Shown here one piece after another: positions 1 through 64,000 of a stretch of DNA of 64,000 bases; the stretch's first letter is position 1; the number at the start of each line of letters is the position of its first letter. The translations under genes were made by a program, and so were the position numbers. The notes below the pieces were generated by a model. It was given only the letters and a program-made list of their open reading frames with translations, did no database searches and was not told the DNA's origin. Origin of the DNA: a virus; the IMG/VR virus record IMGVR_UViG_3300015368_000213, positions 1 through 64,000 of that record. One strand, written 5' to 3'.

Positions 1-229
1 CTTGGCGAGCACAGGCAACTGCAAAAAGCCGCGCTTCTCGTTCACACTCTGTTGAGCGCAGACTCCAGATCGCATCATCTAGCCCGTTAGTTTCCAGAAT
101 GCGAACCAACGGTAGCGGATCATCGTCTGCTTCGCTCTTACCAAGAGCAGCCAAGAGTAGCCGCCAGCTGTTATCACTGTTCACGTACGGCTCTTGCGCA
201 CGGATTTTATTTAGTGTTGTGTAAATCAT
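1..229 (-). CDS. Conserved hypothetical phage protein, C-terminus cut by window edge
   Basis: Open reading frame starting with ATG at 229 and running off the left edge, so only the first 76 residues are visible. It begins MIYTTLNKIRAQ and continues with a W-R-L-L-A-A-L-G segment, an acidic EADDDPLPL stretch and NGLDDAIWSLR. I recall similar small proteins in proteobacterial phages and prophages, but no function is known to me. Its ATG overlaps the TGA of the upstream gene (ATGA), so it is probably translationally coupled. Confidence 0.7.
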   Translation of the reverse strand, partial: MIYTTLNKIRAQEPYVNSDNSWRLLLAALGKSEADDDPLPLVRILETNGLDDAIWSLRSTECEREARLFAVACARQ

Positions 230-606
230 TTCACTTCACCTCTTGCTCTGATTGCATCAGCACAAAACAATGCACCGTCGCGTTCTCGGTCATACTCATC
301 GTAACTTTCATACTCTGCATCACACACCTTCGCGCACGCCTCACGCTCATCTAGCACCGCCTGTTTCAACCGCTCAATCTCCGCAGCCTGAGCCGCGATC
401 TGGCGTTGCATGTTTGGCACGTCCGCAATTAGGTTGGCAATCTCTTCGTCTGTTTTTCCACTTCCAAGAGTTTGAGCAAGTATGAAAATTTCATCGACGT
501 TGGCTTCGTCTTTTGGGGCATCAGCAATCACAAGAAATCTTGACAGGTCGTCACAGTTTTTATCTGCAACCAACAAAGTACTCCACTTAAGTGAAAGCAT
601 GTTCAT
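226..606 (-). CDS. Small coiled-coil phage protein with EACAKVC / IRARG C-terminal signature
   Basis: 126-residue protein. ATG at 606 is chosen because a strong GGGAGGAG ribosome site lies just upstream; an in-frame GTG at 630 is less well placed. The middle (AAQAAEIERLKQAV) is a heptad coiled coil. The C-terminal EREACAKVC...CADAIRARGEVK motif is common in small accessory proteins of proteobacterial phages and recurs, diverged, in the gene at 4188-4559. Function unknown. It is the first gene after the promoter at 666-694. Confidence 0.75.
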   Translation of the reverse strand: MNMLSLKWSTLLVADKNCDDLSRFLVIADAPKDEANVDEIFILAQTLGSGKTDEEIANLIADVPNMQRQIAAQAAEIERLKQAVLDEREACAKVCDAEYESYDEYDRERDGALFCADAIRARGEVK

Positions 607-665
607 ATACCGCTCCTCCCAATGATCCACTGTTCATAAAATGCCATATTTTGTCTGGATGACAG

Positions 666-694
666 ATTATACATTATTCATTTTAAATATGCAA
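666..694 (-). promoter_or_regulatory. sigma70-type promoter
   Basis: Read on the minus strand: -35 TTGCAT (689-694), 17-base spacer, -10 TATAAT (666-671). It lies in the short gap before the genes at 226-606 and 1-229 and would drive them using host RNA polymerase. Confidence 0.6.
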
Positions 695-701
695 CAGTTT
701 T

Positions 702-923
702 TTACCACCCAGACCAATCATCATTAAACCCACCACCCATGGATTCCTCCATGATTTCATCATAGGCATCTGTATCGTTTATATCTAGCACCTGATCTTC
801 TGAGAATAAAGCAATTCCTTTGCTATTCTTCTTTCTTGATCTCTCCCCAGCTTGAACCTGAAACCCAATGTTTTTCCACTCTTCATATGTGGCATATTTC
901 ATAATTTGTTGCTCGCTATTCAT
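702..923 (-). CDS. Small hypothetical protein (duplicated N-terminus)
   Basis: 73 residues, starting MNSEQQIMKYATYEEW and ending in a Gly/Trp-rich GGGFNDDWSGW tail. The first 25 codons are identical in DNA sequence to the gene at 3110-3283, because a 225-bp segment is duplicated; after the repeat boundary at 848 the two proteins are unrelated. The start overlaps the TGA of the 46-residue membrane peptide gene (ATGA). Function unknown. Confidence 0.65.
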   Translation of the reverse strand: MNSEQQIMKYATYEEWKNIGFQVQAGERSRKKNSKGIALFSEDQVLDINDTDAYDEIMEESMGGGFNDDWSGW

Positions 924-1072
924 TTATATACCTCGTGTATCCAACAGCCAATTGCAGTTACAGTGATGAACACCGGAAGCATTGCAAAAAGCACATACCC
1001 GTTATACATAACGGCTGTAGCGGCTTGCTCCTCTATCTGTTTTTCGTAATCGCCATTCATTCATCACCTCTT
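848..1072. repeat. 225-bp perfect direct repeat, copy 1
   Basis: Bases 848-1072 are identical to 3208-3432 (offset 2360). The copy holds the end of one gene, a complete 46-codon membrane-peptide gene and the first 25 codons of the next gene. Perfect identity points to a recent duplication or ongoing gene conversion. Confidence 0.97.
920..1060 (-). CDS. 46-residue membrane peptide (copy 1)
   Basis: MNGDYEKQIEEQ followed by one hydrophobic segment (about residues 18-41) and a short EVYK tail; one predicted transmembrane helix. An RBS-like GAGGTG lies just upstream. It overlaps the preceding gene's TGA and the following gene's ATG, a typical phage operon arrangement. An identical copy is at 3280-3420. 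Function unknown. Confidence 0.6.
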   Translation of the reverse strand: MNGDYEKQIEEQAATAVMYNGYVLFAMLPVFITVTAIGCWIHEVYK

Positions 1073-1362
1073 GCTTTCAGCATCGCATCAGCAACGTCAT
1101 ATGCCCATCTCGCCAATTTTTCAAAATCAAAGACATGCCCGCCGCTAGCGATATTCCCCTGCATCGCACCAACGGCGATTCGATCTCTAAGATGCTTCAC
1201 CCGCTTCAACCTCAACCTCTCAATCTCCGCAGCCTGAATTGCGATTTGGCGTTCGTAACATTCTGGCGTTCTCGGCTTTTTACGGTTAGAGCCACAGTCA
1301 TAATCGTTTGTTCCGACAAAATTTCGTTCAGCCCCGCAGTAGGAGCAAGTTTTATTAGTCAT
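1057..1362 (-). CDS. Zinc-ribbon plus coiled-coil small protein
   Basis: 101 residues. The N-terminal TCSYCGAERNFVG resembles TCTYCGVEITFIG of the gene at 4188-4559, a CxxC knuckle that probably binds zinc with later Cys residues. Residues about 38-55 form a short coiled coil (IAIQAAEIERLRL), as in the gene at 226-606. The C-terminus reads FDFEKLARWAYDVADAML. Overlaps both neighbours by 4 bases. Function unknown. Confidence 0.7.
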   Translation of the reverse strand: MTNKTCSYCGAERNFVGTNDYDCGSNRKKPRTPECYERQIAIQAAEIERLRLKRVKHLRDRIAVGAMQGNIASGGHVFDFEKLARWAYDVADAMLKARGDE

Positions 1363-1538
1363 GGCTTGGTTGCCTCCTGAACATTTTCAACGATTTTTTC
1401 TATTGCAGTTGCTGTGTATGGCTTGTCCTTGTCAGTCATAGCACCGCCCATTGTTACTACATCAGATACAACTGCAACTGGTAGTTCAACAACAACGCCA
1501 ACTGCTGCTTTAGTAAGATCGGAAAATAACTTAAACAT
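1359..1538 (-). CDS. 59-residue small protein
   Basis: Begins MFKLFSDLTKAAVGVVVELP and continues VAVVSDVVTMGGAMTDKDKPYTA; amphipathic, Ala/Val-rich N-terminal half with a charged C-terminal helix. GAGGTGAATTAA precedes the ATG. The stop overlaps the next start (ATGA). I recall similar short proteins in phage and prophage genomes, with no known role. Confidence 0.6.
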   Translation of the reverse strand: MFKLFSDLTKAAVGVVVELPVAVVSDVVTMGGAMTDKDKPYTATAIEKIVENVQEATKP

Positions 1539-1616
1539 TTAATTCACCTCAATTTAGTGTGCCGTAAAGGCAATATATAAAAAATGACATACCCACCATG
1601 CCCATACCCCAACGAA
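1536..1616. repeat. 81-bp direct repeat, copy 1
   Basis: Matches 3925-4005 with two differences (positions 1562 and 1613). It carries the leader and ribosome site of the downstream gene plus the tail of a small membrane-peptide gene, intact only in the second copy. Confidence 0.95.
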
Positions 1617-1625
1617 GAGGCGTTA
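1554..1625 (-). pseudogene. Remnant of small membrane-peptide gene
   Basis: The frame encoding GVWAWWVCHFLYIAFTAH and its stop matches the C-terminal part of the intact 32-residue gene at 3943-4041. Here the 5' part is missing: the frame is closed by TAA upstream and has no usable start. It looks like the leftover of the duplication at 1536-1616. Confidence 0.6.
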
Positions 1626-1645
1626 TCTCCACCCGTCAATTCAAA

Positions 1646-1963
1646 TTACTGCAAATCCCAAACCTTACCATCAGCATCACGATAGAAGTCATCGTTAGCA
1701 TTAACCCAAATCTTTTCATTATCAACTGGGTCAATTACATACCACTGATTGCCTTCCTGCTTGGCGTGAATTGTGCCAACCACAATAAAATTGTGTTCAG
1801 AAGTATTATCCTGAGTAGTGGTTGTGGTAGTTGTTGTAGTAACAATTTCTTCTTCATCATCATCGTAAAAATCATCATATCGCATAGTACGAGTCCTCTC
1901 AACAATAACGCCAATTAGTATAGCAAATAATAGAATACAAATCAATAGAATAAGCAAATGCAC
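1646..1963 (-). CDS. Membrane-anchored poly-Thr protein
   Basis: 105 residues from a GTG start at 1963, preceded by GGAGATTAAC. Residues 1-22 are a hydrophobic anchor (LLILLICILLFAILIGVIV). Next come a Tyr/Asp/Glu-rich stretch, nine consecutive Thr, and a compact C-terminal domain (HNFIVVGTIHA...WYVIDPVDNEKIWV...GKVWDLQ). It is probably displayed on one face of the inner membrane or exported. Function unknown; its neighbour is also a Thr-rich exported protein. Confidence 0.65.
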   Translation of the reverse strand: MHLLILLICILLFAILIGVIVERTRTMRYDDFYDDDEEEIVTTTTTTTTTQDNTSEHNFIVVGTIHAKQEGNQWYVIDPVDNEKIWVNANDDFYRDADGKVWDLQ

Positions 1964-1972
1964 GTTAATCTC

Positions 1973-2665
1973 CTAACCAACTAATAACAATACGATAACA
2001 AGAATAATCACAAAAGCAACCAGTACACCTACAACAATATCATTGTCAGATGAACGAGTTTGAATCACTACTGGTTGTGGTTGTGCAACTTGTTCCCCAG
2101 CATCAGCAGGTACGGTTTGTGCTACCATCTGACCATTATCTACTGGAGTAAATTGTCCATTGACATAGGTACCCACTACGTATCCATTTTGGTTAACAAC
2201 CTGCCCATTAGGGTATAGCAACGCATTGTTATTGTAAATGCCGCCACCAGTGTACATAACTGTACCATATGGATGCAACATACCACCAATAATCAATCCA
2301 GTCAATAGACCATTGTTGTAATGGTATCCATATCCCCAGCCACCGCCGTAGTACCCACCAGGACTTGTGTATCTACCAGAATATGATCGATTGATTCTTG
2401 TAGACGTAGTAGTGGTAGTTGTGGTTGTACGTGGAGCAGAAACTGTACGTGGAGCAGTACTAAAACTGCCTCTTGACGTAGAGCCTGATGTACTAAAACT
2501 ACCTCTGCTAGGTGAAGATGCTATCCTTGGTGAACTGAATCCACCGCGAAATGCTGACCCACCACTGAACCCACGACTACCACCGCCGTAACCACCGCCC
2601 GGTTTAGCATTGGCTGAACCAACTACCAACAGTGAACACAGTAATACCAATAGAATCTTTCTCAT
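1973..2665 (-). CDS. Secreted Gly/Ser/Thr-rich protein with C-terminal membrane helix
   Basis: 230 residues from ATG 2665 (GAGAGG ribosome site). A clear Sec signal peptide (KILLVLLCSLLVVGSANA, cleavage after ANA) is followed by Gly-rich repeats, Ser/Arg-Gly repeats (SRGSFSTSGS), eight Thr in a row, Tyr/Gly-rich segments, and a final hydrophobic helix (DIVVGVLVAFVIILVIVLLLVG). It resembles bacterial low-complexity surface proteins more than phage virion proteins, so it may have been acquired from a host. Function unknown. Confidence 0.65.
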   Translation of the reverse strand: MRKILLVLLCSLLVVGSANAKPGGGYGGGSRGFSGGSAFRGGFSSPRIASSPSRGSFSTSGSTSRGSFSTAPRTVSAPRTTTTTTTTSTRINRSYSGRYTSPGGYYGGGWGYGYHYNNGLLTGLIIGGMLHPYGTVMYTGGGIYNNNALLYPNGQVVNQNGYVVGTYVNGQFTPVDNGQMVAQTVPADAGEQVAQPQPVVIQTRSSDNDIVVGVLVAFVIILVIVLLLVG

Positions 2666-2693
2666 AAAGCCTCTCAAATATTAAAAAACAACC

Positions 2694-3002
2694 TTACTCA
2701 AACTTCTTTTTCAATCTCTCAAGTTCAGCACGTTCACGCTGCTCTTGCCGTTCTTTCATTACCTGTTCCTTTGCTAGTCGTGCCTCTTGTTCAGCATCCG
2801 TTTCTTCACGGTACTCAAAAAGATACAACCCCGAATGATCATTATAATCCAACGTATCAAGACCATAACGAACATCACGCCCTTTATAGTATTCTTTTAG
2901 CCGTAACATACGGTTGATTACATCGTCAAATGTCTCGCCGTCAAACTTGTCATCTTGGCTATAATTGTCTACTAGCGTTCGAACCATTTTACGCTCGCTC
3001 AT
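2694..3002 (-). CDS. Hypothetical protein with charged C-terminal helix
   Basis: 102 residues, starting MSERKMVRTLVDNY with GGGAGATTGTA before the ATG. The C-terminal third is one long Glu/Arg/Gln-rich helix (EQEARLAKEQVMKERQEQRE...). First gene after the promoter at 3035-3062. No family recognised. Confidence 0.6.
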   Translation of the reverse strand: MSERKMVRTLVDNYSQDDKFDGETFDDVINRMLRLKEYYKGRDVRYGLDTLDYNDHSGLYLFEYREETDAEQEARLAKEQVMKERQEQRERAELERLKKKFE

Positions 3003-3034
3003 TACAATCTCCCATTGCCTAACTCTATGTAGCT

Positions 3035-3062
3035 ATTATACGGGAATGGTACCCAAAGTCAA
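3035..3062 (-). promoter_or_regulatory. sigma70-type promoter (TTGACTTT class)
   Basis: Minus strand: -35 TTGACT (3057-3062), 16-base spacer, perfect -10 TATAAT (3035-3040). The -35 is followed by TT, giving the octamer TTGACTTT shared by five promoters in this window. Drives the genes at 2694-3002 and further left. Confidence 0.8.
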
Positions 3063-3109
3063 TAGTTTTTTACTAAAAATAAACCTAATAGAATCAATAA
3101 CTTACGAGA

Positions 3110-3283
3110 TCACTGTCTCAGTAGCCATATTACCTGCTCCGGTCCGGTGAATTGATCTTTAAAGAGTTTGTAATAATCTGAAGCCCATTCAGGATTTTGA
3201 GCAATCACAGCTTGAACCTGAAACCCAATGTTTTTCCACTCTTCATATGTGGCATATTTCATAATTTGTTGCTCGCTATTCAT
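3110..3283 (-). CDS. 57-residue paralogue of the protein at 702-923
   Basis: Shares residues 1-25 (MNSEQQIMKYATYEEW...) with the protein at 702-923 through the 225-bp duplication, then diverges into VIAQNPEWASDYYKLF and KDQFTGPEQ, ending WLLRQ. Start overlaps the TGA of the upstream peptide gene. Either a genuine chimeric gene or one whose 5' end was replaced by the duplicated segment. Function unknown. Confidence 0.5.
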   Translation of the reverse strand: MNSEQQIMKYATYEEWKNIGFQVQAVIAQNPEWASDYYKLFKDQFTGPEQVIWLLRQ

Positions 3284-3432
3284 TTATATACCTCGTGTAT
3301 CCAACAGCCAATTGCAGTTACAGTGATGAACACCGGAAGCATTGCAAAAAGCACATACCCGTTATACATAACGGCTGTAGCGGCTTGCTCCTCTATCTGT
3401 TTTTCGTAATCGCCATTCATTCATCACCTCTT
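3208..3432. repeat. 225-bp perfect direct repeat, copy 2
   Basis: Identical to 848-1072. Together with the 81-bp repeat at 3925-4005 it shows that 848-1616 and 3208-4005 are partly duplicated blocks in the same order, separated by different genes. Confidence 0.97.
3280..3420 (-). CDS. 46-residue membrane peptide (copy 2)
   Basis: Identical in DNA and protein to the gene at 920-1060, with one predicted transmembrane helix. Its ribosome site lies inside the same repeat. Overlaps the start of the gene at 3110-3283. Confidence 0.6.
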   Translation of the reverse strand: MNGDYEKQIEEQAATAVMYNGYVLFAMLPVFITVTAIGCWIHEVYK

Positions 3433-3523
3433 ACTTTAACAATTCGTTTTCTTCTGACAGCAAAGTGCCAATTTTATCCAACAAACCCCGCAGCCTTCCA
3501 ATCTCCGCAGTGTTTACAAACAT
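3431..3523 (-). CDS. 30-residue ORF in the operon
   Basis: MFVNTAEIGRLRGLLDKIGT... ending LSEENELLK; a short amphipathic helix. Its ATG overlaps the TGA of the upstream gene (TGATG) and it fills the gap before the membrane peptide gene, which argues for expression. It could also be a truncated remnant. Confidence 0.4.
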   Translation of the reverse strand: MFVNTAEIGRLRGLLDKIGTLLSEENELLK

Positions 3524-3927
3524 CAGTCTTGTTCATATTTTCTTTTTGCACCATTAACCTCGTTCATTTGTTTTTCTAGCATATCACTGTGAAATGCTGG
3601 ATTTGGGTTTTCAATTCTGTAGGCAAACCCACCACTAAAATAAACACAGTATCCATATCCATGTCCACTCTCGATTACGATTGTATATGCTGCTGTTATA
3701 GCTTGTCCACCAACTCCACCAAAACCTAACGCAGTTGATCCCCATACCTGCGGAAACATTGCGACCACTGTTAGATCATATTCGCTGTGCTTCCTTTTTC
3801 TGGTTATACGAGCATCCTTGTCTTTTGATGCCCAATCTCTGTCTTCGTATTCAATTTCTGGAAACCCAACATGCACAGCATGGCCTAATGCTCTATGCAA
3901 AGAATTTAACGGACTATCTATACTCAT
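3523..3927 (-). CDS. Conserved hypothetical protein with Gly-rich core
   Basis: 134 residues (MSIDSPLNSLHRALGHAVHV...). The centre reads WGSTALGFGGVGGQAITAAYT followed by hydrophobic strands (IVIESGHGYGYCVYFSGGFAYRI), suggesting a compact beta-rich fold. I recall related proteins in other proteobacterial phages, all of unknown function. Its leader is the duplicated 81-bp repeat. Confidence 0.65.
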   Translation of the reverse strand: MSIDSPLNSLHRALGHAVHVGFPEIEYEDRDWASKDKDARITRKRKHSEYDLTVVAMFPQVWGSTALGFGGVGGQAITAAYTIVIESGHGYGYCVYFSGGFAYRIENPNPAFHSDMLEKQMNEVNGAKRKYEQD

Positions 3928-4005
3928 TTAATTCACCTCAATTTAGTGTGCAGTAAAGGCAATATATAAAAAATGACATACCCACCATGCCCATACCCCA
4001 ATGAA
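3925..4005. repeat. 81-bp direct repeat, copy 2
   Basis: Two mismatches to 1536-1616. This copy keeps the complete 32-codon peptide gene at 3943-4041. Confidence 0.95.
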
Positions 4006-4041
4006 AAAGCCAATAATATATGCTTTCTGTTTCTCATTCAT
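3943..4041 (-). CDS. 32-residue membrane peptide
   Basis: MNEKQKAYIIGFFIGVWAWW... ending YIAFTAH; a single Trp/Phe-rich hydrophobic helix. Its ATG lies inside the end of the upstream gene. A decayed copy sits at 1554-1625. Function unknown. Confidence 0.5.
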   Translation of the reverse strand: MNEKQKAYIIGFFIGVWAWWVCHFLYIAFTAH

Positions 4042-4198
4042 CTTTTATTCTCTCATTCATACGACAAGACATACCACGAAACCCCTTATCTATATACCTA
4101 ATATTGATATAAGTGCCGCATTCATAATAATAAAAAACTTGGTCTTTTTCCTTCATAGATGATCCGCAAAATTTACAACATCTTAGGTCATAACTCAT
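4034..4198 (-). CDS. 54-residue Cys-rich (zinc-ribbon-like) protein
   Basis: MSYDLRCCKFCGSSMKEKDQ... with CCxxCG, a later single Cys in YYYECGTY and another in GMSCRMNERIK; probably a small zinc-binding protein. Start overlaps the upstream stop by 11 bases. Function unknown. Confidence 0.5.
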   Translation of the reverse strand: MSYDLRCCKFCGSSMKEKDQVFYYYECGTYINIRYIDKGFRGMSCRMNERIKDE

Positions 4199-4559
4199 GT
4201 TTATTCACTCTTGCTCTTATTGATGCTGAAATTTGTTCGCACCCTACGTACCTATCTGCAATTTTCGCACACTCTTCGGACTCAAGAACTGCGGCGTTCC
4301 TATATACTTGTGAATACCTTCCTTGTCCAGTAGTGATGAACTGGTAACAAGGAAGGCACATATCACCAACAAACTGCCCTTGGTGAGTATGGTTTTTGCA
4401 ATTTTTAACAATACATTTATCCTGCCTCCTGTATTCGGATAATGCAAATTTCAACCGTGCAGTTTCCACCTCTAGAGCAGCAACTCTTTTTTGGTAACAA
4501 TTGTGTTCACCAATAAATGTTATTTCAACTCCACAGTAAGTACAGGTATTGTTGGGCAT
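4188..4559 (-). CDS. Zinc-finger small protein, mosaic of neighbouring domains
   Basis: 123 residues. The N-terminal TCTYCGVEITFIG matches the zinc knuckle of the protein at 1057-1362. The middle has CIVKNCKNH and CLPCYQF motifs, a second Cys cluster. The C-terminus (ESEECAKIADRYVGCE...SIRARV) matches the signature of the protein at 226-606. Accessory early protein assembled from shuffled pieces; function unknown. Confidence 0.65.
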   Translation of the reverse strand: MPNNTCTYCGVEITFIGEHNCYQKRVAALEVETARLKFALSEYRRQDKCIVKNCKNHTHQGQFVGDMCLPCYQFITTGQGRYSQVYRNAAVLESEECAKIADRYVGCEQISASIRARVNKHEL

Positions 4560-4570
4560 AATATTTCACC

Positions 4571-5467
4571 TCAAGAAACAAACTCGTTAAAGAAATTTTC
4601 AATGAAAGCCAATCTATCCTGTTCTTCCAAACTTACAAAATGATCTCTGTTGCTGTTGATGTGATCTACCAATGGATAATACTCCTCTGGCAAATTATTC
4701 TTGTTTGCAATCAACCATTCCGAAGTAACCTTTTCTGCTCTAATGCGAGCAAACAATTTCTTGGTTAGATAATATGGTGATTTGATCTTCAATACAGTAG
4801 TAGCAGTATACACAACAAATCCTTCTTTTTGAGAATTCTTTGCTTCGTTAACCAAATCACTGAATCTACACACACTACATCGTGGAATAAATGCACCAAA
4901 TTCTCGTAACTTAACTTCTGATAGAGAAGGAATAGCAGGATCAGGAATATCAAGCACTCCAGTAGAAATATTTCTTCTGCCTAGAAAATACGCACCAGTT
5001 TTTTCCTTAATGATATGCGGATCACTATGATCAACAATTTCAAACATATAGGTGTATCCCACATCAAGAGCACCTTTCAATGGTGTGATATGCTTTTCTG
5101 CCAGTGTTACGAAATCAGAATCTAATGATCCCGTAGTGGATACAATCAACCCATGCACAGGATGCATGGTTGCTGCGCCCATAAATCCATTGATCTTCTC
5201 AATCGAAATAACCAAGTTATCCCGTGGAATATCTGTATTATTTTCAAAACGATTAAAGATCTTCTTGAATGGCAGACAGACAATGTTGTAATCTGCATCC
5301 ACAACCATGCCACGCATTTCCATTAATTCTGGTGTCCAGAGATTATCATAGAATACACGATTGTGGTACTTCAAAACAAATAGATCAGGATAACGCTTTG
5401 ATTCCTTGCGCAATACTAATCTAGGATTGTTTTCAACAAAATATCTTATTTGAGTTGGAGTCAACAT
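4571..5467 (-). CDS. ATP-dependent RNA ligase (T4 Rnl1-like)
   Basis: 298 residues from ATG 5467; an in-frame TTG at 5479 is rejected. Nucleotidyltransferase motifs: MRGMVVD (about 51-57) with LPFKKIFNRFE, typical of the T4 RnlA RNA-ligase family; motif I KxNG at about 91-94, whose lysine carries the AMP; motif IV EGFVV and motif V LKIKSPYY near residues 215-235. It would seal broken RNA such as cleaved tRNAs. It directly follows a polynucleotide-kinase-like gene, the classic phage RNA-repair pair, with Ro-like protein and Y-like RNAs a few kb upstream. Substrate is inferred. Confidence 0.85.
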   Translation of the reverse strand: MLTPTQIRYFVENNPRLVLRKESKRYPDLFVLKYHNRVFYDNLWTPELMEMRGMVVDADYNIVCLPFKKIFNRFENNTDIPRDNLVISIEKINGFMGAATMHPVHGLIVSTTGSLDSDFVTLAEKHITPLKGALDVGYTYMFEIVDHSDPHIIKEKTGAYFLGRRNISTGVLDIPDPAIPSLSEVKLREFGAFIPRCSVCRFSDLVNEAKNSQKEGFVVYTATTVLKIKSPYYLTKKLFARIRAEKVTSEWLIANKNNLPEEYYPLVDHINSNRDHFVSLEEQDRLAFIENFFNEFVS

Positions 5468-5475
5468 GTTATATC

Positions 5476-5922
5476 TCAATCAATTTCAAAATGCTTTATA
5501 TCAACGAAATTCTCAAAATATTTCACAACATCCTCATTGGATACGAAACGATTCTTCATCCTTTCTATAGTATCATATGGGACATTATGCACTGATCCAA
5601 AATTATGCTTCATATGGATGATAATCATCGCATACCCATAATCCTTTGTCAATTGGGCATAGGGTGTAATTTCAGAGATCTTAGTAAATGTGTTGGACAC
5701 GAAAATTTTTTCTGTACCATTAAGCATTTCACATTCAACGGAAAAACGACACCATTTGTGCGCCTTATTTAAATAAGATGCATCAAATTTGTATTCTTCA
5801 TTGTCCATGAAGTACATATCAGTTTCCCGATGTACGCTATTTGGTGCTGCCTGTGCTGCTGCTTGGGCATAAGTGGACTTACCAGAACCGGGTAGTCCAC
5901 GAATTATGTATAGTGTTTTCAT
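5476..5922 (-). CDS. Polynucleotide-kinase-like P-loop ATPase
   Basis: 148 residues. The N-terminus holds a Walker A motif GLPGSGKST (9-17), then HRETDMYFM. The order of motifs resembles the kinase domain of T4 Pnk/zeta-like AAA_33 kinases. There is no C-terminal HAD phosphatase domain, so only 5' phosphorylation is expected. Immediately upstream of the RNA ligase, suggesting joint end-healing and sealing of RNA. Could alternatively be a small-molecule kinase. Confidence 0.7.
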   Translation of the reverse strand: MKTLYIIRGLPGSGKSTYAQAAAQAAPNSVHRETDMYFMDNEEYKFDASYLNKAHKWCRFSVECEMLNGTEKIFVSNTFTKISEITPYAQLTKDYGYAMIIIHMKHNFGSVHNVPYDTIERMKNRFVSNEDVVKYFENFVDIKHFEID

Positions 5923-6735
5923 TTATGCTGCTGCTTTTGTGTCGGTGAGTGTTTTTACTCTGGAGAGAACAGTCTGCTGCTGTCCATTATATTCACGATA
6001 TCCCTTGATGGTTCCACGGATGCTCAACTTCAAACCCACTTTAGGTGCCCATGCTGACGACATCACAGTGATGCATGCATTGGTAGTACTCTCCACCATT
6101 ATAGTCAGAGCTGATGCACCATACAGTGTCTGTAATGGGATTGATTTGATCACTGTAACATCAATATCAACACGCTTGCCAGCAACACCATAATGTGCAT
6201 CTTTACTTGGTGTTGGCAGCAACAGATGCTGATATTTTTCACGAAGGACTTGAGCAACATAATACAGAATAGAATCTTCTTTGAATGCACCAGTGGTCAT
6301 CATCCATTGCATGTAGGATACATCAATATCTTCGAATTTGTGACCAGTGAAACGACCAATAGGCATGATTCCGGAATTTACTAATTCCTTGTATTCGACC
6401 ATCAACTTCTCACGGGCAGCAATTTCATCCACAATTCGCTGCTGACGGGCTGCTTCACGTTTTTCCAATTCCTCCTTTGTTGTGCGCTTGATTTCACGCA
6501 TTTCAATCAAAAGAGTATTTCTGTCGTAACTGATAGGCATACTACGCTTTTCGGCATATTCTGTTGCCTTGGCAATAGCCACATCAATATCCTGAGACAG
6601 GTTCTGGATATGATATGAAAGCATCACCTTGCGACGACCAAAGAAGTCAACACTATTTTCCCGCAGGGTATAGAACGCGCAGGTTTCACCAATTCCAATG
6701 TAGAGGACAGGTATGAAAGCGTCTGTGTTGCTCAT
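5923..6735 (-). CDS. Predicted nucleic-acid-binding protein (DUF3820-like centre, OB-like C-terminus)
   Basis: 270 residues. Residues about 80-115 are a charged helix (KRTTKEELEKREAARQQR...). The centre, MPIGRFTGHKFEDIDVSYMQWMM, resembles the short fold found after exonuclease domains and in DUF3820 proteins. The C-terminal ~85 residues (RVDIDVTVIKSIPL...LSIRGTIKGYREYNG) alternate strands as in an OB fold. Role unknown; first gene of the operon that ends with the RNA repair pair, behind the promoter at 6767-6795. Confidence 0.6.
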   Translation of the reverse strand: MSNTDAFIPVLYIGIGETCAFYTLRENSVDFFGRRKVMLSYHIQNLSQDIDVAIAKATEYAEKRSMPISYDRNTLLIEMREIKRTTKEELEKREAARQQRIVDEIAAREKLMVEYKELVNSGIMPIGRFTGHKFEDIDVSYMQWMMTTGAFKEDSILYYVAQVLREKYQHLLLPTPSKDAHYGVAGKRVDIDVTVIKSIPLQTLYGASALTIMVESTTNACITVMSSAWAPKVGLKLSIRGTIKGYREYNGQQQTVLSRVKTLTDTKAAA

Positions 6736-6766
6736 GCCAAACTCCGGTTAACTTTCCAGTTCGCGT

Positions 6767-6795
6767 ATTAAACCACACGAAACATGGAAAGTCAA
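6767..6795 (-). promoter_or_regulatory. sigma70-type promoter (TTGACTTT class)
   Basis: Minus strand: -35 TTGACT (6790-6795), 17-base spacer, -10 TTTAAT (6767-6772). Positioned to start the operon 6735 to 4571 containing the RNA ligase and kinase. Confidence 0.7.
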
Positions 6796-6818
6796 CAGGT
6801 TTTTTTTTCGGATTTTGG

Positions 6819-7055
6819 TTACCTATATAATCTTTCGAGATTTTCTAGGCGCATCAACCCCATTCTTCTGGTTTTATTGTCGATTGGCTTCGGGAATACT
6901 GGCACGAAATCAACACCATCTATGTTCTTTCCGGAACACAGAGAACTTCCATATAGAATTTCGCCAGTCAGCTTATTTTTGTACTTGTATATGATCTCAT
7001 TGTCATTATCTGAGATGATATCATGAGTATTAATTTTCTTCGCTTTGCCAATCAT
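6819..7055 (-). CDS. 78-residue hypothetical protein
   Basis: ATG 7055 is chosen because GGTGGAG stands six bases upstream; longer in-frame starts lie inside the upstream gene. Sequence MIGKAKKINTHDIISDN..., with YKNKLTGEILYGSSLCSG and a basic C-terminus (KTRRMGLMRLENLERLYR). Overlaps the upstream gene by 26 bases. No family recognised. Confidence 0.55.
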   Translation of the reverse strand: MIGKAKKINTHDIISDNDNEIIYKYKNKLTGEILYGSSLCSGKNIDGVDFVPVFPKPIDNKTRRMGLMRLENLERLYR

Positions 7056-7218
7056 AGGATTCTCCACCATAACCAAAATCATCATCTTCTTCATTATCAT
7101 CAAAATTGTCTTTTGGATTATATCGCCAACGACTTTCGTTTTTCAGTCTCTTCTGTCGCAATCCATCACTGTTCACATTATAACGATCACTGGACTCATT
7201 AAAACTCTTGTTAGACAT
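7030..7218 (-). CDS. 62-residue acidic/Asn-rich protein
   Basis: MSNKSFNESSDRYNVNSDG... with a basic segment (RQKRLKNESRWRYNPK) and an acidic tail (DDNEEDDDFGYGGESYDW). Low-complexity, probably disordered. Function unknown. Confidence 0.5.
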   Translation of the reverse strand: MSNKSFNESSDRYNVNSDGLRQKRLKNESRWRYNPKDNFDDNEEDDDFGYGGESYDWQSEEN

Positions 7219-7241
7219 AGTAGTGTACCATCAATCCTCTA

Positions 7242-7775
7242 TTAAATTTTAATCTCACCTTTTTCAACTCTCAACCAAAACGTTCTATACAATCCGCGCT
7301 CTCTACCATAAGCTTCGATTTCAGATGGTGAATCATAATACTCATCCCCAACAAAATCTCCATCTGGTATTGGTTGGTATCGTTTCCCTAAGAATGCATA
7401 CGTACCATCCACATAATCTCTAAGCTCACCACACAAATATTGTTTTACATGTACAAGCTCATGAGAAAGATCCATCAATATAATACTCAATCTGGCTCTA
7501 ACACTTTTGTGTCCTAATATTCTATCAGCTTTCAACACAATTGTAAATTTTTTAATATCATTATCATTGCCATCATAAGTACACCAAGCTTTATATTTCA
7601 TCAAAGACTTTGTATATTCATTCGCCATCAATTCATCATCATCTAATATTCGTATATTCACCCTAGACTTCTTCAAAATGCCTCGTCGGACAAATTTAGT
7701 CAATACATAATCAGTAAATTTTCTAATCAAAGGTCTATCACCAACTTTTAAATGTTTACTGGTTATTACTACCAT
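7242..7775 (-). CDS. Predicted zinc metallopeptidase (HExxH)
   Basis: 177 residues. LSHELVHVKQYLCGEL (about 103-118) is an HExxH zincin motif. A downstream SPSEIEAYGRERGL supplies a likely third ligand Glu, as in SprT-like and related small metalloproteases. A second protein of similar plan is at 43760-44401 (YHELRHKEQ ... SSDEIDAHAYE). Either may process a virion or host protein. Family assignment is by motif only. Confidence 0.6.
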   Translation of the reverse strand: MVVITSKHLKVGDRPLIRKFTDYVLTKFVRRGILKKSRVNIRILDDDELMANEYTKSLMKYKAWCTYDGNDNDIKKFTIVLKADRILGHKSVRARLSIILMDLSHELVHVKQYLCGELRDYVDGTYAFLGKRYQPIPDGDFVGDEYYDSPSEIEAYGRERGLYRTFWLRVEKGEIKI

Positions 7776-7783
7776 TCTAGTAC

Positions 7784-8866
7784 CTACTCTATTCGTAAGA
7801 TGATTGTATCCTTATTGATTGAGCCATTCAGTTGCTGTGGTTTAGAGTTGATCTCCCCCATTACTTTGCGAAGAACAACTTTCCCACCATCCAAAACCCT
7901 AGATAGAGTTTCTTTTGGTTTTCTCAACGTTTTAGCAATAGACTCCGAATATTTATAATTTTCGATTTTACTACCCTTCACGGATAGACCAGCACCATCT
8001 GCTGCGACGTATACACCAAGTTTACGTGTTTTCACGTTAAATACCCACAATTTCTCAGCAGATAGGATCTTAATTGGGTTAATTGATTTCACATTGAATT
8101 CAGTGTCTTCCTTTTTATAATTCAATTTAGCGATTCTTTTTTCCAATGAAACTGCCTTCTTCTTTCTTGGCTTTCTGGTTGCTAGTGTATTTGATGCCAG
8201 ACGATTTGCCGCAGTGACAATATCAGATAGGAATGCAATTGCATTTTTCATGTCTTTATCTGATCTTGGATATGATTCTTTGATGTATGGATCACTTTTT
8301 CTTTTATGTATGACATCCGTCAGATTATCAACCAATCCATTAAAATATTCGGCAATCTTATTGGAATGTATTGCCTTTACATTATTATCAATGAGCCACT
8401 TGTATGCATCAAATGTTGTGATTGCCTTGTTGAAAAAGAAATCATCAAATACACCTTCAAGTTCCGCAATATATTGATCAGTCTTTCCCTGAATTCGGTC
8501 TTGGATATTCACCACATTATCAATGATAACTGGTTCTTCTGCTTTACCTTGTGTGCTGGATATTTCAGATAGGAATGCTTTTAGTTTATTATTGAAACTA
8601 AGCATTGTTTTATCGTCCACACGAACACCACGCGAAAGCATTCGCGCCAGCCACCCAAGACTGATGCTTACAGGATTATGAATTTTGATATCAACCACAT
8701 TCACAGCCGGAATGTTTGATTTGATGTAATCAATCAGATATTGACGCGAATCTGTCGCATCACGATTTAAATTATACCACTGGAATGCCTGTGCAAGATC
8801 TGCCTGATTTGCTTGCTGATCTCCCCAGACTGGTTCCAATGGCGTACTCACTACCACTTTACTCAT
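7784..8866 (-). CDS. Conserved hypothetical phage protein, 360 aa
   Basis: Starts at ATG 8866 after GAGGTTGGTC; an upstream in-frame TTG is ignored. Mostly helical, with a basic linker (ATRKPRKKKAVSLEKRIAKLNYKKED, about 228-253) and a beta-rich C-terminal domain (LWVFNVKTRKLGVYVAADGAGLSVKG). The basic linker and the C-terminal domain suggest nucleic-acid binding, but I do not recognise a family with known function. Confidence 0.6.
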   Translation of the reverse strand: MSKVVVSTPLEPVWGDQQANQADLAQAFQWYNLNRDATDSRQYLIDYIKSNIPAVNVVDIKIHNPVSISLGWLARMLSRGVRVDDKTMLSFNNKLKAFLSEISSTQGKAEEPVIIDNVVNIQDRIQGKTDQYIAELEGVFDDFFFNKAITTFDAYKWLIDNNVKAIHSNKIAEYFNGLVDNLTDVIHKRKSDPYIKESYPRSDKDMKNAIAFLSDIVTAANRLASNTLATRKPRKKKAVSLEKRIAKLNYKKEDTEFNVKSINPIKILSAEKLWVFNVKTRKLGVYVAADGAGLSVKGSKIENYKYSESIAKTLRKPKETLSRVLDGGKVVLRKVMGEINSKPQQLNGSINKDTIILRIE

Positions 8867-8880
8867 GACCAACCTCTATG

Positions 8881-8949
8881 TTATGATATTACATTAATAG
8901 CGTAATATAATGTGGATAATAACATAAAAACAACTAAAGTCAATAACAT
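8881..8949 (-). CDS. Possible 22-residue hydrophobic peptide
   Basis: ATG 8949 preceded by a strong CAGGAG ribosome site; encodes MLLTLVVFMLLSTLYYAINV and IS, a single membrane helix. It overlaps the promoter at 8916-8943. A CTAAATAGAT late-type motif lies about 30 bases upstream. Could be chance. Confidence 0.3.
   Translation of the reverse strand: MLLTLVVFMLLSTLYYAINVIS
8916..8943 (-). promoter_or_regulatory. sigma70-type promoter with extended -10 (TTGACTTT class)
   Basis: Minus strand: -35 TTGACT (8938-8943), 16-base spacer ending in TG-T, -10 TATTAT (8916-8921). Would drive the genes at 7784-8866 and 7242-7775. Confidence 0.7.
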
Positions 8950-8979
8950 TTTTTTCTCCTGTTGAACAACTAACTACAT

Positions 8980-8989
8980 ATCTATTTAG
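8980..8989 (-). promoter_or_regulatory. Candidate late promoter motif CTAAATAGAT
   Basis: Minus-strand CTAAATAGAT in the gap after the gene at 9017-9499. The same ten bases occur in gaps at 29960-29969 and 42668-42677, next to late genes. It resembles the T4-type late box TATAAATA. Confidence 0.4.
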
Positions 8990-9016
8990 CTGCTTATGCA
9001 GGAATGTAACAAATAT

Positions 9017-9499
9017 TTAATATATATTTTCGTTCGGGAATTCTTCTGTTGGCACAAAGATGTATTGTGGAGATTTTGGCTTAACGTATGGGAATACTAC
9101 ATCCCCTCTACAGTGTATATTGGTGTAATATGATTTACATGGTGTGCCATCGTCATCGCGTCGCCATTCCCACAACACAGCCGCATCAATATCATAACAA
9201 TGATCACCAGATTTAAATACGGATGATATCCTGTTGTTTTGTAGTGTTCCCTCAGAAACCTCATTCCATTCTGAATCTTCCCCAGTTAAAGGTGATATCG
9301 TTCTAAAATTAACCAATTCATTAAAAATGGTCAATGCATAATCAGCACTAAATCCACTGTGACCCTGTTTAGCGAATACATCTAATAATTCTAATATGTT
9401 ATCGCATATACTTTTTTGTGCGGCATCCGAATACGCTCCAGATTCATCCATCCAGCCAGCCAGCTTAAATTCTCTCAGTGCATGTTCTTTAATACTCAT
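9017..9499 (-). CDS. Conserved hypothetical phage protein
   Basis: 160 residues from ATG 9499 (GGTGAA ribosome site). Begins MSIKEHALREFKLAGWMDES; contains GHSGFSADYALTIFNELVNF, ISPLTGEDSEWNEV, a CYDIDAAVLWEWRRDDDG segment and FPYVKPKSPQYIFVP. I recall close relatives scattered through many proteobacterial phages (the pattern GHSG...PLTGE.W.W), none characterised to my knowledge. Confidence 0.75.
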   Translation of the reverse strand: MSIKEHALREFKLAGWMDESGAYSDAAQKSICDNILELLDVFAKQGHSGFSADYALTIFNELVNFRTISPLTGEDSEWNEVSEGTLQNNRISSVFKSGDHCYDIDAAVLWEWRRDDDGTPCKSYYTNIHCRGDVVFPYVKPKSPQYIFVPTEEFPNENIY

Positions 9500-9503
9500 A
9501 ATT

Positions 9504-9659
9504 TCACCAATGCCGTATAACGCCAGCCACAATAAAAATATTTGTTATGAGATATGATATGATTATCAATGTTCTTATCACTGCAATCATATCTGCTTCA
9601 TTATCCGTCCTACCAGACTTATCACCAAGGGCTTTAGCCCAGATCCGCCAAAACCTCAT
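9504..9659 (-). CDS. 51-residue membrane protein
   Basis: MRFWRIWAKALGDKSGRTDN, then EADMIAVIRT and a transmembrane helix (LIIISYLITNIFIVAGVI) ending RHW. ATGA overlap with the upstream gene. I recall this small protein type in other phages of Gram-negative hosts; function unknown. Confidence 0.6.
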   Translation of the reverse strand: MRFWRIWAKALGDKSGRTDNEADMIAVIRTLIIISYLITNIFIVAGVIRHW

Positions 9660-10006
9660 AGAGACAGATACCACGCCAATGTTATATAAACAAATTGATG
9701 CGCCATCTGATCCAATCCTAAATGACTCCAGAACTGAGGGGTTTGTATGTCACGATTACCATAGTTCATTTTGAACCAATCAATATGATAATGTGTAATG
9801 AAATCAAAAACACCTATCACACATGCAATGGGTAGTCCAGTAAAAAATAATCCGATAAACGTAGTGAATACTCCATGCTGGAGAGAATGGAGTATTCCAT
9901 GCGGATTACCATATATCCCTTTACCATTTACCATTTTCATGGTTTGTAGATGGAAGTCTACAAACCAATGCTTAATCTGGCAGAGTAAAAGAAATTCAAA
10001 CATCAT
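9656..10006 (-). CDS. DUF3307-like membrane protein
   Basis: 116 residues with three to four hydrophobic segments. Conserved His/Asp pattern KHWFVDF, GNPHGILHSLQHGVFT, DFITHYHIDWFK and HLGLDQMAHQFVY matches the DUF3307 style of polytopic proteins (His/Asp-rich helices). ATG 10006 overlaps the stop of the Ro-like gene (ATGATG). Probably resides in the inner membrane; role unknown. Confidence 0.7.
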   Translation of the reverse strand: MMFEFLLLCQIKHWFVDFHLQTMKMVNGKGIYGNPHGILHSLQHGVFTTFIGLFFTGLPIACVIGVFDFITHYHIDWFKMNYGNRDIQTPQFWSHLGLDQMAHQFVYITLAWYLSL

Positions 10007-11412
10007 TGCCAATCGTACTTAGAGATGCACACAGCTTTCTTCATGACGGATTCTGGTGAGAATTCTTCAAGATCAGCTTCGAGCACAGCACTCATGATTG
10101 ATGGTGAGAATCCAGATACCAAACACACTCCACGCTTGTCATATGACACTGGTGTATTGTCGGTTGATCGCAGATTCCAGAACACAATCATAGGTACTTG
10201 ATATCCAGCACTTTCATACTTTCTTTCAATCATCTTCATTGCAGAATCATCATACATTGCGCATTGATCAAATTGCATATCAGACAAAATCAAAAGGTAC
10301 TTTGGCATATCAGCCTGTGGTACAGAATTTTTGGTTGCAACATGTAGAATACGATCAAATGCGGCATGCAAATTAGTATTCATGTTCCATTCACTACTAT
10401 TCATCTGCACCATCTTCTGGCTCAATGTTCCTTGAACTTTAAGAATCTCTGGTTTTTCTGAGAATGTCAGGAACATATCCTTGAATGCGCCACTGTTCTT
10501 GTCTGCGCAATATAATCCCAAGGACAACGCAACATCAATACAACTGATGCTGTTATTCTTTCCTACATGGGCACTCATAGAACCAGAAACATCCACCATT
10601 GGTAGAACATTAGCATCAGACATGTAATTTGGTAGGCTATCCCACTGTTTATCACATACTGCCTTATCACCACGGTGACGCAATGCTTTGATGATGTCGT
10701 ATGGATAAACAGCCGAAGCATTTACCTTAATACCTTCATCACCGCGCACTAATGCATTACGATATTCAACAAATCGTTGAGTATCATTCTTATGGAATAC
10801 AGTCATGTAACGCGACATAGCCAGTGATGGTACATGTGAATAGTTAATAACAGAGTATTCCTTATTACACATATGTGTTTCAACCACATTAGTCAAACCA
10901 ACCAACAGCTTACGATAAGCCTTTGGCGATAATCCCAAATAGTTGCGAAGTTCAGCAGCCAGCACCCCTTTTCTTTTTTGCCATTTGGCACACAATCCAT
11001 TCTGATTGTGTAGCGCAGTCTTGATGATATCGAACGCCCTAGACTTTACTTCTGCTGTCTTGAAGATAAGCAAATCATCCCATCGACCAATGTTTGGAAC
11101 ATTGTTCAGAAACTTGGATGTCAGTAAGTCTGGGTGATATGCTTCAAGATGAACAAGCATGTCACGGAACAGCTGACGTTCACCAGCTCCACCACGAACA
11201 TCACGCGACCACTGAGCAATTCGCATTGCAATATCAGTGTCTGCCTGAATAGCCTTCTCAAAAGCTGCTGTGATGTTCTTTCCACGACTTGCCCCGATGT
11301 TATAGAACAAATCTACAACAGAAGACATAGATGATTTCTGAGCTTTCATACCATTTTCGGTACGGGCTACAACTGGGGTTTTTGCTACGGCATCTACGAA
11401 ACTGTTCATCAT
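10003..11412 (-). CDS. Ro60-like RNA-binding protein (DUF2828 family: HEAT-like repeats + vWA)
   Basis: 469 residues. The N-terminal two thirds are alpha-helical repeats with RDVRGGAGERQLF (70-82) and VPNIGRWDDLL (105-115), the hallmark of DUF2828, a relative of the TROVE/Ro60 fold. The C-terminal third is a von Willebrand A domain with a MIDAS DVSGS (274-278), a downstream Thr in NMNTNLHAAFDR and Asp in LILSDMQFD. In Ro60 such a ring plus vWA binds Y RNAs and misfolded RNA. Three Y-like RNAs lie directly upstream in the same transcription unit, which strongly supports a Ro-type role here. Binding itself is inferred. Confidence 0.8.
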   Translation of the reverse strand: MMNSFVDAVAKTPVVARTENGMKAQKSSMSSVVDLFYNIGASRGKNITAAFEKAIQADTDIAMRIAQWSRDVRGGAGERQLFRDMLVHLEAYHPDLLTSKFLNNVPNIGRWDDLLIFKTAEVKSRAFDIIKTALHNQNGLCAKWQKRKGVLAAELRNYLGLSPKAYRKLLVGLTNVVETHMCNKEYSVINYSHVPSLAMSRYMTVFHKNDTQRFVEYRNALVRGDEGIKVNASAVYPYDIIKALRHRGDKAVCDKQWDSLPNYMSDANVLPMVDVSGSMSAHVGKNNSISCIDVALSLGLYCADKNSGAFKDMFLTFSEKPEILKVQGTLSQKMVQMNSSEWNMNTNLHAAFDRILHVATKNSVPQADMPKYLLILSDMQFDQCAMYDDSAMKMIERKYESAGYQVPMIVFWNLRSTDNTPVSYDKRGVCLVSGFSPSIMSAVLEADLEEFSPESVMKKAVCISKYDWQ

Positions 11413-11432
11413 TCACCTCTATAATTAAAAAC

Positions 11433-11485
11433 AGGATCCCTTGCTTTTTTTTCCACAAAAAATTTTGGTTTGCTGTACGGATCCT
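11433..11485 (-). ncRNA. Y-RNA-like small RNA, element 3 (proximal to the Ro-like gene)
   Basis: 53 nt. Ends pair as AGGATCC (5', 11479-11485) with GGATCCT (3', 11433-11439). Directly after the 5' stem comes the shared motif ACAGCAAACCAAA (complement of 11464-11476). The loop folds as TTTTTT-GTGG-AAAAAA. It ends 21 bases before the Ro-like ATG. Same plan as elements 1 and 2 but without the tRNA-like insert. Confidence 0.65.
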
Positions 11486-11493
11486 AAACTAAC

Positions 11494-11606
11494 AGAATAC
11501 ATTTTTACGTGTCCTAACCACTAGACGAACACCATTTTCATGGTGTGATGGAATCGAACCACCGTCACGACATTAAGATTGTAATTTGTGTTGCTGTATG
11601 TATTCT
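11494..11606 (-). ncRNA. Y-RNA-like small RNA with tRNA-like domain, element 2
   Basis: 113 nt. A nine-pair end stem AGAATACAT/ATGTATTCT (11598-11606 with 11494-11502) carries the motif ACAGCAACACAAA on its 5' side and ACGTAAAAA on its 3' side. The distal part is a circularly permuted tRNA fold: T arm GGTGG-TTCGATT-CCATC (11563-11547), seven-pair acceptor stem ACACCAT/ATGGTGT closed by a GAAA tetraloop (11546-11529), two-base linker TC, and D arm GTCT-AGTGGTTA-GGAC (11526-11511). Spacing of all arms is canonical. This architecture matches bacterial YrlA-type Y RNAs, in which a tRNA-like module tops the Ro-binding stem. There is no anticodon loop, so it is not a tRNA. Confidence 0.85.
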
Positions 11607-11625
11607 AAAACCTCTAAATCAAAAC

Positions 11626-11680
11626 AGAATGCCTTTTTTACGTCTTTCAAATGTAAAGTTTGGTTTGCTGCAAGCATTCT
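11626..11680 (-). ncRNA. Y-RNA-like small RNA, element 1 (promoter-proximal)
   Basis: 55 nt. End stem AGAATGC/GCATTCT (11674-11680 with 11626-11632), motif GCAGCAAACCAAA after the 5' stem, small inner hairpin CTTT-ACATTTG-AAAG, and ACGTAAAAA on the 3' side as in element 2. The expected transcription start from the promoter at 11696-11724 lies about ten bases upstream of its first base. Confidence 0.65.
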
Positions 11681-11695
11681 TAATTCGTTATGTGT

Positions 11696-11724
11696 AGTAT
11701 ATAGTCAGAATTTATGAAAGTCAA
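11696..11724 (-). promoter_or_regulatory. Promoter of the Y-like RNA / Ro-like operon
   Basis: Minus strand: -35 TTGACT (11719-11724) overlapping the TGA of the upstream gene, 17-base spacer, -10 TATACT (11696-11701). Predicted start near 11689, just ahead of the first Y-like element. Belongs to the TTGACTTT class. Confidence 0.8.
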
Positions 11725-12029
11725 CCATTTTCTACATCTTTTTTTGAATTTTTTTCTGAATCTTTATCCTCAAGCATCTTCTTGGCTTCAATGTAATTAG
11801 CCAATCTATCTACTGCCACATCATATTCATGTTCATTTTTAGGTTCTTCCCCAACCCAAAACCCCTCAACTGAGGCTGGATTGATCATCATTGTCCTTAT
11901 TGCAATATATCGTCTCTGGTTTGCTTCCAGAGCATGAATATCAGTCTCTGTTTTTTCCAAATGACTCCAATCATCACCAGCTGTTGCAAATTCTTCTGGT
12001 ATGCCAACATATATTTTCTTATCTTCCAC
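11721..12029 (-). CDS. 102-residue hypothetical protein
   Basis: GTG 12029 is chosen: AGGAG lies seven bases upstream; a TTG at 12050 lacks one. MEDKKIYVGIPEEFATAGDDW... then a helix (DIHALEANQRRYIAIRTMM), SVEGFWVGEEPKNE and a Lys/Glu-rich tail. No family recognised. Confidence 0.6.
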   Translation of the reverse strand: MEDKKIYVGIPEEFATAGDDWSHLEKTETDIHALEANQRRYIAIRTMMINPASVEGFWVGEEPKNEHEYDVAVDRLANYIEAKKMLEDKDSEKNSKKDVENG

Positions 12030-12132
12030 GAATATGCTCCTTTGGTGCAAATGATATGACAGTCAAACAGCCAACAATAACACCAGCAAAAAACGAACAA
12101 AACACTAAAATTAACCAATCACTAGGATTCAT
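12019..12132 (-). CDS. 37-residue membrane peptide
   Basis: MNPSDWLILVFCSFFAGVIV... one transmembrane helix, then basic tail PKEHIRGR. ATG overlaps the TAG of the upstream gene. Function unknown. Confidence 0.5.
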   Translation of the reverse strand: MNPSDWLILVFCSFFAGVIVGCLTVISFAPKEHIRGR

Positions 12133-12355
12133 CTTTTCCAATACTCCAAAATTCACCACCAAATTGGACAAAATCATTTCCATCCGGATCGCGGTATACA
12201 TTATCCGAATTTTTTATGATATGCTCTTTGAGTTCTGTGCAGAATTTATGTAGTTCCTCTTCTGTCATATAATGAATACTATCGGATTTTGATAGAAATT
12301 CTTTAGCTCTTTTTTCTCTGAGTCTTGGTGTGATATCGATAATTTGTGCACTCAT
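12122..12355 (-). CDS. 77-residue hypothetical protein
   Basis: MSAQIIDITPRLREKRAKEF..., followed by MTEEELHKFCTELKEHI and YRDPDGNDFVQFGGEFWSIG. Two helices then a short beta hairpin. Overlaps both neighbours by a few bases. Function unknown. Confidence 0.6.
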   Translation of the reverse strand: MSAQIIDITPRLREKRAKEFLSKSDSIHYMTEEELHKFCTELKEHIIKNSDNVYRDPDGNDFVQFGGEFWSIGKDES

Positions 12356-12660
12356 TTTGTGTTATATCCTCTCATATCCAATTGGTGATTTTTGGGTATA
12401 TTACCCCTAATAAATTCGTAGGTAGGACCACAATTTTCCATTGCTTTAGTAAACGCACCCACAGTACCATCATGCCAACACTTACCTATCACATTCTTTA
12501 CTTTTACCCACTTAACATTATTTTCTGGTCTACCACTATACATATTTTTAAAGGAATAACCATCACTTATACCTCCACTCATGGAGCATATTGACATTGG
12601 TCTACACCAATCATCTGCATGAAAGATGTCATCTTTTTCCAGAATATATACAGTTAACAT
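12352..12660 (-). CDS. 102-residue hypothetical protein, C/W-rich
   Basis: Start ATG 12660 overlaps the upstream TAA; a longer frame start is unlikely. MLTVYILEKDDIFHADDWCR followed by PMSICSMSGGISDGYSF, then WVKVKNVIGKCWHDGTVGAF. Four cysteines and several Trp suggest a small compact fold. No family recognised. Confidence 0.55.
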   Translation of the reverse strand: MLTVYILEKDDIFHADDWCRPMSICSMSGGISDGYSFKNMYSGRPENNVKWVKVKNVIGKCWHDGTVGAFTKAMENCGPTYEFIRGNIPKNHQLDMRGYNTK

Positions 12661-13022
12661 TGATCCTGATCCCTCTTTTCCTTCCACTGCTCAAATTCTC
12701 TAACTAGTTCTTCATGACGGATCTCGTTGATTTCAAGATACCACTCTCTCAAAACAATACCATCCTCTCTATTAGCAACATAACCGACAATTGTTTGTGG
12801 TATGCCATATCTAACTGATCTCTCAACAGAGAACACTTCTATCACATTAAAATCGATAGCTACACCAGCATTTCGACTCATGAACGTAACTTTCTTTTTA
12901 TATTCTTCGTGTGCCCGTTCCGCATTTTCGGCACGAACTCTTAGATCATCAATTTGTAATTTCAAATCCGCATTGTCTTCAATAAGAGTTTGGATTCTTT
13001 GATCATTAAAAAGACACTTCAT
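12654..13022 (-). CDS. Coiled-coil hypothetical protein
   Basis: 122 residues. Residues 8-45 form a coiled coil (IQTLIEDNADLKLQIDDLR, RAENAERAHEEYKKK). The rest is a small globular part (FNVIEVFSVERSVRYGIP...) with a charged C-terminal helix. Function unknown. Confidence 0.6.
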   Translation of the reverse strand: MKCLFNDQRIQTLIEDNADLKLQIDDLRVRAENAERAHEEYKKKVTFMSRNAGVAIDFNVIEVFSVERSVRYGIPQTIVGYVANREDGIVLREWYLEINEIRHEELVREFEQWKEKRDQDQC

Positions 13023-13024
13023 TT

Positions 13025-14002
13025 CTATCTCCCACTCAATTTAAAAACAAATATTGGTTCATACTTAAATCCACCACGCACAATACTAGATAATTGATAT
13101 CTCAGCGTTTCGAGGTGATCAAATCCTTCTTCTACCGCAATTAGAACACAATCATTTTCAAGGTTCTTGTGTGATATGACATTTGCAACATTTATAGCAA
13201 GTGTACCACCACTTCGCATACATTGTCTACAGTTTTGTATTGTTTTTCTTAAAAAATTATTGTTCCAGCTATCCACATTTGGATATCGTAAAAAGCTCTG
13301 TGTTGATTCATCTGCATACTGTTCGGTATTAAAATATGGTGGTGATGTAAAGCACATATCAACTAACTCATTTGGTACAAAATCCTCACTACCAATCATA
13401 TGTAAATCAGTTTCCATGCCCATATGGGAGAAGTCATTTGACATAGAAAGCAATCCAGCCATAGTCTTGCTGCTTGGATCAGTTCCTATATATTTCGTTA
13501 CTGTGCCACTTGCATATGCACCAAGAAGCCTCCCACCAAAACCACACGACATATCCCACACAACACCACCACCATACTTTCTATAGATTGCTGCTGCTGA
13601 TGATGGTCTGAAATTACTAACAGATTGCACACCCGAATAACTACGCAATGCTTTTCTTATCTGTGAATCTGTCATAGAACCATCTTCACGAAGCATGGAT
13701 AAGCCACCACGTTTCAACCTACGTTCAACTGCCTTTTTGAGCAATACATCATCATTCCATATATCCATTGGAGTCTTCATTGTTCTGGTTTTTACGTCCC
13801 ACGCATGAGGGAAGTAACTCCATGCCAACCCCAATGCATGCATTGTCTGTCTAACCAAATCATTTACAATGATAGAGTCCAAGTCAAATCTACACATCTT
13901 ATCAAATTCACTCAGATCTTTTGTGTAATATGGGAATCCCCTAGAGATAACGTATTGGTATGCAGTCTCTAGGGTATCAGGATCAATGTCTATTGTCGTC
14001 AT
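13025..14002 (-). CDS. DNA (amino) methyltransferase, TSPPY type, copy A
   Basis: 325 residues. SAM-binding motif WDMSCGFGGRLLG (149-161) and catalytic TSPPY (219-223), as in N4-cytosine/N6-adenine methyltransferases. The block FRPSSAAAIYRKYGG just before the SAM site matches FRPTAAMAIYSMF in the second enzyme at 15357-16304, so the two are paralogues. No restriction endonuclease partner is visible, so protection of phage DNA or a regulatory mark is more likely than restriction. Overlaps the DNA ligase stop by four bases. Confidence 0.8.
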   Translation of the reverse strand: MTTIDIDPDTLETAYQYVISRGFPYYTKDLSEFDKMCRFDLDSIIVNDLVRQTMHALGLAWSYFPHAWDVKTRTMKTPMDIWNDDVLLKKAVERRLKRGGLSMLREDGSMTDSQIRKALRSYSGVQSVSNFRPSSAAAIYRKYGGGVVWDMSCGFGGRLLGAYASGTVTKYIGTDPSSKTMAGLLSMSNDFSHMGMETDLHMIGSEDFVPNELVDMCFTSPPYFNTEQYADESTQSFLRYPNVDSWNNNFLRKTIQNCRQCMRSGGTLAINVANVISHKNLENDCVLIAVEEGFDHLETLRYQLSSIVRGGFKYEPIFVFKLSGR

Positions 14003-15318
14003 TTAATCCTATCCGATGAATCTGCTTCTGATTTGTCTTCTCTGATTTCCAAGAAAATTGGCAGAAACAAACTATCCCCACCCTGCTTATTTGTAATTCG
14101 GGCATTATATTTAATAGTGACGATCTTGCCAATCAAATCACTACTTACTAAATTCTCTCGTTGTGCTTTAGTGAGACCAGAACCGACACTAACCTTCACG
14201 ATACCATCTGAAGATTCACATACAATAGCACCAATCATTTTATTGTTTTTTCGATGTGGTTCGACATTAACAATTTTGAGATCACAATCCAATTCACCCT
14301 TGAATTTGATCTGGTGCTTTGCTCTCTTGTCTTCCCATACACCACGCAAATCTTTTAAGATAATTCCTTCATGACCTGCTTCAAAATATGTCTGAAACAT
14401 ATTCTGTGTTTCTCTCACATCATTAACAATGACTGTTTCAACAACAGAAACCATATGACTCAGATTTCCTAGATGTTCGAATGCAGTAACCACAGTAGCA
14501 AGTCGTGTCTGATAATCAACATCACACTTACCAGCCCAAAAAGATTTCACTGGAATAATATCCCACACAACTGCACGAATACCGGATACCTCGTCATCAG
14601 ATATGGTTCCTTTCACCGCTTTGTTGAGAATACCATTACCTGTCTTTCTGTCTAATGGTTTTCCTGCACTATCCACCACAAGCAATTCACCATCAAACAC
14701 AACATTTCCGATGTCAACATTTTTTGCCATCTTAATGAATGCAGCATCAAGTACCACATTATTAATTAAAATATATTTACCATTTCGAGACCTATATTCC
14801 ACAGAATCACCACACACAATGGCATTAAACCGCATACCATCCATTTTCATTTGTGCAATGGTTGGGAATTGAATCCCATCAACCAATTTAATATCAAATG
14901 TGGATGCCAACATACATGGATACTCAGACACCAATCCCTTCCAAATCTTATTGGCAGTAGATGCCTGTACACCACAGTTTAGGTCTTTTTTGATAATGCG
15001 TTCGATCACTTTAGCATCACTCTCAGTGAGAGATTCTAATAGTTTTGTGAGATATTCAATGGCAGCATGCCCAGTGACCTTGCGATCAGATAAATCCCCA
15101 AGTGCACTCATGGCAGAGGATAAATCCATATCTGAATGACCACTTCTGGGTGTATACTCTGGGATTTTGCGCTGGTAGAATTGCGTATTCGGATCTAACG
15201 CAAGAAATACCGCTGTTTTTAGATCAGCAAGTAATTGATATCTCGTAAGTATTGCCTCTTTTTCGAGGCGAGATGATACTGCGGAAAGTTGATCAAAAAT
15301 ATGATTAATGTTTTTCAT
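13999..15318 (-). CDS. 30: ATP-dependent DNA ligase (T4 gp30-like)
   Basis: 439 residues (T4 gp30 has 487). Motif I KMDGMR (158-163) with the AMP-accepting lysine. Other features: FDGELLVVD (motif III), EGIILKDLRG (motif IV) and HQIKFKGELDCDLKIVNVE (motif V region). The N-terminal helical DNA-binding domain precedes it (LGDLSDRKVTGHAAIEYL). Seals nicks during lagging-strand synthesis and repair. A promoter candidate sits directly upstream. Confidence 0.92.
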   Translation of the reverse strand: MKNINHIFDQLSAVSSRLEKEAILTRYQLLADLKTAVFLALDPNTQFYQRKIPEYTPRSGHSDMDLSSAMSALGDLSDRKVTGHAAIEYLTKLLESLTESDAKVIERIIKKDLNCGVQASTANKIWKGLVSEYPCMLASTFDIKLVDGIQFPTIAQMKMDGMRFNAIVCGDSVEYRSRNGKYILINNVVLDAAFIKMAKNVDIGNVVFDGELLVVDSAGKPLDRKTGNGILNKAVKGTISDDEVSGIRAVVWDIIPVKSFWAGKCDVDYQTRLATVVTAFEHLGNLSHMVSVVETVIVNDVRETQNMFQTYFEAGHEGIILKDLRGVWEDKRAKHQIKFKGELDCDLKIVNVEPHRKNNKMIGAIVCESSDGIVKVSVGSGLTKAQRENLVSSDLIGKIVTIKYNARITNKQGGDSLFLPIFLEIREDKSEADSSDRIK

Positions 15319-15324
15319 AATGAA

Positions 15325-15353
15325 ATGTTACCATATATTTCATTGGATGTAAA
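15325..15353 (-). promoter_or_regulatory. Weak sigma70-type promoter before DNA ligase
   Basis: Minus strand: -35 TTTACA (15348-15353), 17-base spacer, -10 TAACAT (15325-15330), in the 38-base gap before the ligase ATG. Confidence 0.45.
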
Positions 15354-15356
15354 GGG

Positions 15357-16304
15357 TTATTTGTTTTCTAATACGATCACTGGTTCGACAAATATCCCAG
15401 CTGAATTGGATTTAGACCCAACACGTTTAGCCATCCTATATCCCATAACATACGGATTCATGTGGGAATATTTCTCCAGAATTGGTTGTACGATTCTGTT
15501 GTATGTATGATTTCCATACATATCACTAATGTTAAGCACCAGATGACCACCAGACTCAAGAACAGATATAGAATTGTCCATCATAGCAAACAAGAACTTA
15601 TCCATCCATTCATCGAATTTCTTATATAGCGCATGTGATGATTTTTCGCCCTGATATTTTTCAGCCTTCCAATACGGAGGTGAGGTGAAAACCAAATCAT
15701 ATTTACCATCCGGAGGACTGATCTCTGATCCTTCATACTCAAATGATATATTACATGTGTGTTCATACATGTATTGCATAGATGCATACCCAGCAAGTAC
15801 CAATGGATTAGTATCCCTGCAATGATAATCTATTCCAGAAGCCATGGCAGCAATGAGCCTATCTCCCCAACCACCACATGGATCATATACTCGTGTGGCA
15901 TTGAACATGCTATATATCGCCATAGCTGCTGTTGGTCTGAATTGTGATGCAATGTACTTACGTAGTGCCATTGCTGTTTTTGGATTAGCATCGAAAAATT
16001 TACTATTCTCCAAAGTCTTTCTGTGTTTTTTCTGATACCAATTCCGAATTGGTGATGGTGATGTTAATGAGTCACATGCCATTCTGGTTGCCCAATGATG
16101 TCTATTGGACGCTATCATTCCAGTTTTATCTGAATCAATATATTTTGGGATATAGTATTGGTTATCAAATTCTGACCTAGAAAACCAATCACCATCTTTT
16201 AATAGAGATGTGTGTTTATTATTTTTATGGAATGCAATTAGATCATTATAATCTGCGAATGCTTCTGTGTCAGAAGGCGGGGGAATTGGAAACAAATTGG
16301 TCAC
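15357..16304 (-). CDS. DNA (amino) methyltransferase, TSPPY type, copy B
   Basis: 315 residues from a GTG start (GAGGATACTAA upstream). SAM motif YDPCGGWGDRLIAA (140-153), catalytic TSPPY (207-211), and GGHLVLNISDMYG near the C-terminus. Paralogue of the enzyme at 13025-14002. It lies downstream of a late-type promoter box and a compact three-way-junction RNA, so it may be expressed later than copy A. Confidence 0.8.
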   Translation of the reverse strand: MTNLFPIPPPSDTEAFADYNDLIAFHKNNKHTSLLKDGDWFSRSEFDNQYYIPKYIDSDKTGMIASNRHHWATRMACDSLTSPSPIRNWYQKKHRKTLENSKFFDANPKTAMALRKYIASQFRPTAAMAIYSMFNATRVYDPCGGWGDRLIAAMASGIDYHCRDTNPLVLAGYASMQYMYEHTCNISFEYEGSEISPPDGKYDLVFTSPPYWKAEKYQGEKSSHALYKKFDEWMDKFLFAMMDNSISVLESGGHLVLNISDMYGNHTYNRIVQPILEKYSHMNPYVMGYRMAKRVGSKSNSAGIFVEPVIVLENK

Positions 16305-16371
16305 TTAGTATCCTCACATAATAAAATCAAAATGCGGTTTATCTCCAAATTGCAAGCTTGGTGATCCTATT

Positions 16372-16425
16372 AATCCAGTGAATCATATTCACGACACTAT
16401 ACACCAGCAAGGTTTAGTGTGGATT
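16372..16425 (-). ncRNA. Compact three-way-junction RNA at a late promoter
   Basis: 54 bases folding without gaps: closing stem AATCCA/TGGATT (16420-16425 with 16372-16377); arm 1 CACTA...TAGTG with inner ACC-TTGCT-GGT (16419-16395); two-base linker TC; arm 2 GTGAAT-ATG-ATTCAC (16392-16378). All stems are perfect. On the minus strand the structure begins five bases after a TATAAATA box, so it would form the 5' end of a late transcript reading into the methyltransferase gene. Structure is seen; function unknown. Confidence 0.55.
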
Positions 16426-16430
16426 CGTTT

Positions 16431-16438
16431 TATTTATA
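16431..16438 (-). promoter_or_regulatory. T4-type late promoter box TATAAATA
   Basis: Exact TATAAATA on the minus strand immediately after the TAA of the gene at 16439-16699, upstream of the structured RNA and the methyltransferase. Confidence 0.55.
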
Positions 16439-16699
16439 TTATCCGATAGTTACAGACTTAACCTTATCCACATAAAAAGATTTCCATGCACCAGCATCCA
16501 CATCCCAGACGGATACTAAATTATCTGGTCTAGCATTCTCCTGCAAGAGAACCTGATCCGGTGCTGGATTATTGGGGAGATATTCCCCAAGAAGAGTACA
16601 ATTCATTGTACGCTCTGTGCCATCATTCTTAATAAATGAAATGGTTATTATTCCATTTTGGAGTAGACTCACAATATTATGTTTAGTAAATACGTTCAC
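16439..16699 (-). CDS. SH3-like beta-barrel phage protein (DUF2693-like)
   Basis: 86 residues from GTG 16699, overlapping the epimerase stop (GTGTGA) with AGGAG upstream. Pattern VSLLQNGIITISFIKNDG, TMNCTLLGEYLP, then VWDVDAGAWKSFYVDKVKSV matches a small protein family widespread in T4-like cyanophages and relatives. Role unknown, possibly nucleic-acid binding. Confidence 0.7.
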   Translation of the reverse strand: MNVFTKHNIVSLLQNGIITISFIKNDGTERTMNCTLLGEYLPNNPAPDQVLLQENARPDNLVSVWDVDAGAWKSFYVDKVKSVTIG

Positions 16700-17637
16700 A
16701 CTTTTCTCCTAAAATAGTCAATAGTTTTATCAAGCCCATCACTCAACATTACTTTAGGCTCCCAACCCAAAATAGTTTTGGCTTTGGTTATGTCTGGTTG
16801 TCTCTGTTTTGGGTCATCCAGAACAGCATCCACAAAGGTGATGTTACCAGAACCAATCTTCTTGGTAATTATATCAGATAATTGTGCAATTGTAAACTCC
16901 GCTGGATTCCCTATATTTATAGGCGAATTCTCATTGGTAAATGCGTATCTTATAATACCATCAACCAGATCGTCAACATAACAAAATGATCTGGTTTGTG
17001 ATCCAGTACCGTATATTTTAATGCTTTCATTTTTCAATGCAGCGACAATGAAATTGGATACTACTCTACCATCATTAACAGCCATGTGCGGACCATAAGT
17101 GTTGAATATTCTCACTATACCAGAATTGGTATCATATTTCCGATTGTAATCCGAAAATAATGTTTCTGCCCCACGCTTACCTTCATCGTAACATGAACGA
17201 ATTCCAATAGTATTGACGTTACCAAAATACTCTTCCGTCTGTGGATGTATCAGCGGATCACCATATACCTCTGATGTTGATGCTTGCACAACTCTAACTC
17301 GTAATTTGTTCGCCAAATTTAATACGTTTCTAGCACCAATAATGTTGGTCATAAATGTGTATGTTGGATCTTTTTGGTAATGTACTGGGGATGCTGGGCA
17401 TGCCAAATTTATGATTAAATCAACGCCCATGATGCCAGACATAGTATTATAGAATGAATCACTTGTTATATCCATCTTATACATATCAAAATTTGCATAC
17501 TTATAACATTCATACAAATTCTGCATACTACCAGTATACATATTATCTACACAAATGACTTCATGTGATTCTTGAAGAAGTCTATTACATAAATGTGATC
17601 CAATAAATCCTGCGCCACCAGTTACTATAATTTTCAT
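16696..17637 (-). CDS. NAD-dependent sugar epimerase/decarboxylase (UDP-xylose synthase-like)
   Basis: 313 residues from ATG 17637. Rossmann motif GGAGFIGSH (7-15), NLACPASP, catalytic Ser-Thr near TSEVYGDP, and the YxxxK pair within SCYDEGKRGAE, which is typical of UDP-glucuronate decarboxylases (SDR extended family). It would make an activated sugar such as UDP-xylose for the glycosyltransferases encoded nearby. Exact substrate is inferred. Confidence 0.82.
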   Translation of the reverse strand: MKIIVTGGAGFIGSHLCNRLLQESHEVICVDNMYTGSMQNLYECYKYANFDMYKMDITSDSFYNTMSGIMGVDLIINLACPASPVHYQKDPTYTFMTNIIGARNVLNLANKLRVRVVQASTSEVYGDPLIHPQTEEYFGNVNTIGIRSCYDEGKRGAETLFSDYNRKYDTNSGIVRIFNTYGPHMAVNDGRVVSNFIVAALKNESIKIYGTGSQTRSFCYVDDLVDGIIRYAFTNENSPINIGNPAEFTIAQLSDIITKKIGSGNITFVDAVLDDPKQRQPDITKAKTILGWEPKVMLSDGLDKTIDYFRRKV

Positions 17638-17638
17638 A

Positions 17639-18211
17639 TCAAACCTCTGTCTCATATTTGTATTTCATATATCTAGCCAAATACCATGCATCGACTATAT
17701 CTGTGGTAGGATTTCCTAATTTTGTGGTTGGTGATATTATCTTGTGTAAATTCTGTACACCAGAATCTACACAGAATGAATTATACATCAACTGTTTGTC
17801 GGCATTACCTTTCCCCGTGGCGAACTTTTTCAGCGTAGATGGTGAAACGGTATCGAAATCATATTCATTTTTATATAGCATGTATTTCATTAAACCGCAA
17901 TTTTCTGCAATGTGGAAAACTTTCCCCTTAGACCCAAAAGAATAGTCTTCAATCATAATGTATATATCTCTATCATCCAGTCCATTCAATATATCCAAAA
18001 CCCAAGTTGCTATATTTTCGTATCTCTCTTGTTCTGAATAATATTCATCGTGTAGGATTCCGAGGATATTACACATACCAGTATCAATCTGCCCTGTGAG
18101 TTTAATCTTATCTGTTAAATAATATCCCTTACAGTTTGCTTCTATTTTACTACCACATATAACAACTGCTGGACTTGTTAGGGAGTAATCAATCCCAATA
18201 AACTTCGCCAT
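17639..18211 (-). CDS. RuvC-like Holliday-junction resolvase / RNase H-fold nuclease
   Basis: 190 residues from ATG 18211 (GGGAG upstream). Starts MAKFIGIDYSLTSPAVVI with the first catalytic Asp (D8). The second acid lies in IMIEDYSFGSKGKV, and the last pair in DIVDAWYLARY. PSTLKKFATGKGNADKQLMY is also typical of phage RuvC-like proteins. Likely resolves replication/recombination branches before packaging, the role of T4 gp49. Confidence 0.75.
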   Translation of the reverse strand: MAKFIGIDYSLTSPAVVICGSKIEANCKGYYLTDKIKLTGQIDTGMCNILGILHDEYYSEQERYENIATWVLDILNGLDDRDIYIMIEDYSFGSKGKVFHIAENCGLMKYMLYKNEYDFDTVSPSTLKKFATGKGNADKQLMYNSFCVDSGVQNLHKIISPTTKLGNPTTDIVDAWYLARYMKYKYETEV

Positions 18212-18410
18212 CGTCGCTCCCTTCGTCCAAATCTTCATCTTCTGGGAACATCAACTCATTATTGTTGAAATCTAAATCAGCATTTTTGGTATCAAATTCA
18301 TCCCCACAAAAGGGGCAATATGATGGGCAATCATGGCTAGTATCATTATCATTATAGTGTAATGAGAAAATCGAACTACACTTATCACATACGACCTTTT
18401 TTCTTATCAT
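18189..18410 (-). CDS. Zinc-ribbon protein with acidic tail
   Basis: 73 residues. CDKC (8-11) and CPFCG (32-36) with a preceding Cys form a zinc ribbon; the tail (PEDEDLDEGSDDGEVYWD) is strongly acidic. Such small ribbons often bind RNA polymerase or nucleic acid; no direct evidence here. Confidence 0.6.
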   Translation of the reverse strand: MIRKKVVCDKCSSIFSLHYNDNDTSHDCPSYCPFCGDEFDTKNADLDFNNNELMFPEDEDLDEGSDDGEVYWD

Positions 18411-18413
18411 GCA

Positions 18414-18665
18414 TTAACTCCTAGTAATCTCTAATATTTTTTCTATTTGTTTATCTATAATTGGTACTCTATTTGCCCAATGTATATATTCTTTCTCTGG
18501 ATTCTTTTTCAGGTTATATAGTAGTGGAAGTATCAAACGTTCCAGCTGCTGTAGCTTATCCTTGAATGCCTCTTCTGTTAATTCTGATATCTTAGTGGCT
18601 TCTTCCTCACTGGCGAAGGTGAATCCAAAATCATCATCGGATTCCAATATATTCTTATCTGACAT
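18414..18665 (-). CDS. Conserved small phage protein
   Basis: 83 residues from ATG 18665 (GGAGAAAACG upstream). MSDKNILESDDDFGFTFASE..., then a helical part (KLQQLERLILPLLYNLKKNP, EKEYIHWANRVPIIDKQIEK). I recall the IHWANR...IDKQI pattern in small proteins of T4-like cyanophages. Function unknown. Confidence 0.65.
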   Translation of the reverse strand: MSDKNILESDDDFGFTFASEEEATKISELTEEAFKDKLQQLERLILPLLYNLKKNPEKEYIHWANRVPIIDKQIEKILEITRS

Positions 18666-19959
18666 CGTTTTCTCCGTAGAATAGGTATATTTCAGGATCA
18701 ACCACACCAGATATATCACATTGCATTATATCAAGAATTTTATCATCGACCAAATCACCATGCACCCACCAATCCTCAAACGAAGATTGTCCTTCTGGGG
18801 ATATGTCTCCTGCGACTAATTTATACCCAAGTGATTCAAGATATTTTCTGGATTTATATCTATATGACTTGGTATCATCCAAATAATAATCATGTTCATA
18901 TGTGATTGTTCTGAATTTATATTTATCGAATGGTATTGATAGTAATATATCAAATGTTGTTTTTGCTGGATCACAATCCACTTGCAAGTAATCAATTACA
19001 CCATCAACAGCAAGGGTAGATAATAAGGAATCATAATTCACCGTCGTAGCATCACAGCACATAGATGAGTTCTTCCTTGTTGAATTATATTTTTCTACAG
19101 CATTAGGATCAATGTCGATGCCCAATCCAATCCAGTGAAAATCTTTCTCCAATAAGAATGTATTGCTGTTGAATGTTGGATCGGACGATCCAATCTCAAA
19201 ATATCTTCCGTTTTCCTTTCCATTTAGAACAGATAGAACAAACAAATCTTGATATACTTGAGAATATGTTTTTGTTATTTTTTCCGATCCAGCAAACTTA
19301 AATTTTAATCTATTGTGCTTGGATTGATCATAGTGCTTGAATGCTTTGCTGCGATTTATACCCAATCTCGACAAATTATCATATACTGCTTTTTTGTGGA
19401 TGGGATCCATTACGTTATGGTATTGTTCGGATAGTTCACGGAGAAGTGCCCTACTCTCGTCATTCTTGCCCCACCACCAACCACAGATAGCTTTTTCAAA
19501 AATTAAATTATATTTACCAGCATAATCAACATTGGATTTTAATGGTGGAAGATTGAAATCACATACCCCTAAACCCATAGATGCAATCATATACCCATCC
19601 ACATATTGGTGTGTTCTTTCCAGAAGTCTACTGAGTAGGAAATATGCTTCCGGTCTTTTTGGTAAAAGATATATAGCATGTTGCATTATTCTCTTTACTG
19701 TATTGTGTCTATTGCCTTGTCTATCATAACACAATGCGCTGCGCAAAAGACATTCATACGATAGAGTTTTGTCTTCGGTTCTTTCTGCTGCCCTATAGAA
19801 ATATGTGATGGCTGATGCAGTTTGATTCATGCTGTCGTATATAGTGGCTAACGTATAATTTTTAGTCGCATCTTCTGTATCTAATGCCAAATCACGAATA
19901 GCACCACGTAGAACATTTACATTTTTCGGTTGATTTATATAAATCATATTATTTTCCAT
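18655..19959 (-). CDS. TPR protein with FkbM-type methyltransferase domain
   Basis: 434 residues from ATG 19959. The N-terminal ~200 residues contain tetratricopeptide-like helices (AITYFYRAAERTEDKTLSYE, AIYLLPKRPEAYFLLSRLLE). The C-terminal domain has FEIGSSDPTFNSNT, IGLGIDIDPNAVE, IDYLQVDCDPA and TYEHDYY, fitting a FkbM-like SAM methyltransferase. Located with sugar enzymes, it probably methylates a glycan or glycosylated product. Substrate unknown. Confidence 0.7.
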   Translation of the reverse strand: MENNMIYINQPKNVNVLRGAIRDLALDTEDATKNYTLATIYDSMNQTASAITYFYRAAERTEDKTLSYECLLRSALCYDRQGNRHNTVKRIMQHAIYLLPKRPEAYFLLSRLLERTHQYVDGYMIASMGLGVCDFNLPPLKSNVDYAGKYNLIFEKAICGWWWGKNDESRALLRELSEQYHNVMDPIHKKAVYDNLSRLGINRSKAFKHYDQSKHNRLKFKFAGSEKITKTYSQVYQDLFVLSVLNGKENGRYFEIGSSDPTFNSNTFLLEKDFHWIGLGIDIDPNAVEKYNSTRKNSSMCCDATTVNYDSLLSTLAVDGVIDYLQVDCDPAKTTFDILLSIPFDKYKFRTITYEHDYYLDDTKSYRYKSRKYLESLGYKLVAGDISPEGQSSFEDWWVHGDLVDDKILDIMQCDISGVVDPEIYLFYGENDVR

Positions 19960-20956
19960 AAACAATACCTTCAATTACTTCACTTGGACACCTGAGTATA
20001 TATGCAGCATTATCAGTGACACCAAATGTTATGAGATAATCATCACCATATTTACACATACCAGCACAGAATTCAATTTCTGCGTTTAAGAACGAAAACG
20101 GATTTGTGCATATTGACACATCCCAATCTTTATCAAATTTGATGATCCTGTGCCTGTATGTGGCATCCTTCTTTCCGTTCTCACTCTGGAAAAGATCAAC
20201 TTCGTGGGTAATGCAAATATGATCACCATTATCTCCTATTGGAATCACTTGTGATCCACCTCTTTGATCACGTATACCATGTAATAATACATTTCCCATA
20301 TGGACAGTGGTGGATGTCTTTGTGTCGGGATTAGCCTTAACAATCTCTACAGGTGAACACCACTTAACAAACTGGTAATCCTTATCTATAACTGGCATCC
20401 AATTCTTTTCACAATAAGAATTCGCATTCACATCTGTGCCAGCAGTTGGTACAGGAATTCTAAATCGTGATATCTCACGAACAGAATCATCTGTTATTTC
20501 AATCTCACTTAATTCCATTCTACCTTGTCCATTTGGTGTTGTGTCACGACGAACACCACATAGGTATAATTTATCGTCCCATCTAAAAACTCTACAATCT
20601 TCCAATCCAATAAATTCCCATTTAGGTGGTGAATTCAATTTAGAAAAATCCACTTTTCTCACCCATTTCATTCGCAGATCACTGGGATTCAGTTCAGAAA
20701 AGAAATTTGTTGTCGTTAGTGTAATGTCATTTTCTGGGTTGAGATAAGTTAGTGGTCCCCACTCGTGTTCGAATATTCCCTTTTCTGAATGCAGAATAGT
20801 GACTTGACAATGACGTATATTCACATACAATCTACCATTATCATTATATATTGATGGATTGAATATCCCAGTGCCATTGGTCATTTCTGCTGGGACTACC
20901 AATGGATATATATCACCACCACTATCAAGTACGATCTTCACAAAATTATCAGTCAT
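19949..20956 (-). CDS. Five-bladed beta-propeller, glycosidase/phosphorylase-like (GH130/GH43 clan style)
   Basis: 335 residues. Contains GIFNPSIYNDNGRLYVNIRH (N-terminal blade), FIGLEDCRVFRWDDKLYLCG and AEIEFCAGMCKYGDDYLITFG, the repeating Asp/Glu-containing blades seen in beta-1,4-mannooligosaccharide phosphorylase-like and related glycosidases. It sits between a GT25-like transferase and an FkbM-like gene. May trim or bind the glycan made by this cluster. Function inferred from fold signature only. Confidence 0.6.
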   Translation of the reverse strand: MTDNFVKIVLDSGGDIYPLVVPAEMTNGTGIFNPSIYNDNGRLYVNIRHCQVTILHSEKGIFEHEWGPLTYLNPENDITLTTTNFFSELNPSDLRMKWVRKVDFSKLNSPPKWEFIGLEDCRVFRWDDKLYLCGVRRDTTPNGQGRMELSEIEITDDSVREISRFRIPVPTAGTDVNANSYCEKNWMPVIDKDYQFVKWCSPVEIVKANPDTKTSTTVHMGNVLLHGIRDQRGGSQVIPIGDNGDHICITHEVDLFQSENGKKDATYRHRIIKFDKDWDVSICTNPFSFLNAEIEFCAGMCKYGDDYLITFGVTDNAAYILRCPSEVIEGIVYGK

Positions 20957-21710
20957 GCACAACTCCCAATAAATTCTCTATTTTAGTATTATTATCAAAA
21001 TTCATCCACTTGCTACGTATCCGTTGTTCGGATATATGATGTGGTATCTTACTGACATCCAAGTTATCTTTTTTATCTACATTATTATTTTCGACAAACA
21101 AAGGAAAATTATATATCACACCAAGATTCCAATATAAAATATTTTCAACAATTGGCATCATATCATCCACTTCCAATTTGTATATATTATCCGCCATCAC
21201 ATGTCTATCTAGTATTTGCTTAACCCAATCTCTGCGCATTAGTGATAACCCACCCCACCATCTACCATATCGCATATCAAGATTTAATCTTTTTTCTGTT
21301 ATATCTTTCAGTGGATATTCAATTCTAACCAATTGTATACATCGCCAATTAGATGGCAGATTAGCCATGAAATCATCCCACGTAAAATTCCAATGATCTA
21401 TACTAAAAAAATCATGATCATCTTCACAGAAGATAGCATATTCATCATTTGTTTCGTGATACCATCTATTCATACATCTCAAATGTGATATTGCTGCTCC
21501 CATACCAGCAGCACACAATGAATTTATATATTTACCATATACACATAAATCAGGAAGCATTTCATTAAAGGGTACTGTTATATATGGCGTATATGATATG
21601 CCATATTTTTCGAATTGTGAGTTCATAAACTGCTGTCTATGAACTGCACTTTTCAGTGAGATGTAATTTACAGTCGGGAAATTTAATAGTTTATTTTGCC
21701 CAGACATCAT
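20949..21710 (-). CDS. Glycosyltransferase, family 25 (LPS-type)
   Basis: 253 residues. VNYISLKSAVHRQQFMNSQF, MGAAISHLRCMNRW, and YAIFCEDDHDFF with the acidic metal site are the standard GT25 landmarks (N-terminal strand, GAxSHL.. helix, EDD). Start overlaps the NrdB stop. Likely adds hexose to a phage or host glycan. Confidence 0.75.
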   Translation of the reverse strand: MMSGQNKLLNFPTVNYISLKSAVHRQQFMNSQFEKYGISYTPYITVPFNEMLPDLCVYGKYINSLCAAGMGAAISHLRCMNRWYHETNDEYAIFCEDDHDFFSIDHWNFTWDDFMANLPSNWRCIQLVRIEYPLKDITEKRLNLDMRYGRWWGGLSLMRRDWVKQILDRHVMADNIYKLEVDDMMPIVENILYWNLGVIYNFPLFVENNNVDKKDNLDVSKIPHHISEQRIRSKWMNFDNNTKIENLLGVVHD

Positions 21711-22668
21711 CCCAGCTTCCGGTCAATGTACCTTTTGCATAATCAGTTGCACGATTTTCAAAGAAGTTCGAATGTCCAGGAGCATTAATCATACCTTCAA
21801 CCCATGGTAATGGATTCTTCTTTACTTTGAAGATTCCCTTTAGACCCAATGAAATCAAACGGCGATCAGCAATGTAACGGATGTATTGTTTAACATCTTC
21901 TGCTGTAAGACCTTCCATTGCGCCCATACTAAATGATAAATCAATAAACTTATCTTCAAGTTCAACCATCTTTTCTGCAATTGAGTAGATTTTTTCCTTG
22001 AGTTCATCATTCCAAATTTCACGATTCTCTTCTATATATGTTCTGAATAATTTAATCATTGATTCGGCATGTGTGGTTTCATCCGCAATAGACCACTGAA
22101 TTATCTGTCCCATTCCCTTCATTAGTCCATGTCGTGGGAAATTCAATAACATTATGAATGAACTGAATAGTTGCAATCCTTCCGTAAATGCAGAGAATGC
22201 CGCAATTTGCTGTGCCACATTCTTCTTATCCATGTTGACAAATTGCTCAAAGTATTCGTGTTTATCCTTCATGGCTTGATATTGCAAAAATTCACTATAT
22301 GTGGATTCTGGCATACCAAGAGTTTCAATTAGATGTGAATATGCCGCAATATGTACAGCTTCTCTAGCAGCAAAGCCAAGCAACATCATTCTTACTTCTG
22401 GTTGTGGGAATACGGGAAGATAATTCTTTACATATCCAGAAGCAACATCGATGTCACCTTGTGTGAAAAATCTGAATATGTTCGTCAGGAAGTACTTCTG
22501 TTCTTTTGTTAGTTTTTTCTTCCAATCCTTAACATCATCAATCATGGGGACTTCACTAAATAACCAGTGCATTTGCTCATGCTTCAACCATGCTTCATAT
22601 GCCCATGGGTAGTTCCACGGTTTAAAGTAAGGTCTTTCATCAGTCAATTTCAAAATATGTTTAGTCAT
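21691..22668 (-). CDS. nrdB: Ribonucleotide reductase class I small subunit
   Basis: 325 residues. Di-iron ligands: TQGDID, REAVHIAAYSHL, FTEGLQLF and DETTHAES. The Tyr of AAYSH lies at Glu+7, where the radical tyrosine is in Escherichia coli R2. The C-terminus (LTGSWDDVWAK) ends in a tail for docking with NrdA. With the thioredoxin and NrdA it supplies dNTPs. Overlaps the thioredoxin gene. Confidence 0.93.
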   Translation of the reverse strand: MTKHILKLTDERPYFKPWNYPWAYEAWLKHEQMHWLFSEVPMIDDVKDWKKKLTKEQKYFLTNIFRFFTQGDIDVASGYVKNYLPVFPQPEVRMMLLGFAAREAVHIAAYSHLIETLGMPESTYSEFLQYQAMKDKHEYFEQFVNMDKKNVAQQIAAFSAFTEGLQLFSSFIMLLNFPRHGLMKGMGQIIQWSIADETTHAESMIKLFRTYIEENREIWNDELKEKIYSIAEKMVELEDKFIDLSFSMGAMEGLTAEDVKQYIRYIADRRLISLGLKGIFKVKKNPLPWVEGMINAPGHSNFFENRATDYAKGTLTGSWDDVWAK

Positions 22669-22906
22669 TTAGCCATGTCTCCAATTCTTCTTTTGTCGAT
22701 ACTCCTGATGTGCGCTTGATTTCTGTATTAGCATCAAGCATGATCATAGTAGGAACACCCCTGATACCAAACTCTTTAGCATAGTCCATATGTTCGTCTA
22801 TATCATATTCCTCAATGGGAACTTCCGTATTGACTGTTTCCAAGATTTTAGAGAGCATTTTGCAAGGTGAGCACCAAGACGCTCCGAATTTAATTACTCG
22901 TTTCAT
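22661..22906 (-). CDS. Thioredoxin/glutaredoxin-like reductant
   Basis: 81 residues with the active site WCSPC (11-15), RGVPTMIML cis-proline loop and a shortened thioredoxin fold. Lies between nrdB and nrdA and is the likely electron donor to the phage ribonucleotide reductase. Confidence 0.88.
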   Translation of the reverse strand: MKRVIKFGASWCSPCKMLSKILETVNTEVPIEEYDIDEHMDYAKEFGIRGVPTMIMLDANTEIKRTSGVSTKEELETWLND

Positions 22907-23121
22907 TTGTCAACCTCAAATTGTTTGAATCTATTTTTTATTTCGGTGGAGAATGCAGCACTCAATCCACTATCTATCTGCCATCCATCTACTATACCAG
23001 TTTCACATACCTTTGTACATTCTTCTATTATCAACTTAGCAAATTTCTCTAATTTATCATTATTAGTTAATAATAAATTTATACCAGCATCTTTTGCTCT
23101 TTGTCTTATCAATCTATTCAT
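22903..23121 (-). CDS. 72-residue hypothetical protein
   Basis: MNRLIRQRAKDAGINLLLTN... then DKLEKFAKLIIEECTKVCE. The LEKFAKLI-EC block recurs in the protein at 54792-55058, so both belong to one small accessory family. First gene after the promoter at 23217-23222. Function unknown. Confidence 0.6.
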   Translation of the reverse strand: MNRLIRQRAKDAGINLLLTNNDKLEKFAKLIIEECTKVCETGIVDGWQIDSGLSAAFSTEIKNRFKQFEVDK

Positions 23122-23216
23122 CTACTACCTTTTTTATTTTTTCTATTTTTAAATATTCGACCTTCAACCCAACCAACTCCTGTGTGATCAAATGATCTAA
23201 TATGACCAATCCCGTT

Positions 23217-23240
23217 ATTATACCAAATTTATACAATACA
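23217..23240 (-). promoter_or_regulatory. Extended -10 promoter candidate downstream of nrdA
   Basis: In the 130-base gap 23122-23251, which has no gene, the minus strand reads TTTGGTATAATAACG: a perfect -10 TATAAT (23217-23222) with TG one base upstream. A weak -35 (TTGTAT region) lies about 15 bases further. Nothing else stands out in this gap apart from AT-richness. Confidence 0.45.
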
Positions 23241-23251
23241 AGATTTTCAAT

Positions 23252-25042
23252 CTAACCTTCACACGCTAAACATTCCCCTCCTTCAGCCAAAGCCCTCAAA
23301 TCGATTTCTTTAATAATATCTCGTTCAATCTTCTTGAATACTTTATCTGCTTTACCAATCTTTTCTGAACGACAGTAATACATTGTCTTGAGACCTTTAG
23401 CCCAAGCCATGAAATGAACGGCATGCAAATATTTAATGTTGCTATCTGGTCTAAAGAATACATTCAGTGATTGCGCCTGATCAATATACTCCTGTCTGTC
23501 TGCTGCATGTTGTATAACCCATCGCTGATCTATTTCCATAGAGGTTTTGAATACTTCTTTTTCTTCATCAGTAAGAATATCCAAATGCGTAACAGAACCA
23601 TCATTAGCAATGATGCTTGACCATATATCCTGTAGTTTATCAGCATCACTGATTTTTGTTTTTAGTATATCATCCAAAAATCTATTCTTATTCAAGTGTG
23701 CCCCAGAAAGGGTATCTTGACGATATGCATTAGCCCTGTATGGTTCTATAGATGGTGAAGTATTATTCATTAGAATACTCGAACTTGCATTAGGTGCAAT
23801 AGCTGATGTATGTGAAAAACGTCTACCTGTACCAACCGCATCTGGTGCTTCACCACGAATAAGACCTAGCTCCAGATTGGCTTCATCCAATTTCTTTTTT
23901 ATATGCTTAAATATTTTATGATTTGCTGATGTGGCTAAAGCGGATTCCCATGGTATCATATGTTTTTGTAGATATGCATGGAAGCCCAATGCACCGACAC
24001 CAATACTACGTTCTCTCATGGCAGAATATTTGGCTCTTTTGATTTCTTTCGGGGCATTATCAATAAAATACTGTAATACATTGTCTAACATCTCAGCAAC
24101 ATCTTTCAAGAACAACTTATCATTTTTCCATGCGTCATAATGCTCAAGATTCACGGATGATAGACAACAAACTGCTGTGCGATCTTTATCCACGCATAGT
24201 AGGATTTCAGAACACAAATTAGATTGTCTAATTTTCAATCCTAACTTCTTTTGAAAATCCGGCAACGCCCTATTACTATGGTCGATAAAATGAAGATAAG
24301 GTTCACCAGTTTGCATACGCATTTCGATAATACGTTGCCACAGATCTTTAGCTGAAATAGTTTCTCTCACTTCTCCTGAGTGTGGATCTTTCAAATCCCA
24401 GCTATCATCAGCATGAGGATCAAGCATACACTTTTCGATGATATGCATAAAATCATCAGTGATATTGATACCATGATGTAGGTTCAGGCAACGCATATTT
24501 TGATCACCTGTGGGCTTACGCATTTCCAAGAATAATAAAATATCAGGATGGCTAATATCAAGATAAGCAGCATAAGAACCACGACGAGTTTTTCCTTGTC
24601 GATAAGCAAGAGAACTGACATCATACGTTCGCAAGTGTGGCATAACACCAACAGACTTATCATCAGCAGATCGAATACCTACCCCGATACCAACACCACC
24701 ACCAAGCATAGACAACCAATTTACTTCGGATAGACAATCAACCAATCCATCAGCTGAATCATGCAAGTATGAAAGAAAACATGATATGGGGAGACCACGT
24801 TTAGATCTCCCAAATGATAATATGGGTGTAGAGTATGATAACCATTGCTTGGATGAATATTCATATAAGCGTTGTGCATGGTCTCTATCAGTACCAAATG
24901 ATTTTGCAACAAATGCGAATCTTTCTTGTGGTGAATTTTCACCTTCCATCATATAAGATTCTTTCAGTCGCTTCATCCCCAATTCATCAAACAACGAATC
25001 TCTTTTATAATCAACTTCAATGCCATGAACAGTATCTGTCAT
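23252..25042 (-). CDS. nrdA: Ribonucleotide reductase class I large subunit
   Basis: 596 residues, short for the family because there is no N-terminal ATP cone. Catalytic NLCSEI (275-280), partner cysteines in ISCFLSY (C88) and VCCLSSVN (292-293), and the C-terminal ECLACEG tail that shuttles electrons. GGGVGIGVGIRS and SIEPYRAN are also typical. Without an ATP cone it should lack overall activity inhibition by dATP, useful for a phage. Confidence 0.94.
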   Translation of the reverse strand: MTDTVHGIEVDYKRDSLFDELGMKRLKESYMMEGENSPQERFAFVAKSFGTDRDHAQRLYEYSSKQWLSYSTPILSFGRSKRGLPISCFLSYLHDSADGLVDCLSEVNWLSMLGGGVGIGVGIRSADDKSVGVMPHLRTYDVSSLAYRQGKTRRGSYAAYLDISHPDILLFLEMRKPTGDQNMRCLNLHHGINITDDFMHIIEKCMLDPHADDSWDLKDPHSGEVRETISAKDLWQRIIEMRMQTGEPYLHFIDHSNRALPDFQKKLGLKIRQSNLCSEILLCVDKDRTAVCCLSSVNLEHYDAWKNDKLFLKDVAEMLDNVLQYFIDNAPKEIKRAKYSAMRERSIGVGALGFHAYLQKHMIPWESALATSANHKIFKHIKKKLDEANLELGLIRGEAPDAVGTGRRFSHTSAIAPNASSSILMNNTSPSIEPYRANAYRQDTLSGAHLNKNRFLDDILKTKISDADKLQDIWSSIIANDGSVTHLDILTDEEKEVFKTSMEIDQRWVIQHAADRQEYIDQAQSLNVFFRPDSNIKYLHAVHFMAWAKGLKTMYYCRSEKIGKADKVFKKIERDIIKEIDLRALAEGGECLACEG

Positions 25043-25053
25043 ATCGACTCCAA

Positions 25054-26046
25054 TTATTGTTTTTGTTTTAGTGTGTTGATGATGATATTGGCTGTTGCCT
25101 TTGGTGATAGATTATCATCATAGTATTTCTTTATAGAATCACTCCACTCTTGTAATTGCGCTTTAGTGTATCTATTCATTATCACATCAACAAGATTAGT
25201 TGCGCACTTCCAACTTTCATTATCTTTTAGTTGAATGATTGGAATATTTTTATAATATTCTCTATCAGGTAAATAATTTGACACTGTGATACATCCTGCT
25301 CTCATTGATTCATACAATCTAAATGTTTCAGCATTTGCCCAGCCAGTTGGACAGAAACTAAACTTACTTGACTCTAGTATGTTTATATATGTTTTTTTAT
25401 CAACACCAGCAGCAAAATCATGAGTAAATTTAATATAATCTTTTGGTCTACTCCACCATATGATATGGTTTATTAGATCCAACATTTTTCGGTGATGTTT
25501 TATTCCAAATAAAAGAATCAACCAACGTGGTATTCTTGATAGCACAGATGCCATTTCCATTCTATTGCGATTTAGACATCCCATAAAATTTATATTATGT
25601 AGTCTTTCTTCCATGAGTGTTGGTAGGGCACTGGAATGTGAATAATACCCAAGAGGAATTGATGTTACATTTTCGCCATCACGACAATAATTAGTGAAAA
25701 TGTGGTGATATTTTTTTTCAATTAAATGATATGGTGGATACTTATTTTCTGATCCAGTCCAGATCAAAACTCTTTTCTCACCATACCATGGGTCTGCACT
25801 GGTACTATCCGGCACATTTGATGTGTTGTTACAGTGAATGATGAAAGTGTATTCATCAAAATTCGGCATCAATTCAGACAGAATACCAATTACTTCCCCA
25901 ATATATTCAGTATTTTTAATTGGGTATGTTTCACCACAATCATCAATGACATTATCATATTGTCGTGTATTATTGTCTGTTGGTGGATTGAATAATGCCT
26001 CAAGTTCTTTCTTTAATTCCAAATCTTCTTGTGCGAATTGTCTCAT
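25054..26046 (-). CDS. Exostosin-like glycosyltransferase (GT47 style)
   Basis: 330 residues. The C-terminal FSFCPTGWANAETFRLYESM followed by RAGCITVSN is the donor-binding signature of exostosin-type GT-B enzymes. FTNYCRDGENVTSIPLGYYS and NFMGCLNRNR fit the preceding domain. Inserted between nrdA and thyX, overlapping the latter by four bases. Likely part of the glycan-modifying set. Confidence 0.72.
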   Translation of the reverse strand: MRQFAQEDLELKKELEALFNPPTDNNTRQYDNVIDDCGETYPIKNTEYIGEVIGILSELMPNFDEYTFIIHCNNTSNVPDSTSADPWYGEKRVLIWTGSENKYPPYHLIEKKYHHIFTNYCRDGENVTSIPLGYYSHSSALPTLMEERLHNINFMGCLNRNRMEMASVLSRIPRWLILLFGIKHHRKMLDLINHIIWWSRPKDYIKFTHDFAAGVDKKTYINILESSKFSFCPTGWANAETFRLYESMRAGCITVSNYLPDREYYKNIPIIQLKDNESWKCATNLVDVIMNRYTKAQLQEWSDSIKKYYDDNLSPKATANIIINTLKQKQ

Positions 26047-26717
26047 GCGGACACCATATCCTTTGTTAATGGGAATATTTTAGAAATAACTTTAGCACAT
26101 TCTTTAGCAATTTCCATATGTTCTTTCTGTGTACCATTTTCTGATCTTAGCTGGATATAATGTATCCATGACCGCAATGTTCCACTCATATACATCCTAG
26201 ACATAGTTAATCCTTCTGGGAGGACTGCTCTTGCTTGTTCTTTAGCAATGCCATTGGAAATAGCCCATTCATACGCATCCTTTGCCGTATTGATTATTTC
26301 TGCTTGCTTTTTAAGCCAAGCAATAGTCAAATCAGACGAAACACCATCACTGATACTATTCTGTCTATTTGTTGGATCTTGCAATCTTGCCTCACGCACG
26401 ACAAAATTCAGATCTTTGGTTGGATCAGCATATCTCTGACTGAATTCCTGAAAAGAAAAACTTCTGTGTCGTAAAATCTGTCTTGCAATATCTCTTGTTG
26501 TTTCTATTTCAAGAGTCATACTAACCATCTCAAGTGGACTAAAATGTTTATGTTTTAAAAGATAATCAATTAGTTTATCTGCTGTTTGTTTATTTTGTTG
26601 ATTAGATGGATTAGAAACTCTAGCGCAAAAAGCCACTAAATCATTAATTGACGACATATCAGTTTCTTGAAGAAATTCTTTAGAAGGCTGACTATAACTT
26701 ATCAATTTCACGTTCAT
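26043..26717 (-). CDS. thyX: Flavin-dependent thymidylate synthase ThyX
   Basis: 224 residues. The ThyX motif RHRSFSFQEFSQRY (83-96) is intact; upstream FSPLEMVSMTLEIE and downstream PEGLTMSRMYMSGTLRSWIHY also fit. Makes dTMP from dUMP using FAD and folate, complementing the dCMP deaminase and dUTPase that supply dUMP. Confidence 0.95.
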   Translation of the reverse strand: MNVKLISYSQPSKEFLQETDMSSINDLVAFCARVSNPSNQQNKQTADKLIDYLLKHKHFSPLEMVSMTLEIETTRDIARQILRHRSFSFQEFSQRYADPTKDLNFVVREARLQDPTNRQNSISDGVSSDLTIAWLKKQAEIINTAKDAYEWAISNGIAKEQARAVLPEGLTMSRMYMSGTLRSWIHYIQLRSENGTQKEHMEIAKECAKVISKIFPLTKDMVSA

Positions 26718-26734
26718 TCAATAACCCCCACAAA

Positions 26735-27088
26735 TTATTTCTTATTAGGTACAGACAATACGAATTTATTCTTCTTGACTAGCTTCTCGAAATATCCGGT
26801 GGACTGTAACACTGTTGCTCTAACCGCAGCATCACTATAATTGCTATGTGTGCTATCATCAAACCACCAAAAACTCATGAGATGATTCCACAGATGATTG
26901 AACCATCCAGCATCTTTCCCAATGGCTTTTCTGTATTCGACATACCACTTTCCTCTATGGAAAATGACACGTACTTCGGTGATGGGAACATTCTCCACAA
27001 CATAACCAAGATCATCTACTGCATTCATAACATTACCTCTATAATTACCATCTCTCACAACATCAGTTAATATAGGAACCATTAACAT
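26735..27088 (-). CDS. Hypothetical protein, 117 aa
   Basis: Starts at ATG 27088 inside the end of the primase gene. MLMVPILTDVVRDGNYRGNV, then VVENVPITEVRVIFHRGKWY, with a Trp-rich middle (WFNHLWNHLMSFWWFDD). Function unknown. Confidence 0.55.
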   Translation of the reverse strand: MLMVPILTDVVRDGNYRGNVMNAVDDLGYVVENVPITEVRVIFHRGKWYVEYRKAIGKDAGWFNHLWNHLMSFWWFDDSTHSNYSDAAVRATVLQSTGYFEKLVKKNKFVLSVPNKK

Positions 27089-28122
27089 CTTTTCCAAGTG
27101 TTAAATCTCATTTTAGCTGTGAGATTCTTGTATGTATTCTTATTGATAAGGTATAACACTTCTTCTGGTGTATTCCCATTCAATACCATTTCGTTGATAT
27201 CTTTACCAACGATATTATCAGGAAACAGACATACACTGTATCCAAGATCAATAGTCTCTTCAATACGATTTATGATATCCTTATTCCTTCTATCATTATC
27301 ATAGATAATGACTACATCATCACACATCAAATATGTCGCTACCCCAAGCAAATGGGCATCACCACTGGCTACACAATTTGGTACAAACAAAGAATCGAAT
27401 TGCCCCTCAACAATGTATATTGTCTCATTTTTATTCAATCTATGCAAACCAAATACCTTTCGTGTATCCAAAATCTTCACCGTCACATATCTTATTTTTG
27501 TCTCTGTTGAAAGTGCCCGTCCAGCAATATGAGTCACAACACCCTTCTCGTCGGTGAAAAACATAACAATTCGTTCATCATTTGGTACATTATCTTTACC
27601 ATGATTGGGGAATTCCTTATCTAGGAAATCTTTGAACTTCGGTGTGAAGAAAATCTCATTCCATGCGGATTGCGGGATCTTTCTATTCTCCATATAGTTG
27701 CGAGCAAAATGATCCTTTGGCAATTCATTGATATTAGCCAAAGAAACATCTCTATATGTCTTCTTCGGAGTCGCACCAAATATGGATAGTGCCGTTGGTG
27801 TTGGCTGATTGACTTTTGGTTTCTTGTAATTATGATGCCCAGTTTCACCAGACACAAATCTCTCCAGCACATATTGTTTGTGCTGTGATGCATCTATTTC
27901 CAATAGGAAATTGGAAAATGTGGTAGATTTGCCACAATTATGGCATCGCATGAAATAATCGTTATTTTTACGATAAACATACCCACGCGCCTTCAATTTG
28001 TTCTTTTTACTATCATTACAGAAAGGACATCGGAAATTATACAAATCCGTGTTTTTCTGCTTAAAAAGGCTCAATTTGTGGGAAATCATACCCAAGTATT
28101 TTCGATCAATTATTACACTCAT
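27082..28122 (-). CDS. 61: DNA primase (T4 gp61-like)
   Basis: 346 residues. N-terminal zinc-binding domain with CPFCND (32-37) and CHNCGK (60-65). The toprim core includes YIVEGQFDSLF and VVIIYDNDRRNKD with its acidic residues, ending KDINEMVLNG. Synthesises RNA primers with the gp41-type helicase encoded at 44398-45795. Confidence 0.88.
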   Translation of the reverse strand: MSVIIDRKYLGMISHKLSLFKQKNTDLYNFRCPFCNDSKKNKLKARGYVYRKNNDYFMRCHNCGKSTTFSNFLLEIDASQHKQYVLERFVSGETGHHNYKKPKVNQPTPTALSIFGATPKKTYRDVSLANINELPKDHFARNYMENRKIPQSAWNEIFFTPKFKDFLDKEFPNHGKDNVPNDERIVMFFTDEKGVVTHIAGRALSTETKIRYVTVKILDTRKVFGLHRLNKNETIYIVEGQFDSLFVPNCVASGDAHLLGVATYLMCDDVVIIYDNDRRNKDIINRIEETIDLGYSVCLFPDNIVGKDINEMVLNGNTPEEVLYLINKNTYKNLTAKMRFNTWKRC

Positions 28123-28152
28123 TGTGACTGAACACCCATAATTATTTTTCGC

Positions 28153-28181
28153 ATTATATACTATGTATGGTGATCTGTAAA
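28153..28181 (-). promoter_or_regulatory. Minus-strand promoter for primase operon
   Basis: Minus strand: -35 TTTACA (28176-28181), 17-base spacer, perfect -10 TATAAT (28153-28158), about 30 bases before the primase ATG. Confidence 0.7.
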
Positions 28182-28192
28182 CTCAACCAGAT

Positions 28193-28221
28193 TTGACAGA
28201 TTTTAATATGATCTGTATAAT
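28193..28221 (+). promoter_or_regulatory. Plus-strand consensus sigma70 promoter (only one seen)
   Basis: TTGACA (28193-28198), 17-base spacer, TATAAT (28216-28221): full consensus, on the strand that carries no recognised genes. It stands back to back with the primase promoter. A transcript from about 28228 would begin AGACTA, able to pair with TAGTCT at 28265-28270, then run antisense into the late gene at 28256-28888. Confidence 0.65.
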
Positions 28222-28255
28222 AGACTATGTTGCCGTTAATGAATAATTATATTAA

Positions 28256-28888
28256 TTAATATTTAGTAGTCTTATTGGGGTTTTTAGTGAGCACCAATCG
28301 TGTGCCAGCTCTGTTGGGATCATAATCTTTCCCTGTTGCATTTGTATATTTTACATAATTTGATCTGGTTGTTGGCACATATTGATTGTTTCCTTTTGGT
28401 GTAAGGATATGTGTTTGTATATCAGGTTCTACACCTTTTTTCAAGCTATTTACATGTTCATCACCTAATCTATTCCATATAGACTGTCCTTTCTTTGTCT
28501 GCGACATATCAGATACAAGACTCAATCCATGATATAATACTAGATGTTTATATGCATCTGATGCTCTCACGCTTGATTTAGGGATTGATCCGACAGCATG
28601 AATTTGCATCCCTACCTTTTTATTTCTAGCATAACGATCATTTCTTATGATGTCGCTTCCATGGATAGCTAGTTGAACTTTTTTATCACCTTTTTTAGTG
28701 AAGTTATAAGTGCTATTATCATTATCCACCTGTTGATGATATACATCATGTGGCTCACCTTCATGATTAAAAAAAGTAGAAACTTTTGTATGTGATGGAT
28801 CATCATCAATATCATCATCTACAAATGCACCCTTCCGGATAGAGGAAAGGGTGTATATTTCATTCAAAAATTCACGAAAGTTTTTCAT
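28256..28888 (-). CDS. Putative virion/internal protein with capsid-targeting-like N-terminus
   Basis: 210 residues from ATG 28888. Begins MKNFREFLNEIYTLSSIRKG, close in pattern to the N-terminal targeting peptide of T4 internal head proteins (MKTYxEFIAE). Then an acidic segment (DDDIDDDP) and a globular domain (VGMQIHAVGSIPKSSVRASD..., LVLYHGLSLVSDM). Last gene of the late block. Might be injected into the host; function unknown. Confidence 0.5.
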   Translation of the reverse strand: MKNFREFLNEIYTLSSIRKGAFVDDDIDDDPSHTKVSTFFNHEGEPHDVYHQQVDNDNSTYNFTKKGDKKVQLAIHGSDIIRNDRYARNKKVGMQIHAVGSIPKSSVRASDAYKHLVLYHGLSLVSDMSQTKKGQSIWNRLGDEHVNSLKKGVEPDIQTHILTPKGNNQYVPTTRSNYVKYTNATGKDYDPNRAGTRLVLTKNPNKTTKY

Positions 28889-29379
28889 TAGCAATCTCTG
28901 GTATCAAAATCAAATCCAGTATATTGTTTATACTTGCGTTTCTTTTCATTGATATTTTGTAAGAGACGGAATCTTTCATCTTGATCCATTTCCTTATGTA
29001 ATCTGGAATTATCTCTACATATCTCAGATGCCCATGCACTAGAGAACACTTCAGTTTGTAATTGTTGCATTGTATTTAATTGTTCGAATACATTATCAAC
29101 TTTAGTCTTTACGGCTCTTAATTCTGTATCCATTGTGCCTCTTACGATTTCTTGTATGTGGGCATCAGTTATTTGTACATCACTTTCTCTAGCAACCTTA
29201 CCAAATACAGGAAGTCCGGTAAACAATGCACCAAATGTCACTGGTGCTAATAATAGAAACACTGCTGCCGCTGTTATAATACCAAGCAATGCAACTTTCT
29301 TATGTGCATTACGCACCTTCTCTGGCCTAGAGCTTTCATCAGGAATCATGTTAATAATCCAATCTAAGAGTGATGCCAT
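28888..29379 (-). CDS. Membrane protein with coiled-coil ectodomain
   Basis: 163 residues. Two hydrophobic segments around 28-58 (VALLGIITAAAVFLLLAPVT, FGALFTGLPVFG) are followed by a long helix (IQEIVRGTMDTELRAVKTKV, DNVFEQLNTMQQLQTEVF). Lies directly downstream of the spanin genes and may belong to the lysis cassette, for example as an antiholin-like or accessory factor. No family recognised. Confidence 0.5.
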   Translation of the reverse strand: MASLLDWIINMIPDESSRPEKVRNAHKKVALLGIITAAAVFLLLAPVTFGALFTGLPVFGKVARESDVQITDAHIQEIVRGTMDTELRAVKTKVDNVFEQLNTMQQLQTEVFSSAWASEICRDNSRLHKEMDQDERFRLLQNINEKKRKYKQYTGFDFDTRDC

Positions 29380-29937
29380 TTATTTTTCTCCTAAAGACAT
29401 TTTTTTATTGCTGTTTGAGTTATCTATCACTTCTTTGGTTGTCCTAACCCATTCCTGTAAACTTTTTAATTGCTCTTCTGTTTGGTGGCAGATTGCGTAG
29501 TTGCTGGTGATTGTTCCGAGGGCAATATTGTCTCTAATTGTCGAGGGGGAACCATCAACTGCGCTGGAGGTGATGGCATCACCGCTATTGGAATCAGCTG
29601 CTTTGTCGTGGAGGTACACCCAGCCATTAGACATATAAGACTTACTAGGCATAAGTTTAACCAGTTCTTGTATACCATTATTTTTCTCCTGAACATGAGC
29701 TGTTTTAGTAATATATTTTGTCACTACAACTTCCCTAACTTGTGACTGTGCAATAGTCAAATCATTCTGTAATTTTGTCATCGCATCTTGATATTTTTGT
29801 ATTTCTGCTTCATATTCAATTTTGACTTTTTCTGTGTTCTTCTTCTCATTAGATGAACCAGTATGATACCCATAAGTGAATATGGATAGCATGACAATAC
29901 ATATTGCAAGTAATTTATATTGTAATGGGACTAGCAC
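29380..29937 (-). CDS. Inner-membrane spanin (Rz-like)
   Basis: 185 residues from GTG 29937 (AAGAGGTG region upstream). An N-terminal signal anchor (LLAICIVMLSIFTYGYHTG) is followed by a periplasmic coiled coil (KVKIEYEAEIQKYQDAMTKL, QNDLTIAQSQVREVV). The C-terminal part (ICHQTEEQLKSLQEWVRTTK) resembles Rz-like proteins of other phages. The embedded lipoprotein gene at 29466-29678 in another frame is diagnostic for a spanin pair. Fuses inner and outer membranes at lysis. Confidence 0.8.
   Translation of the reverse strand: MLVPLQYKLLAICIVMLSIFTYGYHTGSSNEKKNTEKVKIEYEAEIQKYQDAMTKLQNDLTIAQSQVREVVVTKYITKTAHVQEKNNGIQELVKLMPSKSYMSNGWVYLHDKAADSNSGDAITSSAVDGSPSTIRDNIALGTITSNYAICHQTEEQLKSLQEWVRTTKEVIDNSNSNKKMSLGEK
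29466..29678 (-). CDS. Outer-membrane lipoprotein spanin (Rz1-like), nested
   Basis: 70 residues, entirely inside the Rz gene in the +1 frame. ATG 29678 has AGGAG seven bases upstream. Signal peptide NLCLVSLICLMAG-C with lipobox cysteine at 21; the mature part is short and Pro/Gln-rich (MPSPPAQLMVPPRQ), as usual for Rz1. Partner of the Rz-like protein. Confidence 0.85.
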   Translation of the reverse strand: MVYKNWLNLCLVSLICLMAGCTSTTKQLIPIAVMPSPPAQLMVPPRQLETILPSEQSPATTQSATKQKSN

Positions 29938-29959
29938 GACGACACCTCTTAATTAATAT

Positions 29960-29969
29960 ATCTATTTAG
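29960..29969 (-). promoter_or_regulatory. Candidate late promoter motif CTAAATAGAT
   Basis: Minus-strand CTAAATAGAT starting about 30 bases before the Rz start; the same ten bases occur at 8980-8989 and 42668-42677. It overlaps the end of the holin-like gene. Confidence 0.4.
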
Positions 29970-30192
29970 GTGCCCATTTTTCAGGCACAGTCATGCCCAT
30001 TCCGGCTATAGATATATACATCATACTATTATAGATGAATTCATCCATCTTCAATCCAAAAAATAGATTACCAAAAAAACCAATAACACATGCTCCAAAT
30101 GCCGCCATGCTGATTGCTCTTTTCGATGAAACTGTTGCGTTTGCTGATCCATCAGTCAATAGTGATATGAAAAAGTCTTTAACTGTATCCAT
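29962..30192 (-). CDS. Holin-like membrane protein
   Basis: 76 residues with two hydrophobic helices (AISMAAFGACVIGFFGNLFF and FIYNSMMYISIAGMGMTV) and a charged N-terminus. Size, topology and position between endolysin and spanins fit a class II holin. Sequence family not recognised. Confidence 0.65.
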   Translation of the reverse strand: MDTVKDFFISLLTDGSANATVSSKRAISMAAFGACVIGFFGNLFFGLKMDEFIYNSMMYISIAGMGMTVPEKWAPK

Positions 30193-30236
30193 TGATACTC
30201 CAATTTAGGAATTATCACCGAATCATATCAACTATA

Positions 30237-30244
30237 TATTTATA
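30237..30244 (-). promoter_or_regulatory. T4-type late promoter box TATAAATA
   Basis: Exact TATAAATA on the minus strand in the 84-base gap between endolysin and holin genes. Would drive holin and spanins late. Confidence 0.6.
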
Positions 30245-30276
30245 AAATCCAATACTTCAATGATTTAACATATCAT

Positions 30277-30882
30277 TTACACCCAACCATAATATTGTTT
30301 AGTTTTATCAATTCTATCCTGCAAACCATTATCACCACCATTTATAATTTTTGTTATATTGGTTATGGTTGAGATAGACACATCAACACATATTGCCCAT
30401 ATACCATGGGAATCGAAGTAATATTTAGCACTCTCAAATGCATAATCTGTGGCAACTAAATTTGGCTGGAACACAATATCCAATTGAGGAAATTTCTCGG
30501 CAAAAGATATATAATTACTTTTTCCTGTTAGTTGGATAGCACCTCTACCACGATACATCCAACCATCTCCACTTTTTTCATCTCCGTTTCCCATTCTATT
30601 GGCATATACTCTATTTGCTATTTTTTCTGGCTTACGTGCATAATCAATCACATTAGATACACTAAAATATTTTGGAAATTGTTTGAGTAATCCTTCCGCA
30701 GAATAATTTAGATTTTCTTCAAATTTAGTAAATGATGCTGTTTCATGTGATGTTTGCCCAAAGAAATGAGCAGCTTGTATGTTATTTAACTTTAAGTAAT
30801 CCCTGCCCAACTTGAAAGTTGATACATCAAAAACACCAGTCTGGCTGGCACCGATCTTAGCTTGAAACTTCAACAAACTCAT
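30277..30882 (-). CDS. Endolysin, glycoside hydrolase family 19 type
   Basis: 201 residues. AAHFFGQTSHETASFTKFEE (catalytic Glu in HET, 46-48, and second acid in FEEN), YSAEGLLKQFPKYF, and GWMYRGRGAIQLTGKSNY are standard GH19 endolysin landmarks. No signal peptide, so it should depend on the holin. Degrades peptidoglycan. Confidence 0.88.
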   Translation of the reverse strand: MSLLKFQAKIGASQTGVFDVSTFKLGRDYLKLNNIQAAHFFGQTSHETASFTKFEENLNYSAEGLLKQFPKYFSVSNVIDYARKPEKIANRVYANRMGNGDEKSGDGWMYRGRGAIQLTGKSNYISFAEKFPQLDIVFQPNLVATDYAFESAKYYFDSHGIWAICVDVSISTITNITKIINGGDNGLQDRIDKTKQYYGWV

Positions 30883-30883
30883 T

Positions 30884-32155
30884 TTATGCTTCCTGTGTCA
30901 CTGCAATAACATCCCACCTAGAATTTATCGCATTGTATATACATCCAATATATAGCCATTTACCTGCCACACCACTTAAATTGGCTGTAGTTGTGGGTAA
31001 TGAAACACCCACTGCATTGAATGCTTTGGCTGATCCAAGAACGAATGCTAATGATCTGGCTACACCATTATCTTTTATTCTAAACATCATACGTTGTCCG
31101 TCTACTGGAGAACCATTATCTGCGGCGATGTTTAAATTGTTTGCTAATGCGCTTATGGATTGAACATCATAATTAGTACTATCCCAATTCCATGGACCTA
31201 CCAATGTAGTAATGCTATTTACCCTATTAGTTGATCCATTTGCACCTTGTGTTCCTATAATTCCTTGTGTACCAGTTGCACCTTGAACGGATGAATTTGT
31301 TATTGCTAATATAACATTATGATTATTTGGAAATCCTGTAGTACCAGTACCAGAACTCGATACTAAGGTTACAGGAAATACCCAATAACTAGTACTGGTA
31401 TTTGCATTTGTGTTTATTGGTGATGCGCTTATTTTCCATATTTGATAATTACCACTATTATTGCTATCTTGTATAGTTATATTTTGTCCTATACTCATCA
31501 CAGATAAAAATATATCAATATCTATGTTATCTGCTGTTAGGTGTGGTACATATAAAGCAGTTGCTGATGTTTGTGTCACATTATTATATGTGATATATCC
31601 ATCTGATGGGTATGCATTGGCTTGACTTGTTGTTTTTATGTTGTAGTTGAATAATGTGCTGGAATATCCATTTAATCCCGCTGTTCCCTGAGTACCTACG
31701 GTGCCTTGTGATCCTGTAGCACCCTGTGCGCCATCTACCCCACCACCTCCACTAGATGCAACTAAGGTGAATTTACCACCACTATACTTCATGTATTTGT
31801 TGTCACCTAATGATGCAACATCAAAATCCGTTGCTTCTGTTATAGTGACATGACCAATCCCACCGCCACCACCAGAACTATATTTTATAGATTGTATTCT
31901 TTTGTTTAGATCTGATATTGCTTTGTGGACATCAAGATCCGTGGCTGGTAATTCAGCTGGTGTTTTTTGTGCAGTGCTCAAATACTCCGATGATAATTTC
32001 ACCAGATCTCGTACATGTTCTTTTGGTGTTACAAGTGGTGTCTTTTTAGCTTCTGATAATTGTGGTATCAAAACATTATTTTCTGGTTTTGATGTGGGTT
32101 TAATAAAAGCCGACATCATCTCCAGTAATGCTTTTTCCTCATCAGTTGGTGTCAT
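30884..32155 (-). CDS. Collagen-like short tail fibre / adhesin
   Basis: 423 residues. The N-terminal ~110 residues are charged and helical. Short Gly-X-Gln collagen-like runs (GAQGATGSQGTVGTQG and GATGTQGIIGTQG) flank a beta-rich domain. The last ~85 residues (GQRMMFRIKDNGVARSLAF, VGVSLPTTTANLSG, RWDVIAVTQEA) are homologous to the C-terminus of the 999-residue fibre at 33276-36275. Probably host-recognition or fibre-tip protein. Confidence 0.72.
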   Translation of the reverse strand: MTPTDEEKALLEMMSAFIKPTSKPENNVLIPQLSEAKKTPLVTPKEHVRDLVKLSSEYLSTAQKTPAELPATDLDVHKAISDLNKRIQSIKYSSGGGGGIGHVTITEATDFDVASLGDNKYMKYSGGKFTLVASSGGGGVDGAQGATGSQGTVGTQGTAGLNGYSSTLFNYNIKTTSQANAYPSDGYITYNNVTQTSATALYVPHLTADNIDIDIFLSVMSIGQNITIQDSNNSGNYQIWKISASPINTNANTSTSYWVFPVTLVSSSGTGTTGFPNNHNVILAITNSSVQGATGTQGIIGTQGANGSTNRVNSITTLVGPWNWDSTNYDVQSISALANNLNIAADNGSPVDGQRMMFRIKDNGVARSLAFVLGSAKAFNAVGVSLPTTTANLSGVAGKWLYIGCIYNAINSRWDVIAVTQEA

Positions 32156-32853
32156 CTGAGCAGTCCGAAAAATGCGGATTCCCTAGATACTTCTTTTGGG
32201 GATAGACTCCACATCGCAGTATCGACATACAATCCGCTTACTGTATACACAGGAAGCCATTGCAACATCAGAGATGTATTTGCATGATATCCAAGTGATC
32301 CGGAAAACATATATGATGTCAATTCTGTGTAATATGTAGTGGATGCTAATGCGGATAGACTGGCATTATGTATTGTCCCATTAAGAATTCTATCAAATTC
32401 ACCATAACCATATCCTTCATTGGCAAGTGACATACAGATAGTATAATTATTTGCCCTAGATGCAACATTTGATGTAAATGTACCAGATGGAGCAGATATA
32501 TGACCGGATGCAAAATTATAATCATATATGTATGACGTATTTTCTCCTTTAACGGAAACAATATTCCATGCAAACTCTGCTCCATCACTAACATAATTAG
32601 ATAATGCAATACTTAAATTATTTACTCCAGTTGGAGGATTTGTAATGTGTCCCGTGTACACACTATTACTGTTATTTGTATCTATAACAAATGGAATTCC
32701 ACCGTATGTTAATGATGATATTGGTATGCTTCCTTCAACATATACCATGACGAACATTGATGTCCCGTCAGTATTGGTAAATGATTGCAATACACCATTT
32801 ATAGGATTACAATTATTTTGATCACCAAAAGAATTAACTACTGTTATACTCAT
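32152..32853 (-). CDS. Predicted beta-sandwich virion protein
   Basis: 233 residues lying between two fibre genes and overlapping both neighbours by four bases. Rich in Ser/Thr/Asn/Tyr with alternating strands (SITVVNSFGDQNN..., MFVMVYVEGSIPISSLTYGG, AEFAWNIVSVKG). Probably a tail or fibre-associated protein; family not recognised. Confidence 0.5.
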   Translation of the reverse strand: MSITVVNSFGDQNNCNPINGVLQSFTNTDGTSMFVMVYVEGSIPISSLTYGGIPFVIDTNNSNSVYTGHITNPPTGVNNLSIALSNYVSDGAEFAWNIVSVKGENTSYIYDYNFASGHISAPSGTFTSNVASRANNYTICMSLANEGYGYGEFDRILNGTIHNASLSALASTTYYTELTSYMFSGSLGYHANTSLMLQWLPVYTVSGLYVDTAMWSLSPKEVSRESAFFGLLR

Positions 32854-33263
32854 GATACAACCAACTCCCCATTAGTCACGGATACTATTTTTGGTGCGGA
32901 ATTTAATAAATTTTTCATGATTTTAGGAATGCGTTTATTTGGTATATTATCTATTGTTGCTTGATCTATTGTTATATTAGGTAATTCCCCAGAATACTCA
33001 TCATGTGAGAATCTAACATAAGCATCACTTGCTAAGTATATAACTACACCATTGGTTGTATTTACTACATCACCAAGCGAATATGTTATATTCCTCATGG
33101 TATAACAGCATGCTTTACCACTGATCCAATCAGCACCAGCAATAGACATTGCTGTCTCTGCGCTATCAACCTCAACTTTATTCACAGTATTTCCCGTATC
33201 ATCTTTTATGATTAACATCATAACTGTAGGTAAACTTTCAATATCTACTAAATTCAACTGCAT
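32850..33263 (-). CDS. Predicted fibre-associated protein, 137 aa
   Basis: Starts at ATG 33263 after GGAGTTTATT. MQLNLVDIESLPTVMMLIIK, KVEVDSAETAMSIAGADW, then beta segments (VVIYLASDAYVRFSH). Between two fibre genes, so probably structural. Function unknown. Confidence 0.5.
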   Translation of the reverse strand: MQLNLVDIESLPTVMMLIIKDDTGNTVNKVEVDSAETAMSIAGADWISGKACCYTMRNITYSLGDVVNTTNGVVIYLASDAYVRFSHDEYSGELPNITIDQATIDNIPNKRIPKIMKNLLNSAPKIVSVTNGELVVS

Positions 33264-33275
33264 AATAAACTCCAA

Positions 33276-36275
33276 TTATTGTTCTTGTGATACCGCAACA
33301 ACATCCCATCTATCATCTGTGATATTGTACATCATACCGACATATAACACTTTACCTGCTGCACCACTCAAATTGGCAGATGTTGTTGGTAATGAAACAC
33401 CAACTGCTCTATATCCTTTTGATACGCCAGTAGTCCATGCAAGAGTACGTGCAGTTCCACCATCTCTAATTTCAAATACCATACGGGTGCCATTTTGCAG
33501 ATTTGTTCCTGCTGAATTGGAATCCGCTGCAAACGTTATAGTTCCCGATCCGGATAGAGTAAACTTTCTAGTATCTTTATGTAGTAAACTATTAAATGAT
33601 GCTGTTGATGTTGGTGTGCTTGAAGTCGATCCAATTGATAATATATTGGTTGTATTAGCGGTAAAGGATACATTCATTAATCCAACTGTTGGTGTTGGAT
33701 ATACACCGACATTTATACTTGGTGTATTAGCCATGTTCAAATAGACATTGGTAAAGAACACCCCATTATTACCAATTGTTATTGTGTTTGCATTTGCAGC
33801 TGTTGACAACAAAGTATTCACTATATCTATACCAGTATTAGTTAGATATGTATTTGCGTTTGCTGTTCCGTATATGGTGAGTGATGATGCAGATGAAGTG
33901 GTTCCTATTTTAACCGGACCTGCTATGTTGGCACTTCCTGATGTGTCCAATGTACCATATAAATTAAGTGATGATGTGGATGTGCTAGTTCCTATTTGTA
34001 TAGGACCTGCTAATTTGGAGCTTCCTTCTGTATTTAATTGATACCCATCAATATATTGCATATATGATGTGCCACCATTCACCATACCGGAGTCAGGATC
34101 TCCAATAAATGTCGTTGATAGGTGAGCATATGTTAGAGTAATATACGCGTAAATATATAAATCCGTGTAGGACAGAGTTCCTTCGAAATATGCATCTGGA
34201 TAACTTGGATCCGATTCGTATGGAATTCTGACAGTTTTACCGACAATATGTGATAAATCCCCATATGCCGCATTATAATCAAATTCTATCACAATATCAC
34301 CACTATGAGCGCCAGGCGTGACATTTCCATATATATAAGCATATCCTGGTACACTATAACCACCAATGGTCACTCCTCCAGCACTATTACGAGTTAATCT
34401 CCCAGTATTAGTTGATAATTGATTGACTGACATATCACCGGAACCATGAACAAATGCTGATGATATTTTCATGAATTGATAAGGACCGGAAAAACTAGGT
34501 GCATAAACTGCTGGTATTATTTGGTATATCATTTGGGGTATACTAGTAAATGGGGCAACAGAGCCAGCAGCACCACCCGCACCAGATAACCCCTGAATTC
34601 CACGTATACCCTGTGCACCAGTAGCACCTTGAGAACCAAAGCCATCCATACCCTGAGTACCATTCGCACCCTGTGCACCAGCACCAGTAGCACCTTGAGC
34701 ACCAACAGTTCCCTGTGTTCCAGTTGCACCTTGTGATGATCCTGCCATACCTTGTGAACCAGTAATACCCTGTACACTTTGTCCAATTGTACCTTGAGCA
34801 CCTATGATCGATGGTGTGGCATCAACCCATTGACCACTATCACCATCATTATAAAAAATCTTTAGTGTGCCTTGAGTCGCATCCCACCACAAATCTTGAT
34901 TTGCTCTTGGTGATGATGGTGCGGTTGATGATATGGTTACATTTGCATTTCCTGATCCGCCACCACCGGATCCCGCAATACCTTGAGTACCTAGTGCACC
35001 TTGAGTGCCTAATGTACCTTGTGTTCCTAATGTACCCTGAGTACCAACAGTTCCTTGTGTACCAAGTGTACCTTGTCTTCCTAGTGTACCTTGAGTGCCT
35101 AATGAACCTTGAGTTCCGGCTGGACCTTGCGGACCTACAATCTGTCCAGTATCAACCCATCCACTGGTTCCCCAGACATAAAGATGTCCATCAGCAGATA
35201 CAATATAGGAATCACCAATAGATGCACTACCTGGTAGATTTCCTACTGTAGCAACTGTTCCTTTTGGTGTAATACCACTTCCGATTGGTCCTTGCGCACC
35301 CACACCTACTGCACCCTGAGTACCAATTCTTCCTTGTATACCTTGTGCACCATCAATACCTTGTAAACCAATATCACCAGTTCTGCCCTGTGTACCAAAT
35401 GTTCCCTGTGATCCGGTTCTACCTTGAGCACCAGTGAGACCATCCATACCCTGAGTTCCTAATGCACCTTGAGTACCATTTGCACCCTGTGCACCAGCAC
35501 CAGTAGCACCTTGTCTACCAATAGCACCTTGTGGTCCGGCAACGTTTCCGGCATCAACCCATTCAGTGCTACTCCATGTCCACAAATGTCCGGTATCAGC
35601 TGCAATCCAACCATCCCCAACCGAATTTCCGCTTACAGGAAGTCCGCTTGAATTTGGCACAGTACCTTTTAATTGCAATCCACTACCAATTGCACCCTGA
35701 ACGCCTAGTGACCCCTGTACACCCTGTCTACCCAAGACACCTTGTGTACCTATCTGACCCTGTACGCCCTGTAATCCTTGTGTACCATCAGCACCCTGTG
35801 TTCCGGTATATCCCTGAGTACCATCAAAGCCTTGAGTACCTACACGACCCTGTGTGCCAGTTCTACCCTGTACACCCTGTATACCCATCAAACCATCTAA
35901 TCCCTGAATACCATCTACACCTTGTGATCCATTATAGCCTTGTGTACCCTGTCTACCTTGAACACCCTGTCTGCCCTGCACACCTTGCATTCCCTGAATG
36001 CCCTGTGCACCATCGAATCCTTGAACACCATCAAAACCTTGGGTTCCTTGTACTCCTTGGTTTCCTTGTGTACCTTGAATACCATAATGCCCCTGAATAC
36101 TTAACCCCTGTGTACCTTGTCTACCTTGTACACCTTGTGTACCTTGAGTACCAGTTGATCCTTGAGGTCCGAAAGCTGGACCTTGCGATCCAACAGTACC
36201 CTGCAAACCTTGTGGTCCGCGAATTACTGAGTCTTTTACGACTACTATGCTGCCCGATGTTATTGTTGTTGTCAT
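33276..36275 (-). CDS. Long collagen-like tail fibre, 999 aa
   Basis: Residues ~15-500 are Gly-X-Gln/Gly-X-Y triplets (GTQGTQGVQGRQGTQG style). They are interrupted by two small related modules (GDGWIAADTGHLWTWSSTEWVDAG near 220 and GDSYIVSADGHLYVWGTSGW near 360) and a third (NQDLWWDATQGTLKIFYNDGD near 475). A beta-rich shaft follows. The last ~85 residues, with VGVSLPTTSANLSGAAG and RWDVVAVSQEQ, match the tip of the fibre at 30884-32155. A trimeric collagen-like fibre with a shared receptor-binding tip is the likely structure. Confidence 0.8.
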   Translation of the reverse strand: MTTTITSGSIVVVKDSVIRGPQGLQGTVGSQGPAFGPQGSTGTQGTQGVQGRQGTQGLSIQGHYGIQGTQGNQGVQGTQGFDGVQGFDGAQGIQGMQGVQGRQGVQGRQGTQGYNGSQGVDGIQGLDGLMGIQGVQGRTGTQGRVGTQGFDGTQGYTGTQGADGTQGLQGVQGQIGTQGVLGRQGVQGSLGVQGAIGSGLQLKGTVPNSSGLPVSGNSVGDGWIAADTGHLWTWSSTEWVDAGNVAGPQGAIGRQGATGAGAQGANGTQGALGTQGMDGLTGAQGRTGSQGTFGTQGRTGDIGLQGIDGAQGIQGRIGTQGAVGVGAQGPIGSGITPKGTVATVGNLPGSASIGDSYIVSADGHLYVWGTSGWVDTGQIVGPQGPAGTQGSLGTQGTLGRQGTLGTQGTVGTQGTLGTQGTLGTQGALGTQGIAGSGGGGSGNANVTISSTAPSSPRANQDLWWDATQGTLKIFYNDGDSGQWVDATPSIIGAQGTIGQSVQGITGSQGMAGSSQGATGTQGTVGAQGATGAGAQGANGTQGMDGFGSQGATGAQGIRGIQGLSGAGGAAGSVAPFTSIPQMIYQIIPAVYAPSFSGPYQFMKISSAFVHGSGDMSVNQLSTNTGRLTRNSAGGVTIGGYSVPGYAYIYGNVTPGAHSGDIVIEFDYNAAYGDLSHIVGKTVRIPYESDPSYPDAYFEGTLSYTDLYIYAYITLTYAHLSTTFIGDPDSGMVNGGTSYMQYIDGYQLNTEGSSKLAGPIQIGTSTSTSSLNLYGTLDTSGSANIAGPVKIGTTSSASSLTIYGTANANTYLTNTGIDIVNTLLSTAANANTITIGNNGVFFTNVYLNMANTPSINVGVYPTPTVGLMNVSFTANTTNILSIGSTSSTPTSTASFNSLLHKDTRKFTLSGSGTITFAADSNSAGTNLQNGTRMVFEIRDGGTARTLAWTTGVSKGYRAVGVSLPTTSANLSGAAGKVLYVGMMYNITDDRWDVVAVSQEQ

Positions 36276-36658
36276 CTAGTTACTTCCCCATAAACTGCTA
36301 CGTCGCCATAAAGGAGTTTTGATACTTTGTTATCACTGTCAATCAACTCCAGATCGTACACATATAATGATTTTGGTGGTTTTCCATTGGTTAAATCCAC
36401 TGGAATATTTGCTGTTCTGTCCGCACTCAATTCGATTTGTAATCCGCCCGTGCTACCAGTAAATGTTATCTCGCCATTTGCGGTTGATAGTGATTCGATG
36501 ATAACATCTGATCTATAATTTGATCGAAGCTGCATTCTTGCCTGAAATCCATCAATTGGCTGTGGTGTATTATTAGCATATCTAACTTCCACACCTATAC
36601 CAAATGTGCTACCCTGCCATATATTAAGGTTATATTTGTTAGTTACAATTGCTGACAT
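36272..36658 (-). CDS. Predicted beta-sandwich virion protein, 128 aa
   Basis: MSAIVTNKYNLNIWQGSTFG..., FQARMQLRSNYRSDVIIESL and SLYVYDLELIDSDNKVSKLL form alternating strands in the style of small baseplate or tail proteins of T4-like cyanophages. Directly upstream of the long fibre, overlapping by four bases. Role inferred from context. Confidence 0.55.
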   Translation of the reverse strand: MSAIVTNKYNLNIWQGSTFGIGVEVRYANNTPQPIDGFQARMQLRSNYRSDVIIESLSTANGEITFTGSTGGLQIELSADRTANIPVDLTNGKPPKSLYVYDLELIDSDNKVSKLLYGDVAVYGEVTR

Positions 36659-36993
36659 TATTGCTTACCTGTTTTTAAATACACCATGGCACCACTACTA
36701 TTTCTGATTACAATTTTTCTATTTGGATTCTTTTTAGCATAATCACTGATATCATCATATTTATATCTATTGTACTTGGATCTTCCGTTAATATTGTTTA
36801 GATAGTAGTCATCATCAACATCAAATACCTTATTTCCGGCAAAATCACCATCTAATGGGTTCTTTCGGCGCAACATTTTTCCGGACGTAGTAATTCCTTT
36901 GCCAACTGGTGGCTGATTGTCACTGACTCCGGCGTATCCACCAGCACCAATGCTATTTGCAACTTCTTCTCTTATTAATCTGAATGATTTCAT
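36658..36993 (-). CDS. Small virion-type protein with targeting-like N-terminus
   Basis: 111 residues beginning MKSFRLIREEVANSIGAGGY, similar in pattern to the N-termini at 28256-28888 and 37384-37842. The middle is disordered and Gly/Pro-rich; the end (RKIVIRNSSGAMVYLKTGKQ) looks like a beta hairpin. Function unknown. Confidence 0.5.
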   Translation of the reverse strand: MKSFRLIREEVANSIGAGGYAGVSDNQPPVGKGITTSGKMLRRKNPLDGDFAGNKVFDVDDDYYLNNINGRSKYNRYKYDDISDYAKKNPNRKIVIRNSSGAMVYLKTGKQ

Positions 36994-37380
36994 TTATATC
37001 TTTCTCAGAATCTCCACTAACTTAAAATCTACTGGTATATCACTAGATAATATATTCGCGCCTTTTATGCCTTTCACTACATCTGGCATGGCATTTGTAA
37101 ATAATAAAAAGGTTTTCAAAGCACTATAATCCTTCTTGTTTATTTTCAGGAATAGTATTCTTGTACTGCCTTCTATACCAAATACGTTCTGGGATATGAT
37201 TAAATGATTCAATAGAAGCCTTTCTTTTATTGAACCAGTTAATCTATATCTTTGTAATAGTCTCTTGATATATCGTATTCTTTTATAATCTTCATTAAAT
37301 TCACTCTGTATACAATTTGGGGTTTCGTAACATTTTATTGCATATAGATTGATATTATAGTCATTCAAATCATTAAACAT
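36994..37380 (-). CDS. Conserved T4-like phage structural-region protein
   Basis: 128 residues, helical. NINLYAIKCYETPNCIQSEF, YKRIRYIKRLLQRYR and ERLLLNHLIISQNVFGIEGS match a protein I recall from the structural gene region of many T4-like cyanophages, of unknown function. It is in the late block here too. Confidence 0.65.
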   Translation of the reverse strand: MFNDLNDYNINLYAIKCYETPNCIQSEFNEDYKRIRYIKRLLQRYRLTGSIKERLLLNHLIISQNVFGIEGSTRILFLKINKKDYSALKTFLLFTNAMPDVVKGIKGANILSSDIPVDFKLVEILRKI

Positions 37381-37383
37381 ATA

Positions 37384-37842
37384 TTAGTATTCGCTTGTGT
37401 CGCCACCATCATCTTCTCTACGGGCATACCACGTAGATGGTCTTGTTGTTATTGGTTCTCTTTCATCAAAGTGCTCTCTTTTATCCATATCCATCAAAGC
37501 ACCAAGTTCATCACTATTTACAATCTGTGCATATCCATCAACATATCCATCTTCATTTGTATCGTATACAATGTATAGATGGTCATCTGATTCACCCACA
37601 ACATAAACCATTTCAGAGCTTAATTGCAGGAAATTGTCAGTTGCCTTTGCGGGTAACTGGATACCATAACGCTCTAACACACCACGCATCTGAGCCAGAA
37701 ATATAGGTGCATTTTGATATGGCTTTTCTGTTAACTTATCCAATTCATCATTCAGCTTGTCCCTATTCTGGGATAGATTTCGAGCATCAATTTCAATCAT
37801 TTCATCGAAATCTTCCGTGATATAATCTTTAAATTTTAGCAT
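37384..37842 (-). CDS. Conserved late protein with targeting-like N-terminus
   Basis: 152 residues from ATG 37842, overlapping the upstream stop. MLKFKDYITEDFDEMIEIDA, then FLAQMRGVLERYGIQLPAKA and a strand-rich part (HLYIVYDTNEDGYVDGYAQI). Acidic, with a Cys-free C-terminal tail. N-terminus resembles T4 internal-protein targeting sequences. Function unknown. Confidence 0.5.
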   Translation of the reverse strand: MLKFKDYITEDFDEMIEIDARNLSQNRDKLNDELDKLTEKPYQNAPIFLAQMRGVLERYGIQLPAKATDNFLQLSSEMVYVVGESDDHLYIVYDTNEDGYVDGYAQIVNSDELGALMDMDKREHFDEREPITTRPSTWYARREDDGGDTSEY

Positions 37843-39913
37843 TCTGCTCACCCCCACTCACCCCAATATTAAGAGTATGATCTAATGTTGGTTCTGTATT
37901 TATTTCATTAACATTGCTCTTCTGATCTTTCTTTCCCTTACCCTTGCGCACTATAGACAAAACCTTTTCAGCTTTGCTTTTTGCATCTTCGTAGATAGAA
38001 TCTTCATTGATACCACAATAATGTTTTGCTGTATTATGAGCATCTTCTTTATCTTCATAGTGGTGACTATCTGCATGTGGATTACGTACACCATCCTTAT
38101 CAAAATATTTCACAATATGATCATTCCATTCAGTATCTTTATATACAACAGCCTTTCTTCCATCTGCTCCAGTATATCCTTGAAGCTTTTTCATTGCTTC
38201 AGTTATAGGTGGTGTATTTCCATGTGTTCTTTTTGCTGCTTCATCTGCAACATCACTATCAGAATCATTTGATAATTTAGCTAAAACATCTGGTGGTGTG
38301 TTTGGATGTTGCGCAGTAAGATATCTGATATACCAATCAGAATCATCACCTAATGTACGTAGATGATCTTCATTGGCATCTGGATGTGCAGCTGCTTTAG
38401 CCCTAACATTCCATGATTTATCATTAACATCCATATCCAAATCTTTATTTGCAACAACTGGAACATCTGTTGTAGGAACATTACCAACAACTCTATCGTG
38501 TGCTCTTCCAAGATCAGTTACATTTTTGTTGAATTGATCTGGTGTCACTGGTTCATCATTGTGAGCAATTTGACCCACTTTTGCTTGTGTGTATCTACGT
38601 GCCAAATCTTGACTGATTTCTTGTAGAGTTTTTGCCTGTTCTTTTATGTGTTTGATTGGTAGCTTACCATGACCCACTGTTTCTAGGTCATCACGAGTTA
38701 CTCTACCACCACTTACTTTCTTTAATTGTTGAATGGCAGCAGTATCAACTTCACCTAGATGAGTTTTCATTGCATTCATTACATCAGAGATCGTGAATTC
38801 AACAAGATTCTCTGATGATTCTTGCATGCTTGGTCTCTTATTGTAATATCTGTTTGTATACCAATCAGGAAGATGGTACTTACCCAAAGTCCTTGTCAAC
38901 ATTCTATTGCGGAAGCCTAATACGGTCTGTGCATCATTTACTTGATCTAGATACTTTGATTCTGCTGATTCATTTCCAGCATCTTTCATTGCTCTAGCTG
39001 CTTCTGCTGCATCTTTACTGATATATCGCAATTCTTCATTGGATTTATTGTGATATGGATGTCCTTCTAATGGATGGCGTGTTGTGTCGTCAGCACTTTC
39101 TCCAAGTTTATAGAATGGATAATCACCAACTTTTGTTAGGTGCTTATCTAATTGATGCCAGCCCGGTTGCTTTGCTCCATTCATATCCCTTAGTGTGGCA
39201 ATTAATTTATCACCAAATTTAGATGACATGATATGATCTACCATGTATGGAGTAGTGTTGTCGTAACCCGCAAGGGAGCTAGTAACAGCATCACCGTGTT
39301 TGATTGTTTTTAATTCAGGATCACCATCACCCCATGTACGTCTAGCAAGATCCAATTCCTGCTCTGGCGTTAACATATTATTACCAATTTGATCTGGTTG
39401 AATTCTGTTTTTTACTGGTGGATTAACTTTACCATCAGCAACATCACCAAATGTAGGTTCGTATGGCTGGTTATACCAAAATCCTTCTTTATTAAGTCTC
39501 TGTGCTGCTAATGTTCCTGCTTGTGGACTTGGTTTGTTATCTTTAGAAAATTTATCAATTTCTTTTCTGGCTTTTGCTCTGGCAATTATACCTCTAATAT
39601 CAGCTGGTAACTTTTTAGCACCACCATCCGTTTTATCTGCGCATGTATCCATGGAATCACCAGCTTCTTCTGTTACTGGTGTGTCATTTTGAACAGAAAT
39701 TGTTTCACTTGGTGCTTCTATAGAAGCATCTTCTTGCATGATTGTTGCAGATTGCACATTATAGCCAAGATTTTTGAATTGCTTTGATGCACGATTTATT
39801 GCTTCTTCGGCACTAGAAGCCTCAACGATGTGACTTTTTACATGTACACGATTACGCAATGATACGTGTTCGTGGCTTGGAATGGTTACATTTAATTGTA
39901 CTACGTGTTTCAT
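37829..39913 (-). CDS. Large late protein with leucine-rich-repeat-variant modules, 694 aa
   Basis: N-terminal domain (KHVVQLNVTIPSHEHVS... AEEAINRASKQFKNLGYNV) of ~60 residues, then long hydrophilic, mostly helical segments. Near residues 490-570 are LRV/HEAT-like repeats (SWNVRAKAAAHPDANEDHLR, SDWYIRYLTAQHPNTPPDVL, SDSDVADEAAKR). The same repeat type occurs in the next gene at 39914-40786. Lies with virion genes; probably packaged or scaffold-associated. Role unknown. Confidence 0.55.
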   Translation of the reverse strand: MKHVVQLNVTIPSHEHVSLRNRVHVKSHIVEASSAEEAINRASKQFKNLGYNVQSATIMQEDASIEAPSETISVQNDTPVTEEAGDSMDTCADKTDGGAKKLPADIRGIIARAKARKEIDKFSKDNKPSPQAGTLAAQRLNKEGFWYNQPYEPTFGDVADGKVNPPVKNRIQPDQIGNNMLTPEQELDLARRTWGDGDPELKTIKHGDAVTSSLAGYDNTTPYMVDHIMSSKFGDKLIATLRDMNGAKQPGWHQLDKHLTKVGDYPFYKLGESADDTTRHPLEGHPYHNKSNEELRYISKDAAEAARAMKDAGNESAESKYLDQVNDAQTVLGFRNRMLTRTLGKYHLPDWYTNRYYNKRPSMQESSENLVEFTISDVMNAMKTHLGEVDTAAIQQLKKVSGGRVTRDDLETVGHGKLPIKHIKEQAKTLQEISQDLARRYTQAKVGQIAHNDEPVTPDQFNKNVTDLGRAHDRVVGNVPTTDVPVVANKDLDMDVNDKSWNVRAKAAAHPDANEDHLRTLGDDSDWYIRYLTAQHPNTPPDVLAKLSNDSDSDVADEAAKRTHGNTPPITEAMKKLQGYTGADGRKAVVYKDTEWNDHIVKYFDKDGVRNPHADSHHYEDKEDAHNTAKHYCGINEDSIYEDAKSKAEKVLSIVRKGKGKKDQKSNVNEINTEPTLDHTLNIGVSGGEQNAKI

Positions 39914-40786
39914 TTAATTACCTGCTTTCATTTTTGCGGCTATTGCCATTTTTATACGATCTTCTTTGCCCTTTCCTTTGAATTGGGGAGCATCCGAATG
40001 TTCAAAATCATTTATAACCTGCTTCATGGTAGATTTGGTTATATTCATTTTCTCATTGATCTTATCTCTCATCTTTGATTTGGCTAATTTATCCATTGCC
40101 AAATCAAGATTTTTTTCTCTTTTATTTGTTCTACTGTTTGATTCGGCTTTGTTGTAGATGTCTCCCTTCTTGCCGGAATTAAAGCTCTGTGAGCTAAAAT
40201 TCTGCACTTGATCTTCTACATTAGCCTTTATATAGCTCTTTAAAGTTTGATCACTAACTTCATCCAATTGATGCTCTTCATGCGCAGTCACACTCATGAG
40301 CTTTTTGTTTGCTTCCTTTCTTACTATCCTATCCGGATCATTTGCTAACTTAACCAATGTATCCATTGATGTGTTTGGGTGCCTAACCACATTAAAGCGT
40401 ATGCCAGCATGACTATCATTGGATAGTTGCTCCAATTGTTCGTGAGATGCACTTGGATGTGTTGCTACCATTTCACGATCAAAGTATTTTGGGGAATTTA
40501 TTGCAGTATTCAATACTGCACTACCATAAGAAGATTCTTGTACAGGTTCATCTTTTTTTGCTTTTGTGGTGACTGTTCCCCAATTGGGGTATTTGTCCTG
40601 TAATTTCTTAGCAATTCTATCATGAGCAGCTATTGCACCTTTATTAGTGCTTGCTTTATGTTTATCTGTCCCAGTATGAAGAACATTCCCTTCTCTATCT
40701 AAAACTTCGACATCGACCAATGGTGCTTCTTGCACTAATGAAGATTTGTTTTTTGCTGCTGATATTATTGTTTTGATTATAGACAT
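39914..40786 (-). CDS. Late protein with leucine-rich-repeat-variant modules, 290 aa
   Basis: Residues ~20-75 (VDVEVLDREGNVLHTGTDKH...) form a small domain. Residues ~90-170 are LRV repeats (YFDREMVATHPSASHEQLEQ, HAGIRFNVVRHPNTSMDTLV, PDRIVRKEANKKLMSV). The C-terminus is Lys/Ser-rich. Shares the repeat with its downstream neighbour. Function unknown. Confidence 0.55.
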   Translation of the reverse strand: MSIIKTIISAAKNKSSLVQEAPLVDVEVLDREGNVLHTGTDKHKASTNKGAIAAHDRIAKKLQDKYPNWGTVTTKAKKDEPVQESSYGSAVLNTAINSPKYFDREMVATHPSASHEQLEQLSNDSHAGIRFNVVRHPNTSMDTLVKLANDPDRIVRKEANKKLMSVTAHEEHQLDEVSDQTLKSYIKANVEDQVQNFSSQSFNSGKKGDIYNKAESNSRTNKREKNLDLAMDKLAKSKMRDKINEKMNITKSTMKQVINDFEHSDAPQFKGKGKEDRIKMAIAAKMKAGN

Positions 40787-40792
40787 TCTAGC

Positions 40793-41287
40793 TTATCCTA
40801 AAGATGATGTTAATTGCCAAGCGAGTTTCTTATGATAATTAAATTGATCTTGCAGATAATTAGCCAGACCAACTTGATTTGCTGCTTCTGCCATTTTCTG
40901 TGCGGCAAGCAAACCACCTAAGATCTTTTGGTTGTCTGATGATAGTGCCATAAGCATTTCTTCTATGGACAAATCCTTATCATTTTCCATTAATGTTGTA
41001 TTGTGTATCATATCTGTTATGGAGCGTGGTGCTGGTGATCCAAGCATACGTATGTGTTCAGCTAATGTGTCTACACTATCAAATACGGTTTCATATATAT
41101 CCCCAAAAAATGCATGGTATTGGGAAAAGCCCAATCCACGAACATTCCAGTGAAATGCATGGGATTTAAAATAAAAGACAAAAGTATCAGCTAAAACTTG
41201 CTCCATTGTGTGCACAAGATCCATTGCTGTCTCTGCATCAACAATACTTTCAGCTTCTTTGATGAACTTTTTGATATTATCTTTCAT
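40793..41287 (-). CDS. Dps/ferritin-like DNA-protection protein
   Basis: 164 residues from ATG 41287 (GGAG upstream and late box ahead). The Dps motif HWNVRG...YH...DxxAEHIRMLG is present, with H46, H58, D73 and E77 at the spacing of Escherichia coli Dps ligands H51, H63, D78 and E82; the D67 equivalent is shifted by one. Four-helix bundle length is normal. Oxidises and stores iron and may coat DNA. The N-terminus MKDNIKKFIKEAE resembles the T4 capsid-targeting peptide, so it may be packaged. Confidence 0.82.
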   Translation of the reverse strand: MKDNIKKFIKEAESIVDAETAMDLVHTMEQVLADTFVFYFKSHAFHWNVRGLGFSQYHAFFGDIYETVFDSVDTLAEHIRMLGSPAPRSITDMIHNTTLMENDKDLSIEEMLMALSSDNQKILGGLLAAQKMAEAANQVGLANYLQDQFNYHKKLAWQLTSSLG

Positions 41288-41310
41288 TTTATGACTCCGT
41301 GACACCAGAT

Positions 41311-41318
41311 TATTTATA
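41311..41318 (-). promoter_or_regulatory. T4-type late promoter box TATAAATA
   Basis: Exact TATAAATA on the minus strand between the gene at 41326-42636 and the Dps-like gene, 24 bases before the Dps ATG. Indicates late expression of Dps. Confidence 0.65.
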
Positions 41319-41325
41319 TTTTTCA

Positions 41326-42636
41326 TCAATTAGCAAATGGTGCAGATGTCACCAATGGCATCCCTAAATCCCCAGCAAAATTTGCTGGTCTAGTTGTGCT
41401 GGATGGTCTGTTGGTGTTAATTTCTGGGTTTGGATTGATTGTGCTTTGTTCACGTTCTATATTTTTTCTGATTTTTCTTAATGATTTTTTAGATGATTCT
41501 GTCTGTAAATTATTACAGGATGAGCAATTGCCCCCTGTCATAACTGCGCCACATTCAGGACACATTGCGTCTTGAATGTTTTGAACCTGACCCGGTGTCA
41601 TAGCTATAGCGTGTTCTCTATATGAATCTGTACCAATTAATTGCATCTCATTGACAGTTAGGGATAGGTTTGATCCGTGATATTGCTGTGTTGATCCATT
41701 AGGGAATTTTATTGTGTGGTTTGTGGATGTATTATCAGATGCCACAACTTTACCCACATGACCACTATTTACAACTGAACCAACAACTTGCACTGGAGTA
41801 CCTATTGCAATGTGTCTTTTTTCAAGATCACCTTTGATATCTTCCTGTACGGCTAGTGTTGCATTATTCAATTCGGCATTTCTTTTATTATAGAGTCTGG
41901 CTCTTTGTATCTTTGTGATACCACCGCTTCTTGGTAAATGCTTCACCACACCAGTGAATGGGTCAATTGCCTCATTCTGCTGTTTTTTGAAGAACTGCAC
42001 CTGACGCTCACGTTTCTTTGCTCCAGAAAGAGTATTATATGTACCCAGATTTTTACCTGTTGATTTTGAAACTAAACGATATTCATCACCAACTTTTACT
42101 ATATGTTCTTGTATATTTTCTCTTATTTTATTAAAAGTCTTCAGCTCTGGAGTGCTGTGCATGGTCATCCCAAGATCAATAACTCTTTCCAAGAGCTTTT
42201 CTATCTGTTTGGTAAATATTATCTTTTCTAAATCCGTGGATTCTTTGAGGTTTATTGAATTGTTGAAAACAAAAATATTATTGTCTTCAGATAGCATCTT
42301 TTCTGCCTTCAGAAACCTATCAATTCTTTTACTTTCTTTTATTGGACTTCTTAGTTCAGCATTCCTTTCTCTGCTGATTTTATTGGTGACTGATACGAAA
42401 ATGGTATCAAATGTGTATCCTTCCATGATACTCTTGGCTAGAAAGATCTTCTCTGAATCCCCGCCAGTGACAACTAGATTTTTGCGTTGTTCTATTAGGT
42501 TTGTAGCTGTTCCGGTAAGCACTTGGTCAATTTGAACTTCAACCAAATCGAATCTGGATAATATATTCTTTAAAACATAGTCCTTTCCGCTACCAGGAAC
42601 ACCAGTCAAAAATATACCAATAGATTGTTTCTGCAT
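41326..42636 (-). CDS. P-loop kinase-like protein fused to zinc-ribbon region, 436 aa
   Basis: Walker A GVPGSGKD (12-19) starts an AAA-type kinase domain of ~170 residues. Then comes VGDEYRLVSKSTGKNLGTYN plus GAKKRERQVQFFKK, a short motif common in phage and cyanophage virion proteins. A beta-barrel-like part (IAIGTPVQVVGSVVNSGHVG) follows, then a zinc ribbon (CPECGAVMTGGNCSSC) and a Pro/Asn-rich tail. In the late block. Function unknown; mixed catalytic and structural features are unusual. Confidence 0.6.
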   Translation of the reverse strand: MQKQSIGIFLTGVPGSGKDYVLKNILSRFDLVEVQIDQVLTGTATNLIEQRKNLVVTGGDSEKIFLAKSIMEGYTFDTIFVSVTNKISRERNAELRSPIKESKRIDRFLKAEKMLSEDNNIFVFNNSINLKESTDLEKIIFTKQIEKLLERVIDLGMTMHSTPELKTFNKIRENIQEHIVKVGDEYRLVSKSTGKNLGTYNTLSGAKKRERQVQFFKKQQNEAIDPFTGVVKHLPRSGGITKIQRARLYNKRNAELNNATLAVQEDIKGDLEKRHIAIGTPVQVVGSVVNSGHVGKVVASDNTSTNHTIKFPNGSTQQYHGSNLSLTVNEMQLIGTDSYREHAIAMTPGQVQNIQDAMCPECGAVMTGGNCSSCNNLQTESSKKSLRKIRKNIEREQSTINPNPEINTNRPSSTTRPANFAGDLGMPLVTSAPFAN

Positions 42637-42667
42637 ACCTCAAGCTCCACTCTGTGGGAATTGTTTA

Positions 42668-42677
42668 ATCTATTTAG
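42668..42677 (-). promoter_or_regulatory. Candidate late promoter motif CTAAATAGAT
   Basis: Minus-strand CTAAATAGAT in the 54-base gap before the gene at 41326-42636; third copy of this motif. Confidence 0.4.
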
Positions 42678-42690
42678 TATTTTTAAACAC

Positions 42691-43353
42691 TTAGGTATGT
42701 ATTTTGTGTATTTTATCAAGACTCATGTTAGATTTATTTAATTCTGCTACTCGCATGGCAGCAACGAATCTATAATAGTATGGCTTCTCTGACCCATATC
42801 GTTTGATTCTGAATCTGGCTACTACGTCTTTTGGGGAAAATTTGGATGCTCCGATACCAGCAATATCCTCTCCCATATAATACAATCCATAATTTTTTAT
42901 CTGTATGTAAAATATCCCATTTGCGTTATAATATTCGGTTATTGTTGATGGCTTCAATGGTACAGTAAAACTCCTAAATGTTCTATAATCCTCCACACCA
43001 TGTTCTTCGGTGAATGTATCTGGTGGTACGGAGAATTTATTGGGTGTCTTTCCTGTCCAATATTGGTTTATCCTTTCCAGTATTGACTGGTTGGATAGTA
43101 AGCTTTTCATGTATTTGGACGAATCATTTTTATCTGACCCACCAATAAACCAAGCTTTGTTATTTGTATCATATGACACTGTGCCTTGACCAAAGTCACT
43201 TCGCAACCCCAACTTTATTTCCAATTTATAGTTGATCTTCTTATGTGTGAACTCAGAATCATAATCCTTTGGGGTGAAGTTTTCTGACTGTAACCCATAC
43301 ATTTTCATCGCATCATTAATGTACTTCTCGTACACGATGCCATTATTCGACAT
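42691..43353 (-). CDS. Hypothetical protein, possible PD-(D/E)XK nuclease
   Basis: 220 residues. KINYKLEIKLGLRSDFGQGT contains an ExK after a hydrophobic strand and an acidic DYDSEF ahead of it, the minimal layout of PD-(D/E)XK nucleases. The rest (YWTGKTPNKFSVPPDTF..., FYIQIKNYGLYYMGED) is beta-rich. Not recognised as a specific family; nuclease assignment is tentative. Confidence 0.4.
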   Translation of the reverse strand: MSNNGIVYEKYINDAMKMYGLQSENFTPKDYDSEFTHKKINYKLEIKLGLRSDFGQGTVSYDTNNKAWFIGGSDKNDSSKYMKSLLSNQSILERINQYWTGKTPNKFSVPPDTFTEEHGVEDYRTFRSFTVPLKPSTITEYYNANGIFYIQIKNYGLYYMGEDIAGIGASKFSPKDVVARFRIKRYGSEKPYYYRFVAAMRVAELNKSNMSLDKIHKIHT

Positions 43354-43754
43354 TATCGCTTCCTGATCGCATCTATTTCAGACAGACACGATTTTACTGA
43401 TTCTATTATTTCCTTATACGTAGAAGATACTGCTTTAAGATCAATATCCTTTCTTTTGATTGATGTGCCAAGTTTTCGGAGATCGGCTTCTATGGTCTTA
43501 TTTGTTTCTAATAATTTTGGCTTTACACCACCATCCGTTTCAATCTTTTTCTTTTCTTCCGTGTATTCATTAAATAGATCAATCTCTTCTTTGTTCACTT
43601 TGTAATCATGACCACCACTCATATGAACTTTTAGCATCCCTTCACTCAACCACTGTAATCTCTGTTTGAATTCTGTATTATTGGGAGTCTGCATGTACTT
43701 GTATTTGTGCATGAGTTCTTTTTTCAGCTTATTGAGTTCTTTTATCTTACTCAT
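43353..43754 (-). CDS. Coiled-coil hypothetical protein
   Basis: 133 residues from ATG 43754 (AGGTGAA upstream). Lys/Glu-rich helices throughout (IKELNKLKKELMHKYKYM, ALLETNKTIEADL-type region, EIIESVKSCLSEIDAIRKR). Overlaps its downstream neighbour. Function unknown. Confidence 0.55.
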   Translation of the reverse strand: MSKIKELNKLKKELMHKYKYMQTPNNTEFKQRLQWLSEGMLKVHMSGGHDYKVNKEEIDLFNEYTEEKKKIETDGGVKPKLLETNKTIEADLRKLGTSIKRKDIDLKAVSSTYKEIIESVKSCLSEIDAIRKR

Positions 43755-43759
43755 TGTAT

Positions 43760-44401
43760 TCACCTAATATTCTTATATACCTTACGCATGAATTTCTTCC
43801 ACACATCAATATCATTCTCATAAAAATATTTGTTATAGAGAAATATTGCTTCTGATTCTCGCCACGTAATATTACTGGGGCATCGTAGTTTATTTATGTT
43901 CAGCTTCCCATACGCGAAGTCAACAATTGTCTCATATGCATGAGCATCTATTTCGTCACTTGACCCAAAATAATACAACTTATCTCGTATGCCCTTATGT
44001 ACTGTTTTTGGTGGTATATAGTTGTCCCCACAGAAGAATATTTTCTTTCGTTTGTATTGTTCTTTATGTCTCAACTCATGATAGAAGATCTTATGTAATT
44101 TCATTATTAGTATGTCAGCACCACGCTTGGATAAGGAAATCTTCTTTATGTATTTCGGGAATGATAGTGATATTATTATGTGTTCTGGTATACCTACTAT
44201 TTTCGGACAGTATTCAGCTGATACTATGACAGAATGATTCTTATATGATTTACCGACGAATCTGTTGGAGATAAAGTATACCTTATGTGTATTGAATTTA
44301 GCATTCAATTTTCTTATCATAGATGGTATATAGATATCCCCAACAAACACATCACTCATTTCATTAATCTTTTTACATAAAATAGATAATTTCACAATCA
44401 A
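43760..44401 (-). CDS. Predicted zinc metallopeptidase (HExxH), second type
   Basis: 213 residues. KIFYHELRHKEQYKRKK holds HExxH, with SSDEIDAHAYETIVDFAYG downstream supplying a third ligand. Same overall plan as the protein at 7242-7775 but little sequence similarity beyond these motifs. Follows the helicase gene with a four-base overlap. Target unknown. Confidence 0.55.
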   Translation of the reverse strand: MIVKLSILCKKINEMSDVFVGDIYIPSMIRKLNAKFNTHKVYFISNRFVGKSYKNHSVIVSAEYCPKIVGIPEHIIISLSFPKYIKKISLSKRGADILIMKLHKIFYHELRHKEQYKRKKIFFCGDNYIPPKTVHKGIRDKLYYFGSSDEIDAHAYETIVDFAYGKLNINKLRCPSNITWRESEAIFLYNKYFYENDIDVWKKFMRKVYKNIR

Positions 44402-45795
44402 TCAACTTTAAGCTTATTGAACTTGTTACCAAAAGAATTGTTGTTTCGTTCGAATGCTGGTTTCGATTCTCTTGGTTCTGTAGCCACTACTGGTAATTGC
44501 TGTGGCTGGTTTTCTGTGATGTTATACAGCTTCATCTTACTTCTATCCACCCCAACCATAAATTTCCTATAATAATTCGGATCATTATATCTATTTTTCA
44601 GCTGCTTTATCATCATTTGATTGAGGTTCTGTAGCTCTTCTGGTGCAACAAGAGCAAACATGAGATCTGCTGTCGCAGGAAGTCCGAAAGATTCACTGGT
44701 ATCTTCCAAACCAGGATCTTGACTGTTAAATCCGGCTCTGGTGGTTTGTGTGGCAGACATAACTGGTACATCAAATTCAACAGCCAATCCACGAAGTTCT
44801 TCTGCAATGGCTTTGATGTATGTGTAGCTGTTTATATTTGATCCGGTTTTGATCCTAGACGATGAACATATATTAAGATAGTCCACGAAGATTATGGAAG
44901 GCTTAAAATTCTTCTTCATCGCAAGATCATTCAATAGTGCCCTGAAATGTGCAGCATTTGCTGATGCAGTTGGATATTCCTTTATTATCAGTCTTCCCTT
45001 TATACTTTCTGCCAATCTACTCATTCTTCTCTTATATACGTCCTTTGGCATCTTCCTCAGTTCATCCATGGTAACATCAAGGATATTGGCATCGATGCGT
45101 TCTGCGATACGTTCTTCCGACATTTCCAGTGTAATGTATAGCACATTATAGTTCTGTAGTAATATTGATGCCGCAACGTGGCACATGAATAGGGATTTAC
45201 CCGCACCAGTTCCACCCAATGCGATAATCAGAGATTTTGGTGGGAGACCGCCACCAGTTATTTTATTGAATAATTCAATATCGAACGGAATGCGCTTTTC
45301 CAGTTTATGATAAAAATCATACCTATCATCACTATTGGTAATATAATCGTGACCAATGCTAGGATCAAAACTAATAGATAAAGCATCAGTAAGTATAGAT
45401 GGAATGATTCCTTTGCTGCGCGTACCATGTTCATCATCAAGGATTTCAATTGATTCGTATATTGCATTGTGGATTGCCTTTTCTTGACAAAATTTCTCAG
45501 CAATATCCAATAGCCAATCAAGCTTTTGTTCTTGCTCAGTCGTGTCGATTCTACCCAAAAGTTCTAAGGAATTATTTAGTTCTGATTCTGATATGTTGTG
45601 GCTATCTTCCAGTGATAACTTTATAGCTGTTGTTGTTGGTAATGTGTTATACTTCTCAACATATTTCCTTATCTCATTTACTATCTTTTTCTCGTATCCC
45701 TCTAGGAAGTATTCCGCTTTGAGGTACGGAAGAGACTTCCTCATGAAATTCTCGTTCTTGATCAGATTCGTTAATATCACTTCTTCTTTCTTCAT
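44398..45795 (-). CDS. 41: Replicative DNA helicase (T4 gp41 / DnaB-like)
   Basis: 465 residues from ATG 45795 (GAGGTTGTCA upstream). The N-terminal helical domain (~150 residues) is followed by a RecA-like core: Walker A GGTGAGKS (194-201), YNVLYITLEMSEERIAERID, IIFVDYLNICSS (Walker B), MSATQTTRAG (H3) and KNRYNDPN. Unwinds DNA at the fork with the primase at 27082-28122. Confidence 0.93.
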   Translation of the reverse strand: MKKEEVILTNLIKNENFMRKSLPYLKAEYFLEGYEKKIVNEIRKYVEKYNTLPTTTAIKLSLEDSHNISESELNNSLELLGRIDTTEQEQKLDWLLDIAEKFCQEKAIHNAIYESIEILDDEHGTRSKGIIPSILTDALSISFDPSIGHDYITNSDDRYDFYHKLEKRIPFDIELFNKITGGGLPPKSLIIALGGTGAGKSLFMCHVAASILLQNYNVLYITLEMSEERIAERIDANILDVTMDELRKMPKDVYKRRMSRLAESIKGRLIIKEYPTASANAAHFRALLNDLAMKKNFKPSIIFVDYLNICSSSRIKTGSNINSYTYIKAIAEELRGLAVEFDVPVMSATQTTRAGFNSQDPGLEDTSESFGLPATADLMFALVAPEELQNLNQMMIKQLKNRYNDPNYYRKFMVGVDRSKMKLYNITENQPQQLPVVATEPRESKPAFERNNNSFGNKFNKLKVD

Positions 45796-46120
45796 TGACA
45801 ACCTCTTCTGCTGCCGCTATTGCATTTTTCAATACACTCAGCATAATATTGTTTGTATAATTACGGAATGCTAATGATTCCAGATTATAATTATTTGGAT
45901 TATGTAGTACAGACATAGAGAATGATGTGACACCATCATCATCTATCCTGAAATGAGAGAACTCTACTACCGTATCAGGGTATTTTCTTAGTATTTTTAC
46001 TGGTATAGATGACTCATTACCGACATTATACATCACCATGTAATGTTTGCCAAGTTGGAAGTCCCTACGTAAAAACCACCACAATACCCTATACGATATA
46101 TTCCGGATGGAATCAATCAT
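45674..46120 (-). CDS. Protein between uvsX and helicase genes, 148 aa
   Basis: Start ATG 46120 overlaps the uvsX stop (ATGATTGA). MIDSIRNISYRVLWWFLRRD, LGKHYMVMYNVGNESSIPVK and a beta domain, then helix IMLSVLKNAIAAAEEVVNEE and an acidic tail. The tail overlaps the helicase 5' end by 122 bases in another frame. T4 gene 40 occupies the same place between uvsX and 41, so a gp40-like role is possible by position only. Confidence 0.6.
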   Translation of the reverse strand: MIDSIRNISYRVLWWFLRRDFQLGKHYMVMYNVGNESSIPVKILRKYPDTVVEFSHFRIDDDGVTSFSMSVLHNPNNYNLESLAFRNYTNNIMLSVLKNAIAAAEEVVNEERRSDINESDQEREFHEEVSSVPQSGILPRGIREKDSK

Positions 46121-47183
46121 CTTCATCATCCACATAATCCAATACAATTTCATAATCAGAGTTCTTCATAATATCACCAGAAGATAGCTGATATTTTGTC
46201 TTAATGAAATCTGTAAATGTTTTCATCTTTAGGATAGGTAACCAGAAATTAGGTGTATTGGTATCCTTTTCTCTGTATTTCTCTGGCTCCACCACACCCT
46301 GATCATTTATTCGTGAATACCAACCATTACTTGGCTTAACTACATGACCTGATTCTAGGGCAATATCAAGTAATCCACTCCAACGACTTATTCCGCCATC
46401 AAACGTGACTGTTACTGGGATCTTGGATTTTTCCTTTACGTATCTGGACTTTTCCACATTGATAATGAAGTTATATCCACTAACTTCCGTGCCATCCTTT
46501 TCTTGTTGTCTACCAAGAATATAAATGTTATCTGCTGATAGATATGATCCTGTACCACCACCCACAACATCCTTGGAATACAGTTCCAGAGTCTTATAGG
46601 TATGATTAACAGCTACCATTGGAATGTCTTTTAGGTTCAGGTGTGGTGTGACCAATCTGAACAAGGATTTTATTTGTTTTGGCCTAGACATATCCTGCAC
46701 CGACTTTTGCTCCATTGCATCATCAACTTCCTTCTTGGAAGCAAGCATACCAATAGAATCCACCACAATGATAACATGATCACCACGATTGATCTCGTTT
46801 AATTGAGCCATGATGTCAAACTTTAGGAGTTCGATATCCGTAAGTGGTACGTGTAGGACTCTATCTTTGTCTATATTAAATGAATCGAAATACTTCAATG
46901 GAGTACCGAATTCCGAATCATAAAAAATCATAGCAGCATCAGGGTATTTGTCCATATAGGACTTTGCCATCAATAGGGCAAATGCGGTTTTAAAGTGCTT
47001 AGATGGTCCGGCAAACATTGTTAGACCTGGTGTTATACCACCATCAATTCTACCGCTTAATGCGATATTAATGACTGGAATGGGTGTCTGCACCATATCC
47101 TTTTTAGTGAAGAATTTTGATGTTGATAATACATCCGTCTCTTTAATTGTCGAATTCTTTTTCAACTTATCTATAATAGTCAT
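46113..47183 (-). CDS. uvsX: RecA-like recombinase UvsX
   Basis: 356 residues. Walker A GPSKHFKT (59-66, compare GPSKSFKS of T4 UvsX), AAMIFYDSEFGTP, VIIVVDSIGMLASKKEV (Walker B) and MVAVNHTYKT. Catalyses strand exchange in recombination-dependent replication and repair. In an operon with polymerase and helicase. Confidence 0.93.
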   Translation of the reverse strand: MTIIDKLKKNSTIKETDVLSTSKFFTKKDMVQTPIPVINIALSGRIDGGITPGLTMFAGPSKHFKTAFALLMAKSYMDKYPDAAMIFYDSEFGTPLKYFDSFNIDKDRVLHVPLTDIELLKFDIMAQLNEINRGDHVIIVVDSIGMLASKKEVDDAMEQKSVQDMSRPKQIKSLFRLVTPHLNLKDIPMVAVNHTYKTLELYSKDVVGGGTGSYLSADNIYILGRQQEKDGTEVSGYNFIINVEKSRYVKEKSKIPVTVTFDGGISRWSGLLDIALESGHVVKPSNGWYSRINDQGVVEPEKYREKDTNTPNFWLPILKMKTFTDFIKTKYQLSSGDIMKNSDYEIVLDYVDDEDD

Positions 47184-47203
47184 AGCAAAAACCTCTCAAT
47201 ATA

Positions 47204-49753
47204 CTAAACAAAAAAACCACTTATTGTTGATACTCTTTCGGACTTCCATCCTATACAATCCAGAATAGTTGCTAGTGGTGCTAAGAAACTTTTTTCGAAT
47301 TGTGTATTATAATCTATCCACTCATAAATGTCGAATTCTGGTGGTATAGTGTTTAGGAATGCAATTGCATTATTGTGGAATGGGTTAGGTGTTTTCAGAT
47401 AACAAAACTTTATCTTATTACCATCTCTGATTGTCTGATATTTTTTACCCAACTTACCCATAACAATAAACTTATTATATATCAATGCACTCTTTACTTG
47501 TATTGGTGCTCCTTTCTTATATACAGATGATGCATCATGATATTGAGCAATACCATTAACGGATCTTGGGAATGATATATCCTCAATCTTTTGTTGTTTG
47601 AATTCCTCTCTGAAATCCTCTATGAAATCTAATAGAGCATCTTCATCACCAGTCATAATTGTTCGTATCGCTTCTTTAATCTTCGTCCTACAGATATATG
47701 GAGTAGATGATTTAACCGCTTCAATCCCCATTATCTTTAGTTCTGGTGTTTCATACCTAACCCCCTCGATATCATATGCATTCATGATGTATCTCTTCTT
47801 GGCTGTCCAAATTGCCTTATCTGCTAGAGTTTCTCTCTTCATATTCATTTTTTGAGCATATGCATTCATGTAATTCGCGAGATTTTGATATGACTTTTTG
47901 ATCATTGGTTGTATCTTTTTCTCGCATACATTATTCATGAAGTCTATTATTTGGATTTTTGGTACATCCTTCGTATCACCATAGGATTTAATAACTAATG
48001 GCTCCAGATTGATATAAACAGAATCTGTGTCCATAGCAATAATATAATCAACATCAGCTGTATCCATTACCTTATTCAGGTAAGAATTTATACTTCTCTC
48101 GATCCATTTGATGGATAGTTTTCCGGCTGATGTGATGGCTTCTGCTATTCGAATATCGAAGAACCTGAAATATTGATTACCCATAGACCCATACGCAGAA
48201 TTCAGAGTAACCTTCAATGCCATGTTCATCCCCTTATATTTGGAGATGTCATTCTTTATTTTTTCTATGACCTCTGGATCATCTGTATCCAGACTCTCCA
48301 ACTTTTTCTTGGATTCTATTTCCAGAGATTTATATTTTGCTCTATCTTTATACATCGATTCCATTATTTTAGGTAGGAACCCCTGATCATCAATTTTGAA
48401 GAATTTACCATTTGGTGTTAATGTTATGGCATAATCCTTTAATATCGATAAATTAATTTGTTGATCCAACAGACTATCTACAGATGCAGCAGATACAATA
48501 TCTGACATATCATCAGAATAGCTTGTTGGACTTACTAATGTTTCTGGACTTATGTTGTATTGCATCATCAAATGTGGATAGAGACCATCAAGGTCGAATG
48601 ATACAACATACTTGTACATTCCGGCTATTGGCTCTTTAACGTATGCGCCACCATATTCTTTATCCTTATCATGCACCAATGGCTGTGGCACTACCACATT
48701 TATCTTCTTCAATGCATTATATGTAATGGTATCCCACATTCTCACCTGATAGAAAACATCTTCAAAATTTACTTTGTTGTAATAAGCAACATTTAATACG
48801 AGATCGAGTAATTTCTTTTTATTGTCAAGCTTCTCCACAAGCAGAATATCTCGAATATTATATTCTATGAATTTCTGATGATCTGATTTATACAACTGGT
48901 GTAGTGTTTCGTATTCGGAATAATCTAGTTTCCTTTCGCCCAACTCGTAAAATGCCACGGTATCCAGCTGATAATTCTCTTGTGGGGAGAAACCATATTT
49001 CTTATATAGCTCAAGATAATCAATTGTGGCTATTCCGGATATATCATAATAAATTACATCATTAGAATAGCTATCGGTAGTACGTTTTAGGGATATCTTT
49101 TTCCATGGGGATAGTTTTTTGGCATGATCTTCCCCCATGATATTGGATATTCTATTCACCAAATAAGGTATATCGAATAGTTTTACATTCCAGCCAGTGA
49201 TGATATCTGGGCAATTTAAAGTGAAGACATCAATGAACCTTGTTAATAGATCACGTTCGTTTTTACACTTGTGATACTGCACATTAGGATCATCTGTTGT
49301 GAAATCACCCACACCAAAACTGTATATGGTGTTTCCTATTTTAACTGAAATAGCAGTAACTTCTTCTGTGGCAGAAATAACATCCGGAAATCCATTCTCA
49401 GATCCACACTCAATGTCTATATTGGCAATGAGTATTTTTCTCGGATCGAAATCGATATCATCCGTAAACATATCGGAAATGAATGCATACTTGAATTTAG
49501 CATTTCCATAGATGGGGAAGGAATGTACATCCTTGTACTGTTCGATGAAATCTCTACACTCTTTCATGTCTCCGGCTTGCACAGGCTGCACGTATTTACC
49601 ATCAAGGGTCTTGTATCCACTTTCTTTATCAGTAAGGACATAAAGAAGTGGTTTATATTCTATGCGTTGTGCTACTCTCTTACCGTTTTTAATACCACGA
49701 TATAGAATATTTTTACCATAAACCTGAACATTAGTGTAGAAATTATCAGACAT
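47204..49753 (-). CDS. 43: Family B DNA polymerase (T4 gp43-like)
   Basis: 849 residues (T4 gp43 898). The 3'-5' exonuclease Exo I is IANIDIECG (D113, E115), with NVKLFDIPYLVNR as Exo II and later YNIRDILLVEKL as Exo III. Polymerase motif A is FDLDGLYPHLM, motif B KVTLNSAYGSMGN and motif C AMDTDSVYI. All catalytic residues are present. The C-terminal GFFV may be the clamp-binding peptide. Replicates the phage genome with the gp44/62/45 proteins encoded at 60146-62765. Confidence 0.96.
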   Translation of the reverse strand: MSDNFYTNVQVYGKNILYRGIKNGKRVAQRIEYKPLLYVLTDKESGYKTLDGKYVQPVQAGDMKECRDFIEQYKDVHSFPIYGNAKFKYAFISDMFTDDIDFDPRKILIANIDIECGSENGFPDVISATEEVTAISVKIGNTIYSFGVGDFTTDDPNVQYHKCKNERDLLTRFIDVFTLNCPDIITGWNVKLFDIPYLVNRISNIMGEDHAKKLSPWKKISLKRTTDSYSNDVIYYDISGIATIDYLELYKKYGFSPQENYQLDTVAFYELGERKLDYSEYETLHQLYKSDHQKFIEYNIRDILLVEKLDNKKKLLDLVLNVAYYNKVNFEDVFYQVRMWDTITYNALKKINVVVPQPLVHDKDKEYGGAYVKEPIAGMYKYVVSFDLDGLYPHLMMQYNISPETLVSPTSYSDDMSDIVSAASVDSLLDQQINLSILKDYAITLTPNGKFFKIDDQGFLPKIMESMYKDRAKYKSLEIESKKKLESLDTDDPEVIEKIKNDISKYKGMNMALKVTLNSAYGSMGNQYFRFFDIRIAEAITSAGKLSIKWIERSINSYLNKVMDTADVDYIIAMDTDSVYINLEPLVIKSYGDTKDVPKIQIIDFMNNVCEKKIQPMIKKSYQNLANYMNAYAQKMNMKRETLADKAIWTAKKRYIMNAYDIEGVRYETPELKIMGIEAVKSSTPYICRTKIKEAIRTIMTGDEDALLDFIEDFREEFKQQKIEDISFPRSVNGIAQYHDASSVYKKGAPIQVKSALIYNKFIVMGKLGKKYQTIRDGNKIKFCYLKTPNPFHNNAIAFLNTIPPEFDIYEWIDYNTQFEKSFLAPLATILDCIGWKSERVSTISGFFV

Positions 49754-49757
49754 TATA

Positions 49758-50057
49758 TTATCCTAGAATGAGTTCCTTTGATGGGGTGATTACTCCACCA
49801 AAAATACTATTATAGTGGTTTCTCATGGTATCATCAACTTCTTCTGATACAATAGCCTTATCTAATTTGATAGTAATGATTTTATTCTTTCCTAGATATG
49901 GCATGAATGGGAAGAAACCCAATCCACGTTGCCCGTCTTCTGTTGCTTGCATACCAACCATAAGAACATTTTTAACTTTTAGTTCTGTTGGTGTAGATTC
50001 CACTACTTCTCCAACTAGCTCCTCACCACTAACCAATTTAATTGCATATACTGTCAT
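49758..50057 (-). CDS. Sm/Lsm-like small protein
   Basis: 99 residues from ATG 50057 (GAGGT upstream). YAIKLVSGEELVGEVVESTP followed by LKVKNVLMVG and GKNKIITIKLDKAIVSEEV gives the five-strand layout of Sm folds, a small protein type I recall downstream of polymerase genes in T4-like cyanophages. May bind RNA; not proven. Confidence 0.6.
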   Translation of the reverse strand: MTVYAIKLVSGEELVGEVVESTPTELKVKNVLMVGMQATEDGQRGLGFFPFMPYLGKNKIITIKLDKAIVSEEVDDTMRNHYNSIFGGVITPSKELILG

Positions 50058-50058
50058 A

Positions 50059-50307
50059 TCATACCTCGTCATCTTGTTGAAAAAAATCTTTTGCTCTAAT
50101 CATCTTTGTGTGGGAGTATTTTACTTTAGGTGGATTTTTTGCATATTCCACAATATCCTTATGGGTTACGGGCTGACCATTTTTATAATATACCCCAAGT
50201 GCCATTGTCCATGTATCACGATAACATATTAAATACCAACCCAATGATTCAGTTATCACTAGGTTGTATTTTTGAAATAATTCCCGTAATTCTATAATAG
50301 AATTCAT
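50059..50307 (-). CDS. 82-residue hypothetical protein
   Basis: MNSIIELRELFQKYNLVITE..., WYLICYRDTWTMALGVYYKN and a basic/acidic tail. Short alpha/beta layout. Overlaps neighbours slightly. Function unknown. Confidence 0.55.
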   Translation of the reverse strand: MNSIIELRELFQKYNLVITESLGWYLICYRDTWTMALGVYYKNGQPVTHKDIVEYAKNPPKVKYSHTKMIRAKDFFQQDDEV

Positions 50308-50486
50308 TAAGTTGTTTCTGTAGATGGTCTCTTATTCTTCGCTGTTATGTAAGATTGCTCTGCCGCCACAAATGCATTCCTGATGTCACCATGTTGGTGT
50401 TTAGTGTTGTATCCCAATGCCATACTCATTAGTAATGTACGCTTGATTTCTCTTGGTAATTTAACTGTATCTCTTTTAGTGCTCAT
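50307..50486 (-). CDS. 59-residue basic protein
   Basis: MSTKRDTVKLPREIKRTLLM, then SMALGYNTKHQHGDIRNAFV and AAEQSYITAKNKRPSTETT. The KLPREIKR start resembles a small ribbon-helix-helix style N-terminus. ATGA overlap with the upstream gene. Function unknown. Confidence 0.55.
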   Translation of the reverse strand: MSTKRDTVKLPREIKRTLLMSMALGYNTKHQHGDIRNAFVAAEQSYITAKNKRPSTETT

Positions 50487-51187
50487 TTTGTCTCCACATT
50501 TAATATGTCTTTACATTTGTTCCAAAATCTCTCTTGCTGCCCCTCATGGAAGGATTGCCAGCAATGCCAGAATAACGCCATTTCGCCTATATCTTCCCCT
50601 ATGACACCATAAGTAGTGCCTATACCATATGTGGGCATCCCATCTGCAAGTCTCCAGAATGGCTCTGTATTGGTCTCCCAAGCCATACGTATTGGTGGTG
50701 CTTCAAATGACATAGGCATCAACAGCTGAACATGCACATTATTCTCTTCTGCTTTATATGTCAATTCTTCGGCAACATCCCCACGATGTGTTTCCAGACA
50801 AGATGGTGCACCTAGTTTGTCATATGTTTCGAGCGAAAATGCGATATTATGCGCACCAGCAAATACGTGCTGGTTATTCTCTATATGATTACTACGTTGA
50901 GCATCACCCACCAACATACCACTATACGCACATGCAAACATATAATCTATTGATTGTTCAGTTAATGGTACACAATCAATATCCAAAAACATAACAGCAT
51001 CATGCCCCTTATTGCGTAGCATTGGAATCAACCCATCCATAGTATACCCATGTCTCATATCACTTAATACCTGATAAAACGCCACATTGGATTTGTTGAA
51101 TTTATCAACTACCTTTTTCTGGTATACTAGTGTGTTCTCGTTTATATTCCTCATGAAAATAGAAACGATACAAGGATTATTTGTCAT
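50483..51187 (-). CDS. Glycosyltransferase-like (GT-A, DxD)
   Basis: 234 residues. Rossmann-like N-terminus, AVMFLDIDCVPLTEQSIDYM with the DxD metal site, then DAQRSNHIENNQHVFAGAHN and a C-terminal segment ending WHCWQSFHEGQQERFWNK. Fits a GT-A glycosyltransferase. Followed by other sugar-related genes at 51189-52639. Confidence 0.65.
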   Translation of the reverse strand: MTNNPCIVSIFMRNINENTLVYQKKVVDKFNKSNVAFYQVLSDMRHGYTMDGLIPMLRNKGHDAVMFLDIDCVPLTEQSIDYMFACAYSGMLVGDAQRSNHIENNQHVFAGAHNIAFSLETYDKLGAPSCLETHRGDVAEELTYKAEENNVHVQLLMPMSFEAPPIRMAWETNTEPFWRLADGMPTYGIGTTYGVIGEDIGEMALFWHCWQSFHEGQQERFWNKCKDILNVETK

Positions 51188-51188
51188 A

Positions 51189-51902
51189 TTATTTCACCTT
51201 TTCGCATACTGCAACATAATAACCATTCCACCACAATTCCCTGTCTCCATTATAATTAGCGGGTAATTCCCATTCCTTATGCACCTTAACACCAGTCAAA
51301 TCAATAGCACGTCTGGTTCCTTTTTTCACATCATCTGAATTCCAATCATCTACGATGAAAATGAACACATCATCCAAAAAGAAGTAATAATGGGTTAATG
51401 CATACACATGATCCTTTTCAGTATGACCACCATCATATAAATATACATTAAATAGACCACTAGATACATTAGCCTTTTTCATAAACCTCAATTCATCATG
51501 CAATGCAAGGAATTGATGATCTGGTAGATTAAAGCAATCCGAATTATACATTGTATAATTATTGATATCATTGGATTTCATATTGGTTTCGAATATGTTT
51601 TTGATATCATACGTGCCATGCACATCAGTGCCAAACTGAGAGAAGTTATCAATTGCCAGCGCAAATTGTGGCTTATTCTTATAAAGGGCAGAAACAAAAG
51701 TGGATCCCATCCAAACACCAATCTCCAAATATCTTGTGTTTATATCATCGACAATCTCATTAAGAAATATTCTTATTTTAGATGATGACATTCCAACAAT
51801 ATCTAGTTGTGCTTGTTCCAACTTTGTTGAATTATTGTTTGCTTGATTTATCGCATACTCTACCCTTGAGATGTACGACTTTACTGTTTGTTCTTTTTCC
51901 AA
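51189..51902 (-). CDS. SAM-dependent methyltransferase (Methyltransf_24-like)
   Basis: 237 residues. NTRYLEIGVWMGSTFVSALY (SAM motif I), FALAIDNFSQFG, and VYLYDGGHTEKDHVYALTHY match the methyltransferase type often paired with glycosyltransferases (sugar or surface-polymer O-methylation). Overlaps the GT2 gene. Confidence 0.7.
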   Translation of the reverse strand: MEKEQTVKSYISRVEYAINQANNNSTKLEQAQLDIVGMSSSKIRIFLNEIVDDINTRYLEIGVWMGSTFVSALYKNKPQFALAIDNFSQFGTDVHGTYDIKNIFETNMKSNDINNYTMYNSDCFNLPDHQFLALHDELRFMKKANVSSGLFNVYLYDGGHTEKDHVYALTHYYFFLDDVFIFIVDDWNSDDVKKGTRRAIDLTGVKVHKEWELPANYNGDRELWWNGYYVAVCEKVK

Positions 51903-52639
51903 GGAAGCACCCCATTATACTTTTCTAACATTTTCCTATTACCATTCTCAAAGAATGGTGCTTGAACAGATAATCCCGTATTACCAACACGATATTTTAC
52001 ACTATACCCCCTAGTACAGTCAAATTTCAGCTTATTGTTTTTATGCATCAAAACAGCTGCAAGTGCGCGATCAATCTCCATCTGACCCGGTTCTCTGAAT
52101 TTCCTATACCAAACAGGAGCAATGCTGGTGGCAATATCTTTGCGCACGAAATAACAATTCACATCAATGAAAAAATCTTCATCATGGAGGCACGAAGCCC
52201 ACATACCTAGACTTTCACAATCATCCAGACATAAAACATTACCATCTTTATCTATAATCTTTCTTAGAGAATATGCCCAATCCAGCTTATTCGTTTGAAC
52301 CAAATCAACCAGTGATTGAATATGATTTGGTTCAAGCATATTATCATCATCTAACCATATGTGATAATCGCCCTCCGCAATAAATGTGCATGCACCATAA
52401 ATTCTATGCCCATTGTATCTATTTTTCCCAATAGAATATGGTAATTGAATAATTGCTTCATTATCTGATGTACTATTGAATCCTAAATCTTGGAATACGG
52501 AAGATGCTGCTTCTGATCGTTCATTACCATCAACAGCAACCAAGTGCTGGATATTTTTATATGTCTGTCTACGTACAGATTCAATGCACTCTTTTAGAAG
52601 TGGATTTCCTGTGGTAGGTGTTATCACTGATACTCTCAT
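51881..52639 (-). CDS. Glycosyltransferase family 2
   Basis: 252 residues. MRVSVITPTTGNPLLKECIE, SVRRQTYKNIQHLVAVDG and YHIWLDDDNMLEPNHIQSLV show the GT2 nucleotide-binding and DxD elements. Probably adds sugar to a phage or host acceptor. Confidence 0.8.
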   Translation of the reverse strand: MRVSVITPTTGNPLLKECIESVRRQTYKNIQHLVAVDGNERSEAASSVFQDLGFNSTSDNEAIIQLPYSIGKNRYNGHRIYGACTFIAEGDYHIWLDDDNMLEPNHIQSLVDLVQTNKLDWAYSLRKIIDKDGNVLCLDDCESLGMWASCLHDEDFFIDVNCYFVRKDIATSIAPVWYRKFREPGQMEIDRALAAVLMHKNNKLKFDCTRGYSVKYRVGNTGLSVQAPFFENGNRKMLEKYNGVLPWKKNKQ

Positions 52640-52757
52640 ATTTTACTCTCTGGTTTTCTATATCTATTATAAATGGGGATTCTTCTATTGAGGCTGGATA
52701 TGAATAGTCTACACATTCTCCAGCGCAAACCCTCCATATATCTGATGGACATACCAT
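52581..52757 (-). CDS. Possible 58-residue Cys-rich protein in the gap 52640-52799
   Basis: The gap before the GT2 gene is open in one frame: MVCPSDIWRVCAGECVDYSY, PASIEESPFIIDIENQRVKY, then a tail overlapping the GT2 start by about 59 bases. Ribosome site is weak. Composition looks protein-like, but it may be chance. Confidence 0.35.
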   Translation of the reverse strand: MVCPSDIWRVCAGECVDYSYPASIEESPFIIDIENQRVKYESISDNTYHRKSTSKRVH

Positions 52758-52799
52758 TTCTTATATTCCATATTTTATATTTGATCATAGGTATCATGA

Positions 52800-53453
52800 T
52801 TAATCCCACAAATCTTGGAAATACACACCAAATAATCTAAATCCATTTTGAACACGCTTTTTATGTTTCTTCAATTCTTTCATATATGTCACGTATGTAT
52901 GATTATCCCCCTCAACCATTTTAAATAATTCCGGATTATCCTCACATCTCTCGAATTTATAATCTATGACACCAGTACTGAATTTTCTCTCTGATTCAGG
53001 ATCCAGCATATCCTCGAAAGCAAAAATCATTTCATCTAACACCCAATCCCACCGAACATCATGGTGTTCGTCTACATCCCAACGACTTTCTGCTTTTATT
53101 TTTCGGCGTAGTTCTTTTGGTACGTCTTTATCATCAACATACGCTGATCCACGTTTGGTTGATTTTAATTGTTTGAGCATTGGTAGTATAATCAACGCCA
53201 AAGTATCATTCATTCCCCAAGTATCATAATCATCAATACGGATTTTTACTTTACGCTTCCGTTTGCTATCAAGCCAGATACACGCTTTATATAGCCAACT
53301 TTTTTCTCTGCTATGAGTATCATATATCCCCCATGCTAACCAATCACCAAATGCGTCAATTTTTGCCTCGTCTTTAGACCAGAACATTAATTTTCTTGCG
53401 ATTTGGTAAGGACCAATCCATTCCTTATGTTCACCGATATAAACTTTCATCAT
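52800..53453 (-). CDS. Conserved hypothetical phage protein
   Basis: 217 residues. KVYIGEHKEWIGPYQIARKL, RIDDYDTWGMNDTLALIILP and MLKQLKSTKRGSAYVDDKDV match a protein widely found in tailed phages of many hosts, where the pattern WIGPYQIA...DYDTW..D.TLA.II.PML is very conserved. To my knowledge uncharacterised. Confidence 0.8.
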   Translation of the reverse strand: MMKVYIGEHKEWIGPYQIARKLMFWSKDEAKIDAFGDWLAWGIYDTHSREKSWLYKACIWLDSKRKRKVKIRIDDYDTWGMNDTLALIILPMLKQLKSTKRGSAYVDDKDVPKELRRKIKAESRWDVDEHHDVRWDWVLDEMIFAFEDMLDPESERKFSTGVIDYKFERCEDNPELFKMVEGDNHTYVTYMKELKKHKKRVQNGFRLFGVYFQDLWD

Positions 53454-53647
53454 TCTACCCCAAAGTGTTTCTTGATCGCATCAGCATACATATTTCCTGT
53501 GGGTTCTTCCCATTCTTCAACACCAACACCAACACAAACATCTGCGCATTTTTTCACGATACTTTCTGCGAAATTCATGATTATATCATCCATTTGTTTA
53601 CTTTCCCGTGCACGAAACCAAAGATTCTCTATCATTTCTTTATTCAT
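53450..53647 (-). CDS. 65-residue hypothetical protein
   Basis: Start ATG 53647, overlapping the upstream stop. MNKEMIENLWFRARESKQMD, then FAESIVKKCADVCVGVGVEE and NMYADAIKKHFGVE. The I-KKCADVC segment is akin to the EACAKVC accessory signature elsewhere in this window. Function unknown. Confidence 0.55.
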   Translation of the reverse strand: MNKEMIENLWFRARESKQMDDIIMNFAESIVKKCADVCVGVGVEEWEEPTGNMYADAIKKHFGVE

Positions 53648-53891
53648 AATGAAAACAATCCCAACAAAATAAAATGTCCCCAGTATACTTCTTTTTACAT
53701 CCATCACAAGTCCAATAAAACCCCAAATCAAGGAATTCCTGTTCTTTCATCTTCATATGTGGCTCAATGCAATTATCATATAATTGCCTCATTTTTCTAA
53801 TGATAGTTGATTTCTCTTCTTCTGGTAAGAGTCCATAATCATGTCTATATGTTATACACATATCATGAATTATATTTTCTTTATTTTTCAT
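53640..53891 (-). CDS. Small protein with C-terminal zinc ribbon
   Basis: 83 residues. Helical N-terminus (MKNKENIIHDMCITYRHD, EKSTIIRKMRQLYDNCIEP) and a C-terminal pair CDGCKKKY ... FCWDC that should bind zinc. Function unknown. Confidence 0.55.
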   Translation of the reverse strand: MKNKENIIHDMCITYRHDYGLLPEEEKSTIIRKMRQLYDNCIEPHMKMKEQEFLDLGFYWTCDGCKKKYTGDILFCWDCFHYE

Positions 53892-54220
53892 TATACCATA
53901 TTCCGCAAAATTTTACCAATCTCCAATAAAGCATCTGCTGCGCCAAAAGCGGCTTCTCTATTATCTATAGCAGATTCAGCAACACTTCGTAATTGATTTA
54001 TTCTATCTGTATGTGCTTTGATTTCATTTAATCCATATCCGGTTTCCCGTGAAACCTCTGTCCTATTCAGGATATCAATATCTCTTTCAGCATCACTTGC
54101 CACTCTATGCCAATTTCTAGCTGATCTGACAAAGGAATTGGCGGCAGTATTACATAGCACATCAATTGGTCTCTCAACACCACGATACACATTATCATAT
54201 GGGATTTCAGTTTCTGTCAT
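53891..54220 (-). CDS. 109-residue helical protein
   Basis: ATG 54220 is chosen for its GGGGAAGC ribosome site. MTETEIPYDNVYRGVERPID, FVRSARNWHRVASDAERDID, INQLRSVAESAIDNREAAFG. Predominantly helical. Function unknown. Confidence 0.5.
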   Translation of the reverse strand: MTETEIPYDNVYRGVERPIDVLCNTAANSFVRSARNWHRVASDAERDIDILNRTEVSRETGYGLNEIKAHTDRINQLRSVAESAIDNREAAFGAADALLEIGKILRNMV

Positions 54221-54386
54221 TTGTGCTTCCCCTGCATTTAACATATTCATTATAATCCAATTGCAATATATCCTCAATTGCCTTATCCGGATCAATTCCA
54301 AAATCTTCCATATCTTTTCTTGCTTGATCAGGGAGATTAACTATTTGCTTGGCTCTCCATTCTTCGTAAGGTATAATTTTGTCCAT
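54207..54386 (-). CDS. 59-residue hypothetical protein
   Basis: From ATG 54386: MDKIIPYEEWRAKQIVNLPD, then ARKDMEDFGIDPDKAIEDIL and QLDYNEYVKCRG. Function unknown. Confidence 0.5.
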   Translation of the reverse strand: MDKIIPYEEWRAKQIVNLPDQARKDMEDFGIDPDKAIEDILQLDYNEYVKCRGSTNDRN

Positions 54387-54388
54387 AC

Positions 54389-54625
54389 TCACCTCCAAAA
54401 CTCTTTCTTAGCCTGTTCCCAAACTTCCCTTGGGTGCATCAAACACCACAATCCAATATAAAATGGAGCAATAATAATACACAGTATTTTGAAGTTCCAT
54501 AGTGGTTTAACATCCACAATTTTTTGCATAGGTATAATTAAAGGAAGCGACATAACCGCAACCCACACAATCTGATAGATTGCACAACAAAGGAACAACC
54601 ACCCACCACCAGTTAGCCGTTTCAT
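54389..54625 (-). CDS. Two-helix membrane protein
   Basis: 78 residues with hydrophobic segments WLFLCCAIYQIVWVAVMSLP and FKILCIIIAPFYIGLWCLM, ending in a charged tail (HPREVWEQAKKEFWR). Function unknown. Confidence 0.55.
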   Translation of the reverse strand: MKRLTGGGWLFLCCAIYQIVWVAVMSLPLIIPMQKIVDVKPLWNFKILCIIIAPFYIGLWCLMHPREVWEQAKKEFWR

Positions 54626-54795
54626 TCTTTAATCTCCTCACTGTGTCCACATGCAGGACATTTTAAAACATTGATAAGTTCTAATGTTTCTGCGTTTATC
54701 ATCGGCGGTCGAATGATAAACGAGACGTTCGATTCTATATCGGGTTTAATCGCTTTACCTAAAATCATTTCAGTTCCACATTTTGGACAAATCAT
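54622..54795 (-). CDS. 57-residue zinc-ribbon protein
   Basis: MICPKCGTEMILGKAIKPDI ... INVLKCPACGHSEEIKE: two CPxCG knuckles about 43 residues apart, a complete zinc ribbon. Overlaps both neighbours by four bases. Function unknown. Confidence 0.6.
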   Translation of the reverse strand: MICPKCGTEMILGKAIKPDIESNVSFIIRPPMINAETLELINVLKCPACGHSEEIKE

Positions 54796-55058
54796 TCTTC
54801 AACTCCATAAAAGTGTTCTAAAATCTTTTCATCTAAATGAAGAAAGTACCCGCACGATTCTAATGGCACTTCTTTATATACTTCATTGGTAATAGATCTA
54901 CATTCTGCCACAATCAACTTAGCAAATTTCTCTAAATGATCTGTGGTACAGCCAATGTTCCATTTAATTCTTTCTGGTATACCAGCATCTGGCATAACCA
55001 AATCCATTAAAATAGAGCCAGCATGTTGTTCAGCCAATTCTTTAATTTTTTGATTCAT
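54792..55058 (-). CDS. 88-residue protein with LEKFAKLI-EC motif
   Basis: MNQKIKELAEQHAGSILMDL, then CTTDHLEKFAKLIVAECRSI; same core as the protein at 22903-23121, so a dispersed small family. Function unknown. Confidence 0.6.
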   Translation of the reverse strand: MNQKIKELAEQHAGSILMDLVMPDAGIPERIKWNIGCTTDHLEKFAKLIVAECRSITNEVYKEVPLESCGYFLHLDEKILEHFYGVEE

Positions 55059-55188
55059 TTAAAGCCTCTCTACATTCAATTAATAAGTCTCTCACCACAT
55101 CATGATTGGCAAGCTCCGGATTAAATAATCCACCAGTTGATAAATATTCTGTAATCTTATCAACCAATTGTTTGTTCCGTTCATTCAT
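55042..55188 (-). CDS. 48-residue helical protein
   Basis: MNERNKQLVDKITEYLSTGG, LFNPELANHDVVRDLLIECR, EALNESKN. The NPEL...VRDLLIECREAL pattern occurs in small proteins of other phages I recall. Start overlaps the upstream stop. Function unknown. Confidence 0.55.
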   Translation of the reverse strand: MNERNKQLVDKITEYLSTGGLFNPELANHDVVRDLLIECREALNESKN

Positions 55189-55423
55189 CATTTGGTGCTC
55201 GTGTGATAGGTTTGGTATTCATCTCTTTGAGAATTTGTTTAAGAGTGTCGCAAAATTTGTCAACGTCATATTCATCTATTGACCAACGCTCTGTTTTAAT
55301 AATCAGAAAATGACCAACACCGCTGTTTTGTGTTTGCACAGTTAGATATTGACCACCAACATTTGAGTCGCATGTGTCAGGATCTTGATAATAAATGTGA
55401 GTTTTTTCGACAATTTCCATCAT
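55181..55423 (-). CDS. 80-residue hypothetical protein
   Basis: MMEIVEKTHIYYQDPDTCDS, GGQYLTVQTQNSGVGHFLII, then a helix (DVDKFCDTLKQILKEM). Alpha/beta small protein, unknown function. Start overlaps the upstream TGA. Confidence 0.55.
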   Translation of the reverse strand: MMEIVEKTHIYYQDPDTCDSNVGGQYLTVQTQNSGVGHFLIIKTERWSIDEYDVDKFCDTLKQILKEMNTKPITRAPNDE

Positions 55424-55563
55424 TTACTCAATATCCTCATACAATAAAACCAACTATTAGTTAATCTACATTGTTTCCACATATAAATTTCATACCAAAT
55501 TCCCAGAGCAATAACAGCAACAATTGCTGTTCCCATTACTAAAATCATTATCTTATTTTTCAT
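55420..55563 (-). CDS. 47-residue membrane peptide
   Basis: MKNKIMILVMGTAIVAVIAL with the rest of one transmembrane helix, then a Cys/Trp-containing tail. GGGGAG precedes the ATG. Function unknown. Confidence 0.5.
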   Translation of the reverse strand: MKNKIMILVMGTAIVAVIALGIWYEIYMWKQCRLTNSWFYCMRILSK

Positions 55564-55862
55564 TAATCTCCCCACTACATGGCTCCCATATTATAGTCAC
55601 TGTTGGGATTGATTCTACAGTAGGATTGAATCTAACGTCAAATGCTTCGGTAACATCACGACTTACATCGACTATTGAGTCGCCATCATATTGTTTTTCG
55701 AATATAGCATTCTTTTCTGACTAATTCATATCTAATTGATCCATGTGTAATAGGCTCAGATACTTTTTCTCGGACAAGTTTGACTCTTCCTTCCGTGTTA
55801 GTCCTACCTAGAAATACATTCTTGTAGTAGACTTTCCATTCATACAAATTTTCATCAATCAT
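55553..55862 (-). pseudogene. Frameshifted small gene (two halves)
   Basis: The 5' half (55686-55862) encodes MIDENLYEWKVYYKNVFLGR... to SIRYELVRKECYIRKTI and stops. The 3' half (55553 to about 55737), +1 relative, encodes NAIFEKQYDGDSIVDVSRDV ... WEPCSGEINEK but has no start codon. Joining them at the AAAA run near 55728 gives one ~104-residue protein. Either a natural single-base disruption, an assembly error or programmed frameshifting; the 5' half alone could also be a real 58-residue gene. Confidence 0.45.
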
Positions 55863-55939
55863 TTTACCTCTATCAAAGGTTTATAAGCACTACCACCCCA
55901 CCAAACATCCCGCCATCGGCATATGGAAATTTGTTCATT
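55863..55939 (-). other. Short gap, possible remnant of Trp-rich peptide gene
   Basis: One frame reads CRWRDVWWGGSAYKPLIEVK and stops at the start of the next gene, but no ATG/GTG/TTG start is in frame. It may be a degraded or ATT-initiated tiny gene. No promoter seen. Confidence 0.25.
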
Positions 55940-56413
55940 TTATGGAGCACGAAAGTAAAGATCAAGCTGGAATAGAGTAGAATCCAAATCAGTGTGGTGA
56001 ATAGCGAATCCACCAGCTGTCTTAAATTCATCGACATTATCCAAATGATCATCTATGAGAATATGATATGCTGCCGCATAATCCTGTTTGTATTTTTTCC
56101 CAGCTACAACATTGATTGGGCAATCAAATCCGTTAGATTGTAGCCAATGGATTTTTTGTTCTTTAATGGCATCATAATAATCCTCCCCACCACTAGAAGA
56201 TAGAATTTCATAAGGAATTCCTGTTTCCTTCACAGCCTGTAGAAGCATTTTACCATCAACGTGCCAATCAAGATGCTTGAATTGCTCAGTCAGCACCCAA
56301 TGCTCCCAATTCTCTTTCCATTTGGTTTTACTGGTATTACCATATAGTCCGAAATAACGTCCATTAAAGTCCGTCAGTACGCCATCCATATCTAAATAAA
56401 TTTTGTTAATCAC
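55940..56413 (-). CDS. HAD-superfamily phosphatase, 5'-nucleotidase-like
   Basis: 157 residues. DMDGVLTDF (8-16) carries both catalytic Asp; EILSSSGGEDYYDAI matches the Ser/Thr motif; VVAGKKYKQDY supplies the Lys; and HILIDDHLDNVDEF the final Asp pair. May dephosphorylate nucleotides in the dNTP pathway or DNA/RNA 3' ends; substrate unknown. Confidence 0.75.
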   Translation of the reverse strand: MINKIYLDMDGVLTDFNGRYFGLYGNTSKTKWKENWEHWVLTEQFKHLDWHVDGKMLLQAVKETGIPYEILSSSGGEDYYDAIKEQKIHWLQSNGFDCPINVVAGKKYKQDYAAAYHILIDDHLDNVDEFKTAGGFAIHHTDLDSTLFQLDLYFRAP

Positions 56414-56899
56414 TCAGTTAATCTCCAATCCATCAGTTCTCTCTGCACTAGGGAATACATTAGTAAAAAGGAATTTACCATCAAGAACAATCACTCTCAC
56501 CAAACGCCCAGCCGAACATCGCAAGTAATCCCTACCACCATCAATCATATATTCTCCCTTCATGACGCAATCATGGCGATATCGGGACACAATAACTTCA
56601 CCATCATCACACAGAATACCCATGATAGGTTCTGAAAATGCTGATTCGGCATTTGTTATCATCCATCCAAGATCGTGTATTAGTGTATATTGCGTATGAA
56701 ACAGACCAAAATAATTAGTGTGCCCTTTTGATGTGTCAGGATTCTCCACATAGAAGACATCAACAGGGTGTTCATTCCACCCGCCCCCGCTGTTCTTTGT
56801 GCACCAATAACCCATGTATTTGGCATTGTATCGTTCTTCCATTTTTGCTATACCATTTTCGCTAAAATGGAATCCGCATTTAGGGGTGTTTATAAACAT
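56414..56899 (-). CDS. Conserved hypothetical protein, 161 aa
   Basis: KCGFHFSENGIAKMEERYNA, YMGYWCTKNSGGGWNEHPVD and VFYVENPDTSKGHTNYFGLF, with alternating strands later (GEVIVSRYRHDCVMKGEYMI). Compact alpha/beta protein, family not recognised. Confidence 0.55.
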   Translation of the reverse strand: MFINTPKCGFHFSENGIAKMEERYNAKYMGYWCTKNSGGGWNEHPVDVFYVENPDTSKGHTNYFGLFHTQYTLIHDLGWMITNAESAFSEPIMGILCDDGEVIVSRYRHDCVMKGEYMIDGGRDYLRCSAGRLVRVIVLDGKFLFTNVFPSAERTDGLEIN

Positions 56900-56900
56900 A

Positions 56901-57122
56901 CTATACTTTTTGTATCAGTTTAGATACAGAATGCTCCGCTATTTTAGCTTGAATCATTGTTGGGATATCTGTGTATGGTTCTTCAAGATAATAAGAACAA
57001 CCATTCACCCAGTTATTATACTTTACGAACTTCGCAAAGTCAATCATATGCTTCCTGTTCTTGGGATCAAAGGAAACACGAGGTTTCTGTATCAACACAG
57101 ATTGTTTGTATATATTGGTCAT
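56901..57122 (-). CDS. 73-residue conserved small protein
   Basis: SVLIQKPRVSFDPKNRKHMI, DFAKFVKYNNWVNGCSYYLE, EPYTDIPTMIQAKIAEHSVS. The NWVNGCSYYLEEPYTDIP segment resembles small proteins of T4-like phages. Function unknown. Confidence 0.6.
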   Translation of the reverse strand: MTNIYKQSVLIQKPRVSFDPKNRKHMIDFAKFVKYNNWVNGCSYYLEEPYTDIPTMIQAKIAEHSVSKLIQKV

Positions 57123-57505
57123 TTTAGCACCACATCATACCCTTTACTGTTTAAAATTTCAATAGCATCCAACAATTGCAGCCTAACCGCATTATCTTCG
57201 TTACGTTTAGCTTGAATTTCTTCCAACTGATTAAGTTTGTTTTTATATAATTTCACCTTATTGGGTAATCCCCCAATCACCCCTGTCTCTTCTATCCGTT
57301 TCGAAAGACGAGATGATAGATTTTTTCTGTATTGCGGATCTTTTGCCAATTCTCTAGCAAAAGCCCTTATTTTTCTGGGGGTATTCAAACCCGCAACAGC
57401 AAGCACATCATCATCAAAATTATGAAATTCAAAAATATCCTGTTGAGCAAAATATAAAACAATTTTATATGGCACCTTCACATTGATTCCTGTGTCTTTA
57501 CTCAT
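57119..57505 (-). CDS. Hypothetical protein, 128 aa
   Basis: From ATG 57505: MSKDTGINVKVPYKIVLYFA, FHNFDDDVLAVAGLNTPRKI, then a long charged helix (LYKNKLNQLEEIQAKRNE). Overlaps the next gene. Function unknown. Confidence 0.5.
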   Translation of the reverse strand: MSKDTGINVKVPYKIVLYFAQQDIFEFHNFDDDVLAVAGLNTPRKIRAFARELAKDPQYRKNLSSRLSKRIEETGVIGGLPNKVKLYKNKLNQLEEIQAKRNEDNAVRLQLLDAIEILNSKGYDVVLK

Positions 57506-57517
57506 AACAATCTCCAA

Positions 57518-57778
57518 TCAATATTCATGGTGGATTTTCAAATAATCCACATTAAACAATCTCTCACTTGGACGATATAAGCACATTTCCCCATCCCAAC
57601 CACCCATAGAAAATAGTGGATCACCTTCCATGACAGCTTTAAACATCACCCTACGACCTGTATGGTGACTATCAACATATAGCTGTCGTGGCATACCAAC
57701 GAATTCGGACGACAAAACCAAACATTTTTGGGTTTTGTTGTATGAGCATGTTGCCATCTTTACTGTGGGGATATTCAT
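57518..57778 (-). CDS. 86-residue conserved phage protein
   Basis: TCSYNKTQKCLVLSSEFVGM, VDSHHTGRRVMFKAVMEGDP, LFSMGGWDGEMCLYRP and EY at the end. I recall the GRRV.F..V..GDPLFDQDGWDGE style motif in other phage proteins. Function unknown. Confidence 0.6.
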   Translation of the reverse strand: MNIPTVKMATCSYNKTQKCLVLSSEFVGMPRQLYVDSHHTGRRVMFKAVMEGDPLFSMGGWDGEMCLYRPSERLFNVDYLKIHHEY

Positions 57779-57788
57779 GATATATACT

Positions 57789-58076
57789 CTAATCTTCGAT
57801 GTTCATATCATAGAATGCTTCGATTTCATCTTCGATACGATTTTCATCGTCACCATCCATTTTATTACGAAGCCAATCAGCCCTATAACCCTTCCTATCT
57901 AAAATGACATATTGGATATCTGTATATCCATAATATTCCATGGCACTTGATGCTCTACGATTATAAGATCCGGCAATATTTTCATATTGTGTGATCATAA
58001 CCTGACAAGGAATCCCATGGATTCTGGTGGAGAAGTCACCACGCTTTTTCTTTGGGGCTAATGTGTTCGTGTTCAC
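57789..58076 (-). CDS. 95-residue conserved phage protein
   Basis: KKRGDFSTRIHGIPCQVMIT, YNRRASSAMEYYGYTDIQYV, LDRKGYRADWLRNKM and an acidic tail. The H-G-I-P-C and P-x-D style layout is typical of small phage proteins; function unknown. Confidence 0.55.
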   Translation of the reverse strand: MNTNTLAPKKKRGDFSTRIHGIPCQVMITQYENIAGSYNRRASSAMEYYGYTDIQYVILDRKGYRADWLRNKMDGDDENRIEDEIEAFYDMNIED

Positions 58077-58080
58077 GATA

Positions 58081-58221
58081 TTATTTCCAAGGATAGTAAA
58101 TTGAATCTAAATCTGCCGCATTATCCGCATATTGCGAATTGTGATTTTCGATAAATTCCAATTCATCATCGTCCGAATACTGGGGAGAATCCACCACTTG
58201 ATCTTTAGTATCATCAGACAT
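58081..58221 (-). CDS. 46-residue acidic protein
   Basis: MSDDTKDQVVDSPQYSDDDE, LEFIENHNSQYADNAADLDS, IYYPWK. Very acidic, disordered; GGGAGG precedes the ATG and a strong promoter lies upstream at 58253-58280, so it is expressed first in that unit. Function unknown. Confidence 0.55.
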   Translation of the reverse strand: MSDDTKDQVVDSPQYSDDDELEFIENHNSQYADNAADLDSIYYPWK

Positions 58222-58252
58222 ATATCCTCCCAACCACTTAATCTATGGCTAC

Positions 58253-58280
58253 ATTATATAGAAATGCGGGGGAAAGTCAA
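58253..58280 (-). promoter_or_regulatory. sigma70-type promoter (TTGACTTT class)
   Basis: Minus strand: -35 TTGACT (58275-58280), 16-base spacer, perfect -10 TATAAT (58253-58258). Starts the small-gene operon from 58221 leftwards. Confidence 0.8.
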
Positions 58281-58308
58281 CAAATAAAATCGTATTTAAA
58301 ACAACGAC

Positions 58309-58542
58309 TTACGTGTGATATAGGGTTTTTGAATATAAAATTCCCAGAAAATAGATGATTAATAGTGCCAGAGATACCACCCACAGGCTGGCTTCCTTCA
58401 TACGCACACCAGCCCAGCACCATCCAGCATTACCAGCAAATGCCAATACAACGTTGTATGGGAATAGGTTGAGGCTGCTCAGTATGGATGCAACTATTAA
58501 CAATATTGTGGATGACCATTTCAGAATAGTATCAAATTTCAT
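58309..58542 (-). CDS. Membrane protein, two to three helices
   Basis: 77 residues with hydrophobic segments around 10-28, 30-45 and 52-70 (STILLIVASILSSLNLF, VVLAFAGNAGWCWAGV, LWVVSLALLIIYFLGI). Overlaps the dCMP deaminase stop. Similar small membrane proteins occur in T4-like cyanophages. Function unknown. Confidence 0.6.
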   Translation of the reverse strand: MKFDTILKWSSTILLIVASILSSLNLFPYNVVLAFAGNAGWCWAGVRMKEASLWVVSLALLIIYFLGILYSKTLYHT

Positions 58543-59027
58543 AATAATAACCCATCAGGCATGTTGTAGACTCGCTGTATTACGTTAGCTTCGTTCAGCA
58601 TTAAATTTGCATGATCTATTGAGTAGTGTGTCCCTGCTCCCTTACCACTAAAAGCTCTGTTTGGTCCTATAATCTCCTTGATGCCAGCTTGTATCAATGC
58701 CCTTGTACAATCAGCACAAGGTCTTGGTTCAAAATTCAAATATGCTCTAGCACCACACAATCGTATTCCATGTCTAGCAGCATTGAATATTGCATTTCTT
58801 TCGGCATGTTCTACCCAATTATATTTTTCCGGTCTTTCCCACCTAGAAGGTATAGTCTCGTCTATATCACGAGGAAATCCATTGAACCCCATAGACAACA
58901 CAACATTATCATCACCCACAATCACACAACCAACTTTAGTTGAATCATCTTTACTTTTTTGAGCAATCACTTGCGCTTGTAAAATGAACAATTGATCCCA
59001 ACTAAGATTCTCACCACTATTCATCAT
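58539..59027 (-). CDS. dCMP deaminase
   Basis: 162 residues (start at 59027 or, less likely, 59039). Zinc site: EHAERNAIF (His and catalytic Glu) and PCADC (two Cys). TKVGCVIVGDDNVVLSMGFN and GFPRDIDETIPSRWERP also fit deoxycytidylate deaminases. Converts dCMP to dUMP for ThyX. Confidence 0.92.
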   Translation of the reverse strand: MMNSGENLSWDQLFILQAQVIAQKSKDDSTKVGCVIVGDDNVVLSMGFNGFPRDIDETIPSRWERPEKYNWVEHAERNAIFNAARHGIRLCGARAYLNFEPRPCADCTRALIQAGIKEIIGPNRAFSGKGAGTHYSIDHANLMLNEANVIQRVYNMPDGLLL

Positions 59028-59028
59028 A

Positions 59029-59730
59029 TTAGATTTCATCCAGAAGATTACCATGAATCCATATGGATGTGTTGTTTATTGTGGCTGTCTTAATTTGATC
59101 AGCATCAAGAATATAGTTACCATTTCCATCAAACGAGTTGATTGTTATTTCTGATTTTTCTTGTGGTTTTTGAAATGATACACCAGTACTACCAAAACCA
59201 CCACTGCGTTCTGAGTATTGTGTTGGATGCTCTTTCAATTGGATGATGCTAACCAATTCATTAACGATGACTTCACCCTGTGCAATCCTATCTCCAATAT
59301 TAATGTTGGTAACATTATTGCTAATATTGGTCAGCATAACAAATACTTCCTGCTGGTAGTCAACATCAATCACACCCTCTGAATTGGCTAGTACCAATCC
59401 TTTTTTCAGTGAAAGTCCTGATCGTGGGTGTACGCGAATTGAGAACTGTCGTAGTTCTTCTTTCTCTCTGGTGATATCTGCGAATGTTTCCACACTGTGG
59501 TCTTCTCGCAATTTAAATACCAATCCAGTAGGAATCAACAATCTGTCCCCACTGAAAATCGTCACGTTTCCGTGGAGGATGGGGCGAAGCACAGGATTAT
59601 TCATACTATCGTATCCGTCAACAAAATCCTTTGTTGGGTAGAACCCAAGATCAAAACAAGATGACATACTTGTGCCGTATGAGGGCAAAACAACTTTACT
59701 ATTCAGAGCAAATACACCCAAACTAATCAT
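59029..59730 (-). CDS. dut: dUTPase with C-terminal extension
   Basis: 233 residues. Motifs: LPSYGTSMSSCFDLG (1), HPRSGLSLKKG (2), GVIDVDYQQEV (3), IGDRIAQGEV (4), RSGGFGSTG (5). Family members usually end shortly after motif 5; here about 55 more residues follow (SEITINSFDGNGNYILDADQ, IHGNLLDEI). Removes dUTP and makes dUMP for thymidylate synthesis. Confidence 0.9.
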   Translation of the reverse strand: MISLGVFALNSKVVLPSYGTSMSSCFDLGFYPTKDFVDGYDSMNNPVLRPILHGNVTIFSGDRLLIPTGLVFKLREDHSVETFADITREKEELRQFSIRVHPRSGLSLKKGLVLANSEGVIDVDYQQEVFVMLTNISNNVTNINIGDRIAQGEVIVNELVSIIQLKEHPTQYSERSGGFGSTGVSFQKPQEKSEITINSFDGNGNYILDADQIKTATINNTSIWIHGNLLDEI

Positions 59731-59754
59731 AACAAATCCTCCAAAATAATAAAA

Positions 59755-60144
59755 TTACTGTCTTTTCCCAATCTGATATTTTGCTACCAATTGCCAATCT
59801 GCCTTTTCTTTGAAAGAGAGAATCTTTATTTGACTTATTGGTGCAACATTATGCTTTGTTTTTTCTGGGTCAACTAGTTTAACCAATCCCCAATCAGAAA
59901 TCAAATTAGCAATTGAATTTCTACGTGCAATATCGTTTTCACTTAGGTTTGATGTTTTACCATCCAATTCAAACAATTCCTTGAAGTGTACTATATAATA
60001 TTTTCCTTGTTTATGGAGAATATGACATGACTGATATAGTACGTTTTCTGTCTTTGATGGTACGCCTATTCTCGTTAATGTTTCTCTAATCTTTAAGAAA
60101 TCATCTTGTTTCTCTAATACCACTTCTACTAATTTTTCAAGCAT
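59755..60144 (-). CDS. regA: RegA translational repressor
   Basis: 129 residues from ATG 60144 (AGGTG upstream). Core closely follows T4 RegA: DDFLKIRETLTRIGVPSKTE, VLYQSCHILHKQGKYYIVHF, IARRNSIANLISDWGLVKLV. Binds ribosome sites of early messages to shut them off. Sits right after gp62 as in T4. Confidence 0.92.
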   Translation of the reverse strand: MLEKLVEVVLEKQDDFLKIRETLTRIGVPSKTENVLYQSCHILHKQGKYYIVHFKELFELDGKTSNLSENDIARRNSIANLISDWGLVKLVDPEKTKHNVAPISQIKILSFKEKADWQLVAKYQIGKRQ

Positions 60145-60145
60145 T

Positions 60146-60523
60146 TCAATCACCTTTGTATTGTTGTTCTTTTATATTGGTGATTTGTGCATCACTGAGT
60201 AATGATAAAGCCTCGTATGCCTTTGCATCAGAATATCCATAATACTCTTTGATAAACATCAAATCATTCAGATCCTTTTTATGCCACTTCGCATATGGTC
60301 TTTTGCCAGATCTTATCATATTTAGTAAAAAATCAGCTTTCATTTTATTATCTAAATTTGGATATTTGTTTATCTCATTAGCTATCAATGCTGTATCCCT
60401 ATAATAGGATAGTGCTCTATTAACCATGAATGATGGGTATGTCCGTTCATCATGATCCGTCAGCATGAACGGTTTTTTGGTTTCTAGGATAGAAGGTATA
60501 ATTTCACGAAATAAATCAGCCAT
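60146..60523 (-). CDS. 62: Clamp loader small subunit (T4 gp62-like)
   Basis: 125 residues between gp44 and RegA, exactly as in T4. Helical (MADLFREIIPSILETKKPFM, SFMVNRALSYYRDTALIANE, WHKKDLNDLMFIKEYYGYSD). The FMVNRALS...LIANEIN segment is characteristic of T4-type gp62. Partner of gp44 in loading gp45. Confidence 0.85.
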   Translation of the reverse strand: MADLFREIIPSILETKKPFMLTDHDERTYPSFMVNRALSYYRDTALIANEINKYPNLDNKMKADFLLNMIRSGKRPYAKWHKKDLNDLMFIKEYYGYSDAKAYEALSLLSDAQITNIKEQQYKGD

Positions 60524-60537
60524 GATATCACCTAGTC

Positions 60538-61485
60538 CTACAGAAACTTACATTCGCACATAAGCTCAGTTAGTGCAGCAGTTAGGTTCAATTCCTGATC
60601 CGCACAGAAGGCGGCTTGGTATTGATACCGCGCCAGAATAACAACTGCATTGGGAATGGTGGATTTATCCATAACATCATATAGGCTATCATAGATCTTA
60701 CGATATAACCTAACAGGATCATCATTTCCATTTTCAGCAACCCATTTACGCATCTGAGTAAAGTTCTGATTCTTTAGTGCTGTAACCAATCCAGACAAAG
60801 ACACATCAACCAGATTACTCAATATACCAATATCAATCGTGCCATTAACAGAGTATCTCTGTAGTTCATTAATAATACGTCGATAATCAGGAAAATGTTT
60901 ATTCAGAACCTGTGCGACCACTTCCCTATCAAATGTAATATTTTCATTTTTCAGAATAGCAGATATTCTCTTCATGAAAAGAGCAGCCATCTTTGGCCTA
61001 TCATCGCCTCTCAATTTGAAATCTATTATTGCACATCTACTCTGTAATGGCTCAATGATTCTATTGATATAGTTACATGTTAAGATGAAAGTGCAATTGT
61101 TGGCAAATTCCTCCATAGCAGCTCTCATAGCAGGTTGAGTAGAATTCGGATTTAGATAATCCGCTTCATCAATGATGATAACCTTTTTAGAATCACTGAG
61201 TAATGATAATGATGATGCATATTCCTTGATCTTCATTCTAAATGTGTCAATACCAGATTCATCTGAACCATTGATTACCATGTAATCACAACCAACCTCA
61301 TTACACAATGCTTTTGCTACTGTGGTTTTTCCCACACCAGCAGTTCCGGTTAGCAATAGATGTGGAATTTCTTTCCTATTGACATATCCCTGAAATGTTT
61401 TTTTGTATTCATCTGGTAGAATGCAGTCAGCAATTATTTGTGGTCTGTATTTTTCTGTCCACAGCGATTCATTTAAATTTGTCAC
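60538..61485 (-). CDS. 44: Clamp loader large subunit (T4 gp44-like AAA+ ATPase)
   Basis: 315 residues. Walker A GTAGVGKT (47-54), Walker B VIIIDEADYLN, sensor 1 FILTCNYINR, arginine finger LQSRCAIIDF. N-terminal EKYRPQIIADCILP is the usual clamp-loader start. Opens and loads the gp45 clamp. Confidence 0.95.
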   Translation of the reverse strand: MTNLNESLWTEKYRPQIIADCILPDEYKKTFQGYVNRKEIPHLLLTGTAGVGKTTVAKALCNEVGCDYMVINGSDESGIDTFRMKIKEYASSLSLLSDSKKVIIIDEADYLNPNSTQPAMRAAMEEFANNCTFILTCNYINRIIEPLQSRCAIIDFKLRGDDRPKMAALFMKRISAILKNENITFDREVVAQVLNKHFPDYRRIINELQRYSVNGTIDIGILSNLVDVSLSGLVTALKNQNFTQMRKWVAENGNDDPVRLYRKIYDSLYDVMDKSTIPNAVVILARYQYQAAFCADQELNLTAALTELMCECKFL

Positions 61486-61509
61486 ATTAACCTCATTATA
61501 AAATAACGA

Positions 61510-61812
61510 TTATTTCTTTCGCCACGTAAAACCCAATACTTTATATATAAACAAAGCAAATATATTAGGTCGTTTTGTTGATGTTATTACAACCGGAACA
61601 TTATCCATATCAATGTTCAACTGTGTATAAGGTCGTACACAACTACCAAATTGTGCACCAGTAGGTAATACAATAGTATTATTGTGTGCATTAAATTGGA
61701 TTATATTTGATGTGCTGCTCCTCATTGCATATGTGTTGGATTCAGAGAAATCCAAATCCAACACATTTTGCTCAGTCAGCGGGAAAAAGAATTCAAATTC
61801 TAGCTGATACAT
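61510..61812 (-). CDS. Hypothetical protein, 100 aa
   Basis: MYQLEFEFFFPLTEQNVLDL, then IIQFNAHNNTIVLPTGAQFG and VPVVITSTKRPNIFALFIYK. Beta-rich with a hydrophobic C-terminus. Between gp44 and the DsbA-like gene. Function unknown. Confidence 0.55.
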   Translation of the reverse strand: MYQLEFEFFFPLTEQNVLDLDFSESNTYAMRSSTSNIIQFNAHNNTIVLPTGAQFGSCVRPYTQLNIDMDNVPVVITSTKRPNIFALFIYKVLGFTWRKK

Positions 61813-61821
61813 GATCGTATA

Positions 61822-62073
61822 TTATTCTTTAGGTACGATCTGGCTATAAATATCAGATAATTCCTCATTGGTAGCAACTTCTTCTTCAATGCTGCGCTTG
61901 TGGTAAACTTTAGCAAGCTTTCTAGAAATCTTCTTTTCCATCTCAAATTCATCATGCATTCTTTGCAGAATATCCTTGATAAGATCCCGTTCCGCTGAAA
62001 TTCGAGTCAGTGATACTGAAATTTCCTCAAGACAATTCTTAACGCCCTTCTTTTGCACATCACTCAGTCTCAT
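61822..62073 (-). CDS. DsbA-like double-stranded DNA-binding protein
   Basis: 83 residues from ATG 62073. MRLSDVQKKGVKNCLEEISV then ERDLIKDILQRMHDEFEMEK, KISRKLAKVYHKRSIEEE and NEELSDIYSQI. The spacing of LIKDI, LAxxYHK and the final IYxxI matches my memory of T4 DsbA (about 89 aa), a late-transcription-linked DNA-binding protein. Sequence identity is limited, so the assignment is tentative. Confidence 0.55.
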   Translation of the reverse strand: MRLSDVQKKGVKNCLEEISVSLTRISAERDLIKDILQRMHDEFEMEKKISRKLAKVYHKRSIEEEVATNEELSDIYSQIVPKE

Positions 62074-62093
62074 AAACACCTCATATAATAAAA

Positions 62094-62765
62094 TTAAACA
62101 AACTTAGAATTACTCTCAATCGCAATAAAATAAGTTATGTTGATTGTTTTATGCTTGAATCTAGCAAGACCTTTCTTTGAGATAGAAACATCATATGAAC
62201 CATCAAGTAACTTGAAATTATCCGACTTTATATTAACAACAAACTTATTACCATCACCATCACCCAACCGAATCTTCGTCGTATCTGCATCATCCTTACT
62301 TGGATCAGATGCGCTAAAATAAATACTCTCACCATCACTCTCAAATACGAATATGGGGAGTCTTGATATATTCGCACTCTTTCGCATCCAATCAATATCA
62401 TCCTGACTGATTGATAATTCACAATCAGGACTAGGTATATTGATGGTTTTGTCTGGTGGAGATACTACCACCTTCGGTGCGGAATAGCGAATCGTATCCA
62501 TCTTATTCCTATTGTTATTGGATATACTAAGATTAGTATCATTGAAATCAATGTCGGCATCCTTGTATAAGGAAATCTTAGCCAAAAGTTTATTCAAGTC
62601 ATATAGGGCAAACTCTTTAGGGAAATTCTCATTCACAATTGCTTCGGCAAACACTGTGGAATTAGGTGAAATCGTCCTGATAACATTTCCCTGCTTAATC
62701 TTCAAGCCAGTATTGATCGTCGAAAAGTTTTTTAGAATCTGAATTGTATTATCTGATATTTTCAT
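62094..62765 (-). CDS. 45: Sliding clamp (T4 gp45-like)
   Basis: 223 residues from ATG 62765 (GAGGTGG upstream); longer in-frame starts are rejected. Begins MKISDNTIQILKNFSTINTG, with IDFNDTNLSISNNNRNKMDT and the C-terminal ISKKGLARFKHKTINITYFI, matching gp45-type clamps in length and layout. Tethers polymerase and is also the late-transcription activator in T4. Confidence 0.92.
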   Translation of the reverse strand: MKISDNTIQILKNFSTINTGLKIKQGNVIRTISPNSTVFAEAIVNENFPKEFALYDLNKLLAKISLYKDADIDFNDTNLSISNNNRNKMDTIRYSAPKVVVSPPDKTINIPSPDCELSISQDDIDWMRKSANISRLPIFVFESDGESIYFSASDPSKDDADTTKIRLGDGDGNKFVVNIKSDNFKLLDGSYDVSISKKGLARFKHKTINITYFIAIESNSKFV

Positions 62766-63405
62766 TATCCACCTCATAAGAATCAACATTATTATATAAT
62801 GATTTCATCACTTTATCAACTTTTTTGGGGATATCATCAATAGCAGAATTAACAACAACAACATCTATTGGTGCTCCAATCCATGCCCATTCACTGTAAT
62901 GAGCATCGGTTTCTGGTTTCATCTGTGTCGCTTTAATATTGAAATCTAAAGCTTGATAATACCAAGAAGGATCATCACCACGTTTGATTCTGATAACCTT
63001 ACCACCCATACGCTGAATGGCTTTTATCTCATTAGGGAATCGAACATCAGCTATGACATATTTTTTGTTCTCTTGCATTCTACGCTCAAGAGAATATATC
63101 CAGATGTCTGTGTGAAAAACATCCCTGCATGATTCTGTTCCCATCAATTGTAATGCCATTCTAGGTGAGAATTCCTTATCAAATTTCTTAGACCAAAATG
63201 CATCTGGTTGTTCTCTCCATGCCCTAGATTGGATGGTATCACCTTCTAGTAATTTGCGATCCCATCCAAACACGACAGCAGTTGCATCTTTAACTCCATT
63301 AGCAAAGCTTTCTTTGATATACCCATAATCATTAACCAAGATATCAGCAAATGTTCCTTTACCCGAATTAATGAATCCACATAAACCTATAATAGGTACG
63401 CTCAT
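62749..63405 (-). CDS. 1: Deoxynucleoside monophosphate kinase (T4 gp1-like)
   Basis: 218 residues. Walker A GFINSGKGT (10-18), FANGVKDATAVVFGWDRKLL, MALQLMGTESCRDVFHTDIW and VIADVRFPNEIKAI are hallmarks of phage dNMP kinases. Converts dNMPs to dNDPs. Overlaps the clamp gene. Confidence 0.9.
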   Translation of the reverse strand: MSVPIIGLCGFINSGKGTFADILVNDYGYIKESFANGVKDATAVVFGWDRKLLEGDTIQSRAWREQPDAFWSKKFDKEFSPRMALQLMGTESCRDVFHTDIWIYSLERRMQENKKYVIADVRFPNEIKAIQRMGGKVIRIKRGDDPSWYYQALDFNIKATQMKPETDAHYSEWAWIGAPIDVVVVNSAIDDIPKKVDKVMKSLYNNVDSYEVDNENIR

Positions 63406-63419
63406 ATATCACCAAAGAA

Positions 63420-64000
63420 TCAAAGTGTGCCAACATAATTTGCAATTGCTGGCATATCACCAGTAAATGCATATGTACCAACGTGCTGTGTCTTCATCCA
63501 AGGGCACAACCAGATCTTACCACCAATGTTCCTCCACCACTGACAGAACATATAGTCTTCTGATAGGTATCTATCCGAATATACTTTACCTAAAGCAGAT
63601 ACATCAGAATCAATGAATTTAACAAGATCCTCGTACTTACCATCAGGATTATTCTTCATGTATGCAAGGATTTCGTTTTTGATATTGGCATGTTTGCTAT
63701 CAATCACTGTATCAAAGTACGCATGAATATAGCGTGTACCATCAAAATGCACCTGACCACCATGATCTGGCTTATATCGGAATTCAGGATATGCTTCCCT
63801 GAATTTAGAGAACACTTCACGCTTCACCATCATCAAACCTGTTCCAAGCTCAAGAACTTCGATTGGTTCGGCAACGGAGAACTTTTCCAATCCTGGTGCT
63901 GGGTTAAACACATAATCACCAACCATCTTTTCCAGTAGACTGGAATCAATATCAGGATGGCGTTGTACTGCTTGTTTTACATTATGCCATTTGATTGATT
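63420..64000 (-). CDS. Glycosyltransferase-like protein, N-terminus beyond window
   Basis: The frame stays open from 63420 to the right edge, so the visible 193 residues are the C-terminal part. VLELGTGLMMVKREVFSKFR and YLSEDYMFCQWWRNIGGKIW with LCPWMKTQHVGTYAF resemble the acceptor side of GT2-like enzymes and proteins of this type in T4-like phages. An ATG at 63926 is internal. Function tentative. Confidence 0.55.
   Translation of the reverse strand, partial: SIKWHNVKQAVQRHPDIDSSLLEKMVGDYVFNPAPGLEKFSVAEPIEVLELGTGLMMVKREVFSKFREAYPEFRYKPDHGGQVHFDGTRYIHAYFDTVIDSKHANIKNEILAYMKNNPDGKYEDLVKFIDSDVSALGKVYSDRYLSEDYMFCQWWRNIGGKIWLCPWMKTQHVGTYAFTGDMPAIANYVGTL

What the first reader, a model, noticed from the sequence alone, without database searches (positions are those of the whole stretch)
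11433..11724. Phage Y-RNA-like array: three tandem structured RNAs under one promoter, upstream of a Ro-like gene
Three consecutive elements (55, 113 and 53 nt) share one design: 7-9 bp end stem, then A/GCAGCAAxCxAAA on the 5' side, and in two of them ACGTAAAAA on the 3' side. Stem sequences differ but pairing is kept (AGAATGC/GCATTCT, AGAATACAT/ATGTATTCT, AGGATCC/GGATCCT), i.e. compensatory change that indicates selected RNA structure. A TTGACT-17-TATACT promoter lies just upstream and the Ro-like ATG 21 bases downstream. Published work on bacterial Y RNAs reports them next to Ro60 genes in bacteria and some phages, with at least one copy tRNA-like; this fits, but next to a DUF2828-type protein rather than canonical Ro60.
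Basis: partly seen in the sequence, partly recalled or inferred. Interest (0 to 1): 0.93.

Follow-up and report, generated by a model that had tools for sequence, protein, structure and literature searches.

The report
Phage Y-like RNAs with Ro-like protein
Just upstream of a gene for a Ro60-shaped protein this phage carries three small RNA genes, one of them a rearranged tRNA look-alike; the same RNA design recurs in almost every phage examined that has this protein, and it closely resembles an abundant RNA of slime moulds whose function is unknown.

Summary
In detail: three minus-strand elements (55, 113 and 53 nt), each with a 7-9 bp end stem followed by (A/G)CAGCAA, lie between a promoter-like site and a DUF2828/DUF7788 gene whose predicted fold matches Ro60/Rsr. 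The 113-nt element carries a permuted tRNA (T-arm, 7-bp acceptor stem closed by GAAA, D-arm-like segment). In one window the motif-plus-stem count is not exceptional; relatives decide it. A covariance model of 18 elements from 11 phages gives 107 hits in 80 DUF2828 contigs not used to build it, 106 of them on the gene's strand. 22 of 24 whole DUF2828 phage genomes have hits, often far from the gene and among tRNA genes, which argues for action in trans. In 185 bacterial genomes the only one with a hit is the only one with DUF2828. Rfam's YrlA model independently finds the tRNA-like form. Rfam's Dictyostelium Class I RNA model hits only these elements (10 of 10), always below its curated cut-off. 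Best reading: Y-like RNAs that bind a DUF2828 Ro-like protein and present tRNA-like or other modules, probably for RNA handling or repair. Binding, expression and function are untested. New variant of a known kind; the Class I link is the most novel part.

The parts
11696..11724 (-). sigma-70-like promoter TTGACT-17-TATACT upstream of the array
   Evidence: 10 of 12 consensus positions; such sites are expected by chance in the region, so weak alone; L001, L002 and L019 also have TTGACA plus a -10-like hexamer upstream of their elements (read from the sequence)
11626..11680 (-). element 1, short Y-like RNA, 55 nt, AGAATGC...GCATTCT then GT; motif GCAGCAA with CAGCAA at 11670-11665
   Evidence: R1 39.8 bits (a training sequence); Rfam Dicty_Class_I 27.1 bits, E=0.0059
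11494..11606 (-). element 2, 113 nt, 9-bp end stem, motif ACAGCAA (CAGCAA at 11596-11591), permuted tRNA core
   Evidence: sequence and fold; z = -2.5
11547..11563 (-). T-arm of element 2: GGTGG TTCGATT CCATC (5 bp, 7-nt loop)
   Evidence: formed in the minimum-energy fold
11529..11546 (-). acceptor-like helix of element 2: ACACCAT GAAA ATGGTGT (7 bp, tetraloop, no free CCA end)
   Evidence: perfect 7-bp helix in 16 of 21 such elements against 0.89 expected
11511..11528 (-). D-arm-like segment of element 2: TCGTCTAGTGGTTAGGAC (resembles a tRNA-Glu D-arm, from memory)
   Evidence: sequence; not formed in the minimum-energy fold
11433..11485 (-). element 3, short Y-like RNA, 53 nt, AGGATCC...GGATCCT then GT; motif ACAGCAA with CAGCAA at 11475-11470
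   Evidence: R1 39.6 bits (a training sequence); Rfam Dicty_Class_I 25.5 bits, E=0.015
10003..11412 (-). Ro-like protein, 469 aa, DUF2828 + DUF7788 (vWA), PHROG 850
   Evidence: AlphaFold2 pLDDT 79.8; Foldseek top hits 9kop, 9l5y (Thermus phage phiLo Ro60) and 2nvo (D. radiodurans Rsr), E 2e-10 to 2e-7
4571..5479 (-). T4 Rnl1-type RNA ligase on the same strand, about 4.5 kb downstream of the Ro-like gene (possible partner, inferred)
   Evidence: PF09511, E=2.9e-08

Best explanation
The three elements are genes for small non-coding RNAs that work like Y RNAs. Each is closed by a stem joining its 5' and 3' ends, followed by a single-stranded (A/G)CAGCAA core; inferred: stem plus core form the binding site for the DUF2828 Ro-like ring protein encoded next door. 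The rest of each RNA is interchangeable. In the short ones it is a 35-40 nt mostly unpaired loop; in the middle one it is a permuted tRNA (T-arm, closed acceptor stem, D-arm-like segment) that should be seen by tRNA-binding enzymes or present the ring to a nuclease or repair enzyme, as proposed for YrlA and D. radiodurans Y RNA. Shown here: anatomy, sequence conservation with compensatory stem changes, association with DUF2828 genes, tRNA-like topology, Ro-like fold. Inferred: transcription, binding, and a role in handling or repairing tRNA or structured RNA during infection.
For: R1, built from 18 elements of 11 phages, finds 107 sites in 80 other DUF2828 contigs, 106 sense; 73 of 80 contigs have at least one motif-plus-stem site, 61 have two or more. 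22 of 24 whole DUF2828 phage genomes have hits at E<=0.05, including 14 of the 15 that gave no training sequence, 8 of those at E<=0.001; T4 and phiKZ have none and P-SSM2 one weak hit. Of 185 bacterial genomes the only one with a hit at E<=0.01 is the only one with DUF2828, 0.6 kb apart. All 7 stem pairs vary by double changes (53 cells against 13 in shuffles; rows were chosen for stems). 16 of 21 tRNA-like elements have a perfect 7-bp acceptor helix against 0.89 expected, not selected for. Rfam YrlA hits of 38-40 bits in L016, L034, L089 and L135. Elements far from the gene lie among tRNA genes, arguing for trans action. Ro60/Rsr fold. Literature: the Listeria homologue CKA15_055 was detected in purified particles (PMC12282133); LeBron Ro-like gp53 is toxic when overproduced, as are its RNA ligase and polynucleotide kinase (PMC13148394).
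Against: No expression or binding data for these elements. The three highly transcribed non-coding regions of Listeria phage CKA15 were suggested to be Y RNAs (PMC12282133), but the strongest, 26,236-26,727, is a ROOL RNA by Rfam score, and the text does not say whether the Y-like gap at about 25.2-25.6 kb is one of the others. The protein has no Pfam TROVE match. The window's own tRNA-like element is not found by the YrlA model. The negative control of three phages is small, and the 185-genome screen scored only 31 candidates per genome.
Confidence: 0.78

Rival explanations
1. Cis-acting leader elements: the three structures sit in the 5' leader of the Ro-like mRNA and regulate it, for example by autoregulation through the same binding motif, without acting as separate RNAs.
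For: In the window and many contigs the array lies directly upstream, on the same strand, with a promoter-like site before it and about 20 nt from the start codon.
Against: In phages such as OR515478, KU682439, MT028491, MW879342 and MK268344 the elements are far from the gene, mostly among tRNA genes; in Felix O1 and Mycobacterium phage Enceladus they are downstream. The tRNA core has no role in a simple leader. Autoregulation in addition to trans action is not excluded.
Confidence: 0.12
2. The tRNA-like member is mainly a decoy or sponge for tRNA-cutting host defences or tRNA enzymes, and the protein stabilises or displays it.
For: Perfect T-loop, 7-bp acceptor and D-arm-like segment with no anticodon arm and no free 3' end; an Rnl1-type RNA ligase in the window and RtcB, RNA ligase or kinase genes near some homologues.
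Against: It lacks an anticodon loop, the target of known anticodon nucleases; many family members have no tRNA-like part (length classes).
Confidence: 0.15
3. Remnants of tRNA genes, or spacers or processing signals of tRNA operons, with no partner protein.
For: Many copies lie among tRNA genes; several have been annotated as pseudo-tRNA or tRNA-OTHER.
Against: Short members have no tRNA sequence, stems vary by compensatory change, and occurrence follows DUF2828; the window itself has no tRNA gene.
Confidence: 0.04

Closest known systems
Bacterial Y RNAs (YrlA, Rfam RF02553; D. radiodurans Y RNA) with Ro60/Rsr
   Same: 5'-3' end stem; small RNAs, several per genome, encoded near a Ro-like protein; tRNA-like module in permuted order (T-arm, closed acceptor, D-arm). 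The YrlA model finds the tRNA-like members at 38-40 bits.
   Different: All scores are below the YrlA cut-off of 69; the stem-proximal CAGCAA core is absent from the YrlA consensus; the partner is DUF2828, not Pfam TROVE; many short members without a tRNA module and some 140-175 nt members with another conserved module (A5).
Dictyostelium Class I RNAs (Rfam RF01414)
   Same: About 55-60 nt; short end stem kept by compensatory change; 5' G paired to the C of a 3' CUGU; UUACAGCAA core beside the 5' stem strand; unstructured loop (PMC7919456). 10 of 10 RF01414 hits in about 160 kb fall on the phage elements (R1 positions).
   Different: Best score 32.5 bits against a cut-off of 41.5; described as unique to dictyostelids with the DUSE promoter; known binder is the RRM protein Rnp1A (PMC7919456); whether dictyostelids have a DUF2828 protein was not testable here.
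Phage Ro60/TROVE proteins (Thermus phage phiLo Ro60, PDB 9l5y; jumbo-phage TROVE proteins, PMC7824862)
   Same: Ro-like ring plus vWA fold in phages.
   Different: DUF2828 is a separate Pfam family; no RNA partner family for it was found in the papers searched.

Membership tests
Bacterial Y RNA (YrlA, RF02553) | 5' and 3' ends paired in a stem | tested here: met
   7-9 bp in all three; all seven stem pairs covary in A2 (rows selected for stems); 175 sense against 24 antisense sites
Bacterial Y RNA (YrlA, RF02553) | encoded near a Ro60 orthologue | tested here: inconclusive
   adjacent protein has the Ro60/Rsr fold but matches DUF2828/DUF7788, not TROVE, in Pfam
Bacterial Y RNA (YrlA, RF02553) | one member with a tRNA-like T-arm/acceptor/D-arm module | tested here: met
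   window element 2 by anatomy; relatives by anatomy and YrlA model
Bacterial Y RNA (YrlA, RF02553) | Rfam gathering score | tested here: not met
   best 40.5 against 69 in relatives; no hit in the window
Bacterial Y RNA (YrlA, RF02553) | physical binding to a Ro protein | not testable with these tools
   needs pull-down or binding assay
Dictyostelium Class I RNA (RF01414) | short end stem, core motif, 3' CUGU, about 60 nt | tested here: met
   window elements 1 and 3 against the definition in PMC7919456
Dictyostelium Class I RNA (RF01414) | Rfam gathering score | tested here: not met
   27.1 and 25.5 bits in the window, best 32.5 in relatives, cut-off 41.5
Dictyostelium Class I RNA (RF01414) | DUSE promoter, found in dictyostelids | tested here: not met
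   phage locus with a sigma-70-like promoter; DUSE itself not searched for
DUF2828 protein (PF11443) | Pfam cut-off | tested here: met
   94.4 bits against 29
Ro60/TROVE (PF05731) | Pfam TROVE match | tested here: not met
   no match at E<=0.01
Ro60/TROVE (PF05731) | HEAT-like ring plus vWA fold | tested here: met
   Foldseek top three hits are TROVE/Ro60/Rsr, TM 0.41-0.56, near full length
tRNA | canonical tRNA detectable | tested here: not met
   ARAGORN finds none in the window

The most novel reading that the evidence does not exclude
Phage DUF2828-associated RNAs and Dictyostelium Class I RNAs belong to one ribonucleoprotein family: Class I RNAs would be Y-like RNAs whose missing partner is a DUF2828 or Ro-like protein, and the family would span phages and eukaryotes.
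Probability: 0.38. Interest if true: 0.92.

Novelty: new variant of a known kind. Interest (0 to 1): 0.78.

Why it matters
In the tblastn search 682 phage records carry this Ro-like protein, among them Felix O1 and many Listeria phages such as P100, usually as a hypothetical or 'RNA-binding' protein. A recognisable RNA partner with a defined binding-site candidate makes its function testable in laboratory phages. If the core motif is a DUF2828 binding site, it also gives the abundant Class I RNAs of Dictyostelium, tied to its development but without a known mechanism, a candidate class of partner. The array shows a modular design: one constant binding end, exchangeable tRNA-like or other ends.

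Tried and rejected
Rfam at gathering scores: nothing in the window. Plain motif-plus-stem count in the window as significance: rejected, 23 of 200 shuffles reach it. Promoter site alone: not above chance. Identifying the highly transcribed CKA15 RNA with these elements: rejected, that region scores as ROOL. RtcB in the own genome: none. Canonical TROVE loci for comparison: only one found among 229 genomes, and it has no R1 hit; too few to conclude. Genome scan with the diverse alignment A1 failed; a closer alignment gave 12 contigs, of which 9 have R1 hits. Sequence search of the PDB gave no significant Ro60 match; the fold search did. Chen et al. 2014 and the Wolin reviews are not held, so whether some of these phages were in their list could not be checked. 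No evidence for or against a dictyostelid DUF2828 protein in the papers searched.

Full report
What is there. On the minus strand, between a promoter-like TTGACT-17-TATACT (11724-11696) and the start codon of a 469-aa protein (11412), lie three elements of 55, 113 and 53 nt (11680-11626, 11606-11494, 11485-11433). Each begins AG and ends CT followed by G, the outer 7-9 nt pair, and each has CAGCAA 1-3 nt after the 5' stem strand.

Chance. Taken alone the window is weak evidence: CAGCAA beside a perfect 7-bp stem occurs 3 times against 1.16 in shuffles (23 of 200 shuffles reach 3), the promoter scan expects 2.0 such sites in the region, and the short elements do not fold better than shuffles (z -0.4 and -1.4; middle -2.5). 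The clustering within 250 nt on one strand and the relatives carry the case.

The neighbour. The protein matches DUF2828 and DUF7788 and PHROG 850 'RNA-binding protein'; no TROVE match. tblastn finds 682 phage records with it. An AlphaFold2 model (pLDDT 79.8) has as its only three PDB matches with E<=0.001 a TROVE domain structure, Ro60 of Thermus phage phiLo and Rsr of D. radiodurans. It is Ro-like by fold, not by Pfam family.

Relatives. Inspection of gaps around homologues showed the same elements: three tandem ones upstream in Listeria phage LMTA-57, three downstream in Mycobacterium phage Enceladus, several in Vibrio phages, Felix O1 and SUSP2. R1 was built from 18 short elements, loops trimmed to equal length, of 11 phages: the window's phage, the L002 contig and nine named phages. 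In 80 IMG/VR contigs with DUF2828 genes, none used for training, it gives 107 hits, 106 on the gene's strand and most just upstream. Independent of the model, CAGCAA plus a 7-bp end stem gives 175 sense and 24 antisense sites; 59 permuted hexamers average 12.5 and 6.5, the highest being overlaps of the same motif. These contigs are related to each other, so they are not independent events; the named phages of different hosts are the better evidence of breadth.

Whole genomes. 22 of 24 DUF2828 phage genomes have hits at E<=0.05, among them 14 of 15 that gave no training sequence. Where the gene's surroundings had none, the elements were elsewhere; of 14 such regions fetched from DUF2828 phages, 13 hold tRNA genes on the same strand within about 1 kb. 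T4 and phiKZ have no hit; P-SSM2, with no DUF2828, has one of 21.8 bits, which marks the noise level for an AT-rich genome. Of 185 genomes of one bacterial class one has a hit and one has DUF2828: the same, 0.6 kb apart (it was also the centre of the draw, and only 31 candidates per genome were scored).

Structure. All seven stem pairs of A2 vary with both sides changed (53 cells, shuffles 13; slid partners 3-17); rows were chosen for having stems, so this shows variety rather than existence of the stem. For the tRNA-like class the acceptor helix was not selected for: of 21 elements with end stem and T-loop 16 contain a perfect 7-bp helix 3' of the T-arm against 0.89 expected, with differing sequences, usually followed by a D-arm-like TAGC...GGTA...GAGC. 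In the window these parts are T-arm 11563-11547, acceptor 11546-11529 with GAAA loop, D-arm-like 11528-11511; the minimum-energy fold has the T-arm and acceptor but not the D-arm. The order T-arm, acceptor, D-arm is that of the YrlA model, which finds L016, L034, L089 and L135 elements at 38-40 bits; spurious YrlA hits over tandem tRNAs reach about 27.

Dictyostelium. Rfam RF01414 hits both short window elements (27.1 and 25.5 bits) and eight others; all ten lie on R1 elements. The published description, a 6-bp stem kept by compensatory change, an 11-nt motif with conserved T, C, C, A, A, a paired 5' G and a 3' CUGU, about 60 nt (PMC7919456), fits the phage elements. All scores are below the curated cut-off. 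Since all phage elements share the motif, the ten hits are one coincidence or one relationship, not ten. A nine-letter core searched against 4227 families could match once by accident, so I hold the link at about 0.38.

Expression and function in the literature. In Listeria phage CKA15 three non-coding regions are strongly transcribed and were tentatively called Y RNAs, and the Ro-like CKA15_055 was found in purified particles (PMC12282133). The most abundant of them, 26,236-26,727, corresponds to about L013 6491-6982 and matches ROOL RNA (88.5 bits, E=6e-18, just below the cut-off). The gap 25,216-25,610 holds the Y-like elements; the text does not say whether it is one of the others. LeBron gp53, a Ro-like protein, is toxic when overproduced, as are its RNA ligase and polynucleotide kinase (PMC13148394). 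The window has an Rnl1-type RNA ligase, LMTA-57 an RtcB, Munch an RNA ligase beside the gene.

Mechanism. Shown: anatomy, association, topology, fold. Inferred: the end stem plus CAGCAA binds the DUF2828 ring; the other end is an exchangeable effector, in one member a tRNA mimic; the complex handles or repairs RNA in infected cells. This is the Y RNA principle with a different core motif and a different Ro lineage. From memory, Chen et al. 2014 reported Y RNAs near Ro60 in over 250 bacteria and phages with at least one tRNA-like member each; some of the phages here may have been among them.

Noticed in passing
L013 6473-7024; OR088597 26,236-26,727: The most abundant non-coding RNA reported for Listeria phage CKA15 (suggested there to be an sRNA or Y RNA) matches Rfam ROOL RNA at 88.5 bits, E=6e-18, slightly below the cut-off of 99.1.
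   Followed up: partly
L037 280-440 and 14 relatives (alignment A5): A second effector type: 140-175 nt members with a highly conserved module (GAGTGATGGCC...AAAAGCAGTCAACAAC) and 19 pairs with compensatory changes; a member was scanned in L048 without an Rfam match.
   Followed up: partly
L010 2055-2330, L027 3647-3840: A tRNA-order copy with an ACAGCAA element in place of the anticodon arm appears nested within a permuted one; annotated as a 115-nt suppressor tRNA in PhiImVa-1. Similar 113-121 nt tRNA-OTHER, pseudo-tRNA or tRNA-Ser calls in Ci1, S13 and Ahp1.
   Followed up: partly
window 9017-9532: A Tad3 (type I Thoeris inhibitor) homologue lies downstream of the Ro-like gene, E=1.9e-32.
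   Followed up: no
L002 and L003, about 1760-3000: The DUF2828 gene seems interrupted: its N-terminal part starts about 1.2 kb before the matched C-terminal part, as with an intron or mobile insertion.
   Followed up: no
L105 5842-5986: Polynucleobacter-1 RNA (RF01718, 83.2 bits) downstream of the DUF2828 gene in this phage contig.
   Followed up: no

Follow-up and report, generated by a model that had tools for sequence, protein, structure and literature searches.

Phage-encoded Dps proteins and the N-terminal tags of T4 internal head proteins are each already known, and the locus described here raises the question of whether a phage has joined the two and carries a mini-ferritin inside its head. 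The window, meaning the whole stretch of DNA analyzed, covers the opening 64 kb of a virus record of 125,709 bases whose gene content identifies its source as a T4-like myovirus. The window encodes gp41 helicase, uvsX, the clamp loader, regA, and gp45, while gp55, the capsid protein gp23, the gp22 scaffold, and a gp21 protease homologue (E 1.8e-80) lie outside it in the same record; gp55 is 47% identical to that of S-SM1, and gp23 shows 57% identity. From the sequence, we consider packaging of the Dps plausible but unproven, with a probability of about 0.55-0.6, and the fuller reading, in which a Dps of phage lineage is expressed late, bears a T4-type capsid-targeting sequence, and is packaged and cleaved in the head, stands at roughly 0.55.

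Table 1. Coordinates of the dps gene, its signals, and neighboring features in the window
Feature	Position	Strand	Remarks
dps gene, 164-aa Dps/ferritin-like protein	40793..41287	-	ATG start, stop included
Capsid-targeting-like tag, codons 1-11, MKDNIKKFIKE	41255..41287	-	gp21-type cleavage predicted at I-K-E, ahead of A12
Ribosome-binding site GGAG	41295..41298	-	7 nt before ATG
Late-promoter-like box TATAAATA	41311..41318	-	23 nt before ATG; 38-nt gap after upstream gene
Upstream gene, 436 aa, N-terminal P-loop (GVPGSGKD)	41326..42636	-	resembles P-loop part of the pre-Dps protein of L020 and L185
Cassette of gp41 helicase, uvsX, and gp43-type polymerase, on the upstream side of the Dps slot	44398..49753	-	gp43 from a reading of the family-B polymerase ORF
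Gene downstream of dps, 290 aa, LRV repeats	39914..40786	-	
Protein of 694 aa, LRV repeats	37829..39913	-	N-terminus like L185 8396-10006 (HEHVSLRRRV)
Protein of 152 aa, tag MLKFKDYITEDFDEM	37384..37842	-	same-slot homologues in L020 (MLKFNEFLNEAYDEM) and L200
DUF7207 protein	36994..37380	-	member of the conserved gene order
Protein of 210 aa, tag MKNFREFLNE	28256..28888	-	

The full ORF spans 40793-41329 on the minus strand, with its natural ATG start at 41287 (Table 1). Its product matches Pfam Ferritin (PF00210, E 8.7e-18) and, across residues 23-163 and the whole domain, the phrog_3636 family annotated as “DNA binding protein” (E 4.1e-29), and its best PDB relatives by sequence are Dps proteins. 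An AlphaFold2 monomer model (mean pLDDT 95) displays the ferritin-like four-helix fold together with the short BC helix of Dps, formed by residues 90-96 between helices B and C, and Foldseek aligned it to Dps structures with query-normalised TM-scores of 0.79-0.87 and rmsd values of 1.0-2.1. Sequence and model together identify the product as a Dps-type mini-ferritin. A search for the ligand pattern H-x11-H-x3-D/E-x10-D-x3-E found H46, H58, D73, and E77, that is, four of the five ferroxidase ligands, with Gly62 at the Asp/Glu position and Asp63 adjoining it. The claim of the initial annotation that most ligands are conserved is therefore right, and the odd position is usual among phages: Gly occupies it in 68 of 91 viral relatives and Glu in most bacterial ones, which makes Gly at the fifth ligand, on the sequences compared, a phage-family trait, with Glu present in the Dps of two related loci, L020 and L200. 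Across the viral loci L001-L098, Gly in this place appears as a change of the iron site that is specific to phages.

Searches with the Dps protein and alignment gathered about 90 viral Dps loci. A tree was built from 94 Dps domains. In it, the window protein clusters (100/97) with L020, its closest relative at 51% identity, and with the short L021; the cluster belongs to a phage clade that stands apart from the bacterial sequences, represented by the 80 nearest loci. The Dps of L105, a contig in a Bacteroidetes MAG, also falls within the phage clade, so this contig probably derives from a phage and was binned with bacterial sequence. Compared with Dps proteins such as P. aeruginosa PA0962 (8ff9) and T. 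pallidum TpF1 (2fjc), the window protein is alike in fold and in four of five ligands, whereas it differs in its Gly62 and Asp63, its acidity, its N-terminal tag-like helix, and its place in a phage clade apart from the sampled bacterial proteins. In nearly all of the ~90 viral relatives, only 22-26 residues precede the first ligand His, and the extension is absent.

It is in this extension that the likeness to T4 resides. In T4, tags send internal proteins into the core of the prohead, and gp21 then cuts the tags off (PMC5694885, PMC7697877). A tag pattern taken from T4 IPII and IPIII (MKTYQEFIAEA), namely M, 1-5 residues, F/Y/I/L, x, x, F/Y/I/L, I/L/V/M, x, E, was fixed before the relatives had been seen and applied to every gene of the record. 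The window Dps begins with MKDNIKKFIKEA and fits this pattern; the gp21 motif (I/L)-x-E, sought in the first ~20 residues, is present as I9-K10-E11 before A12, where cleavage is predicted, and the model places a separate helix at residues 2-15. Throughout the record, the pattern finds the Dps, five other proteins of the phage, and one spurious ORF. Tags occur at 28256-28888 (MKNFREFLNE), at 37384-37842 (MLKFKDYITE), and in three side-by-side proteins beside the capsid gene (record 75262-81783: MKTFKKFITEE, MKTFKTFLAEE, and MKKFLQFIKEE). At internal positions, the pattern matches 0.27-0.36% of the time, and a scan of about 100 window genes is expected to give 0.3-2 chance matches. Among T4 genes it picks out IPII, IPIII, the head protein gp2, and four others that are probably chance matches, so the pattern alone is unspecific. 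When scored with a profile learnt from 59 non-redundant tags that belong to other proteins, the Dps N-terminus ranks above T4 ipI and within the top 1.8% of genes without a core tag, and 0.7% of letter shuffles reach its score (shuffle p 0.007). By these measures, the Dps tag is a real match, weaker than the phage's canonical tags.

Several observations concern the tagged proteins themselves. The three proteins beside the capsid gene (821, 819, and 525 aa; G000 record 75262-81783, L014 12262-18783) have in common the start MK(T/K)F..F(I/L).EEL and an N-terminal region, and they are candidate abundant internal head proteins; the two longer ones contain HEAT or LRV repeats, and no known family was matched. 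Homology to Alt was considered and rejected, as these repeats in two of the three were all that was found. LRV repeats also occur in both genes directly downstream of dps (window 37829-40786), as in the tagged 821-aa protein. T4 gp2, the DNA end protector (L018 16062-16886), starts with MAIFQIINES, which fits the loose tag pattern.

The extension recurs in relatives of the window Dps. That of L020 begins with MTTIHNYVQEAT, and in the first 23 alignment columns the two proteins have only M1, I5, E11, A12, and A18 in common. A profile built from the pair found about 20 further extended copies, and the extended proteins constitute one syntenic set comprising the window gene, L020, L185-L200, L203, L208, and L210. 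The L200 N-terminus, MTDIQNYVQEAT, keeps the tag pattern, while L185-L199 start with MKYHNLVEQAE or MEYNNLIEQAE, keeping the spacing but placing Gln at the expected cleavage residue, with L-V-E as an alternative; the extensions of L203, L208, and L210 (IKKKLIERKMNEA), and likewise L206, do not match the pattern. Three types (window, L020/L200, and L185-L199) thus keep an aromatic or aliphatic residue or Ile, x, x, F/Y/L, I/V, x, E/Q, A/S, while the other residues vary. This second pattern, written after the sequences had been seen, matches 0.06% of internal positions and 0.35% of the remaining N-termini, where the matches are mostly plausible tags; of 69 candidate starts of bacterial Dps, none fits. 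A bacterial origin of the extension with a tag arising by chance was rejected, since bacterial relatives are extended but none fits the pattern. The T4-like targeting start proposed in the initial annotation is supported by the pattern match, by the profile score, by its retention in related extended Dps proteins, by the gp21 gene of the phage, and by one tagged protein known from the virions of another phage.

The box upstream of the gene had been taken as a late promoter. As an 8-mer, TATAAATA was rejected as evidence by itself, because it occurs in the window at chance level (8 observed, 9.2 expected) and only its spacing to starts is informative. The record contains 13 coding-strand copies; besides that of dps, three sit 21, 25, and 26 nt before starts, and for the 21-26 nt interval these three other genes compare with 0.17 expected (p 0.0004). 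They are two tail-type genes, at record 106.8 kb and 113.2 kb, and the gp22 scaffold. The Dps box fits the spacing learnt from these genes, and the late sigma factor gp55 is encoded; both point to a probable late expression of dps. In L020, AATAAATA likewise precedes the ATG of the extended Dps gene by 21 nt. A neighboring late box is missing from most of the other extended copies, which may be read from upstream. Conservation of the box across viral Dps genes was rejected, with 27 of 88 genes against 18% of control genes carrying it and many copies too near the start.

The initial annotation had further placed the gene inside the virion gene block, which is only partly right: dps lies between gp43-uvsX-gp41 (44398-49753, with the gp43-type family-B polymerase read from the ORF at 47204-49753) and the endolysin/fibre genes at 27-37 kb, away from the head-assembly block at about 82-100 kb of the record. 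Around extended Dps genes, the order is constant. Replication genes stand first, with gp43, uvsX, and gp41 among them if the contig is long enough; then come a tagged DUF6267 protein, a cytidylyltransferase/P-loop protein, and Dps itself. Behind Dps follow between one and three large proteins, a tagged protein homologous to that of window 37384, DUF7207, and lysis genes. The window keeps most of this order, with no recognisable DUF6267 gene at that place, and a search of viral contigs found no relatives of the neighbor genes at 41329-42636 and 39917-40786. In L185, a single 1822-aa ORF (1112-6580) precedes the extended Dps and starts as a P-loop kinase, which is a smaller gene in the window.

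Of 354 genes just upstream of viral Dps, at positions -1 to -5, 61 are tagged, compared with 3 of 217 far away, these loci not being independent of one another. Together with the gene order, these counts assign Dps to a group of tagged enzymes that follows gp41, and not to the head-assembly block, and suggest a conserved island of head cargo there. Near Dps in T4-like phages, the tagged enzymes include cytidylyltransferase, HAD phosphatase, DUF6267, and others, contributing 59 non-redundant tags; clusters are seen at L022 3373-6834, L029 3357-6376, L057 2167-4894, L104 13256-14419, and other Dps-bearing loci.

Published proteomics bears on one member of this cluster. In cyanophage S-SM1, the sole core-tagged protein is SSM1_190, the T4-GC190 cytidylyltransferase (MKKFSAFLNEAE), whose gene also lies downstream of gp43-uvsX-gp41, so that in tag type and place it is like the window Dps, although the enzyme is unrelated to Dps. 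Sullivan et al. (2010) detected T4-GC190, as a “putative citidylyltransferase,” by mass spectrometry in purified S-SM1 virions, in which 41 of about 240 proteins were detected, while it was undetected in S-PM2 virions (PMC3037559). T4-GC190 is an enzyme with no other reason for its presence in the particle; nevertheless, given the negative result in S-PM2 and the 41 of ~240 S-SM1 proteins detected, this agreement taken alone is modest.

We propose that the Dps is made late and that its tag, MKDNIKKFIKE, would bring it to the prohead core at head assembly, where the gp21 protease would cut after Glu11 and leave mature Dps (A12-G164) in the head with the DNA. There, it could oxidise or sequester iron, acting as an iron and peroxide sink and lessening Fenton damage to the packaged genome. 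In favor of packaging, gp21 protease, capsid protein, gp55, and gp45 are all encoded by the phage; against it count the tag being weaker than canonical ones, the misfits of L203, L208, and L206, and the Gln in L185-L199. The alternative that the protein, likewise expressed late, assembles and works in the cytoplasm of the infected cell, where it would sequester iron and, up to lysis, shield either the host or the phage DNA under replication, is a serious rival that we regard as possible; it takes the extension as an ordinary fast-changing Dps tail and the tag resemblance as chance. It agrees with the published interpretation of phage Dps proteins as oxidative-stress helpers during infection (PMC8008677, PMC6669764), the sole kind of interpretation that a literature search on phage Dps turned up, and extensions of similar length are common in bacterial Dps. 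Moreover, most phage Dps proteins have no tag even though they have the neighborhood in common, so Dps function in general needs no packaging. However, few members of the phage clade are extended, and in most of these the hydrophobic residues stay spaced as in the tag; the tag pattern is absent from the 69 candidate starts of bacterial Dps, and this phage puts the same type of tag on other proteins.

How a packaged Dps might act, and where it would end up, can also be weighed. The initial annotation had suggested that it protects the DNA or is delivered into the next host. Condensation of DNA by a lysine-containing N-terminus, as with the E. coli Dps tail, with the iron center secondary or lost through Gly62, draws on the four lysines in residues 1-11 (net +2) and on the Gly found in the window Dps and most viral relatives. 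We judge it improbable: the whole protein has a net charge of -9, its 22-residue extension one of -1, no strongly basic tail is present, and T4-type phages package their DNA without such a protein. Predicted cleavage would, in addition, remove the only basic patch and leave an acidic protein (net -11), which weakens the case for protection by DNA binding and makes iron sequestration the likelier function. As for delivery, Dps usually forms stable dodecamers about 9 nm across, whereas a T4-type tail tube measures about 4 nm; should the window protein assemble in this way, the intact dodecamer would be too wide for the tail, so that ejection is physically awkward and retention in the head more likely. 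An effector that is loaded into the head and enters the next host unfolded or as monomers, acting early against oxidative defence much as T4 internal proteins act against restriction, seems very improbable to us. In its favor, T4 internal proteins with this type of tag are injected (PMC9391042).

Retention of a tagged Dps in the head, the reading we prefer, is related to several known systems. T4 IPI, IPII, IPIII, and Alt resemble the window Dps in their short N-terminal tag with F-I-x-E before Ala, and both phages have the gp21 protease and a late promoter box; the cargo in T4 is an anti-restriction protein or an ADP-ribosyltransferase, whereas here it is a putatively packaged Dps. The phrog_3636 proteins of S-SRM01, Lactobacillus 3-521, Aeromonas LAh phages, and “Gratiaviridae” are likewise Dps proteins in phage genomes, but they have been read as acting in the infected cell, and the viral relatives gathered here mostly have no extension. 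Encapsulins have an HK97-fold shell into which a targeting peptide loads ferritin-like iron proteins; this likeness is a working analogy, as the compartment is cellular, the peptide different, and the cargo loading not homologous. In the open-access literature searched, which is not the whole literature, no phage Dps is described as tagged or packaged, and the searchable papers report no Dps or ferritin inside a tailed-phage head.

If correct, packaging of Dps would reveal a means by which a phage shields the DNA in its head from iron-driven oxidation, and it would be relevant to the proposal that phage particles carry iron. More tentatively, T4-like phages of this group may package a mini-ferritin among a set of tagged cargo enzymes (cytidylyltransferase, DUF6267, HAD phosphatase, and Dps) encoded in the conserved island after gp41, in which case the virion would be a carrier of metabolic proteins and possibly of iron. 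The tags on the enzyme cluster beside Dps would provide a simple rule, read from sequence, by which head cargo could be predicted in T4-like phages of marine and fresh waters; one case, T4-GC190, already agrees with it in published virion proteomics.
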